DNA of 57,447 nucleotides, taken from an uncultured Eubacteriales bacterium (lineage in GTDB: Bacteria; Bacillota; Clostridia; Christensenellales; CAG-138). The stretch lies in NCBI GenBank assembly GCA_900318765.1, contig ONLX01000025.1, positions 1 through 57,447 of the forward strand, written 5' to 3'. Shown here in pieces: positions 1-57,447 of the stretch; the stretch's first letter is position 1; each line of letters starts with the position of its first letter. The notes below the pieces were generated by a model. It had not been told where the DNA came from. It saw only the letters and a list, made by a program, of their open reading frames with translations, and made no database searches. The position numbers were made by a program, and so were the translations under genes.

Positions 1-2
1 GA

Positions 3-36
3 AAAAGCACAGACGATCAAAACCGTCTGTGCTTTT
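3..36. terminator. Intrinsic terminator, 13-bp stem
   Basis: A perfect 13-bp inverted repeat (3-15 and 24-36) with an 8-base loop has A and T runs at its outer ends. It can end the minus-strand methyltransferase transcript, whose stop lies about 80 bases away, and any plus-strand gene entering from the left. Confidence 0.8.
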
Positions 37-118
37 AAAAATACCCCTTGACAGAACGTCATTGACCGCGCGGTTTGCGTGATCGGTGCAGTTTTGTTGT
101 GTCAGCCGTTCGAAAGGA

Positions 119-958
119 TCAATCCTCCTTATCAAACTCCATCCGAACAATCTGCATCTTCATAAATCCGTCGCCGAGCTTTGCCAAAAGCCGGAATACC
201 CCCGGCACCGACGGATCCTTTAGATCGTTGTACCCCAGCATATAGCCGCGGCTTGTGATTGCTGCGCCGTTCATCCACGCAAGATCATCAAGCCGATTCA
301 CTGCAAAATAGTCCGAAATGCTTGTAATCCCGGCATCCTTGACCCAGGTTTTCAGCATGATCTTCACCGCGCGTTTGTTCGCTGTGTCAAATACAAGCCG
401 CCCTCCGGGAAAGCGCTTTGCCATCGCAGGGAACAGCTTTTTGAGATCGTCCGTTTTGAAATAATAGAATACACCCGCCGCCATCAGGCAGACGCCGTTT
501 GCCGCATCGATCGTATCCATCCAGGACGGATCATTGAGATCGCAACCGAGATTTCGTACACGCTCGCTTTCGGGCAGCACCTGATTGCGCACCGCGATCA
601 CATCCGGCAAATCGATATTGACGATGCGGCACAGCCCGTTGTCGACATTCTCCGCCGTCTGATCGAGTCCGCAGCCGAGGTTCACAAGCGTCGCGTTCGG
701 ATGATTTTTAAGATAGTCTCTCATCTCGGTCATCAGATCGTTTTCACGCATGGCGACTTCCAACGCGCCGAATTGATACGCCATGCGATTCGCCTGCTTT
801 TCAAGCCCCGAAAAGTCATAGTCGATCCGTTCGATCAGCTCCACCGCCTTATCGTCCCGAAACAGGTTCGGGAAACGCTCCGTGCACATCTTGCGCCCAT
901 ACAGCGGAATCACCAATGTTTCCTGCACCGTGTTGTGCTCGATCCTGATCTTTGTCAC
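119..958 (-). CDS. SAM-dependent methyltransferase, leucine carboxyl methyltransferase/TcmP-like family
   Basis: This 279-residue protein is probably an O- or carboxyl-methyltransferase using S-adenosylmethionine; its acceptor cannot be told from sequence. The glycine-rich SAM loop reads NLGCGLDQT, followed by an acidic residue after the next strand (VNIDLPDV). An AAGVFYYF segment matches motif IV of the TcmP/LCMT-like family. The frame stays open upstream, but I place the start at the GTG at 958: its GTGA overlaps the stop of the upstream esterase, and a GGAGG lies 7 bases before it. The two genes are therefore translationally coupled and share the operator-bearing promoter near 1.96 kb. A polyketide or natural-product methyltransferase role is possible but unsupported by other neighbours. 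Confidence 0.8.
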   Translation of the reverse strand: MTKIRIEHNTVQETLVIPLYGRKMCTERFPNLFRDDKAVELIERIDYDFSGLEKQANRMAYQFGALEVAMRENDLMTEMRDYLKNHPNATLVNLGCGLDQTAENVDNGLCRIVNIDLPDVIAVRNQVLPESERVRNLGCDLNDPSWMDTIDAANGVCLMAAGVFYYFKTDDLKKLFPAMAKRFPGGRLVFDTANKRAVKIMLKTWVKDAGITSISDYFAVNRLDDLAWMNGAAITSRGYMLGYNDLKDPSVPGVFRLLAKLGDGFMKMQIVRMEFDKED

Positions 959-1866
959 GCCATTGCCTCCTTCATCCTCCGTACCATCCAATCCCAGCCA
1001 TCCTTCGCTTCCTTCACGATCGGAAACACCGGATAGCAATGGAACATCCCTTCGCCGACGATCATTTCATACTCGACACCGTACCGCTGCATCGCCGCTT
1101 CGAACGACGGCGCGCAGGCGTAAAGTGTTTCGTCACTTCCGTAGTTGAACGTCACGTAAGGACAGTCGGTAAAATCCCCCTTCTGCAGCCAGATCATGTA
1201 TTCCGGAACGCTGTCGTCGCCGTGCCGCATGATCTCCTCCGCCGTTTTCATATACTGCACGGGAATTGCGACATCCTTCTTGTCGAGCTCCTGCATCCGC
1301 GCCCACTCCTCCTCGGTCGCAACGCACGTTCCGGGAGACAGTGTCATGATATAGTGCGGCATCGGCGCAGGGTGTCCGTCACGGATATACGGCACCATAC
1401 CGAGCGCAAGGTTCCCGCCGGAGAAGGTACCGAGCAAGGAAATATGATCCGCATCATAGTCCTTCAGCATCGCAAGATAGGTCGCGTAAATCATCTCGTA
1501 CGCCTTCGTCAGCGGATAGTCCGTGCAAAGCGGGTAATACGGAATGAGCAGATCGAGCCCCGTCTCCTTTGCAAAGCGCAGCGCTTTCTTGACCGAACCG
1601 GGTCTTGGCGCGGAGATCATTCCCCCGCCGATGATGAAAAGGCATGCCCGATCCGTCTTCTGTTTGTGAATCAGCTTCAGCACGGGACAGCCCTGTATCT
1701 CGATCCGGTCGATCTCGAACGCGTCATCCTTCAACAGCGGAATTCGGTTCTTTGCGTTTTGCTTTCTGCGGTTTTCCAAAAGCTCTTCCGTGCTTTTGGA
1801 AAGCCAACGGTTTTTGATTCCCGCCGCCTGAACAAGCCGCTTCAGTATTTCATATGGAATGGACAT
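955..1866 (-). CDS. Alpha/beta-hydrolase, acetyl-esterase/HSL-like
   Basis: This 303-residue cytoplasmic protein has the layout of a hormone-sensitive-lipase-type esterase that hydrolyses small carboxylic esters. The nucleophile elbow is GTFSGG with Ser149, and the likely acid and base are Asp245 (NYGSDE) and His276 (GMFHCYP). The oxyanion segment reads FIIGGGM near residues 78-83, where the family usually has HGGG. The start at 1866 is supported by GGGAGG six bases upstream; the open frame continues further 5' without a ribosome site. It is first in a two-gene unit with the methyltransferase, so the enzymes may act on the same ester-bearing metabolite. Substrate unknown. Confidence 0.82.
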   Translation of the reverse strand: MSIPYEILKRLVQAAGIKNRWLSKSTEELLENRRKQNAKNRIPLLKDDAFEIDRIEIQGCPVLKLIHKQKTDRACLFIIGGGMISAPRPGSVKKALRFAKETGLDLLIPYYPLCTDYPLTKAYEMIYATYLAMLKDYDADHISLLGTFSGGNLALGMVPYIRDGHPAPMPHYIMTLSPGTCVATEEEWARMQELDKKDVAIPVQYMKTAEEIMRHGDDSVPEYMIWLQKGDFTDCPYVTFNYGSDETLYACAPSFEAAMQRYGVEYEMIVGEGMFHCYPVFPIVKEAKDGWDWMVRRMKEAMA

Positions 1867-1953
1867 CGGTCGCCTCCCGTTTGATAAAGGTTTGTTCCTC
1901 CTGGCCACCGCCCTGATCGAAATCGGTTCAATGACCACATCGTCCGAACGGCA

Positions 1954-1973
1954 GTTAGTTAGTATTAACTAAC
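1954..1973. promoter_or_regulatory. Palindromic operator upstream of the esterase/methyltransferase operon
   Basis: The sequence GTTAGTTA-GTAT-TAACTAAC has perfect 8-bp arms and a 4-base centre. It lies about 90 bases before the esterase start, just downstream of a plausible minus-strand promoter (TGGACT, 17-bp spacer, TAGGAT). Its size and symmetry are typical of TetR-family operators. No TetR gene lies in the window. Confidence 0.6.
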
Positions 1974-2073
1974 CATATCCTATCATATCTTTTGGAAAAA
2001 GTCCATAGCACGCCGTTCTTTTTTTCCTGCATAAAACGAAAAAAGTGCGTGAAATGCGCAATAAAGCGTATAG

Positions 2074-2786
2074 ACAAGGGAACGCCTGCAATCCTCCGTC
2101 GGAGAAGCGAGCGCGAAGCCGACCGACGCAGACATAACGAAAGAAGCGACCGCTGTTCCGACGGATACGCCCGTCCCTACGGAAACGCCCGTACCGCTCC
2201 CTCCGGAAGAGGAGGATCGACTGATCCGGGACGCCATGCAGGCAGATGATTTTGCTCAAGGCGACAAGCTTGCTGTGATCACAGCTGTCCCCGACGGATT
2301 TCAGTATTCCTTCCATGGGGCCTGGTTGCCGGACGAGCTGCGCGCCCAAACGCCTGAAGAAATCGGCGCATTCCTCCATTTTTCGTTCTATAAAGGTCAA
2401 GCGGATAGCGTGGAATTGGAAGAGGCGGCGCCTGTTCAGTTGTTCGGACTGTATCTGAGCGCATTGATCGACACCTGGTGTCCTATTGAGGAAGTTGATG
2501 GCAGTACGGTCTCTCCTATTCCAGCACATGGGGAAGTGCCACTGCGGAATACAACGACGTCGGCAAAGTAGCAATACCGTTCGAAACGATTAAGGTCAAG
2601 GTTTTGGAGGCCGCCACCGGCAAGGAGCTCGGTTCGTTCAGCTCCACGGCAAGCGTTCCTTGGTTTATCTCTACGGTGGACGGGAATCCCGTAATCGTCG
2701 ATGTAGAGGTCAGCGAGAATGCACTCTCATACGACATCCAAAATGTCTTCAAAAAGCGAGGCATTCCCTGGGTCTTCGGCGACTGA
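2074..2786 (+). pseudogene. Decayed lipoprotein-like gene, 5' end lost and one frameshift
   Basis: An open frame without a start codon begins at 2074 after a stop. It first encodes a Thr/Pro-rich linker (VPTDTPVPTETPVP), then an acidic domain running to 2571. A second frame, open from 2499 to the stop at 2784-2786, continues a compositionally similar domain with segments such as SYSSTWGSATAEYND and STVDGNPVIVDVEV. Joining the two frames near 2499-2530 by restoring one base gives a protein of about 235 residues followed directly by a terminator. Linkers of this kind follow lipobox sequences elsewhere in the window, but no signal peptide remains here. I infer a broken extracytoplasmic protein; the family is not recognised. 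A sequencing error could explain the frameshift but not the missing start. Confidence 0.55.
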
Positions 2787-2794
2787 CCGTAATA

Positions 2795-2826
2795 GAAAAA
2801 AAGACCTCCGGACGGAGGTCTTTTTT
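2795..2826. terminator. Intrinsic terminator after the decayed gene
   Basis: A 7-bp GC-rich stem (2803-2809 with 2814-2820), extended by A/T pairs and followed by T6, sits 16 bases after the stop of the decayed gene. Its presence supports the view that a functional gene once ended here. Confidence 0.8.
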
Positions 2827-3101
2827 CGTGTCATGAAATCCATCTCGCCGTTCCATGTCAATCGTCTCTGCAATAACGTCATCCGGCTGCAGGGCAAATT
2901 GTAAAGTCCCGGACCGACCGCAGAAAATCAACATCGGAATCCTTTTACTTACAGCGCATATCGCCGAGCGTAACATCCTATATGCAGGTACATTGTGTCT
3001 GCTTTTTCATCCGGAAAGATGCTCAAAACAAGCGAAGCGAGCAATAAATCGTGCGGGCATAGAGGCAATTGATCGTAATCGAAAGAAGATTCGTTTTTTG
3101 T
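2827..3101. other. Intergenic stretch without a recognisable gene
   Basis: Between the terminator at 2826 and the promoter at 3102 I see only short open frames without ribosome sites on either strand. One minus-strand frame around 2830-2960 has protein-like composition but no start signal or recognisable domain. No RNA fold or riboswitch pattern was identified. Confidence 0.5.
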
Positions 3102-3130
3102 TTGACGGGGTGCAGTATCTATCGTATAAT
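3102..3130 (+). promoter_or_regulatory. Sigma-A promoter of the membrane protein gene at 3177
   Basis: TTGACG (3102-3107) and TATAAT (3125-3130) are separated by 17 bases, about 50 bases before the start codon. Confidence 0.8.
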
Positions 3131-3176
3131 CAAAGCAGAAGCAACTTCGAAGGATGCACGATCGGGAGGTACAAGC

Positions 3177-3839
3177 ATGAAATACGGAGAGTCGACCTTT
3201 GATATTCTGTATCTGATCTTTGCCGTCACGACAGGGATCGTAATCCTCTGTAAAAGAAAGGACCGCATCGGAGCGCTCATGGGCTCTGCCGTTCTGATTC
3301 TCGGATGCGGAGATGCCTTTCATCTTGTCCCCCGCGTACTCAACTATTTCATAGATGCCGATTTTACGGCATGGCTTGGCATCGGCAAACTGGTAACGTC
3401 CGTTACGATGACCGTTTTCTATCTGCTTTTGTACCGTCTTTGGCTGCGCGTTTACGTCCGGAAGGAAAACAAGTCGCTCAGCAGCATCGTCTATGCGCTT
3501 GTGGCGATCCGTATTCTTCTCTGCCTTTTGCCGCAGAACGGTTGGCTGCAGAACGACAGCTCCGTGCTCTGGGGAACGATTCGCAACATCCCGTTTGTCG
3601 TGCTCGGGATCCTCGTCATCTGTCTCTTCTTCCGCACGAGAAAACAGATTCCTGTGTTCCGTTTCGTCTGGCTGCTGATTACGCTGTCGTTTCTCTTCTA
3701 CATTCCGGTTGCCGTTGCGGCAAGCCTCGTGCCGATGCTCGGTATGCTGATGTTGCCGAAAACCATTTGTTATATGATTCTGATCGCGCTGTTTTGGAAG
3801 TACGCATGCGCGTCAAATACCGAAACCGCTCAAGCATAA
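3177..3839 (+). CDS. Conserved integral membrane protein of unknown function
   Basis: This 220-residue protein is almost entirely hydrophobic, with about six to seven membrane segments separated by short basic loops (KRKDR, RKENK, RTRKQ). A conserved-looking polar patch, GCGDAFHLVPR near residues 44-54, sits at a membrane boundary and could be functional. The ATG at 3177 follows GGGAGGT by six bases, and a near-consensus promoter lies just upstream, so it is transcribed alone. A strong hairpin follows the stop. I do not recognise a named family and cannot assign a substrate or role. Confidence 0.8.
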   Translation: MKYGESTFDILYLIFAVTTGIVILCKRKDRIGALMGSAVLILGCGDAFHLVPRVLNYFIDADFTAWLGIGKLVTSVTMTVFYLLLYRLWLRVYVRKENKSLSSIVYALVAIRILLCLLPQNGWLQNDSSVLWGTIRNIPFVVLGILVICLFFRTRKQIPVFRFVWLLITLSFLFYIPVAVAASLVPMLGMLMLPKTICYMILIALFWKYACASNTETAQA

Positions 3840-3861
3840 AGATAGCACCTGAACAAAAAAG

Positions 3862-3891
3862 CAACGGACGCGGCTGGTTCCGCGTCCGTTG
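3862..3891. terminator. Bidirectional terminator between convergent genes
   Basis: A perfect 12-bp stem (3862-3873 with 3880-3891) around a 6-base loop separates the plus-strand membrane protein gene from the minus-strand PNPOx-like gene. A6 on the left favours termination of the minus-strand operon; the T-rich right side suits the plus strand. Confidence 0.75.
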
Positions 3892-3909
3892 TTCTCTTTG
3901 ATGCGAGCG

Positions 3910-4386
3910 TTACGATTCGGTCACGATTTTTCCGGTGATCTGTTCCGGCACAAGCGCAAACAGCAGCGTTCTTTTGAGATGCTGCGCAATCTCCTTCTCA
4001 ATATAGGCTTCATCATCGGTAAACTTGTGACTGAGCTTTGTCGCAATATCGATGATCGTCTCCCGGTCCGTTATAAGCTCAATACGGCCGAATACGATCA
4101 CCGAGCGAATACGAAGCGCCCATTCGCCTTCCTCCCGGACACCCCGGTCATACACGCAGAACGACGCCTTATCGCAGCGTCGGATCGCGTCGATCTTATG
4201 GCCGATTTTACCGCTGTGGAAGTACAGCTTGCCGTCCGCTTCGCAATAGTAATGGTTCAGCGGCATTCCGTACGGATACCCATCGTCCCCGAGCACCGAC
4301 AGGACGCCGCGCAGCTCCTGCTGCAAAATCGCAACGCATTCCGCCTCCGGAAGCTGTTGCTTTGTACGCTGCATTGTTCGAAACAT
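3910..4386 (-). CDS. Pyridoxamine 5'-phosphate oxidase-like flavoprotein (NimA/Nim-related)
   Basis: This 158-residue protein matches the split-barrel flavin-binding fold of small PNPOx-like proteins. Visible family traits are the GVLSVLGDDGYPYGMPLNHYY strand pair near the N terminus (residues about 27-47) and the GKLYFHSGKIGHKIDAI flavin/phosphate-binding segment. Such proteins reduce nitro compounds, F420 or other acceptors, or serve as flavin reductases; the true substrate is unknown. The ATG at 4386 follows AAGGAG. It is the last gene of the SpoIIE phosphatase-Nudix-PNPOx operon, 33 bases after the Nudix stop. Confidence 0.8.
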   Translation of the reverse strand: MFRTMQRTKQQLPEAECVAILQQELRGVLSVLGDDGYPYGMPLNHYYCEADGKLYFHSGKIGHKIDAIRRCDKASFCVYDRGVREEGEWALRIRSVIVFGRIELITDRETIIDIATKLSHKFTDDEAYIEKEIAQHLKRTLLFALVPEQITGKIVTES

Positions 4387-4419
4387 CCGATCTCCTTCCG
4401 AGCAGGAAAACTGCGTTCC

Positions 4420-4968
4420 CTACTTCCGCTCCTCCCTGTTCTGTGCCTGTAACAGCGCATTGGCCCGTTTCAGAATCGGCAGCTCCCGATTGGCAAGAAG
4501 CCGGCCGAGCGGCGTACACGCCCGAAGCGCATACTCCTTCACTGCGTCCTCATACCCCAGTCGCAGCGTCGATAAATGAAAGCATTCGATTTCATCCTGC
4601 ATCAGATGCGTTTCCCCGAATCGAACCGCTCTGCAGAGAAAATAATGGTTCAGATTGTGGCGATGGATCAAGTTGTAATAATCGCTGACCGTTCCGATCT
4701 TGCAGAGGATCTCCACGCTTGCGCCGAGCTCCTCCCGAAGCTCGCGTCGGATCGCCGTGTGCAAATCCTCCCCCTCTTCTACCCCGCCTCCGGACGTTTC
4801 GATCAAAGTTGCCCTTCCGAACGCGTCGTCGCGTTCCACGCGAACAAAGTAATAGGAGCCTTCCTCGTCCACGACGATCGCGCGCACGATCTGCCGGTCA
4901 TGGTCGATCCCGGTGTCCGGCCATTCCGTATCCTGTAACGCAATCTGCAGTTGTTCCGGTTCGTTCAT
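4420..4968 (-). CDS. NUDIX hydrolase
   Basis: This 182-residue enzyme should hydrolyse a nucleoside diphosphate linked to another group. The Nudix box spans residues 61-82 and keeps every signature position: Gly61, Glu67, Arg75-Glu76, Glu79-Glu80 and Gly82. The domain has a beta-rich N-terminal half and a helical tail. I chose the ATG at 4968, seven bases after the phosphatase stop, because GGAG lies ten bases upstream; an ATG at 4989 inside the upstream gene has no ribosome site. It is cotranscribed with a SpoIIE-type phosphatase and a PNPOx-like flavoprotein. Substrate cannot be predicted. Confidence 0.85.
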   Translation of the reverse strand: MNEPEQLQIALQDTEWPDTGIDHDRQIVRAIVVDEEGSYYFVRVERDDAFGRATLIETSGGGVEEGEDLHTAIRRELREELGASVEILCKIGTVSDYYNLIHRHNLNHYFLCRAVRFGETHLMQDEIECFHLSTLRLGYEDAVKEYALRACTPLGRLLANRELPILKRANALLQAQNREERK

Positions 4969-4975
4969 ATCGCTG

Positions 4976-6613
4976 TTACTCCGCTCCATCCGGCTGTTTT
5001 CCGTTGTATTCCAAACACAGCATGGTCAGATCATCGAACTGTTCCGCGTCCAAAACGAACCCATCCACCGCCGCGCGAACGTTTTTCAGCACCTGCTGCG
5101 GATGCGCTTGCGGCTCCCGGTTCAGCGCTTGCAGCATCCGATCCGTTCCGAACATATTCCCTTCGGCATCGGTCGCCTCCGGAACGCCGTCGGTATACAG
5201 GAACAACCGCGCGCCGGGCTGCAGCGTCAGCTCATATTCGCGATAGCGAACGCCCTCCATTCCGCCGACAACAAATCCATGCCGATCCTTCAGCAGCTCA
5301 TACGCGCCATCCGGCTGTCGGATGACCGGGTATTCATGGCCCGCATTCGCCGCCGTGATCTTTCCGGTAGAAATCTCCAGAATTCCCACCCAGACCGTAA
5401 CGAACATCTGTACCTGATTGCTGTCGCAGATCGCCTCATTCGTCCGATACAGGATTTCTGAAGCGGAGCGCCCGAGCCGGGCGCAGCTTTGCAGAATGAT
5501 TTTGGACGCCATCATGAACAGGGCAGCCGGAACGCCTTTCCCGGAAACATCCGCAATCACGAGGCAGAGATGATCCTCGTCGATCAAAAAATAATCATAG
5601 AAATCCCCGCCGACTTCCTTCGCAGGATCCATCGACGCATAAAGATCAAACTCGTTCCGGTTGGGGAACGGCGGGAATGTATGCGGCAACATGCTTTCCT
5701 GAATCGAGGTCGCAAGCTGCAGCTCCGTACCGATGCGCTCCCGTTCGGCCGTGAGCGTCGTCAGATTCGTCACATAATGCACCATATCCGTTTCCATCTT
5801 ATCGATGGATGCGGCCAGATTGGAGATCTCTTCGATTCTGCTGATCGTTCCGAGCGGTTCTTCTTTGGTGTTCTCCTTTGCAAACCGAGTCGCCTCATCG
5901 GAAACGCGCTTAACAGGCCCTACCACCTGTTTGTTGAGGAACACGGCGATGAATCCTCCCGCCAATGCCGCCATCAGGAATGTGGAGATTGCAATCCGCA
6001 CGAGGAACGGACGCCGCGCGTCGTTGAGTTCCCGCGCGGGCCGCTGGATGCACAGAATGCCGACAACGTAGTCCGTCGAATCCTTTACCGGCACAAGAGT
6101 TGTTACATGCGGATGCTGCCCGTCCGTCGGATACGTGCGATAGATGGTTTCATACGCCGCTTCCTTCCGATAGAGCGCTTCGTATTTTTGCCGGTATTCT
6201 GCATTGGTCGTATCGCGTTGATGCCCGAGTTCCCAAGGCGTATACTCCGTGTTGTCGACCGAATTGTTCACCAAATTGAAAACGGATACGAACCGTCCGT
6301 AATCGCTTGTATCGGGAATAATCACGTAAATCAGCGAAACGTTCATCTTTCCGCAATACACATCGAGGCGTGCTTTGGTTTGCGCATACTCCTCGGCATA
6401 TTCCCCGGAAACATAGGAAGCAAGATGATCCCCATTGACCAGCACCGCCGCGGTTTGCGCCATATGGAAGGTTGAGGTCGAATACTCCTGTTGAAATGCG
6501 TCGGTAAAGCTCATAAGACCGATCGAGCTGACAACCATGCCGAACAGCACAAGCGTAAACGCAATCGCTCCGATGATATTGACCGCCATGCGGTATTGTT
6601 TTTTGGGCAGCAT
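4976..6613 (-). CDS. Membrane-bound SpoIIE/RsbU-type PP2C phosphatase with HAMP domain
   Basis: This 545-residue protein probably senses an outside signal and dephosphorylates a STAS-domain anti-anti-sigma factor. A first membrane helix lies at about residues 10-35, then an extracytoplasmic sensor of some 165 residues, a second helix near 205-225, a HAMP linker containing RVSDEATRFAKE, a short coiled coil, and a PP2C domain over the last 220 residues. PP2C metal motifs are visible as GGDFYDYF, VADVSGKGVPAALFM and FLYTDGVPEA. It is first in the operon with the Nudix and PNPOx-like genes, with its own promoter at 6667-6695. No partner STAS or kinase gene is adjacent; a STAS gene does occur at 43.6 kb. 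Confidence 0.88.
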   Translation of the reverse strand: MLPKKQYRMAVNIIGAIAFTLVLFGMVVSSIGLMSFTDAFQQEYSTSTFHMAQTAAVLVNGDHLASYVSGEYAEEYAQTKARLDVYCGKMNVSLIYVIIPDTSDYGRFVSVFNLVNNSVDNTEYTPWELGHQRDTTNAEYRQKYEALYRKEAAYETIYRTYPTDGQHPHVTTLVPVKDSTDYVVGILCIQRPARELNDARRPFLVRIAISTFLMAALAGGFIAVFLNKQVVGPVKRVSDEATRFAKENTKEEPLGTISRIEEISNLAASIDKMETDMVHYVTNLTTLTAERERIGTELQLATSIQESMLPHTFPPFPNRNEFDLYASMDPAKEVGGDFYDYFLIDEDHLCLVIADVSGKGVPAALFMMASKIILQSCARLGRSASEILYRTNEAICDSNQVQMFVTVWVGILEISTGKITAANAGHEYPVIRQPDGAYELLKDRHGFVVGGMEGVRYREYELTLQPGARLFLYTDGVPEATDAEGNMFGTDRMLQALNREPQAHPQQVLKNVRAAVDGFVLDAEQFDDLTMLCLEYNGKQPDGAE

Positions 6614-6666
6614 CCTGATCGTCTCCTTCTTTGGATTCGGTTCCCATCGCCTATCCGTATGTCGGT

Positions 6667-6695
6667 ATCATATCAAAAAACCAATCGGAATTCAA
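6667..6695 (-). promoter_or_regulatory. Promoter of the phosphatase operon
   Basis: On the minus strand TTGAAT and TATGAT are separated by 17 bases, about 55 bases before the phosphatase ATG. Confidence 0.7.
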
Positions 6696-6715
6696 CCTGC
6701 TTTCCCGGTTTTCCC

Positions 6716-6753
6716 CACAAAAAAGAACAGGCCGAAACGGATTTGGCCTGTTC
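6716..6753 (-). terminator. Terminator of the ygeY-ygeW operon
   Basis: A 9-bp stem (6725-6733 with 6745-6753) is followed on the minus strand by a T-rich run. It begins 15 bases after the ygeW stop. Confidence 0.75.
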
Positions 6754-6768
6754 ACAAAGGAATTGCTT

Positions 6769-7992
6769 CTATGCTTCGCCGCCTTCCCAGCGCTTTTGGC
6801 CGCGGGCTTCGAGCTCCAGCAGCGTCTTTTGCGGGTTCTTGACCTTCGCAAGGAAGATCATCGCCGCAATGATGTACGGTTTGAACGACGCCTGTTTATA
6901 CAGCGGATCGCGATACCGATCGAAGACCGACGCGGCAACTTCGCCGGCCTCGCAGGAAACGTCGGTAATATCCGCGGGCAGGCAATGCAGATACAGCGCT
7001 TTGCCGTCCTTGGTGAGCTTCATCATCTCTTCGGTGCATTCCCAGTCCTTGTGTTCGGCGTTCTGGGCAAGCAGTCGTTTCTCCAGCGCGCGAATCCCCT
7101 CCAGGTCTCCGTTGCCGTACAGCTCGGTCCGTTCCTCCATCGCCTGATAGGGCGCCCATGACTTCGGATACACAATGTCCGCGTCCCGGAACGCTTCCTT
7201 CATATCGTGCGTGATCTTGAACGTTGCTCCGCTCTTCCGGCAATTCTCCTCGGCAACCTTCACGACATCGTCCATGATCTCATATCCTTCGGGATACGCC
7301 AGCGTCACATCCATGCCGAACCGTGTAAACAGTCCCGCAACGCCTTGCGGAACGGACAGCGGCTTCCCGTACGACGGGCTGTAGGCCCATGTCATTGCGA
7401 CCTTCTTGCCCTTGAGGTTTCGAATGGCCTCATCCAGGTCCTCGCTCCCGCCGAGCTCGTGAATGCAGTGCAGCATATCCGCCATGCACTGTGTCGGATG
7501 GTCGATATCGCATTGCAGGTTTACAAGCGTCGGCTTCTGTTCGAGGACGCCCGCCTTGTTGCCCTCGGTCACGGCGTTAACGACGTTGTGCATATACGTG
7601 TTGCCCTTGCCGATATACATGTCGTCCCGGATGCCGATGACGTCCGCCATGAACGAAATCATATTGGCCGTTTCACGCACGGTTTCCCCGTGCGCAATCT
7701 GGCTCTTGCCCTCATCCAGGTCCTGTACCTCCAATCCGAGCAGGTTGCACGCCGAAGCAAAGGAAAAGCGCGTCCGCGTCGAATTGTCGCGGAACAGGGA
7801 AATGCCGAGGCCGGAATCAAAGATCTTCGCGGAAATATTGTTCTCCCGCAGATGGCGCAGCGCATCCGCAACCGTGAACACCGCGGCAATCTCATCGTCG
7901 GTCTTCTCCCACGTCAGGAAAAAGTCCCCGTTGTACATCCGGTCGAACTTCAGCGTATCGAGTTTATCGGTAAATTGTTTGACGTTGCTCAT
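6769..7992 (-). CDS. ygeW: Knotted carbamoyltransferase YgeW
   Basis: This 407-residue cytoplasmic enzyme belongs to the aspartate/ornithine transcarbamoylase fold, in the YgeW branch whose natural substrate is still uncertain. The carbamoyl-phosphate motif is STRTRF at about residues 71-76, and the C-terminal motif HCLPAD is present. Length and the NVQC/CDIDHPTQ region fit YgeW. A GAGGGGG ribosome site precedes the ATG, nine bases after the ygeY stop. In many Clostridia and in E. coli, ygeW and ygeY belong to a selenium-linked purine/xanthine-associated catabolic cluster; here only these two members remain beside a PAS/HTH regulator. Confidence 0.92.
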   Translation of the reverse strand: MSNVKQFTDKLDTLKFDRMYNGDFFLTWEKTDDEIAAVFTVADALRHLRENNISAKIFDSGLGISLFRDNSTRTRFSFASACNLLGLEVQDLDEGKSQIAHGETVRETANMISFMADVIGIRDDMYIGKGNTYMHNVVNAVTEGNKAGVLEQKPTLVNLQCDIDHPTQCMADMLHCIHELGGSEDLDEAIRNLKGKKVAMTWAYSPSYGKPLSVPQGVAGLFTRFGMDVTLAYPEGYEIMDDVVKVAEENCRKSGATFKITHDMKEAFRDADIVYPKSWAPYQAMEERTELYGNGDLEGIRALEKRLLAQNAEHKDWECTEEMMKLTKDGKALYLHCLPADITDVSCEAGEVAASVFDRYRDPLYKQASFKPYIIAAMIFLAKVKNPQKTLLELEARGQKRWEGGEA

Positions 7993-8001
7993 GAAACCCC
8001 C

Positions 8002-9378
8002 TCAATCGTTCGCAAATTTGGTGTTCGTTCTGCCCGCGCGGAACTCGGCGGCATCGACGCTCTTGTCCGCTTCAAGATAGAAATGCGGCGTCAGCGCATA
8101 GACTGCGGCGCAGGTGACCAGGTCCTGTTTCCACGTGATCTCATTCGGCGCGTGCGCCTGCGATTCCGCGCCGGGGCCGAAGCCTACGCACGGAATCCCA
8201 TACCGGCCCTGAATCGAAACGCCGTTCGTGGAGAATGTCCATTTATCGATCAACGGACGGTTTCTCAGGTGCATGGCACTCGGCGCGCCGATGCGCTGCT
8301 CTCCGAACAGCGCTTTGTGCGCGTTTGTAATCGCCTGTACGTGCGCAGCGTTCTCCTTGTTGATCCATGTCGGGAAATAGCATTCCGTTTCATACCGGAG
8401 TCCCGTCCATGCCGGCCGATCATACAGATACATCGAAACCTTCACATCGTCGCCGTACTTTTTGCAGGACGGAAGGTTCCGAATCTCCTCAAGGCACGAA
8501 TCCCACGTTTCGCCTGCGGTCATGCGGCGATCGAGTGAAACGGCGCAGGAATCCGCAACCGCGCAGCGCGACGGCGAGGTATAGAAAATCTGCGAGCAGG
8601 TAATCGTGCCTCTTCCGAGGAAGCGCGCATCTTCATAATGCGCTGGATTGTACTTCGGATCGAGCATCTTCACGAGGCCCTTGATCTCCTCGTCGTCGGA
8701 CGCGCCGTTTTCGTTCAGCGCACGCACTTCACGCAGAATATCCGCCATCTTGTAGATCGCATTGTCGCCGCGCTCCGGCGCAGAACCGTGGCACGAAACG
8801 CCGCGCACGTCCACGCGGATCTCCATTCTTCCGCGATGTCCGCGGTAGATGCCGCCGTCGGTCGGCTCGGTCGAAACGACAAACTCCGGTGTAATGCCGT
8901 CCTCCTTGTGGATGTACTGCCAGCAGAGTCCGTCGCAATCCTCCTCCTGCACGGTGGCGGTGACAAGGATCCGATACCCCTCGGGAATCAGATTCAGGTC
9001 CTTCATGATCTTTGCGCCGTAGATCGCGCTGACGACGCCGCCCTCCTGGTCGGAGCCTCCGCGTCCGTAGATAAGCTCGTCGGTCTCATACCCCTCGTAG
9101 GGATTTTGTTCCCAGTTGGCAAGGTTTCCGATGCCGACCGTGTCGATATGCCCGTCAAATGCGATGATCTTTTCTCCGGTTCCCATCCAGCCGAGCGCGT
9201 TGCCCTCCGGATCGATCTCCGCCTTGTCAAAGCCGAGCTTTTCCATCTCTGCGATAGTACGGCGAATGACGCCTTCCTCCTCGCAGCTTTCGCTCGGAAT
9301 GGCGATCAGATCGCGCAGGAACCGGGTCATGTCGGGAAGATATGCGGCTGCAGCCTGTTTGATTGCATGTACATCCAT
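8002..9378 (-). CDS. ygeY: YgeY family M20 metallohydrolase, selenium metabolism-linked
   Basis: This 458-residue enzyme is an M20-family binuclear zinc hydrolase, the family of amidohydrolases and dipeptidases. Metal and catalytic motifs are visible: FDGHIDTVG with the first His and Asp, [10 protein letters not shown] with the bridging Asp, and VQEEDCDG with the catalytic Glu pair. The start at 9378 follows AAAGGAAAG; an earlier ATG in the same frame lies inside the regulator gene and lacks a ribosome site. YgeY proteins co-occur with selenium-dependent molybdenum hydroxylase genes. It is transcribed between the regulator and ygeW, so the two enzymes probably act in sequence on a ureido or carbamoyl compound (inference). 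Confidence 0.9.
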
Positions 9379-9406
9379 AGCGTCTTTCCTTTCTGCATCG
9401 AAAAAT

Positions 9407-10045
9407 TTATTGTTCATCCGAAGTTTTGGCGTCAATATAGGAATAGAGCGTGTATTTGCTGATGCCGAAATACTTCGACACCTTATCGCCGCTTCGCGTG
9501 ACCAAGAATGCGCCCGCCTTGTTGAGGAACCGGATCGCGCGGATCTTATCGTCCTTGGTCATCATCGCGACGGGTTTGCCGACCTGCGCCGCCGCCTGCT
9601 CAATCAGATCGTCCAGCAGATCGTTGACCGAAATCGGAATCCGTTCCGGCATTGCGGGCTCGTTCTTGTGGTGCAGAATCGAATCGATTGCGCGCTCCGC
9701 CATCAACAGCTCCGTGATATCGTAATTGATGGAAAGAACGCCTTCGAGCTTCCCGTCCGCATCCCGCAAATACATCGTCGAGGATTTGAGGATTCTGCCG
9801 TCGTGCGTCTTCATCAGGTACCCCGCGCTGTCCTGCAGCTCCTCCGGATGCTCGGTATGCAACGCTTCCAATACGATGCGGCTCGGCCCGTCCCCGACCT
9901 TCCGGTGCGTCACATGCCCGTTCTCGATCACCGCAATTGTGTGATCCATGTCTTCCCCGCTCAGATCGTGAACGACGATCTCGCAGTTGTTCCCGAACTG
10001 CTGTGCGAGTGTGGAAGCGAGCCGTTTGTAGAATTCCAATTGCAT
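9407..10045 (-). CDS. YheO/DauR-type PAS and HTH transcriptional regulator
   Basis: This 212-residue regulator has an N-terminal YheO-like PAS domain (residues about 1-115, with a conserved EIVVHDLS strand and the [20 protein letters not shown] segment). It ends in a helix-turn-helix carrying [10 protein letters not shown]. It is the first gene of the operon with ygeY and ygeW and most likely controls them, and perhaps itself, in response to a small ligand bound by the PAS domain. DauR, a relative, represses D-arginine use. A 10-bp inverted repeat just upstream of its promoter is a candidate site. The ATG at 10045 follows a GGGGAACGGAG purine run. Confidence 0.85.
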
Positions 10046-10080
10046 CTCCGTTCCCCTTTCCCCATACCATTCCTGTTTCT

Positions 10081-10109
10081 ATTATAAGAACTTTTTCCTC
10101 CCGTGGCAA
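10081..10109 (-). promoter_or_regulatory. Promoter of the regulator-ygeY-ygeW operon
   Basis: On the minus strand TTGCCA and TATAAT are separated by 17 bases, 35 bases before the regulator ATG. Confidence 0.78.
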
Positions 10110-10113
10110 GGGG

Positions 10114-10156
10114 AAATCCAAAATTATTTTTAGCTTTCGAAAATATTTTTGGATTT
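10114..10156. promoter_or_regulatory. Inverted repeat between divergent promoters
   Basis: AAATCCAAAA (10114-10123) recurs inverted as TTTTGGATTT (10147-10156), with AT-rich near-symmetric sequence between. It lies immediately upstream of both the regulator promoter and the DUF1292 gene promoter, a natural place for the YheO-like regulator to bind. Confidence 0.45.
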
Positions 10157-10167
10157 TGCGGAAGGGG

Positions 10168-10196
10168 TTGAAAAACCTATCCGATTTGGGTACAAT
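10168..10196 (+). promoter_or_regulatory. Promoter of the DUF1292 gene
   Basis: TTGAAA (10168-10173) and TACAAT (10191-10196) are separated by 17 bases, 29 bases before the start codon. Confidence 0.75.
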
Positions 10197-10225
10197 AGCA
10201 TCGAAAGCATGAAAGGAGAATCATC

Positions 10226-10519
10226 ATGGAAGAAGAACGGGATCTTGTCACCTTTGTGGATGATGAAGGAAACGAGTTTGATTTGGAAGTTATCGACTAT
10301 TTTATGCATAACGACAAGGAATACGGCGTTTTGATTGATCCGGATCTGGAGGACGACGCGGAGTATTTCGAAGTTTGCATTATGGAGATCGTGCAGCACG
10401 AAGAAGAAGACCTTGAGGAGTTCCTCCCGGTTGAGGATGAGGCGCTGCAGGAAGAGCTGCTGAAAATCGCCGAAGAGCGCATGGCCGCTTGGGACGAAGA
10501 AGCGGACGAAGAGGAATAA
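10226..10519 (+). CDS. DUF1292 domain protein
   Basis: This 97-residue, strongly acidic protein matches the small DUF1292 family common in Firmicutes. The N-terminal half has the family's short beta-sheet pattern (LVTFVDDEGNEFDLEVIDYF, then EYGVLIDP). The last 35 residues are almost all Glu, Asp and Leu and probably helical. The family has no firm function; members often sit near ruvX-type genes, which are absent here. AAAGGAG precedes the ATG, and the gene is monocistronic between its own promoter and a strong terminator. Confidence 0.85.
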   Translation: MEEERDLVTFVDDEGNEFDLEVIDYFMHNDKEYGVLIDPDLEDDAEYFEVCIMEIVQHEEEDLEEFLPVEDEALQEELLKIAEERMAAWDEEADEEE

Positions 10520-10533
10520 AATCCAAGCAGAAC

Positions 10534-10570
10534 AAAAAGGCTGTTTCCCAATGTGGGAAACAGCCTTTTT
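10534..10570. terminator. Bidirectional terminator
   Basis: A perfect 12-bp stem (10539-10550 with 10554-10565) with A5 before and T5 after lies between the DUF1292 gene and the end of the convergent ABC transporter gene. Confidence 0.88.
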
Positions 10571-10573
10571 CGG

Positions 10574-12361
10574 TTATTCGGCAAGCTGCTGCGCAAGGCG
10601 CAGCTTTTTGTATGCCCCGTCTTTCGCCATCAGCTCGGCATGCGTTCCGATCTCAAGAATCCGCTCGCCCTCAATCACAGCGATGCGCGAGGCGTTCCGG
10701 ACCGTCGATAGCCGATGCGCGATGATGATCCCGGTGCGCCCCTTGCTCAAAGCATCCAGGCTCGCCTGAATGCGCTGCTCGGTCACGGAATCGAGCGCGC
10801 TCGTTGCCTCATCCAGAATCAGAATCGGCGGATTCTTCAGGAACACACGCGCAATGCTGATGCGCTGCTTCTGCCCGCCCGAGAGCATCACGCCTCGTTC
10901 ACCGATGTAGGTATCGTAGCCGTCCGGCATCTGCATGATTTCCTCATGGATTTCCGCCTTGATCGCCGCCTCCGCGACCTCCTCATCGGTCGCATCCGGT
11001 CTGCCGTAGCGAATGTTCTCGCGCACGGTTCCCGCAAACATGAACACGTCCTGCTGAATGATGCCGATCGCGCGGTGCAGGCTGTCCTGCGTGACGCTGC
11101 GCACGTCGTTCCCGTCCACGCGGATGCTGCCCGCCGTCACGTCATAAAAGCGCGGCAGCAGGTGGCACAGCGTCGTCTTGCCGCCGCCGGAAGGTCCGAC
11201 GAGCGCGAGGCTTTCCCCGGGTTGAATCACCAGATTGATGTCCGAAAGCACTTCGGGGCCGGTGCTGTACCGGAACGAAACATTCTCATACCGAATTTCG
11301 CCGCGCACATTCTCCAATACCTTCGCGTCCGGCGCGTCCTGAATCTCCGGCTCGGTTCGCATGATATCCAGAAATCGTTCAAACCCCGCCGCGCCCTGCG
11401 TATACTGCTCCATGAACATTACGAGTTTCCGAAGCGGTGACAGGAACGCGGAGACGTACAGCGTAAACGTAATCAGGTCAATGTAATCCATCCGTCCGAG
11501 CATGATCAGCAATCCGCCGACGCCGATGACAATCACCTGCAATACGCCCGTCGAGAACTCCATGCCGCTCTGAAACCGGCCCATCGCCTTATAGTATTCC
11601 CGCTTGGCCGTTTTGAAAATGCCGTTTGCCTGATCGAACTTTCTGCCCTCTTCGTCTTCATTCGCAAACGCTTTGGCGGTGCGAACGCCGCTGATTCCGC
11701 TTTCGATTGCCGCATTGATCTCAGCCGTCTTTTTCCGCACCTCAACGGACGCGTTGCGCATGGACTTGCGCTGTGCGATCGTGAACCACATCAGAAGCGG
11801 CAGAATCACCGCAATCACGAGCGCGAGCTCCCATCGGATGAAAAACATCACGCCGAGTGCGCCGATGATCGTGAGACTGCAAATCAGAAGGTTCTCCGGT
11901 CCGTGGTGCGCGAGCTCGGTGATGTCGAACAGATCATTCGTCACGCGCGACATCAGTACGCCGGTGCGATTCTTGTCAAAGAACGAAAAGCTGAGGTTCT
12001 CGATGTGCGTGAACACATCCTTGCGCATATCCGCTTCAACGAGAACGCCCATGCCGTGCCCGACCACGATGATGATATAGTGCAGCACACCCTTCAGAAG
12101 GTACGCCGCGATCAGCGCGCCGATCACGGCAAAGAACGCTCCGAACAGCCGCTCGGGCAGCAAAACCTGCATCGATCGGCGCGAGATAATCGGAAAGATC
12201 AGATCGACGATCGATACCGCCGCTGCGCAAAGCATATCGATGGTGAACGGTTTCCAGTGCGGACGAAAATAGGACAGAAACACCGCAAGCGCATTTTTCG
12301 AAAAATCCTTCGGCTGCTGCGCTTTCGATGCTGCAAAACTACGGCGGTGCAAGCGTTGCAT
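10574..12361 (-). CDS. ABC exporter, permease-ATPase half transporter (MsbA/LmrA-like)
   Basis: This 595-residue protein is a type IV half-exporter that would dimerise and export a lipid or drug-like substrate. Six membrane helices occupy roughly residues 30-330. The nucleotide-binding domain shows Walker A (GPSGGGKTT), Q-loop (IGIIQQDVFMF), signature (LSGGQKQR), Walker B (ILILDEATSALD) and the H-loop (IIIAHRLSTV). The ATG at 12361 lies 19 bases after the stop of the lipoprotein gene; the ribosome site is weak, so translational coupling is likely and a nearby TTG start cannot be excluded. It shares a transcript with a leucine-rich-repeat lipoprotein. Confidence 0.88.
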   Translation of the reverse strand: MQRLHRRSFAASKAQQPKDFSKNALAVFLSYFRPHWKPFTIDMLCAAAVSIVDLIFPIISRRSMQVLLPERLFGAFFAVIGALIAAYLLKGVLHYIIIVVGHGMGVLVEADMRKDVFTHIENLSFSFFDKNRTGVLMSRVTNDLFDITELAHHGPENLLICSLTIIGALGVMFFIRWELALVIAVILPLLMWFTIAQRKSMRNASVEVRKKTAEINAAIESGISGVRTAKAFANEDEEGRKFDQANGIFKTAKREYYKAMGRFQSGMEFSTGVLQVIVIGVGGLLIMLGRMDYIDLITFTLYVSAFLSPLRKLVMFMEQYTQGAAGFERFLDIMRTEPEIQDAPDAKVLENVRGEIRYENVSFRYSTGPEVLSDINLVIQPGESLALVGPSGGGKTTLCHLLPRFYDVTAGSIRVDGNDVRSVTQDSLHRAIGIIQQDVFMFAGTVRENIRYGRPDATDEEVAEAAIKAEIHEEIMQMPDGYDTYIGERGVMLSGGQKQRISIARVFLKNPPILILDEATSALDSVTEQRIQASLDALSKGRTGIIIAHRLSTVRNASRIAVIEGERILEIGTHAELMAKDGAYKKLRLAQQLAE

Positions 12362-12380
12362 CAAAATTCCCAATAACCTT

Positions 12381-13940
12381 TCAATCAAAATCCGGTTCGA
12401 CCGAGTACGTGTTCTGCGAATGGTCGTAAAGCATCTGTTTGCGGAGCAATTCATATCGGATCGCGTAATTGCTGTCGCCATGTCGTTTCCAGCGCCATTC
12501 GTTCTGGGTCGGATCCTTGGCGGTCGTGTTGATGACGCAGTCCGGTACAATCGACTGCATCACGGCAATCTGATCCTCCGGAATCGGATTGCGTGAGATC
12601 CAGAGCCGCTCCAGTTTGGTCAGGCCGTACAGCGGCGAAAGATCGGTAATCTGATTCATGCAAAGGTTCAGATGCTTCAGCTCGGTACAGGCGGCGAGCG
12701 GGGAAATATCCGCAATCTTCCCGTTGAACAGCTCGCAGTATTCGAGCTTTTTGCAGTTCTCAATGCCCGAAATATCCGTTACCTTCGCGGGCGAAACGAT
12801 GCAGACCTCCAAATTGGGCATGTATGCCACAACATAGGGATGCGTAATGTTGCTGTGCCCGAGATCCATGTACTTCATCTCGTTGCAATAGACGAGCGCC
12901 TTCAAGTCGTCGTCGTTGAGCTTGCGATGCGAAATATAGTTGGAAAAGCGGATCATCAGCGCATCGGTGCGGCAGGAGTACGGTCCGACCTTCACGCGCC
13001 AAACGATCTTCGGCGTCGGAAACTCCTCCCGGAGGGCAGCCATCTGTTCATCCGGGATCTGGCAGTTCTCCATATCGAGCCGCTGCACATTTCTCAGGTA
13101 CGGCAGCAGCGCGCGCAGCTCCTCGATCTGATGGTTCAGAGGCGTATTGTTGAGGTCCACAACCGCATCGGTAAGCGAAAACGTCTTCCGAAACGCCGTA
13201 ACGCGATAGTCAACGCGAAGCGACTCCCGCACAGCCTGCAATATGCCGACGTCTTTCAGCGTCCAATCGGTCGCGCCGTCCTTCGGATTCAGCGAAACGT
13301 CGTTAAGCTCGGGCAGGGCCGCAAGCCCCTCGGCAAGCGCCTCCGCCTGCTCGGGCGGATACGCGGTAAGGTCCAGCTCCGTCGTATCGTTCTGCACGGT
13401 CATCCCGGCAAACGATACCGCGTAATGCAGCTCCCCTTGCGGCATCGCGAGCAGCAACGCCTTTGCATCGGCAGGCGTCATCGGTTCGGTTACGGTCAGC
13501 TCGGTCAGCCTCGGAAGATAGCGCAGAAGGGTCGGATCGGGAACGGAAGCGACCGTCGCCTGCTCGGTATCCGCGGTCAAAAGACTGCCCCCGATTGGCA
13601 CCGTGTAACGAACCTCCACCGTCGGGTGCGCATCGCGATACGCCGCGATCCGCTCAAAGCAGGTGCTGCCCGAAAGATCCAACGTTTCAAGGTTTGGGAA
13701 GGTCTCGATCAGGGCAAAATCCGCCTCGATCGCAACGAGTTGCAGCGATGTCTCTTCGCCGGTATAGGCCCCTCCGTCCAGCAGAATCGGGGTCGGTGCA
13801 GGCGTCGGCGCTTCCGTTGCGGCGGCAAGCGGTTCCTGCTCCGGGCTCTGTAAAGCGGTCCGGCATCCGAACAGCGACGCAGCCGCAAGAATCGCCGCGC
13901 CGATCCACGCGATCCGGATTCCCTTTGCGCCGTTGTTCAT
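12381..13940 (-). CDS. Leucine-rich-repeat lipoprotein
   Basis: This 519-residue protein is exported and lipid-anchored: a signal sequence ends in the lipobox LFGC with Cys26, followed by a Thr/Pro/Ala linker containing EAPTPAPTP. The rest carries irregular leucine-rich repeats, clearest after residue 330 (for example LEYCELFNGKIADISPL and LKHLNLCMNQITDLSPL, then LTKLERLWISRNPI), the type used for protein binding on the cell surface. The ligand is unknown. It is the first gene of a two-gene unit with the ABC exporter. Confidence 0.85.
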   Translation of the reverse strand: MNNGAKGIRIAWIGAAILAAASLFGCRTALQSPEQEPLAAATEAPTPAPTPILLDGGAYTGEETSLQLVAIEADFALIETFPNLETLDLSGSTCFERIAAYRDAHPTVEVRYTVPIGGSLLTADTEQATVASVPDPTLLRYLPRLTELTVTEPMTPADAKALLLAMPQGELHYAVSFAGMTVQNDTTELDLTAYPPEQAEALAEGLAALPELNDVSLNPKDGATDWTLKDVGILQAVRESLRVDYRVTAFRKTFSLTDAVVDLNNTPLNHQIEELRALLPYLRNVQRLDMENCQIPDEQMAALREEFPTPKIVWRVKVGPYSCRTDALMIRFSNYISHRKLNDDDLKALVYCNEMKYMDLGHSNITHPYVVAYMPNLEVCIVSPAKVTDISGIENCKKLEYCELFNGKIADISPLAACTELKHLNLCMNQITDLSPLYGLTKLERLWISRNPIPEDQIAVMQSIVPDCVINTTAKDPTQNEWRWKRHGDSNYAIRYELLRKQMLYDHSQNTYSVEPDFD

Positions 13941-13963
13941 GCCCGTTCCCCTCGTTTCGTATG

Positions 13964-13993
13964 ATTGTATAGTATATCACAAAAGAACAACAA
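13964..13993 (-). promoter_or_regulatory. Putative promoter of the LRR lipoprotein operon
   Basis: On the minus strand TTGTTG and TACAAT are separated by 18 bases. The -35 overlaps the T-tract of the terminator of the upstream ABC-2 operon. A TATACT also lies within the spacer, so the exact -10 is uncertain. Confidence 0.5.
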
Positions 13994-14020
13994 AAAGGAA
14001 TCCCCTTTCCGGGAATTCCT
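13991..14020 (-). terminator. Terminator of the ABC-2 operon
   Basis: A hairpin with AGGAAT and CCC/GGG pairs (13996-14020) and one bulged base is followed on the minus strand by TTTTTGTTGTTCTTTT. Confidence 0.65.
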
Positions 14021-14073
14021 CTCGCATTTTTGTAAAAACCGGCGGCAAAGTGTATGTCGTTGCCTTGCTGCGA

Positions 14074-14757
14074 TCAGAGATCCGCGCCGTCAAACGCGCG
14101 AACGGAACGGCGGAACGTCCATTCGCTGCTCGCCGCAAAGATTCCGATGCAAACGACCAGAAAGATTCCCTGCGTCAGCCACTCCTCGACACAGGTGGGG
14201 TAGCGATCCAGATGCGTTTCGATCCAGGAAAAAGCCGGAACGAATTCCTGCGCGGCATTTGCGGCGATCATGACGCCGTCAAATACGATGATCCACGCAA
14301 AGCAGAGCACCGCGGAGATCAGAAAGTTTCTTCCGTTCTTCGTCGGATTCCGATAGAATTTCGGCAGGAACGATGCATTGAACAACGAGAACAGCACGAA
14401 CAGCCCGCCGAGCAGCGAAAGCGTCGCATCGACACCTGCAGGGTTCCCCTCGGGGAACATCGCATGGTTGACGAACATCAGCGGTACGCACAGCACCACG
14501 AGCGCAAGCTGCACGAGAAGCATAAACCACAGCTTTCCGCGCACCGCGTCTTTTTTGGAGACCGGCAGCAGCAGCGTGAACAGCGTATCGTTGTCGGCAA
14601 TCGACTGCGTGAACGAATAGAACAGCCCGTTGCAGATGAAGAAGCCCATGATCGTATAGGGATAGCTCGGGATCAGCAGCATCAGAACAAACAGGAAAAA
14701 GATCAGCACAAGCGGCTGCATGCAGAGCCGAAATTCCTTATAAAGCAGTTTGCTCAT
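14074..14757 (-). CDS. ABC-2 type transporter permease
   Basis: This 227-residue membrane protein has six hydrophobic segments in the pattern of the ABC-2 permeases paired with BcrA/YtrB-like ATPases. The motif LLLPVSKKDAVRGKLW between helices 2 and 3 is characteristic of that group (bacitracin/antibiotic exporters and membrane remodelling systems). Its ATG at 14757 lies inside the 3' end of the ATPase gene, a 20-base overlap that implies coupled translation. The substrate is unknown. The GntR-type repressor common beside such pairs is not present. Confidence 0.85.
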   Translation of the reverse strand: MSKLLYKEFRLCMQPLVLIFFLFVLMLLIPSYPYTIMGFFICNGLFYSFTQSIADNDTLFTLLLPVSKKDAVRGKLWFMLLVQLALVVLCVPLMFVNHAMFPEGNPAGVDATLSLLGGLFVLFSLFNASFLPKFYRNPTKNGRNFLISAVLCFAWIIVFDGVMIAANAAQEFVPAFSWIETHLDRYPTCVEEWLTQGIFLVVCIGIFAASSEWTFRRSVRAFDGADL

Positions 14758-15601
14758 GTTCCCCCTCCTGTTCCGTATAAATCATGATGGATTCGAGATC
14801 CGCCGGAGCGGTTTTCAATCCCTGCACCCGGTCCCGGTTCTCTGCGCGGATCAATCCCGTAAACCCGAACGCATTCGGCTTATAGCCCACCAGAATAGGC
14901 TTCAACGCGTCGAGCCACTCGCGGTCTCCGGAGACCAGAAGGTAGGCATTCCGGAACGATTCCACATCGCAGGTCGCCAGAATCTTCCCGCCGTGAATGT
15001 ACGTAATATCATCTGCGCACTTTTCGAGATCGGAGATGATATGCGTCGAAAACAGGATGCTGCGCGTCCTGTCCTCGATGACCGTGCGGAACACGTCCAA
15101 TAGGTCATCCCGCGAAACCGGATCCAGGCCGCTCGTCGGTTCATCGAGGATCAACAGCAAAGCGTTGTGCGACAGCTCCAGTGCCAACGCATACTTGACC
15201 TTCATACCGGCGGACAGCTCACTGACCTTTTTGTCCTCCTCCAGGCGGAAGCGCTTCAGATACCCGCGATACGCGTCCTCATCCCAGGAAGGATAGAACC
15301 GCTTCGTCACCTCGGTGATCGTCTTCAGCGTCGATTTTTTGTAGCAATCGAATTCGCCCATGACAAATCCGATCTCGCCCTTGCAAAGCGTCTCGTTCTT
15401 TGTAAAATCGCGACCGTTGATCCAGACCTCGCCCGCATCCTTGTGCACGAGATTCAGCATCGTTTTCATCGTCGTCGATTTGCCTGCGCCGTTTCTGCCG
15501 ATAAACCCCATTATTCTTCCGGGCTCCAGGGAAAACGAAACATGATCCAGCGTGAACCGCTCATAGCGCTTGGTCAGCCCGCGCACCTCCAGCAAACTCA
15601 T
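14738..15601 (-). CDS. ABC transporter ATP-binding protein
   Basis: This 287-residue ATPase powers the overlapping ABC-2 permease. Walker A is GRNGAGKST, the signature is ELSAGMKVK (a degenerate LSGGQ typical of YtrB/BcrA relatives), and Walker B is LLILDEPTSGLD. The C-terminal 70 residues form the accessory domain seen in this subfamily. The ATG at 15601 follows GGAGG. A promoter with a TATAAT box lies about 100 bases upstream. Confidence 0.88.
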   Translation of the reverse strand: MSLLEVRGLTKRYERFTLDHVSFSLEPGRIMGFIGRNGAGKSTTMKTMLNLVHKDAGEVWINGRDFTKNETLCKGEIGFVMGEFDCYKKSTLKTITEVTKRFYPSWDEDAYRGYLKRFRLEEDKKVSELSAGMKVKYALALELSHNALLLILDEPTSGLDPVSRDDLLDVFRTVIEDRTRSILFSTHIISDLEKCADDITYIHGGKILATCDVESFRNAYLLVSGDREWLDALKPILVGYKPNAFGFTGLIRAENRDRVQGLKTAPADLESIMIYTEQEGEHEQTAL

Positions 15602-15702
15602 AGTTCCTCCATAACGTCGTACAATGATTTCCGGATCCCGCGAATGGAGCCCGGATCGGATGATCGGATGCCCATCGCACCGATGTATCCGATTTTACCA
15701 TG

Positions 15703-15731
15703 ATTATAGGTGTGAACGCAAGTCTTGTCCA
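15703..15731 (-). promoter_or_regulatory. Promoter of the ABC-2 transporter operon
   Basis: On the minus strand TGGACA and TATAAT are separated by 17 bases. The roughly 95-base leader contains two copies of ATCCGATC-like sequence (15652-15670) that could be an operator. Confidence 0.6.
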
Positions 15732-15832
15732 CCAAAGAAACCGAACATTTTCGATCGTAATTTGTTTCGTTTCGTTGCGCTCTGCCAAAAAACGTCCTCT
15801 GCAAAAAGTCGTATTTTTCTGCATTGCAAAAC

Positions 15833-15861
15833 TTGTCAAACGCGAAAAAACGTGGTAAAAT
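15833..15861 (+). promoter_or_regulatory. Promoter of the YegP-like gene
   Basis: TTGTCA (15833-15838) and TAAAAT (15856-15861) are separated by 17 bases. Apart from the two opposite promoters, the 316-base region 15602-15917 holds no feature I can identify. Confidence 0.7.
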
Positions 15862-15917
15862 CAATAGGACGAATGCAAATAGCATACGCACGAATGACAT
15901 ACGCAGGAGGAACACCC

Positions 15918-16292
15918 ATGGGCAAATTTGAAGTGAAGCAGGTTAAGTCCGGTTATCAATTCAATCTGAAGGCCGGAAACGGCGAAATCATCGCCGTCAG
16001 CGAAGTTTACACCACCGAATCGGCATGTCTGAACGGCGTGGAGAGCATCCGTAAGAATGCCCCCGAAGCACCGGTTGAGGATCAGACCGTAGAAGGATTC
16101 GAGACGCTCAAGCATCCGAAGTTTGAACTGTACCTCGATAAGGCTGGCGAATATCGGTTCCGTCTCAAGGCAAAGAACGGCGAAATCATTGCCACGGGCG
16201 AGGGCTACAAAGCAAAGGCGGGCTGCCTGAACGGGATTGACAGCATCAAGCGCAACGCGCCGGAATCCCCGGTGGTCAAGGTCGAAGAGTAA
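15918..16292 (+). CDS. YegP-like DUF1508 protein with two tandem repeats
   Basis: This 124-residue protein consists of two DUF1508 repeats, residues about 1-50 and 65-115. Each has the pattern FE(V/L)...G-(Y/E)-(Q/R)F-(N/R)LKA-(G/K)NGEIIA, then a CLNG(V/I)-(E/D)SI helix and a NAPE ending. The family folds into a small dimeric beta structure; its function is unknown. The ATG at 15918 follows AGGAGG; the frame is open for 294 bases upstream, but that part overlaps the promoter. Transcribed alone and ended by a strong terminator. Confidence 0.9.
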   Translation: MGKFEVKQVKSGYQFNLKAGNGEIIAVSEVYTTESACLNGVESIRKNAPEAPVEDQTVEGFETLKHPKFELYLDKAGEYRFRLKAKNGEIIATGEGYKAKAGCLNGIDSIKRNAPESPVVKVEE

Positions 16293-16304
16293 GCCAAAAC
16301 GATG

Positions 16305-16340
16305 CGAACCGTCTCCTTTTTGGGAGACGGTTCGTTTTTT
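16305..16340 (+). terminator. Terminator of the YegP-like gene
   Basis: A perfect 12-bp stem (16305-16316 with 16323-16334) is followed by a T6 run on the plus strand. Confidence 0.85.
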
Positions 16341-16344
16341 GTTG

Positions 16345-16581
16345 TCAGTCAAATCTCCGGATCACGCGATAGCCGTCCGTTGTACATTCCGCAACCTGTT
16401 CGGCATCCCGATCCAGAATCGGAAAGCACGGATCATCCGCCGCGTAGCGCACGCACGTTCCGCAGCTGGACGAAAGCGCGCGCGGCACCGGCTGCATCAC
16501 GGCTTCGATGCCGTTTTTCGTCAGCGCGCGATGGGTCAAAAGCGCTGCCGCATGGGTATAGAAGGTCGCAATATAGATCAT
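16345..16581 (-). CDS. DUF3343 protein, putative selenium/sulfur carrier
   Basis: This 78-residue protein matches DUF3343, a small family found with selenium-linked TusA-like proteins and YedE. Cysteines occur in a CGTC motif at about residues 40-43 and in DDPCFP, which could carry persulfide or selenide. Its ATG overlaps the stop of the TusA-like gene by four bases, so the two are translated together and may act as partners. Confidence 0.85.
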   Translation of the reverse strand: MIYIATFYTHAAALLTHRALTKNGIEAVMQPVPRALSSSCGTCVRYAADDPCFPILDRDAEQVAECTTDGYRVIRRFD

Positions 16582-16784
16582 TTCGAAAGCAGAATCCGAT
16601 AATCGCCTTCCGCAGTCTCCTCGGTCTTTACGGCATACCCCTGTGACGACGCAAACCGTTGGATGTTGTAAACCGCCGTCATATGGTCGGCCAGCACTTC
16701 AAGCGTTTTCGGCGCATTCGCCTTCACTTCCCGCTGCACGGCAAGCACCGGCATCGGGCAATTCAATCCGCGTACATCCAGCAT
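16578..16784 (-). CDS. TusA/YedF-family sulfurtransferase-like protein
   Basis: This 68-residue protein has the TusA fold signature: LDVRGLNCPMPVLAVQRE with the CPxP motif, whose Cys accepts and passes on persulfide. The family moves sulfur to tRNA or molybdopterin, and selenium-linked members are proposed to move selenium. It starts one base after the yedE stop and overlaps DUF3343, forming a three-gene transport-and-carrier operon. Confidence 0.9.
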   Translation of the reverse strand: MLDVRGLNCPMPVLAVQREVKANAPKTLEVLADHMTAVYNIQRFASSQGYAVKTEETAEGDYRILLSK

Positions 16785-16785
16785 A

Positions 16786-17868
16786 TCAATTCCTCCTTTT
16801 GGTATTCATCAAAGAGACAACGAGCAGCACCGCAAAGCCCGCAATCAGAACGCCGAGCACCGGACCGCTGCCGATGCCGGTCGCCGAAGACGCCAGTCCG
16901 AAGTTGTGCGAAACCGCAGCGCCCGCCATGAAGCCCAGGACCGTAACCGCGGAATCGCTGTTGCCTTCGCCGGCAAGCACAAGTTGCCGCAGCGGGCATC
17001 CGCCGAGCAGAACGCTGCCCCAACCGACCAGAACCATTCCGAGGAAGTTGAACACGCCGTCCGTATGCGCAACAGGCTGTCCCTCAAAGCCGAATTTGAA
17101 GTTGCCGGTGATCAGGTTTCCGATGAGTACAGCCACAAGAATCGAAACAAAGCCGAGCACGAGATGGAAGTCCTTGAACAGCACAACGTCGCGAATGCCG
17201 CCCGCCATGCAAAGGCGCGAACGCTGGCACAGCGCGCCGACGACGAGCGCGATTCCGAACGCAATCAGCCACGGTGCACGCATGCTGCCGGGGCCGCCGG
17301 TGCTCTTTGCAAACAGATCCGAAACGAGCGAAATCGTGAACAGAATCGCGAGCAGGAACGGGAACACCAGCCCCTCAAGCGTATTCTGCCGGTACGCACG
17401 ATTCAAAGAGAATCCCTTTTTCAGCGGGATAACGCCGATCAGGATACCGACAATGAAGCCCGCCAATCCGATTACAGCGTTCAGATCGCCGCCTCCGATG
17501 CGGATCACCATGCGCAGCGGGCATCCGAGGAAGACCAGTGCGCCGATCATCACGAGCATGCCGAGAATGAAGCGCGTGATCGGTGACGATCCGCCCTGCG
17601 CACGCCATTCGCCGCGCAGCATCGCCATAATCATGGCGCCGAGTACGATACCGACGATCTCCGGACGGAAATACTGAACGACGCCCGCCTGGTGGAACTT
17701 CAGCGCACCCGTAATATCGCGCTCAAAGCATGCAATACAGAAACCCATGTTTTTCGGATTCCCGAGCCAGGAAAGCACCACCGCCGCTGCGCCGATCAGA
17801 AGTCCGGTCACAACGACAAGCCAATTGTCCTTCACAAAGCCCGCAAATCCTCTCTTCGTTTTCTCCAT
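16786..17868 (-). CDS. yedE: YedE-family putative selenium/sulfur transporter
   Basis: This 360-residue membrane protein has ten or so helices arranged as two related halves, as in YeeE/YedE thiosulfate transporters. Conserved cysteines sit at GFCIACFERD, LGCPLRM, CQRSRLCMAGG and GGCPLRQ; in YeeE such cysteines relay the anion through the membrane. Co-transcription with TusA-like and DUF3343 genes is the hallmark of the selenium-associated YedE group. The ATG at 17868 follows GGGAGGGAGG. It is divergent from a cysteine-desulfurase-like gene, with an inverted repeat between them. Confidence 0.88.
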   Translation of the reverse strand: MEKTKRGFAGFVKDNWLVVVTGLLIGAAAVVLSWLGNPKNMGFCIACFERDITGALKFHQAGVVQYFRPEIVGIVLGAMIMAMLRGEWRAQGGSSPITRFILGMLVMIGALVFLGCPLRMVIRIGGGDLNAVIGLAGFIVGILIGVIPLKKGFSLNRAYRQNTLEGLVFPFLLAILFTISLVSDLFAKSTGGPGSMRAPWLIAFGIALVVGALCQRSRLCMAGGIRDVVLFKDFHLVLGFVSILVAVLIGNLITGNFKFGFEGQPVAHTDGVFNFLGMVLVGWGSVLLGGCPLRQLVLAGEGNSDSAVTVLGFMAGAAVSHNFGLASSATGIGSGPVLGVLIAGFAVLLVVSLMNTKRRN

Positions 17869-17884
17869 TTTTATTCCTCCCTCC

Positions 17885-17908
17885 CGTTATCCGCTTGCAA
17901 GGATAACG
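17885..17908. promoter_or_regulatory. Inverted-repeat operator in the yedE/desulfurase divergent promoter
   Basis: CGTTATCC (17885-17892) and GGATAACG (17901-17908) are perfect 8-bp arms around an 8-base centre. The centre holds the -35 hexamer of the plus-strand promoter, so a bound protein would block it. Confidence 0.5.
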
Positions 17909-17923
17909 TGATAATGATATAAT
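17895..17923 (+). promoter_or_regulatory. Promoter of the desulfurase-like gene
   Basis: TTGCAA (17895-17900) and TATAAT (17918-17923) are separated by 17 bases, 39 bases before the TTG start. Confidence 0.75.
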
Positions 17924-17962
17924 ACCATATAGAAGCGTTATTTGCAAGAGAGGATCACGAAA

Positions 17963-19102
17963 TTGTTCTTACCGGAAATTTACATGGACAATGCCGCAAC
18001 GTCGTTTCCGAAGGCAGACGGGGTTTCCGACGCGGTCAAACAGTATCTGGATACGGTCGGAGTCAATGTGGGCCGCAGCTCTTACGCGCGCTGCACGGAT
18101 GCAGGGATGACCGTGCTGTCCGTGCGCGAGCAGGTTGCCGACACGTTCGGCTGCTCCGATCTGAGGCGCGTCATCTTCACGGGTGGCTGTACCGCTGCGC
18201 TGAACATGGCGATCCAAGGGTATGTGCGGCCCGGCGATTCGGTTCTGATTTCCTCGATGGAACACAATGCGGTTCTCCGCCCGCTCGTAGCGCTGGGCTG
18301 TCGGCTGATCCGCATTCCTTCCGATTCGGACGGCTGTATGCGGCTCGATCGTCTGAATGTCGATTGGCGTGAGCTTCGGCTTTGCGTCTGCACCATGGCG
18401 TCCAATGTTTCGGGGACCCTTCAGGATACGGAAGCGCTCGCCGCGCTTGCCGAAAAACACGGTGTCCCGCTTGTGCTCGACGCGGCGCAGGCGGCAGGTC
18501 ATGTTCCGATCGATCTTAAGCAGCTGCACGCTGCCGCGCTCTGCATTCCCGCCCATAAAGGGCTGCGCGGACCGCAGGGGCTCGGGCTGATGCTGCTCTC
18601 CGAATCGTATGCAGACGCGCTGCAGCCGAGCGTATTCGGCGGAACCGGTTCGCAGTCGCACAGCGATCGGATGCCGCCGTTTCTCCCCGACCGGTTTGAG
18701 CCCGGCACGCTGAACCTCCCCGCAATCTATGGGCTCGGTGCCGCGATGCGTTCCTTCGATCCCGAGCGCGCACGCGTTCATGAGCTTGCCTTGATCCGAA
18801 GGTTCCTTGCGGGGGTGTGCGAGATTCCGAACATTCGTCTGCTCGGGCCGACGGATCCGAAAAAGCGGGTCGGCGTCTTTGCGATCGACTTTCTCACGAT
18901 CGATAACGCGGAAGCTTCCGCGCGGCTCGATGAATCGTTCCATATTCTGACGCGATGCGGGCTGCATTGCGCGCCGGAAGCGCATAAAACGCTCGGATCC
19001 TTTCCGCAGGGCGCCGTTCGATTCAGCTTTTCCCCCGCCACAACGGCGAACGAGATCGATGCCGCGCTCGCCGCGATCAAAGAGATTTCCGCACCGTCTT
19101 AA
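17963..19102 (+). CDS. Cysteine desulfurase-like class V aminotransferase
   Basis: This 379-residue PLP enzyme would take sulfur (or selenium) from cysteine (or selenocysteine). The N-terminal MDNAATSFPK signature, the PLP-histidine segment SSMEHNAVLRP, the PLP-lysine in IPAHKGLRGPQG and a catalytic-loop cysteine in RCGLHCAPEAHK all match the cysteine desulfurase family found next to YedE and DUF3343. I place the start at the TTG at 17963, nine bases after GAGAGG; the ATG at 17984 would cut the first strand. It is divergent from yedE and could load the TusA-like carrier. Confidence 0.85.
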   Translation: MFLPEIYMDNAATSFPKADGVSDAVKQYLDTVGVNVGRSSYARCTDAGMTVLSVREQVADTFGCSDLRRVIFTGGCTAALNMAIQGYVRPGDSVLISSMEHNAVLRPLVALGCRLIRIPSDSDGCMRLDRLNVDWRELRLCVCTMASNVSGTLQDTEALAALAEKHGVPLVLDAAQAAGHVPIDLKQLHAAALCIPAHKGLRGPQGLGLMLLSESYADALQPSVFGGTGSQSHSDRMPPFLPDRFEPGTLNLPAIYGLGAAMRSFDPERARVHELALIRRFLAGVCEIPNIRLLGPTDPKKRVGVFAIDFLTIDNAEASARLDESFHILTRCGLHCAPEAHKTLGSFPQGAVRFSFSPATTANEIDAALAAIKEISAPS

Positions 19103-19108
19103 TGCAGC

Positions 19109-19140
19109 AAAAAACATCCACCGGCCGGTGGATGTTTTTT
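19109..19140. terminator. Bidirectional terminator
   Basis: A perfect 16-bp palindrome arm (19109-19124 with 19125-19140), with A6 and T6 ends, separates the desulfurase-like gene and the convergent aminotransferase gene. Confidence 0.88.
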
Positions 19141-19146
19141 TGAACA

Positions 19147-20361
19147 TTACTGATGATAGGTTTGCAGAAAATCCGCAAGCTCCGTTGCCGCAAGCTTCAG
19201 ATCCTCAATGCACGGGAGATAGATCAGGCGGAAATGATCCGGCTTCGGCCAGTGAAACCCACCGCCATGCGTAAACAATATCTTCTTTTCCCGCAGAAAG
19301 TCGAGTACGAATTTCTCATCGTCTATGATGTGGAACCGCTCCACATCCAGCTTCGGGAACATATAGAACGCCGCCTTCGGCTTCACCACCGAAACGCCGG
19401 GGATCGCGTTGATCGCGTGATAGATGTACTCGCGCTGATCGTAGACGCGTCCGCCGGGGACGAGCAGCTCTTCCGTAGAATCCAGATGCTCGAGTGCAAC
19501 CGGGATCAGCGACTGCGCAGGCACGTTTGAGCAAAGCCGCATCGACGAAAGCAGATTGATCCCTTCAATATATCCTTTGGCCCGGGACTTATCGCCGCAG
19601 AGCGCCATCCAGCCGCATCGATATCCCGCGATCAGGTGCGATTTGCTGAGCCCGTTCAAGGAAACCGTCATCAGATCCGGCGCGAGCGACGCAAGCGCCG
19701 TATGCTTCCGCCCGTCCATCACAAGGCGATCGTAAATCTCATCGGCAAACAGAATCAGATCGTGTTCGCGCGCAAGCTGAACGATTCCCTTCAGAATCTC
19801 ATCGGGGTAGAGCGCGCCGGTCGGGTTGTTCGGATTGATTACAACGATCGCTTTCGTTTTCGACGTGATCTTCGATGCCATATCCTTCAGGTCCGGGTTC
19901 CATTCGCTCGCCTCATCGCAGAGATAATGCACCGCCGCACCGCCCGCAAGCGTGACGGACGCGGTCCAAAGCGGATAATCCGGCGAAGGCACCAGCACCT
20001 CGTCCCCGTTGTTCAGCAGCGCCTGCATGGAAAGCTGAATCAGCTCCGAAACGCCGTTGCCGGTATAAATATCGTTGATCGTAACGTTCGGAAGCCCCTT
20101 CTTACGGCAATAGCCGAGGATCGCTTCGCGCGCGGCAGGCAGACCTTTCGAATCGGAATACCCCTCCGTATTCGGGAGATTCCGGCTCATGCATTCCAGA
20201 ATCGCGTCGGGCGCGCGGAATCCGAACGGCGCGGGATTGCCGATGTTCAAGCGGACGATCCGCTCCCCCGCTTCCATCATGCGGTTGGCCTCGTCCATCA
20301 CCGGTCCGCGGATATCATAACAAACATGATCCAGTTTCGTGGATTTTTCAAAGGTTTTCAT
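19147..20361 (-). CDS. AlaA-like PLP-dependent aminotransferase (glutamate-pyruvate type)
   Basis: This 404-residue class I/II aminotransferase is close to the AlaA/YfbQ group, which makes alanine from pyruvate and glutamate. Visible are the LNIGNPAPFGF substrate segment, the NPNNPTGA motif, the FADEIYDR aspartate that binds the pyridine nitrogen, the PLP lysine in SLNGLSKSHLIAGYR, and the C-terminal FRLIYLP arginine that binds the carboxylate. Length and the C-terminal GGGFHWPKPDHFR segment fit AlaA. It has its own promoter, and a LysR gene lies upstream on the same strand. Confidence 0.87.
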   Translation of the reverse strand: MKTFEKSTKLDHVCYDIRGPVMDEANRMMEAGERIVRLNIGNPAPFGFRAPDAILECMSRNLPNTEGYSDSKGLPAAREAILGYCRKKGLPNVTINDIYTGNGVSELIQLSMQALLNNGDEVLVPSPDYPLWTASVTLAGGAAVHYLCDEASEWNPDLKDMASKITSKTKAIVVINPNNPTGALYPDEILKGIVQLAREHDLILFADEIYDRLVMDGRKHTALASLAPDLMTVSLNGLSKSHLIAGYRCGWMALCGDKSRAKGYIEGINLLSSMRLCSNVPAQSLIPVALEHLDSTEELLVPGGRVYDQREYIYHAINAIPGVSVVKPKAAFYMFPKLDVERFHIIDDEKFVLDFLREKKILFTHGGGFHWPKPDHFRLIYLPCIEDLKLAATELADFLQTYHQ

Positions 20362-20381
20362 GTGTTTCTCTCCGTCTCAAA

Positions 20382-20410
20382 ATTAAACTATATAGTATGC
20401 TTCTTTTCAA
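20382..20410 (-). promoter_or_regulatory. Putative promoter of the aminotransferase gene
   Basis: On the minus strand TTGAAA and TTTAAT are separated by 17 bases, with a 10-bp palindrome ACTATATAGT (20387-20396) inside the spacer. Confidence 0.55.
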
Positions 20411-20424
20411 GGTTTGTCAAGTCC

Positions 20425-21291
20425 TTACCGAAGCGGCAGGTATTCGATGAACTTGCGCACCGCCGCCGAGACATCCTTGCGGCTGCGCAGCGTCAGTCCG
20501 ATGCGCCGCGTTGCGGGAACGTCCAGCTCGCGTACTGCAATCCGGTACGGTGCACGCCGCAAGATCAACTCCGGGACGATGCTGATTCCGAGCCCCGCTT
20601 CCACCATCGACATGACCGCGTAATCATCCCACGTTGTAAAATGGACGTTCGGCTTCAATCCGTTTCGCTCAAAGATTTCGGACACCTCCGCCTTTGCCCC
20701 CTTCTCAAGCAGCATGAACGGTTCCTCGCAGAGCGATGCGAGCGGAACACGCTCGTACGCCGTCAGCGGATGGTGTTCCGGCAAGATTGCCACCAGTCGA
20801 TCCTGCTCGAGATAGATCTCCTCCAAATCCGGCAGCGTCGGCAGCCGATTGAACCCGCAGTCCACTGCGCCCGACTGCACCCATGCCTCGATCTCCGTAT
20901 AATCGCCGAGCAAAATCTCATACCCGATGTTCGGATAATCCTTCTGAAACTCCCGGATGATGTTTGGCAGCCAATACGTCGCCGCGCTCGAAAACGTCCC
21001 GATTCGGATCAGCCCCGATTGCAGACCGTTCAATGCATCCACCTCCATCCGCAGCTTCTCCGCATCCTCCAGAAGCCGCTTCACCCGAGGCATCAGCACC
21101 GTTCCGTCCGACGTTAACCGCACGCCGCTCTTGCTGCGTTCCAAAAGGCTCAGTTTCCATTCCGACTCCAGATCGGAAATCATCCGGCTGATGCCGGACT
21201 GTGTATAATTCATCCGTTCCGCCGCTTTGGTCAGACTTCCACACTCCGCCGCCGTCCAAAATGCCCGGTATTTCTGCATGCCCGTATCCAT
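20425..21291 (-). CDS. LysR-family transcriptional regulator
   Basis: This 288-residue protein has the LysR layout: an N-terminal winged helix-turn-helix (residues about 5-65, with the SLTKAAERMNYTQSGISRMI helix pair) and a two-lobe effector domain ending near 288. It is divergent from a sodium/solute symporter gene, the usual arrangement for a LysR activator of a transporter. Two direct copies of TCATGGATA lie between the genes. The effector is probably a substrate of the symporter, an amino acid or carboxylate, but this is inference. Confidence 0.9.
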   Translation of the reverse strand: MDTGMQKYRAFWTAAECGSLTKAAERMNYTQSGISRMISDLESEWKLSLLERSKSGVRLTSDGTVLMPRVKRLLEDAEKLRMEVDALNGLQSGLIRIGTFSSAATYWLPNIIREFQKDYPNIGYEILLGDYTEIEAWVQSGAVDCGFNRLPTLPDLEEIYLEQDRLVAILPEHHPLTAYERVPLASLCEEPFMLLEKGAKAEVSEIFERNGLKPNVHFTTWDDYAVMSMVEAGLGISIVPELILRRAPYRIAVRELDVPATRRIGLTLRSRKDVSAAVRKFIEYLPLR

Positions 21292-21318
21292 TCTCGTTTC
21301 CTCATCGATTCCGTTTTT

Positions 21319-21358
21319 TCATGGATATTATGCGATTTCTTCGCTTTTCTCATGGATA
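21319..21358. promoter_or_regulatory. Direct repeats between the LysR and symporter genes
   Basis: TCATGGATA occurs at 21319-21327 and 21350-21358, 31 bases apart, close to three helical turns. They lie upstream of the symporter start in the divergent region and are a candidate LysR recognition array. A TATGAT at about 21363-21368 may be the symporter -10. Confidence 0.4.
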
Positions 21359-21412
21359 AACCTATGATACGATATTTTCCAATCCATTGCAAGCAAAATT
21401 TGGAGGAATGAC

Positions 21413-22858
21413 ATGGAACTGATCGTATTTATTCTGTATCTGGTGTTTATGATCGGCATCGGCGTCTACTTCTTCCTGCGCACCAAGAACGGTGGAGAAA
21501 AGATGTATTTTCTCGGCGGGCGGAAGATGGGCCCCTGGGTGACGGCGTTGTCCGCCGGCGCTTCGGATATGAGTGCATGGGTGCTGATGGGTCTGCCGAC
21601 GGCTGTGTTCTCGCTCGGGCTCGGGCAGATCTGGATTCCGATCGGTCTGCTGCTCGGCTATAGCCTGAGTTGGCTGCTTGAAGCGCCGCGGCTGCGGAAA
21701 TTCAGCCTTGCAGCCAACGACTCGATCACGATCCCGCAATACCTCACGAACCGTTTCCTGTCCAAATCGAAATCTCTGCAGGTAATCTGCGCCGCCGTCT
21801 TTCTCTTTGCCTACACGATCTATGCCGCCTCCTCCATCAAGGCGTGCGGCACACTGTTCCATACGGTGATCGGGATCGACGCCAACACGGCCATGTACCT
21901 TGCCGCGGCAATCATCGTCGCCTACACGTTCTTCGGCGGCTTCTCCGCGGTTTGTTGGACGGACTTCTTCCAGGGGCTTCTGATGCTCGGCGCGCTGCTG
22001 CTTGCCCCGATCTTCGCGCTCGGCGCGTTGAACCTGACCGAAAGCGCCTCTGCGATTCCCGCCGACTTTTTTAACCCGTTTTCGGATTGGAAGAGCATCG
22101 TTTCGGGGCTCGGCTGGGGGCTCGGCTATTTCGGAATGCCGCACATCATTGTCCGGTTTCTGTCGCTGCGTTCACAGAAGGAGATGAAAAAATCCGCATT
22201 CATCGGTATCGGTTGGACGCTTTTGATTCTCGGCTTCGCGACGGCGGTCGGCGTGGTCGGCCGCATGATGTTCGGCGCATCGGATGCGATTGCAGAGAAT
22301 TCGACGGTTTTCATCCAGATGGTTCGGCAGCTGTTCCCTGCGATTCTCTCGGGCATTCTGCTGTCGGCAGTGCTTGCCGCTTCGATGAGCACGGCAGACA
22401 GTCAATTGCTCTCGGCGGCCTCGGCGTTGGCGAGCGACGTGTATCAACCGATCCTGCGGAAGCATCGCGCAAGCGATCGGGAGATGCAGTGGGTCGGTCG
22501 GCTCGTCGTGCTTGCAATTGCCATTGCCGCGCTCTCTTTGGCGGCTTTTCCCGGCTCCGGCTCGATTATGAGTCTCGTTGAGAACGCATGGGGCATCTTC
22601 GGTGCCGCGTTCGGTCCCGCAATCCTGCTGAGCCTCTTCTGGAAACGGTTCACGTTCTCCGGCGCGATCGCGGGGATTGTGACCGGCGCAGCGGTCGATC
22701 TTCTGTGGCTGCTGTTCTGCTCCGGCACCGGGATTTACGAAATTATCCCCGGGTTCTTAGCCGGCACAATTGCGGCGGTGCTGGTCACGCTGCTTTCCAA
22801 AAAGCCTTCCGAAGAGATCGAAGCGCTGTTCGATCGCGCCGTTGCCTACGAGGATTAA
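21413..22858 (+). CDS. Sodium/solute symporter, PutP-like
   Basis: This 481-residue membrane protein belongs to the sodium:solute symporter family (LeuT fold, about 13 helices), nearest in pattern to sodium/proline symporters. The first helix ends in FLRTKNGGEKMYFLGGRKMG, and the family's GASDMSAWVLMGLP segment (sodium-binding helix 2) and the SAVLAASMSTADSQLL segment (helix 9) are both present. The ATG follows GGAGGAATGAC. It is divergent from a LysR gene that likely controls it. I leave the symbol blank because the substrate could be proline, another amino acid or a carboxylate. Confidence 0.87.
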   Translation: MELIVFILYLVFMIGIGVYFFLRTKNGGEKMYFLGGRKMGPWVTALSAGASDMSAWVLMGLPTAVFSLGLGQIWIPIGLLLGYSLSWLLEAPRLRKFSLAANDSITIPQYLTNRFLSKSKSLQVICAAVFLFAYTIYAASSIKACGTLFHTVIGIDANTAMYLAAAIIVAYTFFGGFSAVCWTDFFQGLLMLGALLLAPIFALGALNLTESASAIPADFFNPFSDWKSIVSGLGWGLGYFGMPHIIVRFLSLRSQKEMKKSAFIGIGWTLLILGFATAVGVVGRMMFGASDAIAENSTVFIQMVRQLFPAILSGILLSAVLAASMSTADSQLLSAASALASDVYQPILRKHRASDREMQWVGRLVVLAIAIAALSLAAFPGSGSIMSLVENAWGIFGAAFGPAILLSLFWKRFTFSGAIAGIVTGAAVDLLWLLFCSGTGIYEIIPGFLAGTIAAVLVTLLSKKPSEEIEALFDRAVAYED

Positions 22859-22871
22859 TCCAAAAAATATT

Positions 22872-22900
22872 TGCTCGCCCGATGAATCATCGGGCGAGCA
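22872..22900. terminator. Bidirectional terminator
   Basis: A perfect 13-bp stem (22872-22884 with 22888-22900) and three-base loop lies between the symporter stop and the resC stop. AT-rich sequence flanks both sides. Confidence 0.82.
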
Positions 22901-22920
22901 TTCTTTTGCCGAAAACCGAA

Positions 22921-23736
22921 TTATTTGTAGCTGTGTACGCCGGGCAAAAACGTGTTGACGCCGATATACGTGAAAATCACGCAGACGAATCCGACGATCG
23001 CGAAGATCGCCGCGGTCTTGCCGCGCCAGCCTCTGCGAATCCTCAGGTGCAGGTAGATCGCGTAGATGATCCACGTAACCAGTGACCAGGTCTCCTTCGG
23101 ATCCCATGACCAGTAGCTTCCCCACGCGCGCTCCGCCCAGATCGCGCCGGTGATGATCGTGAACGTCAGAAACAGCAAACCGAGGGCAACGCTGCGGTAG
23201 CTGATCAGATCAAGCTTTTCGCGGTTCGGAATGTGCTGATCGAAAAAGCTCCCTTCCTTCGCCCGATCGCGCAGCAAAAAGAGAATCGACAGAACGAACG
23301 AAACGCCGAACGCGCCGTACGCAATGATGGCGGTTGAAACGTGGAACCCGAGCCAGTTGCTTTGGAGCGCGGGCATCAGTTCATGCACATCCTTCGACTG
23401 CATCGCCGCATACCCGATCACGAGGAACGTTACCGGCGCGGCAAACGCGCCGAGCACCGGGAACCGGAAGCGCAAAATGAAGATCAGGCTGACCAGGCAC
23501 AGTCCCCACGCAAATGCCGTCGCGAACTCATACTGATTGGTGAGCGGCAGTCGCCCCGCGCCGATTCCGCGGCAGATCAGCGCTGCGGTATGCAGCACCA
23601 GTCCCGCAATCTGCAGTCCGATCGCGATCTTGCTGAGCAAATCTTTTTTGATTGCAAGATACGTAAAGTACAGAATCATCGCCGCAAAGTACAGCAGCAT
23701 GACGATCGTAAACAGCGTATTTTCCACCTGAAGCAT
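22921..23736 (-). CDS. resC: Cytochrome c biogenesis protein ResC/CcsB (CcsA family)
   Basis: This 271-residue membrane protein carries heme across or to the outer face of the membrane and, with ResB, attaches it to CXXCH motifs (system II). The tryptophan-rich heme-handling segment AWGSYWSWDPKETWSLVTW, the WWD signature, lies at about residues 204-222, with conserved histidines in ALQSNWLGFHVSTA and elsewhere. About eight helices are visible. It is the last gene of the rnf-nrf operon, six bases after resB, and its client in this operon is the pentaheme NrfA. Confidence 0.92.
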   Translation of the reverse strand: MLQVENTLFTIVMLLYFAAMILYFTYLAIKKDLLSKIAIGLQIAGLVLHTAALICRGIGAGRLPLTNQYEFATAFAWGLCLVSLIFILRFRFPVLGAFAAPVTFLVIGYAAMQSKDVHELMPALQSNWLGFHVSTAIIAYGAFGVSFVLSILFLLRDRAKEGSFFDQHIPNREKLDLISYRSVALGLLFLTFTIITGAIWAERAWGSYWSWDPKETWSLVTWIIYAIYLHLRIRRGWRGKTAAIFAIVGFVCVIFTYIGVNTFLPGVHSYK

Positions 23737-23742
23737 CGTTTT

Positions 23743-25041
23743 TTACTCCTTTTCGTTCTTGGAAGCCGCTTGCAAAAATGTTTCCCGATACAGCGTCCCG
23801 CGCTTGCGGCAATGGTCATGCACCGTCCATGTTCCGTCGTCCGCCTGCTCCGCCCATACGGCCTGTGGGAACAGGTAAAACGCCAGCAGCAGACCGAGCA
23901 TCGTCACGATTCCTCCGACAAATGCCAGCCACGTAAACGAGTCGCGCTTGATCTGAATCAGCGTATAGTTCTGCGGCGCAGAGAACGTCACCGTATAATC
24001 GTCGATCGTGAGCTTCTCCCCCGCCATCAGCACGTTCATGCCGATCATCTCCCCTCGGTAGTATACCGAATACAGATAGGCGGGATTCTTCAGACTGCTT
24101 GACAGCGTCTTCGGGCCCTCACCGGGAACCAACGCATAGTCCGGATAGAACGCATTGAAGAAGACGACCAGTTCCGGCAAATCCCTGACCGTGAGATATT
24201 CCCCGGCGCAAAGGATTTCGCTCTGTAAGGGCTGTTCCGCTTTCCAAACATCCACCTGTGCGGCCCATCCCGTGGCGTTCTGATAGAACGTCATGCCAAG
24301 CAGCCTGCCCGGATGGTTGACCGAAATCGTCGCGCTCTGTTGATCCGGCACGCTTGTACTGCCCTGCGGCATGCGAAACACCGTGATGTCCGCCGTGTAC
24401 TGCTCTACGGTTTCGTCCTCGCGAAGGGCAACTCGAAAATCGTCAATGCGCAGCGTCAGCCCCGTATCGGCAATCGGTTTCTCCTGGCCCGGCACGCCGT
24501 AGACCGTAAACTCCTTCTTGGTCATTTGCCCGAGCCCGAAGCCGAGAATCAGCAGCAGAATGCCGAGATGGCACACCCACGCGCCCCAAAGCCCGGCCCG
24601 ATTCTTTGCGGAAAACAGAATCGTTTTCCCGTTTGCCTCCACACGCTTCGGCTTCGGCATCCTAAGCCTATGAAAAACGCCTTCCGGGTCGGAAATCCCG
24701 GACGCCGACGCATCCGGTTCCGTTCCGAGATACGATGCCGCGTCATTTGCCGCCTTTGTCCGGCGGATCAAGGAGCCGAGCCGCAGTACGTTGCAAAGCA
24801 GCAGGTTTGCGCACAAAAAAGCGGTAATTGCGATAAACCACCAACTGTGAAACGCGTCGTCCAGGTGCAGCGCAACGATCCATGCGGCCGCCGTCTCGGA
24901 ATACGTTGCGGCATACCATTCATACGTCTGCCCCTGTGTAACAAAGCTGCCCACCGCGCACGCGACGACCAGCAATCCCAGCAGAAGGATCGCAAACGTC
25001 ATCGAAGACAGAAACTTCCAAATTTTCTTTACGACTTCCAT
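23743..25041 (-). CDS. resB: Cytochrome c biogenesis protein ResB
   Basis: This 432-residue protein is the ResB half of the system II heme ligation complex. Three hydrophobic helices lie in the first 200 residues (the first at about 14-34), followed by a large extracytoplasmic domain and a final helix near residue 385, as usual for ResB. The start at 25041 is the first ATG after the nrfA stop; the ribosome site is weak (GGAAT). A terminator-like hairpin sits in the 59-base gap after nrfA, so resB and resC are probably made in smaller amounts than NrfA. Confidence 0.88.
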   Translation of the reverse strand: MEVVKKIWKFLSSMTFAILLLGLLVVACAVGSFVTQGQTYEWYAATYSETAAAWIVALHLDDAFHSWWFIAITAFLCANLLLCNVLRLGSLIRRTKAANDAASYLGTEPDASASGISDPEGVFHRLRMPKPKRVEANGKTILFSAKNRAGLWGAWVCHLGILLLILGFGLGQMTKKEFTVYGVPGQEKPIADTGLTLRIDDFRVALREDETVEQYTADITVFRMPQGSTSVPDQQSATISVNHPGRLLGMTFYQNATGWAAQVDVWKAEQPLQSEILCAGEYLTVRDLPELVVFFNAFYPDYALVPGEGPKTLSSSLKNPAYLYSVYYRGEMIGMNVLMAGEKLTIDDYTVTFSAPQNYTLIQIKRDSFTWLAFVGGIVTMLGLLLAFYLFPQAVWAEQADDGTWTVHDHCRKRGTLYRETFLQAASKNEKE

Positions 25042-25046
25042 ATTCC

Positions 25047-25088
25047 AAAAAAGAGCGGCGGAAATCCATCCATCAGATCCCCGCCGCT
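25047..25088 (-). terminator. Intra-operon hairpin with T-tract between nrfA and resB
   Basis: On the minus strand AGCGGCGG pairs with CCGCCGCT (8 bp; 25081-25088 with 25054-25061) around a 19-base loop, followed by C and T6. It has the form of an intrinsic terminator, yet resB and resC follow with no obvious promoter of their own. Partial termination is the likely role. Confidence 0.6.
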
Positions 25089-25100
25089 GTTCATACGAGT

Positions 25101-26408
25101 TTACTTTCCGAGCAGTTCCATCCCCTCGGCAATCTTCGCGTCGGATGTGTCCAAACAATAGAATGCAAGTTCGGAATTGTGCGCGCCCTCGGCATTCTCC
25201 ACGTAACAGAAGTCAAAGTACCACTGTGCTTCCCGATAGAGTTTCCGAACCGCGTCGAGTTCTTCTTCGCTCATCGTTCCGGCCGCAACCGTATCCGCAA
25301 GCGCGTCGTTGAATGCCGCAAGCCGGTTGCCGACCTCCGTCTCCCGTTCCGTAACTCTGCTCTGGAGCCGCGTCACCATGTTGACCATATCGGTATCGCC
25401 GTGGCATTCGGCACAGGTGCTGAGCAGCGTCTTGTTTTCGAGCGGACTGACGATATAGTGGCTGTGATAGATCGTTCCGTCCTCCGCCTGCTCAATCGGC
25501 ATATGGCAATCGGCACAGTTCAACAGGTTCGCATGCGGCCCTGCAAGATACGTCTCGAGTTCGGGATGCTGTGCCTTCAGAAGCTTTGCGCCCGTACTCT
25601 CCTGCACCCAATCATAGAAGCCGACGGATCCATCCGGAAGCACCATCGTATCGTAATACGCCAAAATCGTGTCCGGCGACATCGACGCAACATCGTGATA
25701 CGGCATCATCGTTTCCTTATCGGTCGGCGTGAAGTAATACTCGATGTGGCATTGCCCGCAGGACAGCGTGGCGGGATCGATCGAACTTGTTGCATCCTGA
25801 AGTGCCTTCGTCACGTAGGAGTGCGTGATCGTGATCTGCCCTTTGTTGCCCGCGTCGTTTCCGTGGCAGGTATAGCAGCTGATCGCCTCCTCCATATTCG
25901 CCATTACCTCATCGAATGACATCGTATATACGCCGATGCCCTGGTCGTTGACAAGCTTGGTGAAGTTTGGCGTCTTGCAGGTCAAGCAGTTTGCGTTCGC
26001 ATGCGGGCGCAGCGTCTGATCCACGTCCAAAAGCGTATACGCATGCCCGCGCGCGCTGCCGTAATCCTTCGCAAATCCATACCCCTCATAGATATTCACG
26101 AGGTACGGATCCTGTTCGAGATAGTCGATCACATAGGTGTTTTTCGCGTTGTCGCCCATCGTAGCCACAATGTACGGATACGCCTTTGCCCAGTCCCCGG
26201 CGTTGATCGTTCCGTCCTTGCTCGTTGCTGCAGGAGCCTCGACCGTTTGATACGAAATATCCGAACGGGTCAGCGGACCGAGGCTGTCGCGGTTTTCCAG
26301 ATGATACAGAATCTCTTTTCCGCCGATCACGCCGCAAAGGAACAGCACCGCGATCGCAACGACGATCCCTGCGATGATCAGTTTTGCCGCCTGATTTCGT
26401 TTCTCCAT
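25101..26408 (-). CDS. nrfA: Pentaheme ammonia-forming nitrite reductase NrfA (cytochrome c552)
   Basis: This 435-residue secreted or membrane-anchored cytochrome reduces nitrite to ammonium with six electrons. Five heme motifs are visible: the active-site CLTCK at 141-145, whose Lys replaces the usual His as heme ligand and is diagnostic of NrfA, then CYTCH (178-182), CGQCH (217-221), CADCH (298-302) and CAECH (332-336). The segment CGQCHIEYYF holds the expected active-site tyrosine, and HPELETY the catalytic histidine. Residues 8-28 form a signal anchor. No NrfH quinol dehydrogenase is adjacent; instead it sits 15 bases after rnfB in one operon. Confidence 0.95.
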   Translation of the reverse strand: MEKRNQAAKLIIAGIVVAIAVLFLCGVIGGKEILYHLENRDSLGPLTRSDISYQTVEAPAATSKDGTINAGDWAKAYPYIVATMGDNAKNTYVIDYLEQDPYLVNIYEGYGFAKDYGSARGHAYTLLDVDQTLRPHANANCLTCKTPNFTKLVNDQGIGVYTMSFDEVMANMEEAISCYTCHGNDAGNKGQITITHSYVTKALQDATSSIDPATLSCGQCHIEYYFTPTDKETMMPYHDVASMSPDTILAYYDTMVLPDGSVGFYDWVQESTGAKLLKAQHPELETYLAGPHANLLNCADCHMPIEQAEDGTIYHSHYIVSPLENKTLLSTCAECHGDTDMVNMVTRLQSRVTERETEVGNRLAAFNDALADTVAAGTMSEEELDAVRKLYREAQWYFDFCYVENAEGAHNSELAFYCLDTSDAKIAEGMELLGK

Positions 26409-26423
26409 CGAATCCCCCTCCCG

Positions 26424-27242
26424 TTATGCCGGAATCTCTTCAGCCTTCTCCGCCTTCGGCGGGAGAATGACCTGGACCGGGCACTTTTGGACGCACTTGC
26501 CGCATTGCGTGCAGTTCTCATAGCGAACGTGCGCAAGGTTGTTCTCCACCGTGATCGCTTCAAACGCGCATTGCTTCACGCAAAGGCTGCAGCCGATGCA
26601 TCCCGCCGAGCATACCTTCTTGACCAGCGGTCCCTTCTCCTTGTTCGAGCACTGCACGCGAACGCGCTTGCTCACAGGCACCAGCTCGATCAGCCCTTTC
26701 GGGCAGGCTTTGACGCAGAGTCCGCACTCGACGCAAAGCGCGTCGTTGACGACCGCAACGCCGTCCACAATCGAAATCGCGTTCTGCGGGCAGACCTGCA
26801 CGCACGAGCCGAGTCCGATGCAGCCGTAATCGCATTCGGCCAGGTTCATTCCGGACAGCACCGCCGCGCGGCAATCCGGAATTCCGACGTACTGTCCTTG
26901 ATTTTTCGTAACTTCACAGGTGCCTTTGCAGCGGACAAACGCCGCCCTGCGCTCGGGCATCTCCGCATTTTCGCCCATGATGCCGCCGATCCGCTCCGCA
27001 ACCGGAGCGCCTCCGACCGGGCAGACGTTTGAAGGCGCATCCCCTGCGACGATCGCCGCAGCCGCCGCGTCGCAGCCCGCGAATCCGCAGGCGCCGCAGT
27101 TATTGCCGGGCAGGCATTCGCGCACGGCCGCCTCGCGCTCATCGACCTCGACATGGAATTTCTTGCCGGTAATGACCAGTCCGACACCGACGACGATGCC
27201 AATCACCGTAATGACGGCGGTGGTAATCAGAATAATCTCCAT
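26424..27242 (-). CDS. rnfB: Rnf complex subunit B, multi-cluster ferredoxin-type protein
   Basis: This 272-residue protein accepts electrons from soluble ferredoxin in the Rnf complex. An N-terminal anchor helix (residues about 3-26) is followed by the four-cysteine RnfB domain (Cys49, 52, 57, 74). Further cysteine sets lie around 137-151 (one irregular), 170-180, 211-225 and 244-254, enough for four or more additional 4Fe-4S clusters of the CxxCxxCxxxCP type. The long C-terminal ferredoxin array matches clostridial RnfB. CGGAGG precedes the ATG, 12 bases after rnfA. Confidence 0.93.
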   Translation of the reverse strand: MEIILITTAVITVIGIVVGVGLVITGKKFHVEVDEREAAVRECLPGNNCGACGFAGCDAAAAAIVAGDAPSNVCPVGGAPVAERIGGIMGENAEMPERRAAFVRCKGTCEVTKNQGQYVGIPDCRAAVLSGMNLAECDYGCIGLGSCVQVCPQNAISIVDGVAVVNDALCVECGLCVKACPKGLIELVPVSKRVRVQCSNKEKGPLVKKVCSAGCIGCSLCVKQCAFEAITVENNLAHVRYENCTQCGKCVQKCPVQVILPPKAEKAEEIPA

Positions 27243-27254
27243 CGCACACCTCCG

Positions 27255-27833
27255 TCAGAACGAAAGACCCGAAAAGCCCATGAACGCAATCGACATCAAC
27301 GCCGCCGAGATGAGAACGATCGGCGCTCCGCGCAGCGGCGCGGGCAGATCCTCCTCACGGATCCGGGTACGGATACTGGCCAGAAGCACGATTGCCAGCG
27401 TGTAGCCGACCGCGGTTCCGAATCCCGCCAAAACGCTCTCGAGGAAATTGTACTCGTTCTGCACGTTCGTCAGCGCAACGCCGAGCACAGCGCAGTTCGT
27501 CGTAATTAGCGGAAGATAGATGCCGAGCGATTTATACAAGGCGGGCGACGTCTTTTTGAGAAACATTTCAACGATCTGAACGAGCGCGGCAATGACCAGA
27601 ATGAAAACGATCGTCTTCATAAAGTCGAGACCGAGCGGTTTCAGAACGAAATCATAGAGCAGGCTCGCCACGGCGGACGCGATCGTCATAACAAAGATGA
27701 CCGCCATACCGAGGCTTGCCGAAGCCTTCATCTGCTTCGAAACGCCGAGGAAGGAGCAGATGCCGAGGAACTGGTTCAATACCACATTGTTGATCAGCGC
27801 GCCGCCGATCATAATCAGAATCAGCTCTTTCAT
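27255..27833 (-). CDS. rnfA: Rnf complex subunit A
   Basis: This 192-residue subunit has six membrane helices with the inverted topology to RnfE. Together they hold a 2Fe-2S cluster in the membrane; the cysteines lie in FLGICSFLGVSK and TTNCAVLGVAL. Its ATG overlaps the rnfE stop by four bases. The complex moves sodium or protons outward while electrons pass from ferredoxin to NAD. Confidence 0.94.
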   Translation of the reverse strand: MKELILIMIGGALINNVVLNQFLGICSFLGVSKQMKASASLGMAVIFVMTIASAVASLLYDFVLKPLGLDFMKTIVFILVIAALVQIVEMFLKKTSPALYKSLGIYLPLITTNCAVLGVALTNVQNEYNFLESVLAGFGTAVGYTLAIVLLASIRTRIREEDLPAPLRGAPIVLISAALMSIAFMGFSGLSF

Positions 27834-28519
27834 TTGGCATCCTCCTCCGCATCCTCACAGCGCTGTGCGCAGGTTGCGCAGCACCCGTCACATGTGGTGT
27901 TCTCGACGAGCTTGCGCTGCCGGGTCTTGATGCCGATGGCGTTCATGATCGCGATGAACAGCGCAAGCACGAAGAACGCTCCCGGAGGTTGTACGAAGAT
28001 TCCGATCGGTTCCACGCCGGGCAGATATTGAATGAAGTTGAATCCGAACGCCGAGCCGCTTCCGAGCACCTCACGGACGAGTCCCGCCGCCGTCAGCGCG
28101 ATCGTAAAGCCGAGGCCCATTCCGATTCCGTCCATCACGGCGAGCCCGGGCGTATGCTTGTTTGCGTACGCTTCCGCACGGCCGAGGATGATGCAATTTA
28201 CGACGATCAGCGGAATATAGATGCCGAGCGCGCTGTACAGCGCAGGTAAGTAGGCTTCGATCAGCAGTTCCGTCACCGTAACAAGCGATGCCACGATTAC
28301 GATGTAGGCCGGAAGGCGCACCTCATCCGGAATCACCTTCCGGAGCAGCGAAATCACAAAGTTCGAAAGGATCAGAACCGCCGTGGTCGAGATGCCCATG
28401 CCGACGCCGTTCATTGCGGTGGTCGAAACCGCGAGCGTCGGGCACATGCCGAGCATCAGCACCAGGGTCGGATTCTCTTTGATCAGGCCGTTATACAGCC
28501 GTTCCACATAACGGTTCAT
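27830..28519 (-). CDS. rnfE: Rnf complex subunit E
   Basis: This 229-residue membrane subunit pairs with RnfA. The conserved LVLMLGMCPTLAVSTTAMNG and IVVNCIILGRAEAYA segments carry the two cysteines for the shared cluster. The start at 28519 comes one base after the rnfD/G stop; the frame extends further 5' inside that gene without a ribosome site. The last 35 residues add a Cys-rich tail (CDGCCATCAQRCEDAEED) not typical of RnfE, which could bind a metal. Confidence 0.93.
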   Translation of the reverse strand: MNRYVERLYNGLIKENPTLVLMLGMCPTLAVSTTAMNGVGMGISTTAVLILSNFVISLLRKVIPDEVRLPAYIVIVASLVTVTELLIEAYLPALYSALGIYIPLIVVNCIILGRAEAYANKHTPGLAVMDGIGMGLGFTIALTAAGLVREVLGSGSAFGFNFIQYLPGVEPIGIFVQPPGAFFVLALFIAIMNAIGIKTRQRKLVENTTCDGCCATCAQRCEDAEEDAK

Positions 28520-28520
28520 A

Positions 28521-30086
28521 TCAATTCCCTCCGTGCATGACGTTATGGAAGAAGTCCAGCGCCGCATTGACCGCATTCACGACGGCGGAGGATGTAACCG
28601 TTGCGCCGGAGATGGCGTCGATGCCGTTTTCTCCCTCGCCGAGCACCAATTTTGTCACCACGCGGTCATTGAACTGATTGAGGAACTCCGGCTCCGCCGC
28701 TTTCGATCCCTTGCCCGGCGTTTCGTTGAGCTCGGTAAACGAGATGCAGTTCAGCGTCCCATCCGGCTTGAGGCCGACCGAAAGCTTGATGTCGCCCTCA
28801 TAGCCGTTGCCGTTCGTCACGCTCAGGACGTATCCTGCTACGTCGCCGTTGCCGTCGACGCCAATCAATGCTTCATTGATGTATGACCGTCCGAAGCTCG
28901 TTCCGTACACGCCGCCGTTCAGCTCGGCAAGCGCCTGATTCGCTTCCTCGCTTTCCACGAACATCTTCGCGTCGGGACAGACGACCTGGTAAGACGCGCG
29001 CTTGGCCTCCAGTTTCTTCTGCTCGATCGCCGGCTCGGTCATCGTGAACACGCCGGACAGCGCAACGCCCGCAAGCAGTGTGATCACCGTCAGCGCAATG
29101 ACAGGCTTCGGAATCCGCTGCCAGAGCGGAACCCGCTTCTCCCCGTTGGCCTTCTTGATCGCCGCCCTGCGATACGCATACGGCTTTTGAATGATATACA
29201 TATCGATCAACGGCGTAAACAGGTTGGCGATGATAACCGAGTAACTGAACGAGTCGGCATTTTTGCCGAAAATCCGAAACAGTGCGCCGAGTACGCCAAT
29301 CAGGCACCCGTAAACGAGCTGCCCGAGCCGGCTGACCGGAGACGTCGTATAATCGGTTGCCATAAAGAATGCGCCCATGACGACACCGCCGCCGCAAAGA
29401 TGCGCCAGCAGGAATTTCGGATCAAAGCCCTGTCCGCCCAGCAGCGCCATCATCAGCGTGAATCCGCCGAGCACGGAGAAGCAGATTTCCCCGTGAATGA
29501 TATCCAGTCCCCAAAGCACCAATCCGCCGACGAGCATCGCCAGCACCGAGCTGCCGATAACGCCGTTCGTCGTGCCGAGGAACATCTGCGTGATATTGAC
29601 CGTTTTGCCCGCCGTCAGAATCGCGACCGGCGTCGCCGAAGTCACGCCGTCCGCCGCAAGCGGGAACTGCGTCATGGCATTGCCGAAGGAGATCATCAAA
29701 AAGCATCGTGCGGCCAATGCAGGGTTCACAAAGTTCTTGCCGAGACCGCCGAAGCAGCATTTTACGACGAGAATCGCAAACGCCGAACCGATGATCGGGA
29801 TATACAGCGGAACGATCGGCGACAGCGACAGCGCGAGCATCATGCCCGTAACCGCCGCAGAGCCGTCAAAAATGCTGAGCTTGCGCCGCGTGATCGCGCA
29901 GAACAGCCACTCGGACCCGACCGCAGATACGATCGACGCGAGAATGACAAACAACGCGTGCCAACCGTTTACGATGACGCCGACGATCGCCGTCGGCAGC
30001 AGTGCGATCAGCACCGTATGCATGATGAACGACGTCGTCCAGCGATCGCGAATGTGCGGCCCGTGAGAAAGATGCAATGTGTTCAT
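28521..30086 (-). CDS. Fused Rnf subunits D and G (RnfD-RnfG)
   Basis: This 521-residue protein combines two subunits normally encoded by separate genes. Residues 1 to about 310 are RnfD, with about nine or ten helices and the covalent flavin site DGVTSATP (146-153; Thr152 predicted to carry FMN). Residues about 327-347 form the RnfG membrane anchor, followed by the extracytoplasmic FMN-binding domain, whose SGAT motif at 493-496 carries the second FMN. The linker (about 310-325) is basic and would be cytoplasmic. No stop, start or ribosome site separates the parts. The ATG overlaps the rnfC stop by four bases. Fusion fixes the two flavins at 1:1 on one chain. Confidence 0.9.
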   Translation of the reverse strand: MNTLHLSHGPHIRDRWTTSFIMHTVLIALLPTAIVGVIVNGWHALFVILASIVSAVGSEWLFCAITRRKLSIFDGSAAVTGMMLALSLSPIVPLYIPIIGSAFAILVVKCCFGGLGKNFVNPALAARCFLMISFGNAMTQFPLAADGVTSATPVAILTAGKTVNITQMFLGTTNGVIGSSVLAMLVGGLVLWGLDIIHGEICFSVLGGFTLMMALLGGQGFDPKFLLAHLCGGGVVMGAFFMATDYTTSPVSRLGQLVYGCLIGVLGALFRIFGKNADSFSYSVIIANLFTPLIDMYIIQKPYAYRRAAIKKANGEKRVPLWQRIPKPVIALTVITLLAGVALSGVFTMTEPAIEQKKLEAKRASYQVVCPDAKMFVESEEANQALAELNGGVYGTSFGRSYINEALIGVDGNGDVAGYVLSVTNGNGYEGDIKLSVGLKPDGTLNCISFTELNETPGKGSKAAEPEFLNQFNDRVVTKLVLGEGENGIDAISGATVTSSAVVNAVNAALDFFHNVMHGGN

Positions 30087-31438
30087 TGTTTGCCTCCTGC
30101 CGCAGCCGCTGCGCGCTTCTTCGCCATCAATTCCGCTTTTGTCTGCTTAAACGCCTGTGTGAGCGGGCGTTTTGCCGGGCAGATGTAAGTGCAGGAGCCG
30201 CAAGCCACGCAATCCAGTCCATGCAGCTTGTTTTCATACCGCTCCATGTCCCCTGCCGTAATCGCGTCCGCCATCATCTGCGGCATCAGACCGCTCGGGC
30301 AAACCGTCGTGCAGCGTCCGCAATGCAGGCACGCGGTCATCTGTTTTTCGGCCAGCTCCACCGCGTCCTCGGCCAGCACCGTGATCGCATTCGTCGTTTT
30401 GGTCACGGGAACGTCCGTCGTCCCGACCGCAATGCCCATCATCGGTCCGCCCGAAAGCACCTTCACAGCTTCCTTGCCCTCGCGGATGCCTCCGCATGCT
30501 TCGATCAGTTCCGCAAAGCTCGTGCCGTCCCGCACGATGAAATTGCGCGGCACAGCAATCGCCTCGCCGGTCACGGTCAGCACATGGCGGAACAGCGGTT
30601 CCCGGTAGTGCACCGCCCGTCCGATCGCATAGAGCGTTCCGACGTTGCTGACAATGCAGCCGACATCCGCCGGCAGCTTGTTGATCGGATAATCGATTCC
30701 CGCAATCGCCTTGATGAGGCTGCGCTCGCCGCCCTGCGGGTACTTGGTTCGCATTTTCAGAACGCGGATGCGCGGATGCCCGTTCACGGCCTTTTGCATC
30801 GCGGCAATCGCTTCGGGCTTGTTCGATTCAATCGCAACGATCCCCTCGGCATTCGGAAACAGCTTCAGAACGACTTCCATGCCCTCCAGAATGCCCTTGG
30901 CGCTCGACCGCATCAGCTGATCGTTGCAGGTCAGGTACGGTTCGCACTCGGCACCGTTCGCAATGACGAACCGAATGCCGAGCGGCACTTTGGGCATGAG
31001 CTTCACGTGCGTCGGGAACCCGGCGCCGCCGAGGCCGATAATGCCGGCGTTCTTCACGCGCGCAATGATCTCCTCGTTCGATAAGGAGGAAAGCTCTTCG
31101 CGCTCGGTATACGCTTCGACCGCGGTAAACTGCCCGTCGTTTTCCACAACGATGCACTCCTGCATCGTGCCGGCGATCGTGCGCCGTTTCTCGATTGCTT
31201 TCACCTTCCCGGAGCAGGAACAGATGATGTTTGCGGAAACGAATCCATCCGCCTCGGCAATGCACTGCCCCGCAAGCACCGGATCGCCCTTTATGACGAT
31301 GGGTTTTGCGGGTTTTCCGATGTGCTGCGCGAGCGGAAAGACCAGGTCGCCGACCGGATTGTATGCACGCAGCGGCATTTCCCGACTGAGCTCCTTATGC
31401 CCTCTCGGATGAACGCCGCCGCGGAATGTGTCCTTCAC
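30083..31438 (-). CDS. rnfC: Rnf complex subunit C
   Basis: This 451-residue cytoplasmic-face subunit exchanges electrons with NAD. It has an N-terminal barrel-like domain (GGVHPRGHKELS), a flavin/NAD-binding domain (GLGGAGFPTHVKL, ANGAECEPYLTCND), and two 4Fe-4S clusters bound by Cys370, 373, 376, 380 and Cys410, 413, 416, 420. Translation starts at a GTG with AGGGGG nine bases before it. It opens the operon rnfC-DG-E-A-B-nrfA-resB-resC behind a strong promoter. Confidence 0.94.
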   Translation of the reverse strand: MKDTFRGGVHPRGHKELSREMPLRAYNPVGDLVFPLAQHIGKPAKPIVIKGDPVLAGQCIAEADGFVSANIICSCSGKVKAIEKRRTIAGTMQECIVVENDGQFTAVEAYTEREELSSLSNEEIIARVKNAGIIGLGGAGFPTHVKLMPKVPLGIRFVIANGAECEPYLTCNDQLMRSSAKGILEGMEVVLKLFPNAEGIVAIESNKPEAIAAMQKAVNGHPRIRVLKMRTKYPQGGERSLIKAIAGIDYPINKLPADVGCIVSNVGTLYAIGRAVHYREPLFRHVLTVTGEAIAVPRNFIVRDGTSFAELIEACGGIREGKEAVKVLSGGPMMGIAVGTTDVPVTKTTNAITVLAEDAVELAEKQMTACLHCGRCTTVCPSGLMPQMMADAITAGDMERYENKLHGLDCVACGSCTYICPAKRPLTQAFKQTKAELMAKKRAAAAAGGKQ

Positions 31439-31483
31439 CGTTTCATTCCCCCTTTTTCCGAATTTTCCCGTAATTCGTTCGTT

Positions 31484-31507
31484 TTCGGCGCAAAAACGTG
31501 CGCCGAA
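31484..31507 (-). promoter_or_regulatory. Stable hairpin in the rnfC leader
   Basis: A perfect 9-bp stem (31484-31492 with 31499-31507) and 6-base loop lie between the promoter and the rnfC ribosome site. No T-run follows, so it is more likely a 5'-stabilising or protein/RNA-binding element than a terminator. Confidence 0.5.
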
Positions 31508-31521
31508 TACACTCCAGGTTC

Positions 31522-31550
31522 AGTTTAACAGATTCTATTGGGTTTGTAAA
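31522..31550 (-). promoter_or_regulatory. Promoter of the rnf-nrf-res operon
   Basis: On the minus strand TTTACA and TAAACT are separated by 17 bases, about 80 bases before the rnfC start. No inverted repeat resembling a Rex, Fnr or NsrR site is obvious around it. Confidence 0.7.
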
Positions 31551-31600
31551 TATGAAAACGATGTAAATTCCTCTTTTTCAGTTGTCGGTTCAGGTGGTTC

Positions 31601-33799
31601 TCACGCGCTTGGCGCAGGGCGATCGATCCGCTGCCGTTCGACCAGTTCGGCAAACGCTCCGTTTTGGGCAATCAGTTTCTCGTATGTCCCGTCCTCCAGG
31701 ATCGTTCCGCCGTCCAGCAGCAGAATCCGATCGCAGTTGCGGATCGTGCTGAGTCGGTGCGCGATCACGATGCGCGTGCATTTGAGCCGATCGAGCGCTT
31801 CACTGACCTGCTTCTGCGTCTTGTTGTCGAGTGCGGACGTCGCCTCGTCAAGCACCAGAATCTTTGGGCTCGACGCAACCGCGCGCGCGATCATCAATCG
31901 CTGCTTCTGCCCGCCGGAGATTCCGCCCTGCCCTTCCGAGATCAACGTCTGCATGCCCATCGGCATCTCCCGGATATCCTCGGCGATCCCCGCAATTTCG
32001 GCTGCCTTCCATGCATCGTCCAACGTCGCATACGGCGCGGAGATCGTAATGTTCGAGAAGATGTCCCCTTGGAACAACTGTCCGTTCTGCGTGACCACGC
32101 CCATAAATTTGCGTACAGACCGCGGATCGAGGCTGTTCAGATCCTTCCCGTCAAAATAGACCGCGCCGCGCTGGGGTTTCTCGAATCCGAGCAGCAGCCG
32201 CAGCAGCGTGGATTTCCCGCATCCCGTTCTGCCGACGAGGGCAACGTATTCCCCGGGACGGATTTTCAGCGAAAGATCCTTCAGCACATCCGGGGTGTTT
32301 TCATCGTACCGGAAAAAGACGTGGTTCAGCTCAATCCCGCCGGAGAGCTTCGTCAGAACCTCTTTGCTCCCGGTCACCTCCGGTTCGGTGTTCAGAATGG
32401 GCTCGGCCATCTCAAGCACCGGCTTCATCTGCGCAAACGCCGTCGCAAGCGACGCAAGCGCGGTAAACGCGCCCATCAGATGACCGTATGACGCCGTAAA
32501 CGCGTTGTAATCTGCTACACTCACATTGGATTGCACCGCGATCAGATACAATGCAATGTTTCCGATCAGCCCGATTGCCGTGAGAAGAACGCCGTCCAGT
32601 TTCAAGAACAGCGGCGGATTGTACTCGAGCTTCGACGCTTCGGAAAAAACGCCTGCCCAGCGGGCGAACGCGCGCTTCTCAGCGCCGGCCAGCTTGATCT
32701 TCTGAATGCCGGAGACCATTGCGTAGCTCAGCCCCCGTTCCTTCGCCAAAAGCTCCATCCGCTTCCGGGAAATGCGAATCCTCGCAAACATCGCAATCGT
32801 GCTGAGCAGCACCGTCGCCAAAATGATGATCAACGAAGGAGCAACGAGCGCGGGCGCGAACCGCGAAATCTGCACCACATACAGCAGCGACAGAATGGAA
32901 GACAGCCCGACCGAAAGGACGTTGCCGATCATCATCTGGCAGAGCGCGCTGACCGACCCGGCGCGGCTTGCCAGTTCGCCGGAGGAGAACCCCCGAAAGA
33001 AGCTCACCGGAAGCGACAGAATCCGCATCATCACGGCCGATTCAACCGCCATCGACGTTTTCGTATGGATCCGTCCCATCAGAAGGGTTCGGACAACGCC
33101 GATGAGCTGGGACGAGAACGCCGCGCACAGCAGAAAGATCGCCGTACCGATCAGTATCGAATAGGATCGGTTGCTCAGCACAGGCCCCATCAAAATGCGA
33201 TACGCCCGCGGCTCGATCATTCCGACGAGCGTGACCGCCAGCGTCGCAATGAGAATCAGCACAAAATCGCTGACGGAAATGCTGTCCTTCATATACAGCA
33301 AAAGATCGGGAATTCCGAGCTTCTTCATCGGCATCGGACGATAGAAGCACACGGCTTCCTCGCAAAAATCCGACGCCGTTTTTTTCGTAATCCGAACGGT
33401 TTCTCCCGTTTTCGGATCGCGATAATGATACCCATGCAGCAGGTTGGGCAGCAGCGCGACCGGATCGTTTCCATCCTTCAAAAACCCGATCATCGGCCCG
33501 AATGCGTCCTTTTGCCAACCAGGCTCCAGCCGAATCGCGCGCGTCATGATGCCGAGAGGACGCAGCACGTAATCCATCTGCTCCTCGGCCGTCTGGATCG
33601 AATCCGGGACCTTCACCGGGGCGCAGCGATAATACTTCAAAATATCGTCGAGCGCTTCCCGCGCAATCGTCATTCGATCCCGCATCAGGTCCGCCACCCT
33701 GCCCCCGAGCACGGATGCAGCGACGCGCACAAACGAATCGTCAAACAGATTCCGATCGCTCTCCATCCGCTGCCGGATCTGTTCGTCAAACCATCCCAT
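31601..33799 (-). CDS. NHLP-type bacteriocin export ABC transporter, permease-ATPase subunit
   Basis: This 732-residue protein matches the second ABC component of NHLP/NHLM peptide-export systems. Its first 160 residues are a non-membrane domain in the position of, but unlike, a C39 peptidase. Helices occupy about 170-460, and the ATPase domain ends the protein, with Walker A GRTGCGKST, signature GGISGGQKQR and Walker B ILVLDEATSALD. It probably forms a heterodimer with the peptidase-bearing ABC protein encoded 20 bases upstream. It is the last gene of its operon; no clear terminator separates it from the rnf promoter. Confidence 0.9.
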   Translation of the reverse strand: MGWFDEQIRQRMESDRNLFDDSFVRVAASVLGGRVADLMRDRMTIAREALDDILKYYRCAPVKVPDSIQTAEEQMDYVLRPLGIMTRAIRLEPGWQKDAFGPMIGFLKDGNDPVALLPNLLHGYHYRDPKTGETVRITKKTASDFCEEAVCFYRPMPMKKLGIPDLLLYMKDSISVSDFVLILIATLAVTLVGMIEPRAYRILMGPVLSNRSYSILIGTAIFLLCAAFSSQLIGVVRTLLMGRIHTKTSMAVESAVMMRILSLPVSFFRGFSSGELASRAGSVSALCQMMIGNVLSVGLSSILSLLYVVQISRFAPALVAPSLIIILATVLLSTIAMFARIRISRKRMELLAKERGLSYAMVSGIQKIKLAGAEKRAFARWAGVFSEASKLEYNPPLFLKLDGVLLTAIGLIGNIALYLIAVQSNVSVADYNAFTASYGHLMGAFTALASLATAFAQMKPVLEMAEPILNTEPEVTGSKEVLTKLSGGIELNHVFFRYDENTPDVLKDLSLKIRPGEYVALVGRTGCGKSTLLRLLLGFEKPQRGAVYFDGKDLNSLDPRSVRKFMGVVTQNGQLFQGDIFSNITISAPYATLDDAWKAAEIAGIAEDIREMPMGMQTLISEGQGGISGGQKQRLMIARAVASSPKILVLDEATSALDNKTQKQVSEALDRLKCTRIVIAHRLSTIRNCDRILLLDGGTILEDGTYEKLIAQNGAFAELVERQRIDRPAPSA

Positions 33800-33819
33800 A
33801 CGAATCCGCCTCCTTTCCG

Positions 33820-36018
33820 CTACTCACTGAGCACGAGGTCGGCATACGCGCCGCCCTTTGCGTACAGTTCTTCATGCGTGCCGCGCTCGACGACGCGCCC
33901 CTTTTCGAGCACGATAATCTCATCGCAGTCGCGAATTGTGCTGAGGCGATGCGCAATCACGATGCAGGTGATCCCGCGATCGCGGATCGCGTTGACAACA
34001 TCATATTCCGTTTTGGCGTCGAGCGCGCTCGTCGCCTCATCGAGAAGAATCACCGAGGGATCCTGCGCAAGCACACGCGCAATCTCGAGCCGCTGTCGCT
34101 GTCCGCCGGAGAGATCCTTGCCGTTTTCGGTGAGTTTGCCGTCGTATCCGCCCGGGCGCAGCATGATATCATCATGAATCTGCGCATCCCGCGCGGCCAG
34201 AATCACCTCAAAGTCCGCAATCGAGCGGTCCCACATCCGGATGTTTTCGGCAATCGTATCCTCAAACAGAATGATATCCTGGTCCACCACCGCAAGCGAA
34301 CCGGTAAACACGCTGCGCGGAATCTCTTCGATCGGCTTCCCGTCGAACAGAATTTCGCCGCTCCACGGCCGGTAAAGTCCGGAAATCAGCTTGCTGATCG
34401 TCGATTTTCCGCAGCCGCTCGCGCCGACGATCGCCACTCGGCTGCCCGGTTTCAGATGCATGGAAAAATCGCGCACAACCGGCTCCCCGAACTTTGAATA
34501 GCCGAATGTCACGTTCTTCAGCTCCACCTCGCCGCGCAGCTTCGAATAGTCCTCCGATTCCGAAAGCGGCTCCTCCCGAACGAACGGATCGTTCGGATAC
34601 TCCATCACGTCCTCGATGCGCTCCATCTGCGTCCGCGTCTCCAGAATCGTCTGCCCCGCGTCGATCAGCGTCATGGCGGGGTTCATAAACTGTGCCAGGT
34701 AGCTCTGGAATGTCGCAATCATACCGACGGTGAAGTTGCCGTCCATCGCAAGACGAACGCCGAAGAACAGCACCAGATAGTTGGCCGCCGTTCCGATAAA
34801 CGCTGGAATCTGTCCGAGCGAAGCGTTCAGCCGCGCGTACCGGACCGCCTGCGTATTCACGGACGCCTGATAGCCCGCCCACTTCGAGAAGAATCCGTTT
34901 TCCGCTCCGGCGGCCTTGATCGTCTCGGTCATGCCGATTCCGGCATAGGTCGCAGCGGACAGCTTCGCCGCATCCCGCATCTGCACGCGCGTGATGTTGA
35001 CGCGTTTTTCCGAAATGTAATTGGCTAAGAACGCATTGCAAAAGACGCTCAACAGGCCGATCAACGTCAAAAGAAGGCTGTATCGGATCATGATGACGAG
35101 GTAAAACACCATCATCAATAGGTTCAGCAAAAACGGAGCGACGGTTTGCACCAATGCGCTCGCAATCGACGCGTTGGACTGTTCGCGCTCCAGAATATCC
35201 CCCGCCATGCGCTGAGAAAAGAATTCCATCGGAAGCCGCAGCACCTTCCAGATGTAACTTGTGCTGCCGATGACGGACAGCTTCCCGTCGATCCGCAGCG
35301 AATAGATCGCCTGAATCATCTCCACGGCAAGCTGCAGAACGCACAGCAGCCCCATGATCGCGATGAACGGGACCAGCCACTCCGGGTTGAGCCCGGTCAG
35401 AAGCCGATCGTAAAACACCTGCGTCATCACCGGGTTTATCACGCCGAACAGGTAGGAGATTGCCGTCGTCAGCATCATAAAGAGGATCGCTGCGCCGGCG
35501 CCGACCAATCTTTTTTTCGCAAACGCAATCGCGCTCTTTGGCTTTCCGCCCGGAACGAATTGCTCCCCGGGCGTCATGCGAAGCACAATCCCGGTAAATG
35601 CACGGTCGAACTCCTCCATCGAGAGCAGTACCGTTCCGCGCGCGGGGTCGTTGATGCTCGCTTTTCCGTTCCGAAAGCCGTTCAGCACAACAAAATGATT
35701 GAAATTCCAATGGATGATGCAGGGAAATTCCGCCTGCTGTTTCAGCATTTGCGGCTCCATGCGATAGCCGTTCGCAGTAAACCCGTAATTGCGGGCGGCG
35801 AGCAGCATGTTTTTGGCGTTCGACCCATCCCGCGAAACGCCGCAGTCAAGCCGTACCTGTTCCAACGGAACCCATTTTTGATAGTATGCCATGACCATGG
35901 CAAGGCACGCCGCGCCGCATTCCAGATCCTCCATCTGCATCACGACCGGCACCTTCGCCGCCCCTTTGCGAACCGGACGCCTGATCCGGTTCCGTTTGAT
36001 CGAAGCTTGCTGTTCCAT
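33820..36018 (-). CDS. NHLP-type peptide exporter: C39 peptidase-permease-ATPase
   Basis: This 732-residue protein cleaves a leader peptide and exports the mature peptide. The N-terminal C39 domain keeps the catalytic set: Gln28 and Cys34 in QMEDLECGAACLAMVM, His108 in HWNFNHFVVLNG, and Asp124 in INDPARG. Membrane helices span about 165-450. The ATPase has Walker A GASGCGKST, signature DLSGGQRQR and Walker B VILLDEATSALD. GGAAGGA precedes the ATG, six bases after the adaptor gene. An intact peptidase implies a double-glycine-type precursor, but none is encoded nearby. Confidence 0.92.
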   Translation of the reverse strand: MEQQASIKRNRIRRPVRKGAAKVPVVMQMEDLECGAACLAMVMAYYQKWVPLEQVRLDCGVSRDGSNAKNMLLAARNYGFTANGYRMEPQMLKQQAEFPCIIHWNFNHFVVLNGFRNGKASINDPARGTVLLSMEEFDRAFTGIVLRMTPGEQFVPGGKPKSAIAFAKKRLVGAGAAILFMMLTTAISYLFGVINPVMTQVFYDRLLTGLNPEWLVPFIAIMGLLCVLQLAVEMIQAIYSLRIDGKLSVIGSTSYIWKVLRLPMEFFSQRMAGDILEREQSNASIASALVQTVAPFLLNLLMMVFYLVIMIRYSLLLTLIGLLSVFCNAFLANYISEKRVNITRVQMRDAAKLSAATYAGIGMTETIKAAGAENGFFSKWAGYQASVNTQAVRYARLNASLGQIPAFIGTAANYLVLFFGVRLAMDGNFTVGMIATFQSYLAQFMNPAMTLIDAGQTILETRTQMERIEDVMEYPNDPFVREEPLSESEDYSKLRGEVELKNVTFGYSKFGEPVVRDFSMHLKPGSRVAIVGASGCGKSTISKLISGLYRPWSGEILFDGKPIEEIPRSVFTGSLAVVDQDIILFEDTIAENIRMWDRSIADFEVILAARDAQIHDDIMLRPGGYDGKLTENGKDLSGGQRQRLEIARVLAQDPSVILLDEATSALDAKTEYDVVNAIRDRGITCIVIAHRLSTIRDCDEIIVLEKGRVVERGTHEELYAKGGAYADLVLSE

Positions 36019-36024
36019 GCGCCG

Positions 36025-36441
36025 TTATTCCTTCCAAAGGAATCGGATCGGCGAGATCGTTTCCAGAACAACCGTTCCGGAATACGTTCCGTCCGGCAGC
36101 GAAATCTGCGCCGAAAGCGCGGCGGTTTGATCGGCATTCCAAAGCACGGAATCGATCGTTGTTTCCGTCCCGCCGAGGCGCAGCGTCATGCCCTCGGAAA
36201 CCTCTGGCTCGCGGTCGGATCGGACCGTGGCCACGGCAATCCCGTTCCGAACGGTGAACTCCGCAGGAACCGTCGTCTCAATCCGTCCTACGATCGCAAA
36301 CACGATCAGTCCCGCCAACAGAACGATCACCGCAATCAACACCATCCAAACGCTCGGATTGGTGACGCGCATATAATCCTGCAGCTGTTCCAGGGACTGA
36401 ATCCGATCCAGATTTTTTTGCCGAAAAAGTTTGTTTTCCAT
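36025..36441 (-). CDS. Short NHLP secretion adaptor-like membrane protein
   Basis: This 138-residue protein starts like the NHLP HlyD-type adaptor: a cytoplasmic helix (LDRIQSLEQLQDYMRVTNP), one membrane helix at about 33-53, then an outside beta domain. Normal adaptors of this class are several hundred residues long and include a coiled-coil hairpin and lipoyl-like halves; here only about 85 outside residues remain. The stop is followed at once by the exporter gene, so the short form looks intentional rather than decayed. The ATG at 36441 follows AAAGGAG. It may clamp the exporter without spanning a thick envelope. Confidence 0.75.
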   Translation of the reverse strand: MENKLFRQKNLDRIQSLEQLQDYMRVTNPSVWMVLIAVIVLLAGLIVFAIVGRIETTVPAEFTVRNGIAVATVRSDREPEVSEGMTLRLGGTETTIDSVLWNADQTAALSAQISLPDGTYSGTVVLETISPIRFLWKE

Positions 36442-36482
36442 GCTATGCTCCTTTGAACGATCCCGCATAAGGCAGATAGTTG

Positions 36483-36511
36483 ATTATACCATATTCCTTC
36501 CCGATTCTCAA
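36483..36511 (-). promoter_or_regulatory. Promoter of the NHLP export operon
   Basis: On the minus strand TTGAGA and a perfect TATAAT are separated by 17 bases, 41 bases before the adaptor ATG. Confidence 0.82.
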
Positions 36512-36541
36512 TGCCGCCGCGGAAATTGTCGGATGGATTCG

Positions 36542-36579
36542 AAAAAAACCTGCAAAGAATCGCGTTCTTTGCAGGTTTT
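36542..36579 (-). terminator. Terminator of the STAS-synthetase-ABC operon
   Basis: A 15-bp stem (36545-36559 with 36565-36579) and 5-base loop begins 12 bases after the permease stop, with a T-run on the minus strand. It separates this operon from the NHLP operon. Confidence 0.88.
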
Positions 36580-36590
36580 CCCGAAAAGTG

Positions 36591-37532
36591 TTATCGTTTG
36601 TCCCGATCGATGAACTCGAGCACCGCGATCGATACGATGGCAGCGACCGCCGTCAGCAGCAGCAGCGCGCCCCAGGTCGTAAGGACATTGTTGATCGTGC
36701 TGGCGTATGCGGCTTTCTGGTTGATCGAGCCGGACCACTGCAAAATCTCATCCATCTTGCCCTGTTGTTCGATGCTTTGAATCAAGGCAAGCACCGGCTT
36801 TCCTTCGGCAAACTCCACATCCTTCAGCCGGAACATCGTATTCCAGAGCGTGACCATCGGAAGCTCATTGAACCGGCCGATCGCGCAGATGCTCTCAATG
36901 CCCCATTTCGAAACGGTCAGCTTCGTGAGCTGCTCGGCAAAGCCCGTCATCTGGAAAAACGTCCCCGAGAAGATGAGCTGAAAGATCAGCAAAAACGGCA
37001 TCACGGTCATCGCGGTCGTCGTCGTCCGGACGATCGAGGAGATCATCAGCGCAAGCATATCCGCCGCGAACGTGATCAGCAGGATCGTGATGCCGAGATC
37101 GACGATGCCCCACGGCGTTACAACGCCCTGCACGGGGAAGGATACGCCTGCGATTCTGCAGATCAGAAGCGTCACGATCGTCTGCACGAGGCAGAGGATC
37201 AGCTGATAGATCATATGCGCCGCAATGTACGAAGAGATATGCAGCCCCGCGCGATGCTCATGCTTGATCGTTTTCCGCTCGCGGCAAACGACCTGAATCG
37301 AGTTGAAGAACCCGTTCCAGATGCAGGCGCACGCGAGCGCGAACGCGCCGTTCGTCGTCCCCTCCTGCGTTCTGAACAGATTTCCGCCGACAACGAACGT
37401 CACAACGGCGGCGATCACCGCGCCGAGCGGGATAACCTTCCAGTCGCTCTGATAAACGAACATGCGCAGCAGCTTGCAAAGATAGATCCGTGTCTGCGCG
37501 AGCCTTCCGTTCCGTTTCAGTTCCGTATTCAT
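36591..37532 (-). CDS. ABC-2/ABCG-type transporter permease
   Basis: This 313-residue membrane protein has the ABCG-like permease pattern: an amphipathic start, about six helices, a conserved VCRERKTIKHEHRAGLHISSY loop resembling the ABCG connecting helix, and an outside loop of some 80 residues before the last helix (about 280-300). It overlaps the upstream ATPase gene by four bases, so the two subunits are made together. The substrate may be the product of the synthetase in the same operon (inference). Confidence 0.82.
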   Translation of the reverse strand: MNTELKRNGRLAQTRIYLCKLLRMFVYQSDWKVIPLGAVIAAVVTFVVGGNLFRTQEGTTNGAFALACACIWNGFFNSIQVVCRERKTIKHEHRAGLHISSYIAAHMIYQLILCLVQTIVTLLICRIAGVSFPVQGVVTPWGIVDLGITILLITFAADMLALMISSIVRTTTTAMTVMPFLLIFQLIFSGTFFQMTGFAEQLTKLTVSKWGIESICAIGRFNELPMVTLWNTMFRLKDVEFAEGKPVLALIQSIEQQGKMDEILQWSGSINQKAAYASTINNVLTTWGALLLLTAVAAIVSIAVLEFIDRDKR

Positions 37533-38917
37533 TCCGCAGCGCCCCCTTTCCGCGTTGCGGCAAACAGCTCCGCGTAGTGCTCCGCAAGGCCTTCGCCGCC
37601 CTCCTCCTTCTGATTGATCGACATGAGGATTCCCTCCATCGTGTCCTTATGGAAAAACGCTTTCGCTTCGTCCGGCGTTCCGTAGAACGTCAGGCGGCCG
37701 GTTCTTTGCGAATCCTTGCCGAGAATGATAACGCGGTCAAACAGATCGATCACGCGATCCGGCGTATGCGTAATGACGATGACGATCTTTCCGTCGTCCG
37801 CAATCGTGCGCAGTTTTTGGAAAATCTCCCGCGCAATAATGCCGTCCAATCCGGAATCCGGCTCGTCCAGAACGAACAGTTCCGGATCCGAAACGAGCTC
37901 CATCGCAATCGCGATCCGGCGAAGCTGACCGCCCGACTTTTTGGAGACGAGCCCCTCGCTTCCGGACGAAAGTCCCAAAAGCGCCAGAACTTCGTTGACC
38001 CGCTCGATCCGATCCTTTGTTTTTACCGATTTGGGAAGCCGCATCTCGGCCGCGTCGTCCACCGTGTACAGCACGGTATCGTTGCCCCGCATCAGGTTTT
38101 GCTGCGGAACAAATCCGATCCGATACTTCATATCCGCACCGTCGTGATACACATCCCTTCCGTTCAGAACGATCTTCGCATCGGCTTTTTCGTAGCCGAT
38201 GACCGCATTCACAAACGTCGTCTTACCGGCGCCGGATCCGCCGAGCAGCAGCACCATCGAACCGTTCGGCACGGTCATCGCGATATCGCGAAGCAGATGA
38301 TGTGTTTTCCCGAATTCCCGCACCTTGCGTTCCCGGATGTTCACATAAAGACCCGTCTTCGGAATCGTATCCGTTGTCTCCGAATCGGGCACGATCGCCT
38401 TGGACTCCGCTTCCGCCCGTTCCTCTGCCGCCTGTTCCGCTTCGGCCTTTTGCAAGAACTCCGCCTTGGGCTGATATTTTTTCCCGAATCCCAGGATCAG
38501 TATGGTGAGCGATTCAAGCAGGAGGAAGAACACAATCCAGTAATTCTTCCGTTCAAAGACCCGCAGAATCCGCATGAACAAACGAATGCGGAACACAAAG
38601 AGCGCGATATACACGACAAAGTGCAGCAGCATAATCGCAACGGACCAGCCTTGCGACGTCGCATCTACGTTGATCAACGAAATTGCCAGATTCAGCACGT
38701 CGAGCACGCCGCACAGGATGCCGTCAATCGTGTGCTCCAGGGCATTTCCGAGCGCAAAAAAGCGCGCTCCCGGGATCCAGGCCATCCACACGTTCTTCCA
38801 ATGCAGCTTCTTCAGGATTTTCCTTAGGCCAAGCGAAAACAGAAACCATGTGAAAAGAACCTGTGCAGCAGACAGCAGAATGCCGACCCATATCACGGTG
38901 TTTTGCGTATCCATCAA
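37529..38917 (-). CDS. ABC transporter ATPase fused to an N-terminal membrane domain
   Basis: This 462-residue protein has four hydrophobic helices in the first 155 residues, including the segment WMAWIPGARFFALG, then a Glu/Ala-rich linker (about 155-185). An ABCG-like ATPase follows, with Walker A GGSGAGKTT, signature KKSGGQLRR, Walker B LFVLDEPDSGLD and H-loop VITHTPDR. The membrane part alone is too small to be a full permease; the next gene supplies one. A fused membrane anchor on an ABCG-type ATPase is unusual. The family of the N-terminal domain is not firmly recognised. The start could be either of two adjacent ATGs. Confidence 0.8.
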   Translation of the reverse strand: MMDTQNTVIWVGILLSAAQVLFTWFLFSLGLRKILKKLHWKNVWMAWIPGARFFALGNALEHTIDGILCGVLDVLNLAISLINVDATSQGWSVAIMLLHFVVYIALFVFRIRLFMRILRVFERKNYWIVFFLLLESLTILILGFGKKYQPKAEFLQKAEAEQAAEERAEAESKAIVPDSETTDTIPKTGLYVNIRERKVREFGKTHHLLRDIAMTVPNGSMVLLLGGSGAGKTTFVNAVIGYEKADAKIVLNGRDVYHDGADMKYRIGFVPQQNLMRGNDTVLYTVDDAAEMRLPKSVKTKDRIERVNEVLALLGLSSGSEGLVSKKSGGQLRRIAIAMELVSDPELFVLDEPDSGLDGIIAREIFQKLRTIADDGKIVIVITHTPDRVIDLFDRVIILGKDSQRTGRLTFYGTPDEAKAFFHKDTMEGILMSINQKEEGGEGLAEHYAELFAATRKGGAAE

Positions 38918-38954
38918 GTAACCTCCTAACCTCCTTGCCGGAATCCGTCCGGCT

Positions 38955-40622
38955 TTAAAACAAACTGTGTATGCCCCAGATCATCAGCCCGACCGTGAGC
39001 GCAAGGATCAACAGCACCTTTCCGATCGATCGGTACACAAACGGTACGCGATAATCCATCGTCGCATAAGACGGATTGATCCGGTATCGCAACAGCGGAG
39101 CAAGCAGCTTTCGCTGTTCTCCCCTCAGGTCCCGTTCCGTCCGCGGCTTCCTGCAAAGCACCATCGTCTCCCGCGTGGTTCCGTCGTACGGCGGCCACAA
39201 AAGCTCCGGCGTTCCGGGATCCCCGTCTGTTGCAAACTTCGCCCAAATCTGCATCACCCGCTTCGCAAGCTCGCGGTTGGCCGGTTCCCCCGTATAGACC
39301 GTATCCTCCGTGTTGCCGAACACGTACGCAAGCTCCGCCGCGTGACAGGCGCCGTATTGCCATAGCTTGCTCGGCTGCATCCAGTAGTACAGGAAGACCT
39401 TCCCGCCATGCGCGGCATGCTGCTCGGCCTGCTCGATCGCAGGGAGCCGGAACATCATCTCGGTATAAAACGCGCTGAGCTTCCAGATCCAATGCCCCGC
39501 TTCGCTCCGCAAAAACCGCCTCGCGCGTGCCCGATCCTCCTTCGGAAGCTTTTTGAGATCGTTCTCAAACTTGATCGGAATCCCAAACCCAAACGGAATG
39601 ATTCCGCCGATCTCGCCGATCCAGTAATTCATCTCGTCTGCGTTCGTTCCGATCATCATGTCCACATCCGCCGTCACGCCGTTCCGATACGGTTCGTATG
39701 CGTCCTCCGGGATCAGCTTGCCGTCGCGCTGCGGAAAGTTGTTGTACGGATTCAGCGGCTCATTGATTCGCATCAGCTCCGCTTCCGAAAGCGCGCATAG
39801 ATCGTCCATCGTTTTGGCTCCGCTCGTTTTCAAAAGCCGTCTTGTGAACTCCCGGCACTCCTCCTTCGAAAACGTCAGCGCAACCGAACCGCTTTCGGCA
39901 ATCACCCGTCGGAACAGCCCCTTCGCCTCGGGAATGCACGGCAGCAGCGAAACGCTCCCGCCGCCCGCCGATTCCCCGAAGATCGTGATGTTCTCCGGAT
40001 CGCCTCCGAACGCCGCCGCATTCCGTTTCACCCAGCGCAGCGCCTCGATCTGATCGTACAGGCCGAGGTTCGGCGCGTCCGAATAGGCTTCTCCGCCCGG
40101 GACTTCGGAAAAATCGACAAATCCCATCAGCCCGACGCGATAGCCGACCGTGATCAAAACGATCCCCGGCTGTTCGGTCACGAAGTTCGTTCCGTCGTAC
40201 ATCGGATCCGCCGTTCCGCCCCATCCGTAGGCCCCGCCGTGGAAGAACACCATCACGGGCTTGTGCGCATCGAGGCAGGTACGATTTTTCCATACGTTCA
40301 GGTACAGGCAATCCTCCCCCTGAGGATAAAAGGAAGCTCGCTCGGTCGGCCATTCGCTCTGAATCGGCGATCGCCCGTTGTAGTACGCTTCCGAAACGGC
40401 ATCCGATTCCGGAACAGGCTCCGGCTTTTTCCACCGCAGCGCGCCGACCGGCGGTACGGCAAACGGGATGCCATAAAACACATCGATCGTTCCGTTCGTT
40501 TTGCCCACGAACGTTCCGTTGTGGCACCGCGCAGCAAGTGCGGGATCATATTCTCCCGAGATCGCCCTGTTGACGCCGAACGTCTTTCGGATGCGTTCCC
40601 GTTCCGTTTGCTTTCTGTTCAT
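38955..40622 (-). CDS. Membrane-anchored type B carboxylesterase
   Basis: This 555-residue enzyme belongs to the carboxylesterase/cholinesterase family. The oxyanion HGG is at 128-130, the nucleophile Ser218 lies in FGESAGGGS, the catalytic acid is probably the Glu in GTNADEMNYW, and the His lies in YGACHAAELAYVFGN. A single hydrophobic helix closes the protein (LLILALTVGLMIWGIHSLF), so it is a tail-anchored membrane enzyme; it has no signal peptide. It is eight bases after the synthetase gene and may release, trim or transfer the acyl product from the synthetase (inference). Confidence 0.87.
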   Translation of the reverse strand: MNRKQTERERIRKTFGVNRAISGEYDPALAARCHNGTFVGKTNGTIDVFYGIPFAVPPVGALRWKKPEPVPESDAVSEAYYNGRSPIQSEWPTERASFYPQGEDCLYLNVWKNRTCLDAHKPVMVFFHGGAYGWGGTADPMYDGTNFVTEQPGIVLITVGYRVGLMGFVDFSEVPGGEAYSDAPNLGLYDQIEALRWVKRNAAAFGGDPENITIFGESAGGGSVSLLPCIPEAKGLFRRVIAESGSVALTFSKEECREFTRRLLKTSGAKTMDDLCALSEAELMRINEPLNPYNNFPQRDGKLIPEDAYEPYRNGVTADVDMMIGTNADEMNYWIGEIGGIIPFGFGIPIKFENDLKKLPKEDRARARRFLRSEAGHWIWKLSAFYTEMMFRLPAIEQAEQHAAHGGKVFLYYWMQPSKLWQYGACHAAELAYVFGNTEDTVYTGEPANRELAKRVMQIWAKFATDGDPGTPELLWPPYDGTTRETMVLCRKPRTERDLRGEQRKLLAPLLRYRINPSYATMDYRVPFVYRSIGKVLLILALTVGLMIWGIHSLF

Positions 40623-40630
40623 CGACTTCC

Positions 40631-43621
40631 TTATTTCTTTCTGCGGAACATGCCCACAATTTTCGCGAAGAAATTCTGTTTGTCCTCAATCTTGCGCCGC
40701 AGTTCTCCGACCGTCAGATCCGTTTGAGACGTGTTCGTAGCGATCGCCTGCGCAACGTGCACAAAGATGTCCTTGAATCGTTCGATGCTCGCATCCTCAT
40801 AGCGGCTCGCCGCGTAATCGATCATCAGGATGAGCCCTTCCGCGCCGTCCAAGATTTCCATATCCAGAATCGTCTGCGACGCGGCCTGGTTCTGCCGGAT
40901 CTCGACGGTCTCAACGTTCATGCCCTCCAGACCGCCCATATCGCGGATATCCTGCTGATACAGCAGGTACGCGGATTCGCCGTTTGCAACCTGGTTGTTG
41001 AGATCCACAAACGGATAGCAGCTGTGCTCAATGCCCTTCTGCACCTGTTCGTGCACGTCGCCGAACAGATCGCGCACGGTGCGGTTGTCGTTCAGCCGAA
41101 CGCCGATCGGCAGATCGCGGAACAATAGACCGACGCTGGACATCATCTGCATATCCTCCCGTCCGTTGTAAATCCACGAGAGCTTGATGTCGTTTTTCCG
41201 ATTGTAATACGAGATCGCAAGCGCGGCCACCGAGATAAAGAACTCGTTCCGGCTGATGCGGTACCGCTTTTCGATCGCGTTCATCTGCCCCTGTTCGAGC
41301 CCGAGCTCGGCAAACAGCTCGCCCATCTCATTCTCGCGCGATTGATGATCGATCTTCGGATGGCTCGACCATTCGACGCCGTTGAACAGCGTTTCAAAGT
41401 AGCGTTTGCTCTCCTCGTAGAACGGCGTATGCACCGCCTCTTCCCGTTGCTGCAGCATCAGGTAATAGAAATCGGGATCCGGCTGCATGCCCATATAGAG
41501 TTTTCCGACGTTGCCCATGAACACCTTCAGCGACGTTCCGTCGAACAGCGTATGATGCACGTCGAAGAACACATACCCGTTCTTCTCCGTTTCGAAGACC
41601 CGGCAGCGATAGAGCCGCCCGCCGATGATCTTGAACGGCTGTACGAGCGTATCCTTGATGCTCTCAAACTCGAATTCGCTGATCTTCTCAACCCGGATTT
41701 CCTCCAAGTTCTCCGGTGTGTACCGCTGCACGATCTCGCCGTCGTCATTGAAGCGGAACGTCGTCAAAATTGCCGGATGATTCCGGATCGCCGTCTGCAG
41801 CGCGTTCGCCAGCTTCTTTAAATCGAACAGCTCTTTATCGATCTTGAGCATCGAGAACAGGTTGTACATCGTGGATTTCGGCGTGTAGAGCTGATAGTCC
41901 ACCATATAGAGCTGCTCCGTCGTCAACGGATGCTCGGTTTTCAAGGCGCTTGCGTTCTTGCTCTCGGGCGATTCGCCGTCGTAGTTCGCGCGTGACGCTT
42001 CATACAGCTTGGCAATCTTTTCGGGCGTGCGACCGCGGAAGATCTCGCTCGCGTTGAGACCGGGCAGCTCGCTCTCCACGATGACCTGGATCGATCCGAG
42101 TGAATCGCCGCCCATCTCGTAAAAGTCGTCGTGAATGCCGACCTGCTCGAGCCGGAGCACCGTCTCCATCGCATGACAGAGCTTTTGTTCGGTCTCGTTC
42201 GTCGGCGCGACATAATCGGTCTTGAAATCCTTCGTGTCGGGCTTCGGGAGCGCCTTCCGGTCGAGCTTGCCGTTTGCCTTCAAAGGCACCTGATCGATAT
42301 GGATATAGTAGGCCGGAATCATGTAGTACGGCAGTCGCTTCATCAGCTCCCGGCGCATCGCCTCCGGGTCCACCGGAACATCGGCCGTGTAGTACGCGCA
42401 AAGATAGCTCTTGCCGTTCTCCTCAAAGCCGCGCGCCGCCGCCCAGTCGATCCCAAGCGTTTGCTTCACGGCCGCCTCAATCTCCGCAGGCTCGATCCGA
42501 TTCCCGTTGATCTTGATCATATCGCCGCTGCGGCCGAGCAAAACGAAGTTTCCGTTCTCATCGCGCCGCGCAAGGTCGCCCGTGTGATAGACGCCGTTCA
42601 CGAATGCCTTCTTTGTCTCCTCGGGCAGATGGATATAGCCGCGCACATAGGGATTCTCAAAGCAGAGCTCGCCCATCTCGCCGTCGGCCACCTCGTTTCC
42701 GTCCTCGCCGATCAACCAGATCTTTGTTTCAACCTCCGGCTTGCCGATCGGGCAGGTTTCATAGGCCCGGTCGATCGGGAATACGCCGACCGCGAACCCG
42801 CTCTCCGAAGCCGCATAGATGTTGATCAGCTCAAGATTCTTGTTGTACAGGTTGTTGGCCGGTTCACTGCCGACGAACAGCATCCGCAGGAACGGTCCGG
42901 TCTGGTTGCCGAGCATCCGGACGTAAGACGGCGTCAAAAACGTGATGGTGATGCGCTTTTCGATAAAGAACATCTTGAGCGCCATCGGGTTCTTGATCGT
43001 TGCGTAGCTGACGATATACATGCGCCCGCCGCAGATGCTGAGCGTTTTGAGCACGACGATGACCGACGCGACAAAGTTCATCGGCGCAAGCAGCGCGAGC
43101 CGGTCCGACCCGTCAAACGGGGTCACGCCGTTTACGCGAATGGAATCGATCGCGCGGGAAAGGTTGCCGTATTCGTGCAGCACGCCCTTGGGGTTCCCGG
43201 TCGTTCCGGAGGTATAGATCGCATACGCAGCGTCATGCGGATCCGCCTGCTCGTACCCCGCAAGTGGAGTGCTGTTCATCACTTCGTCCCAGTTGGCCGC
43301 AGAAAGCTCCAGTTTGCACCCGCAGTCGGAACGAATATACGCAATCCGCTCCGGGGCGTACGTATCCTCCACGAGCGCCCATGCCGCGCCGGCTTTCCAT
43401 ACGCCAATCATCGCGACGACCGGCAGAACGCCGCGCGGCAGATTGATCAGAACAAAATCCTCCCTGCCGACGCCATGCGCTTTCAGATACGCGTACACGC
43501 GCCCGGTCATTTCATCGAGCTGCGCGTACGAAATGCCTTTGGAATGCGCTTCGTCGAACAAAATCGGCATTGCGGCATGCTCCGCCGTATACCGCTCCAG
43601 CAAAGAAAGAATGGTTTCCAT
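40631..43621 (-). CDS. NRPS-like synthetase: adenylation-carrier-condensation
   Basis: This 996-residue enzyme activates a carboxylic acid, loads it on its own carrier domain and condenses it with an acceptor. The adenylation domain (1 to about 465) has YTSGTTGNPKG (136-146), YHTGDLA (345-351), GRSGDMIKINGNRIEP and the C-terminal Lys452 in NGKLDRK. The carrier domain has GGDSL with Ser507 for phosphopantetheine. The condensation domain (about 565-980) keeps HHTLFDG at 689-695. The residue aligning with the amino-group-binding Asp of amino-acid-specific domains is Val184 (FVAS for FDAS), suggesting a substrate without an alpha-amino group. There is no thioesterase domain, and no phosphopantetheinyl transferase nearby. 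Confidence 0.9.
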   Translation of the reverse strand: METILSLLERYTAEHAAMPILFDEAHSKGISYAQLDEMTGRVYAYLKAHGVGREDFVLINLPRGVLPVVAMIGVWKAGAAWALVEDTYAPERIAYIRSDCGCKLELSAANWDEVMNSTPLAGYEQADPHDAAYAIYTSGTTGNPKGVLHEYGNLSRAIDSIRVNGVTPFDGSDRLALLAPMNFVASVIVVLKTLSICGGRMYIVSYATIKNPMALKMFFIEKRITITFLTPSYVRMLGNQTGPFLRMLFVGSEPANNLYNKNLELINIYAASESGFAVGVFPIDRAYETCPIGKPEVETKIWLIGEDGNEVADGEMGELCFENPYVRGYIHLPEETKKAFVNGVYHTGDLARRDENGNFVLLGRSGDMIKINGNRIEPAEIEAAVKQTLGIDWAAARGFEENGKSYLCAYYTADVPVDPEAMRRELMKRLPYYMIPAYYIHIDQVPLKANGKLDRKALPKPDTKDFKTDYVAPTNETEQKLCHAMETVLRLEQVGIHDDFYEMGGDSLGSIQVIVESELPGLNASEIFRGRTPEKIAKLYEASRANYDGESPESKNASALKTEHPLTTEQLYMVDYQLYTPKSTMYNLFSMLKIDKELFDLKKLANALQTAIRNHPAILTTFRFNDDGEIVQRYTPENLEEIRVEKISEFEFESIKDTLVQPFKIIGGRLYRCRVFETEKNGYVFFDVHHTLFDGTSLKVFMGNVGKLYMGMQPDPDFYYLMLQQREEAVHTPFYEESKRYFETLFNGVEWSSHPKIDHQSRENEMGELFAELGLEQGQMNAIEKRYRISRNEFFISVAALAISYYNRKNDIKLSWIYNGREDMQMMSSVGLLFRDLPIGVRLNDNRTVRDLFGDVHEQVQKGIEHSCYPFVDLNNQVANGESAYLLYQQDIRDMGGLEGMNVETVEIRQNQAASQTILDMEILDGAEGLILMIDYAASRYEDASIERFKDIFVHVAQAIATNTSQTDLTVGELRRKIEDKQNFFAKIVGMFRRKK

Positions 43622-43633
43622 GGTGCCTCCCCG

Positions 43634-43930
43634 TTACTCGATCGTCAAAAAATCTGTAAACCCGGTAACCTCGAATATATCCATAATCGTCTCGTTCACG
43701 TGCAGAAGTTTCATGCCGCCCCGCTGCTGCATCACTTTTTTTGCAACAAGCAGCACGCGAAGCCCTGCGGATGAGATGTATTCGAGTTTTTCAAAGTCAA
43801 GCACAAGCGTTTCCACGCCGCTTAGCGCGTCCTTCAGCTCCGCTTCAAGCACCGGTGCGCTGATTGTATCCAGTCTGCCTTTGAGGGCAAGCACCCGTTC
43901 GGTTCCGTTCTTCGTGGATTGGATGTTCAT
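43634..43930 (-). CDS. STAS-domain anti-anti-sigma factor-like protein
   Basis: This 98-residue protein matches the SpoIIAA/RsbV family: LKGRLDTISAPVLEAEL, VLDFEKLEYISSAGLRVLL with the phosphorylatable serine pair, and a C-terminal FEVTGFTDFL helix. Such proteins bind an anti-sigma kinase unless phosphorylated and are reset by SpoIIE-type phosphatases. Here it opens a biosynthesis and export operon with no kinase or sigma gene beside it, so it may act on a distant partner or serve as a scaffold. It lies 12 bases before the synthetase gene. Confidence 0.9.
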   Translation of the reverse strand: MNIQSTKNGTERVLALKGRLDTISAPVLEAELKDALSGVETLVLDFEKLEYISSAGLRVLLVAKKVMQQRGGMKLLHVNETIMDIFEVTGFTDFLTIE

Positions 43931-43963
43931 GCGTTGGTCTCCTTATGAATAATTAATCAATTT

Positions 43964-43993
43964 ATTATACCATCGTGATTCCCCCGAATGCAA
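43964..43993 (-). promoter_or_regulatory. Promoter of the STAS-synthetase-ABC operon
   Basis: On the minus strand TTGCAT and TATAAT are separated by 18 bases, 33 bases before the STAS start codon. Confidence 0.75.
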
Positions 43994-44029
43994 TATCCCG
44001 TCCTTTTTTTTCGATCGCAGTTTTTTTTC

Positions 44030-44057
44030 TTGACATCTTTTTCAAATATGATAGTAT
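44030..44057 (+). promoter_or_regulatory. Promoter of the YugP-like gene
   Basis: TTGACA (44030-44035) and TAGTAT (44052-44057) are separated by 16 bases, 30 bases before the ATG. Confidence 0.65.
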
Positions 44058-44087
44058 TTAGGAAGAAAAACAGAAAGGACCAGAATC

Positions 44088-44894
44088 ATGGAAAATTTTG
44101 CGAGCATTCTCTCGGAACTGTTCGACGGCGCGCCGATCGGGCTTGTCGTTGCATACATCATCGTCAGCATCCTCGTCGTCGTTATGGCGATCGTTGCGCT
44201 GGTCATGAAGATCTTAATCGCGGTTCGCTATTGGAAAGCGAACAAGATGCCGATTTCCACCGGTATGACCGGTGCGGACGCGGCGCGCTATGTGCTCGAT
44301 AAGGACGGGCTCACGCACATCAAAGTCAAAAAAGCCGGCTTTATCCGCGGCGCGCTTTTCGGCAACTACTACAACATCTTTACGAAGACGATCTACCTTC
44401 GCAGCATCCTGTTCAAGATCGACGATAAGAAATCCGTCACCGCAACCGCGCTTGCCGTTCAGAAGGCCGGCCTTGCCAAGCTTTGTGAGGAAGGCGATCC
44501 CGCAACCGTAACGCGCAACCGCCTGTCGGTCATCGGCGTCTTCGGCCCGCTGCTCTTCATCCCGGTTCTTTTGATCGGCGTTATCATCGATTTTGTCGTG
44601 CTGCAGGGCAGCATGGTCTTCTCCTCGATCGCTCTGGTACTCAGCGGCTTGCTGCTCGTTGCGGGCTTTATCGTCACGCTTCTGAACATTCCGGTCGAAA
44701 AGAAAGCCAACGATCGCGCGTTGGAGATGATCGAGAAGTACGGCCTCGCCACCGGCGATGAGCTGAAGGGGATGAAGAAGGTCTTCGATACCTACATCAT
44801 CTCGTACGTTTGCGACTTCATCCTCGAAGTGCTCCGTGTCATCCAGTGGATCCTGGAGATTCTCATCAAAGTCTTCGGCAAGCACAGCAACTGA
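44088..44894 (+). CDS. YugP-like membrane protein lacking the zinc-protease motif
   Basis: This 268-residue protein follows the YugP/Zn-peptidase-2 family layout: an N-terminal helix (about 16-42), the GMTGADAARYVLDKDGL segment, a TKTIYLRS strand, two central helices (about 155-205), the IPVEKKANDRALEMIEKYGL segment and the GMKKVFDTYIISYV helix. In YugP the region after the strand carries HEXXH; the aligned stretch here reads ALAVQKAGLAKL, with no His or Glu pair. I infer a catalytically dead relative, possibly a scaffold or inhibitor. It is transcribed alone. Confidence 0.75.
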   Translation: MENFASILSELFDGAPIGLVVAYIIVSILVVVMAIVALVMKILIAVRYWKANKMPISTGMTGADAARYVLDKDGLTHIKVKKAGFIRGALFGNYYNIFTKTIYLRSILFKIDDKKSVTATALAVQKAGLAKLCEEGDPATVTRNRLSVIGVFGPLLFIPVLLIGVIIDFVVLQGSMVFSSIALVLSGLLLVAGFIVTLLNIPVEKKANDRALEMIEKYGLATGDELKGMKKVFDTYIISYVCDFILEVLRVIQWILEILIKVFGKHSN

Positions 44895-44910
44895 TTCGTT
44901 TGGACACAAA

Positions 44911-44943
44911 CAGCCCGATCCGTTCGGATCGGGCTGTTTTTTT
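44911..44943. terminator. Bidirectional terminator
   Basis: A 12-bp stem (44911-44922 with 44925-44936) with a two-base TT loop as drawn (the central pairs would open in practice), preceded by A-rich sequence and followed by a T-run. It lies between the YugP-like gene and the convergent histidine kinase gene. Confidence 0.85.
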
Positions 44944-44946
44944 CGT

Positions 44947-46236
44947 TCAATTTTGCGGCAGCGACGCTTCAATCGTCAGCGATGCCCCGTCCTCAGAGAA
45001 CGCATGAATCTTCCCTTTGTGCGCTTCCACGACCGCCTTTGCCACCGAAAGCCCAAGCCCGAATCCACCCGCCGCGGAATTGCGCGACGCGTCAGCGCGG
45101 TAGAATCGGTCAAACAGCCGATCCGCATTGCCCTTTTGGACCTGTTCCGCCGTGTTGTAAACGGACAGCCGTATCTGCTTGCCTTCCTTTTGGAGTCTCA
45201 GGCGGATCACGCCTCCCTCCGGCGAATATTTCAGCGCGTTATCGAGCAGCACCGAAACGCATTTGCGGATGGCCTTCTCGTCGCCGGAAAGCGTCAGCAT
45301 CGGCTGCAGGGATACGTCAAACGTTTTGTTCTGCGATTTTGCGACGGCAAAAAACGATTGCGCCATCTCGGAAACGACGTCGGTCAGCGGGAATTCGATC
45401 ATCTGAACCGGAACGTCCTCCTCCATGCGGGACAGGTAGATCAGGTCGTTCGTCAATACCGTCAGCCGCTGCGTCTGCGTACGAATATCGTCGAGCCATT
45501 CGCTCGGCTGCTCCAGATCCATCTCCAGAACGTCCGCATCGGCATTGATGATCGTGAGCGGCGTCTTGAGCTCATGCCCGGCGTCCGTGATGAATCGCTT
45601 CTGCTTTTCATAGCTCTCGGCGATCGGACGGACAATCCGACGCGAGAACAACACGATCAGCAGAAAGACCGCCGTAAGTCCGGCTGCGGAGATGATGCCG
45701 CTGACGAGCAGGAACGTCTGCACCGTCGCAAGCTCGCGGTGACAGCTCAAAAAGATCAGCATCGTTCCGCCGTCCATTTCGGTTCGACGGTATCGATACC
45801 CGTCCGCAAAGCCTCGCCCCCGGCCCTTGGCGAAAACGGACAGCGCAAGCGCGCTCGCTTCCGATTCATCCAGTGCCGCAATGTTTTCGACGTTCAGCGA
45901 TCCGACCGTCCCGTCTTCGTCGATGATCGCCGTAAAGTAGCGCGACTGGAACGGCAGTTCCGCCGAGAGCTCTCGCCGATCCCGGTTTCCGTACAATCGC
46001 CGGCTGGAATCGTCGGAGGAATTGCGCGCGTCGCCCTCCCGCGGCGGCGTGAAGTTCTTGCCCGAAAAGCCCGGAAACCGCCCGCCGTTTTCCGCCAGCA
46101 TGGTCAGCGTGCCGTCCGCATCCGTAACGACGCTGCTGTAATTGAGAACGTTGATCGCGCCGATCAGTATGACGAGCACGAGGAAAACCGACAGGATCGC
46201 GATGCCGATAAACCGCCATTGCAGTTTGCGAATCAT
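44947..46236 (-). CDS. Sensor histidine kinase
   Basis: This 429-residue kinase has a membrane helix at about 10-30, an outside sensor of roughly 125 residues, a second helix near 160-180, a HisKA domain with the phospho-acceptor in DAGHELKTPLT, and an HATPase domain with DNALKYSPEGG and GFGLGLSVAKAV. The response regulator gene overlaps its start by four bases. It probably controls the divergent glycosidase gene and its own operon. The signal is unknown; the sensor region contains an Arg/Asp-rich stretch (about 60-80). Confidence 0.92.
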   Translation of the reverse strand: MIRKLQWRFIGIAILSVFLVLVILIGAINVLNYSSVVTDADGTLTMLAENGGRFPGFSGKNFTPPREGDARNSSDDSSRRLYGNRDRRELSAELPFQSRYFTAIIDEDGTVGSLNVENIAALDESEASALALSVFAKGRGRGFADGYRYRRTEMDGGTMLIFLSCHRELATVQTFLLVSGIISAAGLTAVFLLIVLFSRRIVRPIAESYEKQKRFITDAGHELKTPLTIINADADVLEMDLEQPSEWLDDIRTQTQRLTVLTNDLIYLSRMEEDVPVQMIEFPLTDVVSEMAQSFFAVAKSQNKTFDVSLQPMLTLSGDEKAIRKCVSVLLDNALKYSPEGGVIRLRLQKEGKQIRLSVYNTAEQVQKGNADRLFDRFYRADASRNSAAGGFGLGLSVAKAVVEAHKGKIHAFSEDGASLTIEASLPQN

Positions 46237-46907
46237 CCCTGCACCTCCAGAAAGTATCCGACGCCGCGCTGCGCCTTGATCTGGACATTCGCGCCGATCG
46301 CCGAAAGCTTCTTTCTTAAATACGAGATATACACCCAGACGACGTTCAGTTCCGCCTCGCTGTCATATCCCCAGATGCGGTCCATGAAGCTCTCCGCCGA
46401 GATCAGTTTTTTCGGGTTGCGCATCAGCATTTCGAGCATCTGGTATTCCTTGTTGGCAAGCTTATAGCTCCCTCCCGGCGCGCTGAGCTCATAGGTCGCC
46501 GCATCGAGCGTAACGTTCCCGACCATGAGCCGCGTATCCGGCTGCACACCCGGGGTACGCGTCATCGCGCGGATCCGCGCCAACAGCTCCTGCATTGCGA
46601 ACGGCTTTGTCAGATAGTCGTTTGCGCCGCTGTCGAGCCCGAGCACGCGGTCCTCGATCTGCGAACGGGCCGTCAGCATCAGCACCGGCGTGCGGTTCCC
46701 CGCCGCTCGCATCCGTTTCAGCACCGTGAACCCGTCCGCTTTGGGCATCATCACGTCGAGAATCACGCCGTCGTAATTACCGGTTTCCAGATAGTCGAGC
46801 GCTTCCTCGCCGTCGTAAACCGCATCGACCGAATAATGATTCTTAACAAGGATCGCCGTAACCGCTTTCGAAAGCGAACGCTCATCCTCTGCAAACAGCA
46901 AGCGCAT
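46233..46907 (-). CDS. OmpR/PhoB-family response regulator
   Basis: This 224-residue regulator has a receiver domain (acidic pocket in LLFAEDERSLS, phospho-acceptor Asp in GVILDVMMPKADG, Lys in YLTKPF) and a C-terminal winged helix (GYDSEAELNVVWVYISYLRKKL). I chose the ATG at 46907 because GGAGGAG precedes it; the open frame runs upstream into the promoter. It forms a two-gene operon with the histidine kinase. Eleven-base-spaced direct repeats in the divergent promoter region are its likely target. Confidence 0.93.
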   Translation of the reverse strand: MRLLFAEDERSLSKAVTAILVKNHYSVDAVYDGEEALDYLETGNYDGVILDVMMPKADGFTVLKRMRAAGNRTPVLMLTARSQIEDRVLGLDSGANDYLTKPFAMQELLARIRAMTRTPGVQPDTRLMVGNVTLDAATYELSAPGGSYKLANKEYQMLEMLMRNPKKLISAESFMDRIWGYDSEAELNVVWVYISYLRKKLSAIGANVQIKAQRGVGYFLEVQG

Positions 46908-46941
46908 GGAGTTTCTCCTCCCTGATCGGATTCTTACCGAT

Positions 46942-46970
46942 ACTATACCATACCTATCCCAAGATTGCAA
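46942..46970 (-). promoter_or_regulatory. Promoter of the two-component operon
   Basis: On the minus strand TTGCAA and TATAGT are separated by 17 bases, 35 bases before the response regulator start. Confidence 0.72.
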
Positions 46971-46983
46971 AAAAACTTTTGGC

Positions 46984-47017
46984 TTTTAAGGTAGTTTTAG
47001 GGTTCGCTGCGTAAACT
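46984..47017 (+). promoter_or_regulatory. Response-regulator boxes and -10 element of the glycosidase promoter
   Basis: TTTTAAGG (46984-46991) and TTTTAGGG (46995-47002) are direct repeats with an 11-base period, the spacing used by OmpR/PhoB-type dimers. They occupy the -35 position of a promoter whose -10 is TAAACT (47012-47017) and which has no -35 hexamer, the form of an activator-dependent promoter. Confidence 0.6.
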
Positions 47018-47052
47018 GTACTCAACAAAACAAAAGAAGTGAGGTGAGCCTT

Positions 47053-48048
47053 ATGCATTTGAAAAAGTACCTAGGGGGCTTCCTGTTCGGCGGTCTGCTG
47101 TTTGCCTTTACCTCCTATCTGCTGCTCGATACGTTCGTCATCGTCCGCCGATATGAAACCGTAGAGACCGCTGCGCAGCCCGTCATTACCGTCGTCTCCG
47201 AAGCTATGGCGCAGTCTGAAACGGTCGAGGTCGAGCCGACCTCAGCCGCCACCGCTATCCCCACCGCCGCTCCGACGGCGGAGGCAGTCACCGTATCCAC
47301 CAGCGCGGCGCACGTCGTCTCCACCGATACGACCTATCGCGATGAGAACATCTCCGTGCAGCTGACCGAGTACCGCATCAGCGATACAACCGTCTATGTA
47401 GCCGATGTGCAGGTGTCCTCGCCCGAGTACCTCAAAACCGCGTTCGCCCAAGGCACGTATGGGCGCAATGTCACCGCAAAGGTCTCGGAAACCGCCGATG
47501 CGGTCAATGCCGTTCTGGCGATCAACGGGGACTATTACGGCGCGCGGCAATCCGGCTATGTGATCCGTGAGGGCGTGCTCTACCGTGACAAGGCGGTCAA
47601 GAACGCGGTCGACCTCGTCATCTACGGCGACGGCAGCTTCGGCATCATCCGGGAATCCGAGATCACGGCAGAGGCTCTGCTCGAAAGCGGCGCATGGAAC
47701 GTTCTGAACTTCGGTCCGGCGCTGATCGAGGACGGGGAGATCTCCGTTTCGGTCAACGATGAGGTCGGCAGAGCCATGGCGAGCAACCCGCGCACCGCCA
47801 TTGCGGTGGTCGACGATCTGCATTACCTGTTCGTCGTTTCGGACGGGCGGACGTCGCAGAGCGAAGGCCTGACGCTCTATGAGCTTGCGACCTTTTTGAA
47901 AACGCTCGGCGCAAAAACGGCATACAATCTCGACGGCGGCGGTTCCTCGACGATGGTGTTCAACGGAACGATCGTCAATGTTCCGACGTCGAGCGGAAAA
48001 TCCACGAAGGAAAGGAGCGTGAGCGACATTGTTTACATCGGATACTAA
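47053..48048 (+). CDS. Membrane-anchored phosphodiester glycosidase (NAGPA domain)
   Basis: This 331-residue protein has an N-terminal signal anchor (about residues 8-30), a Thr/Ala/Pro-rich linker and a NAGPA-type domain. Typical motifs are LAINGDYYG, NPRTAIAVVDD and NLDGGGSSTMVFNG near the C terminus. The family cleaves or modifies phosphodiester-linked sugars and occurs near exopolysaccharide genes; an envelope glycopolymer is a likely substrate. I start at the ATG at 47053 after GAGGTGAG. The promoter carries response-regulator boxes, linking it to the divergent two-component system. Confidence 0.87.
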   Translation: MHLKKYLGGFLFGGLLFAFTSYLLLDTFVIVRRYETVETAAQPVITVVSEAMAQSETVEVEPTSAATAIPTAAPTAEAVTVSTSAAHVVSTDTTYRDENISVQLTEYRISDTTVYVADVQVSSPEYLKTAFAQGTYGRNVTAKVSETADAVNAVLAINGDYYGARQSGYVIREGVLYRDKAVKNAVDLVIYGDGSFGIIRESEITAEALLESGAWNVLNFGPALIEDGEISVSVNDEVGRAMASNPRTAIAVVDDLHYLFVVSDGRTSQSEGLTLYELATFLKTLGAKTAYNLDGGGSSTMVFNGTIVNVPTSSGKSTKERSVSDIVYIGY

Positions 48049-48454
48049 GAAAAACCGACAGCGGTACGAAAAAACCCTCCTGATCTACCTGATCGTTACC
48101 CTGTTTACCGCATTGTTCGGCGCCGTCTATGAGGTCTTCGGCCGAGGCGTCTACAGTTTCTATATGCTCGAAGCGTTCGCGTTTCCGCTGGCGGGCGGTG
48201 TGCTTCCGTTCTTCCTCCTCATGAAGTACAAACGCCCGTACCCCTCCGGGATTTCCGCCGGCTGTACCCACGCCGGGATTGCGACGCTCACCGTCGGCAG
48301 TCTGGTCACCGGCGCACTTGAAATCTACGGAACGACCAATCCCCTGACGAACGTGTACTGGATCCTCGGCGGAGTTTTGCTCGCCGTCGGACTGCTTTCG
48401 TACCTGCTGCTCGGCAACCTGCTCGGCGCGGTCAAAGAGAAGCAGGCCATGTAA
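48029..48454 (+). CDS. Small integral membrane protein downstream of the glycosidase
   Basis: This 141-residue protein has four hydrophobic segments (about 18-38, 47-66, 82-100, 108-130) with short loops. It starts at a TTG at 48029 inside the 3' end of the glycosidase gene, after GGAG, giving a 20-base overlap and coupled translation. I do not recognise a named family. Its coupling suggests it works with the membrane-anchored glycosidase, for example as an anchor or channel (inference). Confidence 0.78.
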   Translation: MFTSDTKKNRQRYEKTLLIYLIVTLFTALFGAVYEVFGRGVYSFYMLEAFAFPLAGGVLPFFLLMKYKRPYPSGISAGCTHAGIATLTVGSLVTGALEIYGTTNPLTNVYWILGGVLLAVGLLSYLLLGNLLGAVKEKQAM

Positions 48455-48469
48455 TCTCCCCAAAACGAA

Positions 48470-48500
48470 AAAAAGAAGCCTCAGAATAAGGCTTCTTTTT
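48470..48500 (+). terminator. Terminator after the glycosidase unit
   Basis: A perfect 12-bp stem (48470-48481 with 48489-48500) with a seven-base loop and T5 tail. The A-rich left arm lets it act on the minus strand too. Confidence 0.85.
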
Positions 48501-48501
48501 G

Positions 48502-48533
48502 GTTCTTTTTCTTCTCCGCGGAAGAAAAAGAAC
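48502..48533. terminator. Second hairpin overlapping the mnmE stop
   Basis: A perfect 13-bp stem (48502-48514 with 48521-48533) with a six-base loop directly follows the previous hairpin and reaches the mnmE stop codon. Together they form a tandem terminator between convergent operons. Confidence 0.65.
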
Positions 48534-49828
48534 TATTTGCCGACGCAGAAATTCTCAAAGATCCGGTCAAGCAGCTTTTCATCCACATCGGTGCCGGTGA
48601 TGGTGCCGAGATGGTGCGACGCTTCCCTCAGATCGGTAGCGATACAGTCCGGCTCGGTTTGCGAAGAGGCGTGCATCAGCGCCTGTCGGGCGGCCTCGAG
48701 CGCGCGGATATGCCGCAGATTCGTAATGCACGTCGTGTCAAGTTCTCCGGTTCCCGCAACCGAGGTGATGCGTGTTTTCAGCGTCTCAAGCCCCTCCCCC
48801 GTTTTGCAGCTGACCGCAAGATCGGCTGCGACGGTCCCGAGATCCGACTTGTTCGAGATGACGATGCGCCGGAACGCGCGTGTCTCTTCGAGGAGCGCGT
48901 CATCCTCGGGCGTGAGCGGAACGGACCCATCGAGCACGATGAGCAGCAGATCCGCATAGTGCAGCGCGCGGCGGGCGCGGTCAATTCCGATGCTTTCCGC
49001 TTCATCGGAGGCTTCCCTTAAGCCTGCCGTGTCCATGAGCCGCACGGAAACGCCGTTCCATGCCGTGCGTTCATCGAGGACATCGCGCGTGGTTCCGGCG
49101 ACGGAGGTCACGATCGCGCGGTCCTCGCCGAGAAGCGCATTGAACAGTGAACTTTTGCCGACGTTCGGCCGGCCGAGAATGACCGTCCGTACCCCTTCCC
49201 GCAGAAACCGCCCCTGCTGTGAGTGGGAAAGCAGACCGTCGATCTCGCGGATCGCGTCCTCGATCTGCTGCGGGAGCGCGGCATACACGTCCTCCTCGGT
49301 TTCGTCCGGATAATCGATTGCGGCTTCCACAGCGGAACGCGCATCGAGAATCGTTTCTTCGGTGGCGCGGAGCATCCGTCCGATGCTGCCACCGAGCTGA
49401 TGCAGCGCTGCGCGCAGCGACGAATCCGCCTGCGCGTTGATCAGATCCATGACCGCCTCTGCCTGGGTCAGATCCATTTTTCCGTTCAAAAAAGCGCGTT
49501 TTGTAAACTCCCCGCCCTCCGCAGGGCGTGCCCCAAGGTCTAAGAGCGCTTCGGAGACACGGCGCACCGTCCCGATCCCGCCATGACAATGCAGCTCAAG
49601 CATATCCTCCCCCGAATAGCTGTTCGGCGCGGGAAACCAGACCGCCATACTGTCGTCCAGATGCTCCCCCGAATAGCGCAGCGGCGCATAGGTCAGCATC
49701 CGCGGCGTCAGCGCTTTGCCTGTGAGCGCATGCATCACGCCGCACGCCCCGGGTCCGGAGACGCGCAATACCGCAATCGCCCCGCCGACAGCGGTGGACG
49801 GCGCAAAGATTGTATCGTTGTGTTCCAT
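48533..49828 (-). CDS. mnmE: tRNA modification GTPase MnmE
   Basis: This 431-residue GTPase, with MnmG, installs the 5-carboxymethylaminomethyl group at wobble uridine 34 of tRNAs. The N-terminal folate-binding domain (DTIFAPSTAVGGAIAVLRVS), the G1 motif GRPNVGKSS, the TTRDV switch, DTAGLR, NKSD and the C-terminal catalytic CVGK ending are all present. It is the last gene of the rpmH operon. Its usual neighbour mnmG does not follow; a convergent, unrelated operon does. Confidence 0.96.
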   Translation of the reverse strand: MEHNDTIFAPSTAVGGAIAVLRVSGPGACGVMHALTGKALTPRMLTYAPLRYSGEHLDDSMAVWFPAPNSYSGEDMLELHCHGGIGTVRRVSEALLDLGARPAEGGEFTKRAFLNGKMDLTQAEAVMDLINAQADSSLRAALHQLGGSIGRMLRATEETILDARSAVEAAIDYPDETEEDVYAALPQQIEDAIREIDGLLSHSQQGRFLREGVRTVILGRPNVGKSSLFNALLGEDRAIVTSVAGTTRDVLDERTAWNGVSVRLMDTAGLREASDEAESIGIDRARRALHYADLLLIVLDGSVPLTPEDDALLEETRAFRRIVISNKSDLGTVAADLAVSCKTGEGLETLKTRITSVAGTGELDTTCITNLRHIRALEAARQALMHASSQTEPDCIATDLREASHHLGTITGTDVDEKLLDRIFENFCVGK

Positions 49829-49871
49829 ATTCTGTCCCTATGAAAAAAGGCCGCGGAAGCGGCCCGAATGC

Positions 49872-50651
49872 TTATTTCTCCGGCGCAATGACGACGGCGC
49901 GGTTCGGCTCTTCGCCCTCGCTGTACGTCGTCACCCCGCGGAACGATTGCAGCGCGGAATGCAGGATGCGGCGCTCATACGGATTCATCGGCTCCATCGT
50001 AACGGCGCGACCGGTCTTGGCAACACGAACGGCGGTGCGGCGGGCGAGCTTCCGGAGCGTTTCCTCGCGGCGTGCGCGATAGCCTTCCGTGTCGACCGTG
50101 ACTCTGCGGTAGGCATTGTCCTTGCGGTCCTTGTTCCAGTACAGCGAAACGAGATACTGAATCGCATCGAGCGTTTCCCCGCGACGGCCGATCAGCAATC
50201 CATCCGTATCGGAGACGATGTTGAGCCGCAGCCCGTCATCGGTCTCGGCGGCCTGCACGGTCGCATTGATCTTCATTGCCTGCATCAGATCCGCAAGGAA
50301 CAGCGCGGCATCGTTCGTAGCGGCGAGATCCTCGTCATACGCGAAAGCGGGCGTCTCGTCCTTTTTGCGCGGCTCCTGCTTCTTCGAACCGCCCTTGCGC
50401 TCCTGCGAGCGGGGACGATCGTTCTTTTTCGGGCGCGGCTCGGCTTTGGGAACCGTCTCAAACACCGGCATCACGGGAACTTCCCGTTCGGTCAGGCGAA
50501 CGATCGCGTTCTTTGCGCCGATGCCGAAAATGCCCTTGCTCTCCTTCTGCACGGTTTCAATCACGACCTGATCGATCGTGAGTTGCATTTCTTCCAGCCC
50601 ATGGAAAATCGCTTCATCGACGTTCCGGCCGGTAAACTCCATACTTCTCAT
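49872..50651 (-). CDS. jag: RNA-binding protein Jag/KhpB
   Basis: This 259-residue protein has an N-terminal Jag domain (MEFTGRNVDEAIFHGLEE), a Lys/Arg-rich linker (about 80-115), a KH domain (LLIGRRGETLDAIQYLVS) and an R3H domain (MNPYERRILHSAL). The family binds RNA and helps control cell elongation in Gram-positive bacteria. The ATG at 50651 overlaps the yidC stop as ATGA; a second ATG three codons later is also possible. The position directly after yidC is conserved widely. Confidence 0.93.
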   Translation of the reverse strand: MRSMEFTGRNVDEAIFHGLEEMQLTIDQVVIETVQKESKGIFGIGAKNAIVRLTEREVPVMPVFETVPKAEPRPKKNDRPRSQERKGGSKKQEPRKKDETPAFAYDEDLAATNDAALFLADLMQAMKINATVQAAETDDGLRLNIVSDTDGLLIGRRGETLDAIQYLVSLYWNKDRKDNAYRRVTVDTEGYRARREETLRKLARRTAVRVAKTGRAVTMEPMNPYERRILHSALQSFRGVTTYSEGEEPNRAVVIAPEK

Positions 50652-51712
50652 GCCTTTGCTTTTGCCTCCACTTGCTCGGTCTTCGGTTTTTTGAACATGG
50701 TGAAATTGAGAATCACGTTGACGAGCAGCGCGAAGATGTTCGAGAACGTCCAATAGAACGCGAACGTTGCGTCATATTGGTAGCAGAAGAACACCGAGAT
50801 GAGCGGCATCAGGTACATCATCACCTTCATCGAGGAATTCGCCTGTTGGTTGTTCTGCGCGGTCTGCGGCTGCATCTTCTGCTGCAGGAACGACTGCAAG
50901 AATCCCGTAGCGCCCGCGAGCAGCGGCAGCACCGCATAGCCGTTCGTCATCGAATAGAACTTCGGCATCGAATCGGTAATCGGCCGCACGAACGCCTCGT
51001 ACGCAACCTTGAAGGCCGCGCCGTTGTCCGCCGCGTAGACGTACTCCATCGCGCCGGTCTCATTGAACTGCACGGTAAAGAAATGCAGCTTGTAGAGAAT
51101 CTCGTTCAGCGTCTCGCTGTTGTTGTTGTAGAAAATGAAATTCTTGATCTGGTTCGTGGTCGAGAAATTCGTCCAGAACTCCTGTGCGCTCATCAGCGCG
51201 CCGCCGGGACTCAGATTGTCCGGCCGCCAGATGTTGGTGATCCAAAGGAACCGGAATCCCTGAAACATCTCAAGGCCCTGTCCGTTCTCGAGCGCGATGA
51301 CCAAGGAGAGCATCTGCTCGTTTGCCCAGGCGCGGAACGCGTTGAAGAACATGATCAGAAGCGGGAACATCAGAAGCATCGGCAAGCAGCCGCCGAAGGT
51401 GCTGACGCCGTGCTCCTTCATGATCTTGCGCTGCTCGATGTTGAGCTTCTGGGGATCGTCCTTATACTTTTTCTGCAGGCGATTGAGCTCCGGCTGAATC
51501 TCCTGCATCTTCATCGAGGATTTGCGCGACGAAATATCCCCCACCGAAGTCGCGGCGCGGATCGCAAGCGTGAAAATGAAGATCGTCAGAACGACGACCA
51601 CACCGCCGTGTCCCATGGAGGCGGCGGAAGACCCGAACAGACGGGAAATCTGCTCGTAGACCCACGACATGGCAAGATACAGCCAACGGGTCAAAAAGAA
51701 GGATGTTGTCAT
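50648..51712 (-). CDS. yidC: Membrane protein insertase YidC/Oxa1
   Basis: This 354-residue insertase places proteins into the cytoplasmic membrane. The core helices are recognisable: GGVVVVLTIFIFTLAIRAAT with the conserved Arg in the hydrophilic groove, the basic KYKDDPQKLNIEQRKIMKEH cytoplasmic hairpin, and GGCLPMLLMFPLLIMFF. About 110 residues between helices 2 and 3 form an enlarged outside domain, longer than in Bacillus homologues. There is no lipobox. It lies 12 bases after yidD and overlaps jag. Confidence 0.95.
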   Translation of the reverse strand: MTTSFFLTRWLYLAMSWVYEQISRLFGSSAASMGHGGVVVVLTIFIFTLAIRAATSVGDISSRKSSMKMQEIQPELNRLQKKYKDDPQKLNIEQRKIMKEHGVSTFGGCLPMLLMFPLLIMFFNAFRAWANEQMLSLVIALENGQGLEMFQGFRFLWITNIWRPDNLSPGGALMSAQEFWTNFSTTNQIKNFIFYNNNSETLNEILYKLHFFTVQFNETGAMEYVYAADNGAAFKVAYEAFVRPITDSMPKFYSMTNGYAVLPLLAGATGFLQSFLQQKMQPQTAQNNQQANSSMKVMMYLMPLISVFFCYQYDATFAFYWTFSNIFALLVNVILNFTMFKKPKTEQVEAKAKA

Positions 51713-51724
51713 AACGGTGACTCC

Positions 51725-51949
51725 TTACTTATGATGCGGCTTTGGAACGGGATCATACCCGCCACGGGAAAACGGATTGCATCGAAGCACGCGCCAGATG
51801 GCAAGAAGCGTTCCCTTGAAGGCGCCGTGTACCTCGATCGCCTCCATCGCATACTCCGAACAGGTCGGCGTATACTTGCAGGCAGGCGGCAAAAGGGGCG
51901 AGATCGAACGCTTATAAAAGCGAAGCATTGCGAGAAGAACACGTTTCAT
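51725..51949 (-). CDS. yidD: Membrane protein insertion efficiency factor YidD
   Basis: This 74-residue protein has the YidD signature: [33 protein letters not shown] and [14 protein letters not shown], with three conserved cysteines. It aids YidC-dependent insertion. The ATG at 51949 overlaps the rnpA stop by four bases. Confidence 0.95.
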
Positions 51950-52290
51950 TCCCGCTTCTCCCACAGCCCCGCGCGGGAAATCACGTCATGCATCTGACGC
52001 TGCATTTCCGCAAACGGAACGTCCAACACTTCTTTCCGCGCGATGAAAATCAGGTTCGTTCCCTTTCTCAGCGAATCGAGCATCGGCGTAATGCAGGCGC
52101 GAAGCCGCCTTTTGGCGCGGTTCCGCTTGACGCTGTTGCCGACTTTTTTGGAAACCGAAAACCCGACCTTGACGGAATCGGACCGGCTTTTTGCCCAGAT
52201 CAGGGAGAACAGATGCGAGCCGACCGATCGACCGACACGGTAGGTGTAGCGGAATTCTTTATGCCGTTTCAACGAATAGGAACGATTCAC
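51946..52290 (-). CDS. rnpA: Ribonuclease P protein component
   Basis: This 114-residue basic protein binds the RNase P RNA that matures tRNA 5' ends. The N-terminal [20 protein letters not shown] and the RNR motif in [10 protein letters not shown] match the family. I place the start at the GTG at 52290, preceded by GGAAAG; a TTG further upstream would add eight residues not typical of RnpA. It follows rpmH by 88 bases. Confidence 0.93.
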
Positions 52291-52378
52291 AGATACTTTC
52301 CGTATATACAGCAACTACGGCAAGCGAAAACTTGCCGCATGCGCTTCCATTTTGTTCCTTATCTGTCACAAAAGACCT

Positions 52379-52513
52379 TTATGCGCTCAGTTTCTTGCGA
52401 CCCTTTGCACGTCTGCGCTTCAGAACGTTGCGGCCGTTGGCGGTTGCCATACGCTTGCGGAAACCGTGAACCTTGCTGCGCTGTCTTTTCTTGGGTTGAT
52501 AAGTCCGTACCAT
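52379..52513 (-). CDS. rpmH: 50S ribosomal protein L34
   Basis: This 44-residue basic protein is bL34: it contains the [16 protein letters not shown] core and the [12 protein letters not shown] ending. The ATG at 52513 follows AAGGAG with an 11-base spacer. It leads the operon rpmH-rnpA-yidD-yidC-jag-mnmE. Confidence 0.97.
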
Positions 52514-52572
52514 ATCCGAACACTCTCCTTCATGTAAACTAATTGCCGCAGTGCGACACAATAACATTTCAT

Positions 52573-52602
52573 ATTATAGTGACACCTGCGACAGTTTGTC
52601 AA
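52573..52602 (-). promoter_or_regulatory. Promoter of the rpmH operon
   Basis: On the minus strand TTGACA and TATAAT, both perfect, are separated by 18 bases, about 60 bases before the rpmH ATG. Confidence 0.88.
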
Positions 52603-52628
52603 GAAAAATTTTCGGAAACAGCGGATGC

Positions 52629-53102
52629 TTATGCGCCGCCCACCAAAGGCAGCAGCTCCTCCTCGGTTCGCCCGGTCGCGGCGGCCAGTTCCCCGATCAG
52701 CACCTGCCGCGCCGTCAGATACATTTTGCGCTCTCCGGCCGAAAGCCCTTTCTCCCGATCACGTCGAACCAGGCACTTGACAACCTCGGCCACGTCGCCC
52801 ACCTTTCCGATGCGCAGCTTATCCAGATTGTCCCGATAGCGCTGATTCCAGTTGTCGCTTTCCTGAACGCTCGGCTCCTCAGCCAGCGAACGGATGACGG
52901 TTTCGCACACGTCCGGCTCGGCAAGCCGACGCAGCCCCACGCGCTCCACCGTGGCCACCGGAACCATCGCCGTCATACGACCGGTGAAGAAGCGCAGCCG
53001 GTAATACTGCGACGTTTCGCCCAGAACGGTTTGCTCTTCGATCGCTTCCACGCTCCCGACGCCATGCATCGGATAGCAGACAAGTTCCCCGATTGCGAAC
53101 AT
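52629..53102 (-). CDS. CarD-family transcriptional regulator
   Basis: This 157-residue protein has an N-terminal CarD/TRCF-type domain (IGELVCYPMHGVGSVEAIEE, YYRLRFFTGRMTAMVPV) that binds the RNA polymerase beta subunit and a helical C-terminal DNA-binding part. Relatives stabilise open promoter complexes, often at rRNA promoters. AGGAGG precedes the ATG. Two consensus promoters in tandem suggest high and perhaps growth-rate-dependent expression. Confidence 0.9.
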   Translation of the reverse strand: MFAIGELVCYPMHGVGSVEAIEEQTVLGETSQYYRLRFFTGRMTAMVPVATVERVGLRRLAEPDVCETVIRSLAEEPSVQESDNWNQRYRDNLDKLRIGKVGDVAEVVKCLVRRDREKGLSAGERKMYLTARQVLIGELAAATGRTEEELLPLVGGA

Positions 53103-53130
53103 CTTTCCGTCCTCCTGTTCTGATATTGAT

Positions 53131-53160
53131 ATTATAACGGAAAAACGTTCGTTTTGTCAA
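53131..53160 (-). promoter_or_regulatory. Proximal promoter of the carD-like gene
   Basis: On the minus strand TTGACA and TATAAT are separated by 18 bases, 28 bases before the ATG. Confidence 0.85.
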
Positions 53161-53173
53161 ACAAAAATTTATA

Positions 53174-53202
53174 AATATATCACAGGCTTTTACCTTTGTC
53201 AA
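53174..53202 (-). promoter_or_regulatory. Distal promoter of the carD-like gene
   Basis: On the minus strand TTGACA and TATATT are separated by 17 bases, 42 bases upstream of the proximal promoter. Confidence 0.75.
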
Positions 53203-53215
53203 GCGATATTTTTAC

Positions 53216-53241
53216 AAAAAAAGCTCCCCGAAACGGGGAGC
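53216..53241 (-). terminator. Terminator of prs
   Basis: An 8-bp GC-rich stem (53223-53230 with 53234-53241) with an AAA loop is followed on the minus strand by T7, 14 bases after the prs stop. Confidence 0.88.
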
Positions 53242-53255
53242 AAAGTCATGCACCA

Positions 53256-54269
53256 TTACAGGTTTTTCGGCTGCTCGTCGAAATGAATGTCCTGAATCAG
53301 TGTGGAAGCGGTGGTCTCGAGCATGTTGCCCATCGACGTACGGTCATGGATCGTCTTGACCGCCATCGCAAACAACGGCGCGGCAGAGATGATGCGGATC
53401 TTCTTGTAGTTCGCGGCTTCGGGGCATTCGACGGTATCGGTCGTCACCACCCATTCATAGGGGCTCTCCTCGATCCGTTTCAGTGCTTTCTCGTTCATCG
53501 CGTTGTGTGAAAGCGCGCCGAAGATGCGTCTTGCGCCGTTCGCCTGCAGTGCTTTTGCGATATCCACCATCGTACCGCCGGAGATCGAGAAGTCATCCAC
53601 CACGAGACAGTCCTTGTCTTTGACGTCGCCGATGATGTTCAGAATCTTGGCGTTTTCGCTGTGGTCCACGCGGGTCTTGTCCCCAATCGCGACATCGGCA
53701 TTCAGTTCCTTGGCAAACGAATGCGCGCGCTTTGCGCTGCCCGCATCCGGACCCACGACAACCAGGTTTTCGGTTGCAAGTCCCTGCCGGCGCACATATT
53801 CGGTCAGCAGCGGCATTGCGTACAGGTGATCGACCGGCTTCTTGAAAAAGCCCTGAATCTGCGCCGCATGCAGGTCCATAAACAGCACGCGGTCCACGCC
53901 GGCCGTTTCGATACAATCGGCACACACGCGGGCGCGGATGGAAACGCGCGGCTCGTCCTTCTTATCGCCCTTGGCATAGGAGAAGTACGGAATGATGGCG
54001 GTTACGGAGTTGGCGCTGGAACGCTTGAACGCGTCGATCCAAAATAGCAGCTCGGTAAATTCCGCATTGGGGTCACGCGCAATCGGCTGAACGAGATACA
54101 CATCGTTCTCCCGGATGCACTCATTGATTCGAACGAAAATATTGCCTTCGGAGAACATGATCGTTTCCGAATCGCCCAATTCCGTTCCCAAAAAGTCACA
54201 CATACGTTTTGCAAAGGGACGCCCCGTCCTGCCGGCAAAAATCTTGATTCTACCCGAACCCTCGTACAT
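53256..54269 (-). CDS. prs: Ribose-phosphate pyrophosphokinase
   Basis: This 337-residue enzyme makes PRPP from ribose 5-phosphate and ATP. The flexible-loop region SYAKGDKKDEPRVSIRA, the metal-binding VLFMDLHAAQIQGFF, the VVVGPDAGSAKRA segment and a DKTR catalytic pair are visible. The PRPP loop reads VVDDFSISGGTM instead of the common VDDMIDTGGT, and the protein is about 20 residues longer than Bacillus Prs, so it belongs to a divergent Prs branch. The ATG follows GAGG. Confidence 0.88.
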   Translation of the reverse strand: MYEGSGRIKIFAGRTGRPFAKRMCDFLGTELGDSETIMFSEGNIFVRINECIRENDVYLVQPIARDPNAEFTELLFWIDAFKRSSANSVTAIIPYFSYAKGDKKDEPRVSIRARVCADCIETAGVDRVLFMDLHAAQIQGFFKKPVDHLYAMPLLTEYVRRQGLATENLVVVGPDAGSAKRAHSFAKELNADVAIGDKTRVDHSENAKILNIIGDVKDKDCLVVDDFSISGGTMVDIAKALQANGARRIFGALSHNAMNEKALKRIEESPYEWVVTTDTVECPEAANYKKIRIISAAPLFAMAVKTIHDRTSMGNMLETTASTLIQDIHFDEQPKNL

Positions 54270-54314
54270 AACAACCTCACATATGCAATTTTTCGGCTCT
54301 CGCCTTACACCGTG

Positions 54315-54343
54315 AGTATAGCACAGCCGTACGGAAAGTACAA
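54315..54343 (-). promoter_or_regulatory. Promoter of prs
   Basis: On the minus strand TTGTAC and TATACT are separated by 17 bases, 45 bases before the ATG. Confidence 0.75.
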
Positions 54344-54365
54344 CCGTTTGAAAGAAAAGATTTTG

Positions 54366-55010
54366 TCAATCCGGGATCAGATCGAGCATATCCTCCTGCG
54401 TGACGTCGGTATACGTCGACGGAACGCTTCCGACCAAAATGCTCTCCGAAATCGGCGCCTGCGTTTCGATCGAAACGATGTACGCGTCGCCCGGCAAAAT
54501 GATCCGCACGGTCGCCTTCAGCGTCAGCGTAATGCGATGCAGTGTCTGGTTGATCCCGGCGCTTGTAAACTTGCTTGAGAACGTCGATTGAACCGCTCCG
54601 GCAGGCGTGAATTTCATCACCAGGTTCGGCCCCATCCCCGTGAACAGCGGGATCCCCGAAACCGTTCCGATCGGGATCGAAACGCCCTGCTCGCCGAGTG
54701 AAGCAATCTTCTCCTGCGCGCAGATCGCGCAGTCCGCCGCAAGCGTGTTCAGCTTGCTGCTGTCGGCCTCCAGATAGTACACGGCGCCGTTGGCTTCATG
54801 GATTGTGATCAGATTGCCCGTGTTGTCCTCGCGGCTGAGAATCTGAAGCACCGCATCGTTCATCGCCGCAGCGGCGACCGATTCGACGCGTGCCTTTGAA
54901 AGCCCTTCGAGCACCGGACGCAGCGATCGATTGACATAGATGAACGCTCCGGTAAACAGCACAAGCAGCAGGAGCATCGAAGCAATCAGTTTCTTTCGGA
55001 TTCGTTTCAT
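54366..55010 (-). CDS. yunB: Sporulation protein YunB
   Basis: This 214-residue protein has a basic start, one membrane helix (about 8-28) and an outside domain of YunB type, with the family's ARVESVAAAAMNDAV, IPIGTVSGIPLFTGMGP and HRITLTLKATVRIILPG segments. In Bacillus, yunB is a sigma-E gene needed for normal spore formation. I use the ATG at 55010 (MKRIRKKL); the frame extends nine codons further to a TTG. There is no ribosome site, and a sigma-E-like -10 lies only five bases before the ATG. Confidence 0.82.
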   Translation of the reverse strand: MKRIRKKLIASMLLLLVLFTGAFIYVNRSLRPVLEGLSKARVESVAAAAMNDAVLQILSREDNTGNLITIHEANGAVYYLEADSSKLNTLAADCAICAQEKIASLGEQGVSIPIGTVSGIPLFTGMGPNLVMKFTPAGAVQSTFSSKFTSAGINQTLHRITLTLKATVRIILPGDAYIVSIETQAPISESILVGSVPSTYTDVTQEDMLDLIPD

Positions 55011-55015
55011 ACGCC

Positions 55016-55023
55016 ATTGTATG
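55016..55023 (-). promoter_or_regulatory. Possible sigma-E-type -10 element of yunB
   Basis: CATACAAT on the minus strand equals the mother-cell sigma-E -10 consensus (CATACAnT). It lies five bases before the yunB ATG, implying a leaderless transcript if used. I cannot point to a convincing -35. Confidence 0.35.
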
Positions 55024-55053
55024 AGAAAAAACGTCAAATCATGTCAAAATCGA

Positions 55054-55082
55054 TTGCATTTCGGTCGAAAAAACGGTATACT
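55054..55082 (+). promoter_or_regulatory. Promoter of the polysaccharide deacetylase gene
   Basis: TTGCAT (55054-55059) and TATACT (55077-55082) are separated by 17 bases, 20 bases before the ATG. Confidence 0.7.
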
Positions 55083-55102
55083 GTTCTCCGTTGAGGTGCG
55101 GC

Positions 55103-56122
55103 ATGTCGAAAAAATCCCGCAAAAGAAAAAAGCGAATCCGTAAGATTCTGATCGGCGCCTGCGGCGTTCTGCTGCTTGCGCTGCTTGTGTTGCTTACGGT
55201 GCTGTTGATTCGTCTGTTCTCCTGCGGCGCAAAGGAGGCAAGCGTTGACCTCTCCGCCGCTTCCGCCGTGCCGACCGCGGCTGCCACGCTGCTTCCGACC
55301 GATCCCCCCGCCGCTACGCCGACGCCGTATGTTACACCGGTCCCCAAAATTACCGATGCGTGGTACGCGGAGCGCAATGAGGCGCTGACGCAGCATGTTC
55401 GGGCTTTCAGCGGGTTAACCGATGAGGAAGCGATTCAAAAGCGCGTCGAGGGGATGGCGATCGATCCGGATCAGAAGATGGTGGCGTTCACGTTTGACGA
55501 CGGCCCGCGGGACGAATTGACCGACGGCGTGCTCGACGTCTGTGAGCAGTACAACGTCCGCGTGACGTTCTTCATTAAGGGCGCGTACATCGCGGGGCAT
55601 GAGCCGCAGCTCAAGCGCATGCTCGCGCTCGGCTGCGAGATCGGCAATCACACCTGGGATCACCTGGACATCGAAAAACTGACGACCGAGGAGATGCGCT
55701 ATCAGATCGAACAGGTGGACGATACGCTGTACAACGTGCTCGGCGTTCGAACGAAGCTGTTCCGCCCGCCGTACATCAGCTACGGTCAAAAGGGGTCGGA
55801 CACGCGCAACGCGTTGATCGAACTGATGCAAAAGCACGGTATGGCCGTCATCAACCATACGCGCAGCACGCATGATACCTATGACAACTACACCGAAGAC
55901 ATGATCTATGAGCGCATGATCGCCGAAAAGGACGAATCCGGCTACGGTCTGCACAAATCGATCGTCCTGTGCCACGATAAAACGCAAAAGACGATCGGTG
56001 CGTTCCGCCGCGCCGTGCCGGTTCTGCTGGAGCAGGGCTATCAGCTCGTGACCGTCTCCGAATTGTTGAACTGTTCCGACGAGGGATTCCGCGTCGGCGC
56101 AATCTACAAAAAAGCCGATTGA
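55103..56122 (+). CDS. Membrane-anchored polysaccharide deacetylase (NodB domain)
   Basis: This 339-residue protein has a very basic N terminus, a membrane anchor (about 15-40), a Pro/Thr/Ala-rich spacer, and a NodB homology domain (about 130-330). The metal triad lies in TFDDGPRDE and NHTWDH, and the substrate motif is FRPPYISYG; motif 5 reads IVLCHD. It would remove acetyl groups from peptidoglycan or another surface glycan, for instance in cortex or wall modification. The ATG at 55103 follows GAGGTG. It is divergent from yunB. Confidence 0.9.
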   Translation: MSKKSRKRKKRIRKILIGACGVLLLALLVLLTVLLIRLFSCGAKEASVDLSAASAVPTAAATLLPTDPPAATPTPYVTPVPKITDAWYAERNEALTQHVRAFSGLTDEEAIQKRVEGMAIDPDQKMVAFTFDDGPRDELTDGVLDVCEQYNVRVTFFIKGAYIAGHEPQLKRMLALGCEIGNHTWDHLDIEKLTTEEMRYQIEQVDDTLYNVLGVRTKLFRPPYISYGQKGSDTRNALIELMQKHGMAVINHTRSTHDTYDNYTEDMIYERMIAEKDESGYGLHKSIVLCHDKTQKTIGAFRRAVPVLLEQGYQLVTVSELLNCSDEGFRVGAIYKKAD

Positions 56123-56125
56123 CAA

Positions 56126-56149
56126 AAAACCGTCCTTGCGGACGGTTTT
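56126..56149. terminator. Bidirectional terminator
   Basis: A 10-bp stem (56126-56135 with 56140-56149) with loop TTGC, A- and T-rich at its ends, between the deacetylase gene and the convergent regulator gene. Confidence 0.85.
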
Positions 56150-56156
56150 CTTTTCT

Positions 56157-57179
56157 TCATTCTTCCTGCAGTTTTTGGATCGCGCGGTCTACGGCGTCGC
56201 GCTCCTCACCGCTGACGATGCCCCAATCCTCGCGCAGCAGCCGCAGCTGCTCACGGTAGGCAGCGATCGCGCCCGCCTTGTCGCCCCGGATCTCGCAGAT
56301 ATGCGCAATGCTCATTGCGCTGTCGGTGAACTTGGGCGAAGGCTGCATTTCCTGCCCCTTGCGGTACCATTCGATGGCCTTGTCGTATTCCTGACGCTGC
56401 GTATAGAAATCGCCGAGCATGGTCGCCCAGCACCATTCCTGATCCTGCATCTGCTCCAATTCGGCAAGGATCGCATCGGCTTCGTCGGGCTTGCCGGCCG
56501 CAGCCGCGATCAGGAAGCGATACATCGGAACGCGGAACGTATGGTCGATCCCTTCAAGTCTTTGCAGCCATTCCCGTGCCTCGGTAAGCCGGCGATCGTC
56601 AATCAGATTATCGATCAGCCACATCAAAGCTGCCCGGTTATTCGGATTGCGGCGGCAGTACGCTTCGAACCATTCGATCAGTGCATGATGGTTGCGGATA
56701 TTCCAATCGGGGATGTAGCTGCCCCACGCGTTGGCAAGCTCGCTGATCGCGTCGTGGTCCCCTTCCATCCGTTCCACGGCCATCTTTCCATGCTCCGTCG
56801 CGAGCAGCCGAAACTGCTCAGCCTGATTGTTGTAGAGCTTTGTAAGCAGCAGCTCCGTTTTTCCGATATACTTCGGCTGCTCCGCAATCGTCTTTAGCTG
56901 CTGTTCGATCTGTCGCTGTTCCGCTTCGGGAAACAGTCCGCGGTCATAGATCCGGTTTTCGATGCGTTCAAGCTCCTGATCCGGCGTCATGGCGAAGAGC
57001 TGATCGATCGTCACTCCGAAATACACGGCGATCTCCGGAAGCAGCTGAACATCCGGCACGCTCGTTCCGCACTCCCATTTGCTGACAGTCTGCGCGCTCA
57101 CGTTCAGCGCATCCGCCAGTGCCTCCTGCGTCAGTCCGCGGTTGTTCCTCAGCCTGCGGATTTCCTTTCCCATTTCCAT
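56157..57179 (-). CDS. XRE-family regulator with TPR-like repeats
   Basis: This 340-residue protein starts with a Cro/CI-type helix-turn-helix (residues about 5-60: LTQEALADALNVSAQTVSKW). The rest is all helical, with TPR-like units (for example ATMLGDFYTQRQEYDKAIEWY and AHICEIRGDKAGAIAAY). Similar HTH-TPR proteins in Firmicutes respond to peptides or regulate stress and sporulation genes. The ATG at 57179 follows a weak AGGACAC region. It is monocistronic; no quorum peptide gene is visible beside it. Confidence 0.87.
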   Translation of the reverse strand: MEMGKEIRRLRNNRGLTQEALADALNVSAQTVSKWECGTSVPDVQLLPEIAVYFGVTIDQLFAMTPDQELERIENRIYDRGLFPEAEQRQIEQQLKTIAEQPKYIGKTELLLTKLYNNQAEQFRLLATEHGKMAVERMEGDHDAISELANAWGSYIPDWNIRNHHALIEWFEAYCRRNPNNRAALMWLIDNLIDDRRLTEAREWLQRLEGIDHTFRVPMYRFLIAAAAGKPDEADAILAELEQMQDQEWCWATMLGDFYTQRQEYDKAIEWYRKGQEMQPSPKFTDSAMSIAHICEIRGDKAGAIAAYREQLRLLREDWGIVSGEERDAVDRAIQKLQEE

Positions 57180-57328
57180 TACGGTGTCCTCCTTGCTTTT
57201 GTGGCTTTATCATATCAGAATTGCGAATAGAAATCCAGCGCCTCTTACGGGAGGCAACTCGCGCAGCAGTTGAATTTCCCCGCAGGACGCTTTTGCTTTC
57301 GCTCAGTCGAGTCCCTCGTTTTCCATGC
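57180..57328. other. Intergenic region between the XRE regulator and tRNA-Gly
   Basis: A TATGAT on the minus strand near 57208-57213 may be the -10 of the regulator gene. I see no open frame or RNA fold I can name. Confidence 0.4.
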
Positions 57329-57329
57329 A

Positions 57330-57362
57330 AAAAAACAGCACCCTTTTTGGGTGCTGTTTTTT
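57330..57362 (-). terminator. Terminator of tRNA-Gly
   Basis: A 14-bp stem (57330-57343 with 57349-57362) with a T5 loop begins at the CCA end of the tRNA and is A/T-rich at its base. Confidence 0.85.
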
Positions 57363-57435
57363 GGAGCAGGTAACGGGACTCGAACCCGTGACCTCAGCTT
57401 GGAAGGCTAATGTGTTACCACTACACTATACCTGC
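57362..57435 (-). tRNA. tRNA-Gly(TCC)
   Basis: The minus strand folds as a 74-base cloverleaf: acceptor GCAGGTA with TACCTGC, D stem GTGT/ACAC, anticodon stem TTAGC/GCTGA with loop CTTCCAA (anticodon TCC, reading GGA), and T stem ACGGG/CCCGT with loop TTCGAGT. The discriminator is T and CCA is encoded. Confidence 0.95.
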
Positions 57436-57447
57436 CCGTGGTGCGGA

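What the first reader, a model, noticed from the sequence alone, without database searches (positions are those of the whole stretch)
36591..43930. Undescribed-looking operon: STAS protein, A-T-C synthetase, membrane esterase, membrane-fused ABC ATPase and permease
Five genes behind one promoter and before one strong terminator join a partner-switch type regulator to a single-module synthetase, a tail-anchored carboxylesterase and an exporter. The module order (adenylation, carrier, condensation), with no release domain, implies that the activated acid is transferred to a small or membrane-bound acceptor. The esterase may edit or release it, and the ABC pair may export it. I know no characterised pathway with this set. 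A SpoIIE phosphatase elsewhere in the window could reset the STAS protein.
Basis: inference. Interest (0 to 1): 0.78.

Follow-up and report, generated by a model that had tools for sequence, protein, structure and literature searches.

The report
Rumen acid-activating synthetase–esterase operon
An uncharacterised gene set, found mostly in rumen bacteria, that seems to activate a carboxylic acid other than an ordinary amino acid, hand it to an unknown small molecule, and link this to a protein switch and to either a membrane esterase or an export pump; what it makes is unknown.

Summary
The five genes are real, adjacent and on one strand: STAS, A-T-C synthetase, C-terminally membrane-anchored carboxylesterase, ABC ATPase with N-terminal membrane segments, ABC-2 permease. 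A terminator follows; a separate NHLP-exporter unit lies downstream.

Relatives show that they are not one conserved five-gene pathway. Among the 80 closest synthetase loci kept (64-79% identity), the next gene is the esterase in 55 of 76 readable loci and a MATE pump in 15 of 76. These two exchange 8 times on the tree, while the synthetase pocket hardly changes. STAS is directly upstream in 36 of 71; SpoIIE phosphatase and RsbW-type kinase often lie nearby. The ABC pair is in 0 of 80 (49 with enough downstream DNA); congeners have it without this synthetase, once inside a STAS/SpoIIE cluster.

The pocket (mostly VAIFLVIFAK; no Asp235 and no GPTE proline in 83 of 83 rows) argues against an alpha-amino acid and suits an alpha-keto or alpha-hydroxy acid. 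Two distant homologues sit beside VanH-like 2-hydroxyacid dehydrogenases. Methanobrevibacter ruminantium has a published multimodular NRPS with STAS, phosphatase and MatE neighbours, so this is a new variant of a known kind. Acceptor, product and STAS target are inferred.

The parts
43964..43993 (-). Putative promoter: TTGCAT, 18 nt, TATAAT with TGn before the -10
   Evidence: Read by eye; not listed by the consensus scan
43634..43930 (-). STAS-domain protein (anti-sigma-antagonist type) with the Ser loop YISSAGL
   Evidence: PF01740 7.5e-14, TIGR00377 4.9e-20 above cut-off; Ser54 in 53 of 53 rows; that this Ser matches the phosphorylated one of RsbV/SpoIIAA is recalled
40631..43621 (-). A-T-C synthetase: adenylation 13 to about 460, carrier 479-537 (Ser507), condensation 562-968 (HHTLFDG)
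   Evidence: Pfam (end of the A subdomain from NCBIfam matches); catalytic and pocket residues across 83 rows; AlphaFold2 mean pLDDT 81.8, pTM 0.48, best Foldseek matches LgrA
38955..40622 (-). Type-B carboxylesterase, Ser218/Glu330/His427, one C-terminal membrane segment, no N-terminal hydrophobic segment
   Evidence: PF00135 2.4e-91; triad in 55 of 55 rows, C-terminal segment in 44 of the 52 rows of 540 aa or more; PDB best 8wdm 6.1e-71
37529..38917 (-). ABC ATPase (ABCG-like) with four N-terminal membrane segments; not linked to the synthetase in relatives
   Evidence: PF00005 1.3e-20, TIGR00955 2e-47 below cut-off; segments; 0 of 80 loci
36591..37532 (-). ABC-2 type permease, partner of the ABC ATPase
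   Evidence: PF01061 1e-18; no hit in 80 loci; congeners have it without a close ATC homologue
36542..36579 (-). Intrinsic terminator of the operon
   Evidence: 15-bp inverted repeat plus T run seen directly; not listed by the scan
4976..6613 (-). Membrane SpoIIE-family phosphatase, possible STAS phosphatase (37 kb from the STAS gene)
   Evidence: PF07228 4.5e-50; 54% identical to SpoIIE next to STAS in G057; a second SpoIIE of the genome (C134) is an equal candidate

Best explanation
The conserved unit is a synthetase followed by an esterase or a MATE pump, often with STAS in front. Shown by sequence: the A domain has a nearly invariant hydrophobic pocket lacking the residues that hold an alpha-amino acid, the carrier serine and the condensation catalytic His are invariant, and in the close relatives the next gene is nearly always either a C-terminally membrane-anchored carboxylesterase or a MATE pump. 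Inferred: the A domain adenylates a hydrophobic alpha-keto or alpha-hydroxy acid and loads it on the carrier domain; the C domain, lying after the carrier, uses this acyl group as donor and passes it to a soluble amine or alcohol, giving a small amide or ester with no thioesterase needed. The membrane-side esterase and the MATE pump are alternative ways of dealing with that product (hydrolysing or remodelling it, or exporting it). The STAS protein, cycled by an RsbW-type kinase and a membrane SpoIIE phosphatase that may sense an outside cue, controls the cassette. In the window an unrelated ABC exporter pair, which in one congener sits in a STAS/SpoIIE cluster, has joined the operon.
For: A-T-C domains. 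Asp235 replaced by Val184 in 83 of 83 rows; code VAIFLVIFAK in 66 of 83; Ser507, His690, Asp694 and Gly695 in 83 of 83. The GPTE proline position is A 47, C 32, S 2, M 2, never Pro; among ordinary NRPS loci of the same bacterial family, 12 searched in forward frames, 8 gave 16 motifs, 14 of them GPTE. A review gives an aliphatic residue at 235 for alpha-hydroxy and alpha-keto A domains and loss of that Pro in the keto-acid domain StsA; P483M/A in LgrA raised keto-acid adenylation (PMC11253843, passages). Distant homologues in G021 and G026 have Met there and lie beside VanH-like 2-hydroxyacid dehydrogenase genes. EST 55 of 76, MATE 15 of 76 in the same slot; 8 label changes on the tree; main code in 45 of 52 EST and 9 of 15 MATE rows, the others conservative. 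A MATE-like gene also follows a 39% homologue in G339. G077 (97% complete, MATE type) has no close EST (best 31%; linked ones 49-65%); the window genome (79% complete) has no close MATE (best 23%). STAS 36 of 71 directly upstream. Kinase and phosphatase nearby in relatives. Same genome: PPTase, Sfp-like by eye; RsbW-like kinase beside a STAS paralogue identical at 77 of 98 residues; second SpoIIE. Stand-alone terminal C domain Kj12C uses a free amine (PMC6195595, passages).
Against: No biochemistry. McyG has Val at 235 and activates L-Phe (PMC11253843), so Val alone does not exclude an amino acid. No ketoreductase domain was found, and the dehydrogenase neighbour did not reach 100 bits in any of the 80 close loci. 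35 of 71 loci lack STAS directly upstream; 7 of these have it within 2.2 kb downstream. In 40 loci with at least 3 kb on both sides, 29 have any switch gene and 14 all three within about 6.5 kb. The distant homologues of G021 and G026, on which the dehydrogenase argument rests, have no STAS, esterase, MATE, SpoIIE or kinase hit in the 18-20 kb read; of three further distant homologues one (G339 C23) has only a MATE-like gene, one (G339 C9) none, and one contig (G413, 3.6 kb) is too short. 6 of 76 loci have neither EST nor MATE. Some EST loci also have a MATE gene upstream of STAS, so the two are alternatives only in the slot after the synthetase. Nothing shows what the STAS protein binds.
Confidence: 0.45

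Rival explanations
1. An ordinary single-residue NRPS that activates an amino acid and makes an aminoacyl amide, with an unusual but amino-acid-accepting pocket.
For: NRPS-type A domain, best solved relatives LgrA and tyrocidine synthases among the top matches; McyG has Val at 235 yet takes L-Phe (PMC11253843).
Against: Both amino-acid hallmarks are missing in all 83 rows (Asp235 and the GPTE Pro); VanH-like dehydrogenases beside two distant homologues.
Confidence: 0.2
2. The acceptor is membrane-bound (a lipid or wall polymer): the system acylates an envelope component and the anchored esterase removes the acyl group, as an envelope-modification switch.
For: Esterase C-terminal membrane segment in 44 of 52; A-domain similarity to DltA, well below that model's cut-off.
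Against: A MATE pump, normally for small compounds (recalled), replaces the esterase in 15 of 76 loci; the two hydrophobic stretches of the synthetase lie inside the A domain; I recognised no wall- or lipid-synthesis gene among the 13 clusters found in 4 or more loci (not all identified).
Confidence: 0.2
3. The five-gene set is one dedicated biosynthesis-and-export pathway, with the ABC pair exporting the synthetase product.
For: One strand, 37-nt gap then 4-nt overlap, one terminator.
Against: ABC pair in 0 of 80 relatives, 49 with at least 4.1 kb downstream; six congeners with a permease homologue lack a close ATC homologue (these genomes are incomplete); in G068 the pair sits in a SpoIIE/STAS cluster without a synthetase.
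Confidence: 0.1
4. STAS merely regulates transcription through a distant sigma factor and has no special tie to the synthetase.
For: STAS clusters also occur without the synthetase (G068; C15); canonical STAS proteins act through anti-sigma factors (PMC8256260, passages).
Against: STAS density near the synthetase is about 24 times that beyond 5 kb; I recognised no sigma-factor gene among recurrent neighbours (not a dedicated search).
Confidence: 0.35

Closest known systems
Methanobrevibacter ruminantium M1 NRPS clusters mru0066-0071 and mru0512-0516 (PMC2812497, passages read)
   Same: NRPS beside serine phosphatases, anti-sigma antagonist and MatE pump; a further cluster with anti-sigma kinase and PPTase; rumen; product unknown
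   Different: Two C-A-T modules with a terminal release domain, and a second NRPS of four modules, not A-T-C; no carboxylesterase mentioned in the passages read
Rhabdopeptide system Kj12ABC, terminal C domain (PMC6195595, passages read)
   Same: A C domain passes a carrier-bound acyl group to a free small molecule
   Different: Stand-alone C domain, peptide donor, amine acceptor known; here the C domain is fused, the donor is a single acyl group and the acceptor is unknown
StsA-type alpha-keto-acid and EnSynA1-type alpha-hydroxy-acid adenylation domains (PMC11253843, passages read)
   Same: Small or aliphatic residue at position 235; in StsA also no Pro in the GPTE motif
   Different: Those belong to depsipeptide synthetases; this has one module and no ketoreductase domain
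RsbU/RsbV/RsbW and SypA/SypE-type partner switches (PMC8256260, passages read)
   Same: STAS with conserved Ser, RsbW-type kinase, SpoIIE phosphatase in relatives
   Different: No sigma factor recognised nearby; the target is unknown
Type-B carboxylesterases such as p-nitrobenzyl esterase (PDB 1c7j)
   Same: Full-domain sequence match and catalytic triad
   Different: C-terminal membrane segment, and gene placed directly after a synthetase gene

Membership tests
NRPS (A-T-C module) | A, T and C domains with carrier Ser and HHxxxDG | tested here: met
   Ser507, His690, Asp694, Gly695 in 83 of 83; first His in 81 of 83
alpha-amino-acid A domain | Asp at position 235 and GPTE motif | tested here: not met
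   Val in 83 of 83; Pro position A/C/S/M in 83 of 83
alpha-keto/alpha-hydroxy-acid A domain | Small or aliphatic residue at 235; for keto acids non-Pro at the StsA Met415 position | tested here: met
   criteria; necessary, not sufficient (McyG exception)
alpha-keto/alpha-hydroxy-acid A domain | Activates such an acid | not testable with these tools
   Needs enzyme assay
alpha-keto-acid depsipeptide module | Embedded ketoreductase domain | tested here: not met
   No such domain in Pfam scan
Aryl-acid A domain (DhbE type) | Asn235 and QQVxFMAEGL A5 motif | tested here: not met
   Val184 and INIYAASESGF, criteria
Partner-switching module | STAS with conserved Ser, RsbW-type kinase, SpoIIE phosphatase | tested here: met
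   Ser54 53 of 53; kinase and phosphatase beside STAS in relatives; in the window genome the genes are scattered
Partner-switching module | Phosphorylation-dependent binding to a target | not testable with these tools
   Needs biochemistry
Type-B carboxylesterase | Ser-Glu-His triad and oxyanion glycine | tested here: met
   55 of 55 rows each
M. ruminantium NRPS cluster type | Multimodular C-A-T synthetase with terminal release domain | tested here: not met
   Single A-T-C
Synthetase-linked ABC exporter | ABC pair co-occurs with the synthetase in relatives | tested here: not met
   0 of 80 loci, 49 of them with at least 4.1 kb downstream; congeners have it without a close ATC

The most novel reading that the evidence does not exclude
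A rumen small-molecule system in which a partner switch acts directly on a one-module synthetase (no sigma factor), and in which a membrane-anchored esterase and a MATE pump are interchangeable ways of clearing or releasing an acyl product made from an alpha-keto or alpha-hydroxy acid, perhaps an intercellular signal or a self-harmful compound.
Probability: 0.15. Interest if true: 0.78.

Novelty: new variant of a known kind. Interest (0 to 1): 0.52.

Why it matters
At least 80 loci of this subfamily, most of them from rumen or ruminant-gut MAGs, share an almost fixed pocket, so most members probably use one acid, and no product is known. One enzyme assay could open a shared chemical of a major ecosystem. 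The esterase/MATE exchange is a natural experiment on what the partner protein does, and the switch without a recognised sigma factor bears on what STAS proteins control.

Tried and rejected
Rejected: that all five genes form one conserved pathway (0 of 80 for the ABC pair). Rejected: an aryl acid of the DhbE type (motifs absent). Considered: involvement of the downstream NHLP exporter genes; they have their own promoter-like site after the terminator, and no NHLP gene reached 250 bits in any of the 80 loci. A plasmid search gave 46 records, all below 60% identity; the 8 rows listed are 26-29% identical, most annotated as NRPS. Literature searches (listings only) showed no paper describing the A-T-C/esterase cassette; only open-licence PMC papers were searched. 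One 435-aa neighbour (L096:568-1875) that I took by eye for a condensation-type protein matched no Pfam or NCBIfam model. The substrate code was mapped from the LgrA alignment and motif positions, not from model coordinates. The STAS count changed with method (25, 32, 36 of 71) because early counts used over-long ORF starts; I use. The tree labels (EST 52 including the window, MATE 15, other 11, cut 3) come from the stricter ORF method; moves several 'other' to EST; the 8 changes use only EST and MATE rows, on a FastTree tree with 20 of 80 inner branches drawn open. In one search I had hidden hits under 60 bits; the re-check showed a MATE-like gene behind the G339 C23 homologue, and the text says so. 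The second structure job was not used.
Full report
Observation. The five ORFs, their order and strand are confirmed, with domain assignments above Pfam cut-offs. Gaps of 12, 8 and 37 nt and a 4-nt overlap, a strong terminator at 36579-36542 and an extended -10 box before STAS fit one transcript, though no transcript data exist. The scanner listed neither signal; both were read directly. A new promoter-like site (11 of 12) follows the terminator and precedes a separate unit: a short NHLP HlyD-like protein and two NHLP exporter ABC proteins.

The synthetase. It has A, T and C domains and no release domain in Pfam. AlphaFold2 gave mean pLDDT 81.8 and pTM 0.48; the best Foldseek matches are LgrA constructs, and phmmer aligns residues 27-960 with LgrA A, T and C regions. 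In an alignment of 83 rows (window, 80 loci, G021, G026) carrier Ser507 and condensation His690, Asp694 and Gly695 are in all rows. The specificity positions, mapped through the LgrA alignment, read V A I F L V I F A K; 66 of 83 rows are identical and the rest of the close family differs conservatively. Position 235 is Val in all 83. The proline of the GPTE motif is A in 47, C in 32, S in 2, M in 2; 12 ordinary NRPS loci of the same bacterial family were searched with a pattern in forward frames, 8 gave 16 motifs, and 14 of these read GPTE. A review states that alpha-hydroxy-acid domains carry a smaller aliphatic residue at 235, that StsA (alpha-keto acid) has Ile there and Met at the proline, and that replacing this Pro in LgrA raised keto-acid adenylation; it also notes McyG, with Val at 235, which takes L-Phe (PMC11253843, passages). 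The two distant homologues in G021 and G026 (37 and 40% identity) have Met at that position and each lies directly beside a 2-hydroxyacid dehydrogenase gene, which matches VanH D-lactate dehydrogenase models below their cut-offs. So a keto or hydroxy acid is favoured, not proved.

Relatives. My counts describe these closest relatives only, at 64-79% identity. In 20 of 80 record titles a ruminant animal or its gut is named, and 39 more bear RUG isolate names (rumen uncultured genome: recalled). One record, Butyrivibrio sp. LC3010 (L109), is not labelled a MAG. Within the window's bacterial family 5 of 103 genomes carry a match of 37% identity or more (the window's included). Of 76 loci with at least 600 bases downstream, the esterase follows directly in 55, a MATE pump in 15, and neither in 6 (L055, L070, L087, L090, L099, L103). 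Three of those six (L087, L090, L103) branch first in the tree. Esterase and MATE labels need 8 changes on a FastTree tree of the synthetase, and both label classes have much the same pocket (main code in 45 of 52 and 9 of 15). MATE-type genome G077 (97% complete) has no close esterase (best 31%, against 49-65% for 55 linked ones), and the window's incomplete genome has no close MATE (best 23%). The esterase triad is in 55 of 55 rows and a C-terminal hydrophobic segment in 44 of 52; no row has an N-terminal one, so the catalytic part should face the cytoplasm (inference). Further out, the homologue on G339 C23 (39%) has a MATE-like gene behind it, that on G339 C9 (30%) no partner gene, the G413 contig is too short to tell, and G021 and G026 have no STAS, esterase, MATE, SpoIIE or kinase hit in the 18-20 kb read. 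The cassette is thus a feature of the close subfamily.

The switch. STAS is directly upstream in 36 of 71 loci with enough upstream sequence; 7 of the other 35 have it within 2.2 kb downstream; STAS hits number 48 in 340,750 bp within 2.5 kb of the synthetase against 2 in 344,697 bp beyond 5 kb. In 40 loci with at least 3 kb on both sides, 27 have STAS, 18 a SpoIIE phosphatase, 15 an RsbW-type kinase, 29 any of these and 14 all three within about 6.5 kb. In G057 phosphatase and kinase are one protein directly behind STAS. Ser54 of the STAS loop is in 53 of 53 STAS rows; that it matches the phosphorylated Ser of RsbV and SpoIIAA is recalled. In the window's genome the other parts are scattered: SpoIIE at 6613-4976, a second one on contig C134, and a STAS paralogue (77 of 98 identical) next to an RsbW-like kinase on C15. 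I recognised no sigma-factor gene among the 13 neighbour clusters shared by four or more loci, but I did not identify every cluster.

The ABC pair. No permease hit and no ABC hit above 100 bits was found in the 80 loci, 49 of which hold at least 4.1 kb downstream (one search agrees). In the genus, 7 of 23 genomes have a permease match, the window's included; the other six had no close ATC homologue (G056 had only ordinary NRPS hits; completeness of the six 71-90%). The four of these six loci that I fetched show the ABC gene beside the permease. In G068 the pair follows a SpoIIE protein (with a kinase part by eye), two STAS genes and a membrane protein; a similar-looking membrane protein precedes the synthetase in G077 (likeness by eye). 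Hence the pair looks like another client of such switches rather than the synthetase's own exporter.

Mechanism. Most likely: acid activation, loading, condensation-domain transfer to a soluble acceptor, then membrane-side hydrolysis or export, all under the switch. Carrier loading is feasible because the genome has a phosphopantetheinyl transferase, Sfp-like by eye. Transfer to a free amine by a terminal C domain is known for Kj12C (PMC6195595, passages). Acceptor, product, esterase role and STAS target are inferred.

Known relatives. M. ruminantium carries multimodular NRPS genes with serine phosphatases, an anti-sigma antagonist and a MatE pump, and a separate cluster with an anti-sigma kinase and a PPTase (PMC2812497, passages). 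A rumen survey counted 5,346 NRPS among 14,814 clusters of 8,160 genomes; its main text holds no word beginning with anti-sigma, SpoIIE, esterase or transporter (PMC8241843, passages). So the regulatory company is known; the A-T-C synthetase with the esterase and the esterase/MATE exchange did not show in the listings. Verdict: new variant of a known kind, of moderate interest.

Noticed in passing
31601-36468: NHLP exporter genes (ABC1 above its cut-off, ABC2 0.1 bit below) with only a 147-aa HlyD-like protein that matches the first 64 of 421 model positions; I did not search for a precursor peptide gene.
   Followed up: partly
22921-31438: Rnf complex genes (rnfC by model) beside ORFs that by eye look like a multihaem cytochrome (nitrite-reductase type) and cytochrome c maturation proteins.
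   Followed up: no
L067:5749-8659: Behind ATC-EST lies a STAS-APH kinase-like fusion, an APH-like protein and a tyrosine phosphatase, another possible phospho-switch.
   Followed up: no
L145:3799-5774: In the window's genome a protein that by eye looks like a doubled degenerate HATPase precedes a STAS and an RsbW-like kinase gene; similar ORFs precede the STAS genes in L156.
   Followed up: partly
L045:14657-15514: A Bax-inhibitor-1-like membrane protein (PF12811, tested for this one) belongs to a cluster seen in 7 loci, in 5 of them directly after the esterase on the same strand.
   Followed up: no
L019, L025, L026 (G026 contig C16): A 2972-aa open frame of multimodular NRPS type in the same genome as a distant ATC homologue; one A5 motif reads NAYGMSE instead of GPTE.
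   Followed up: no
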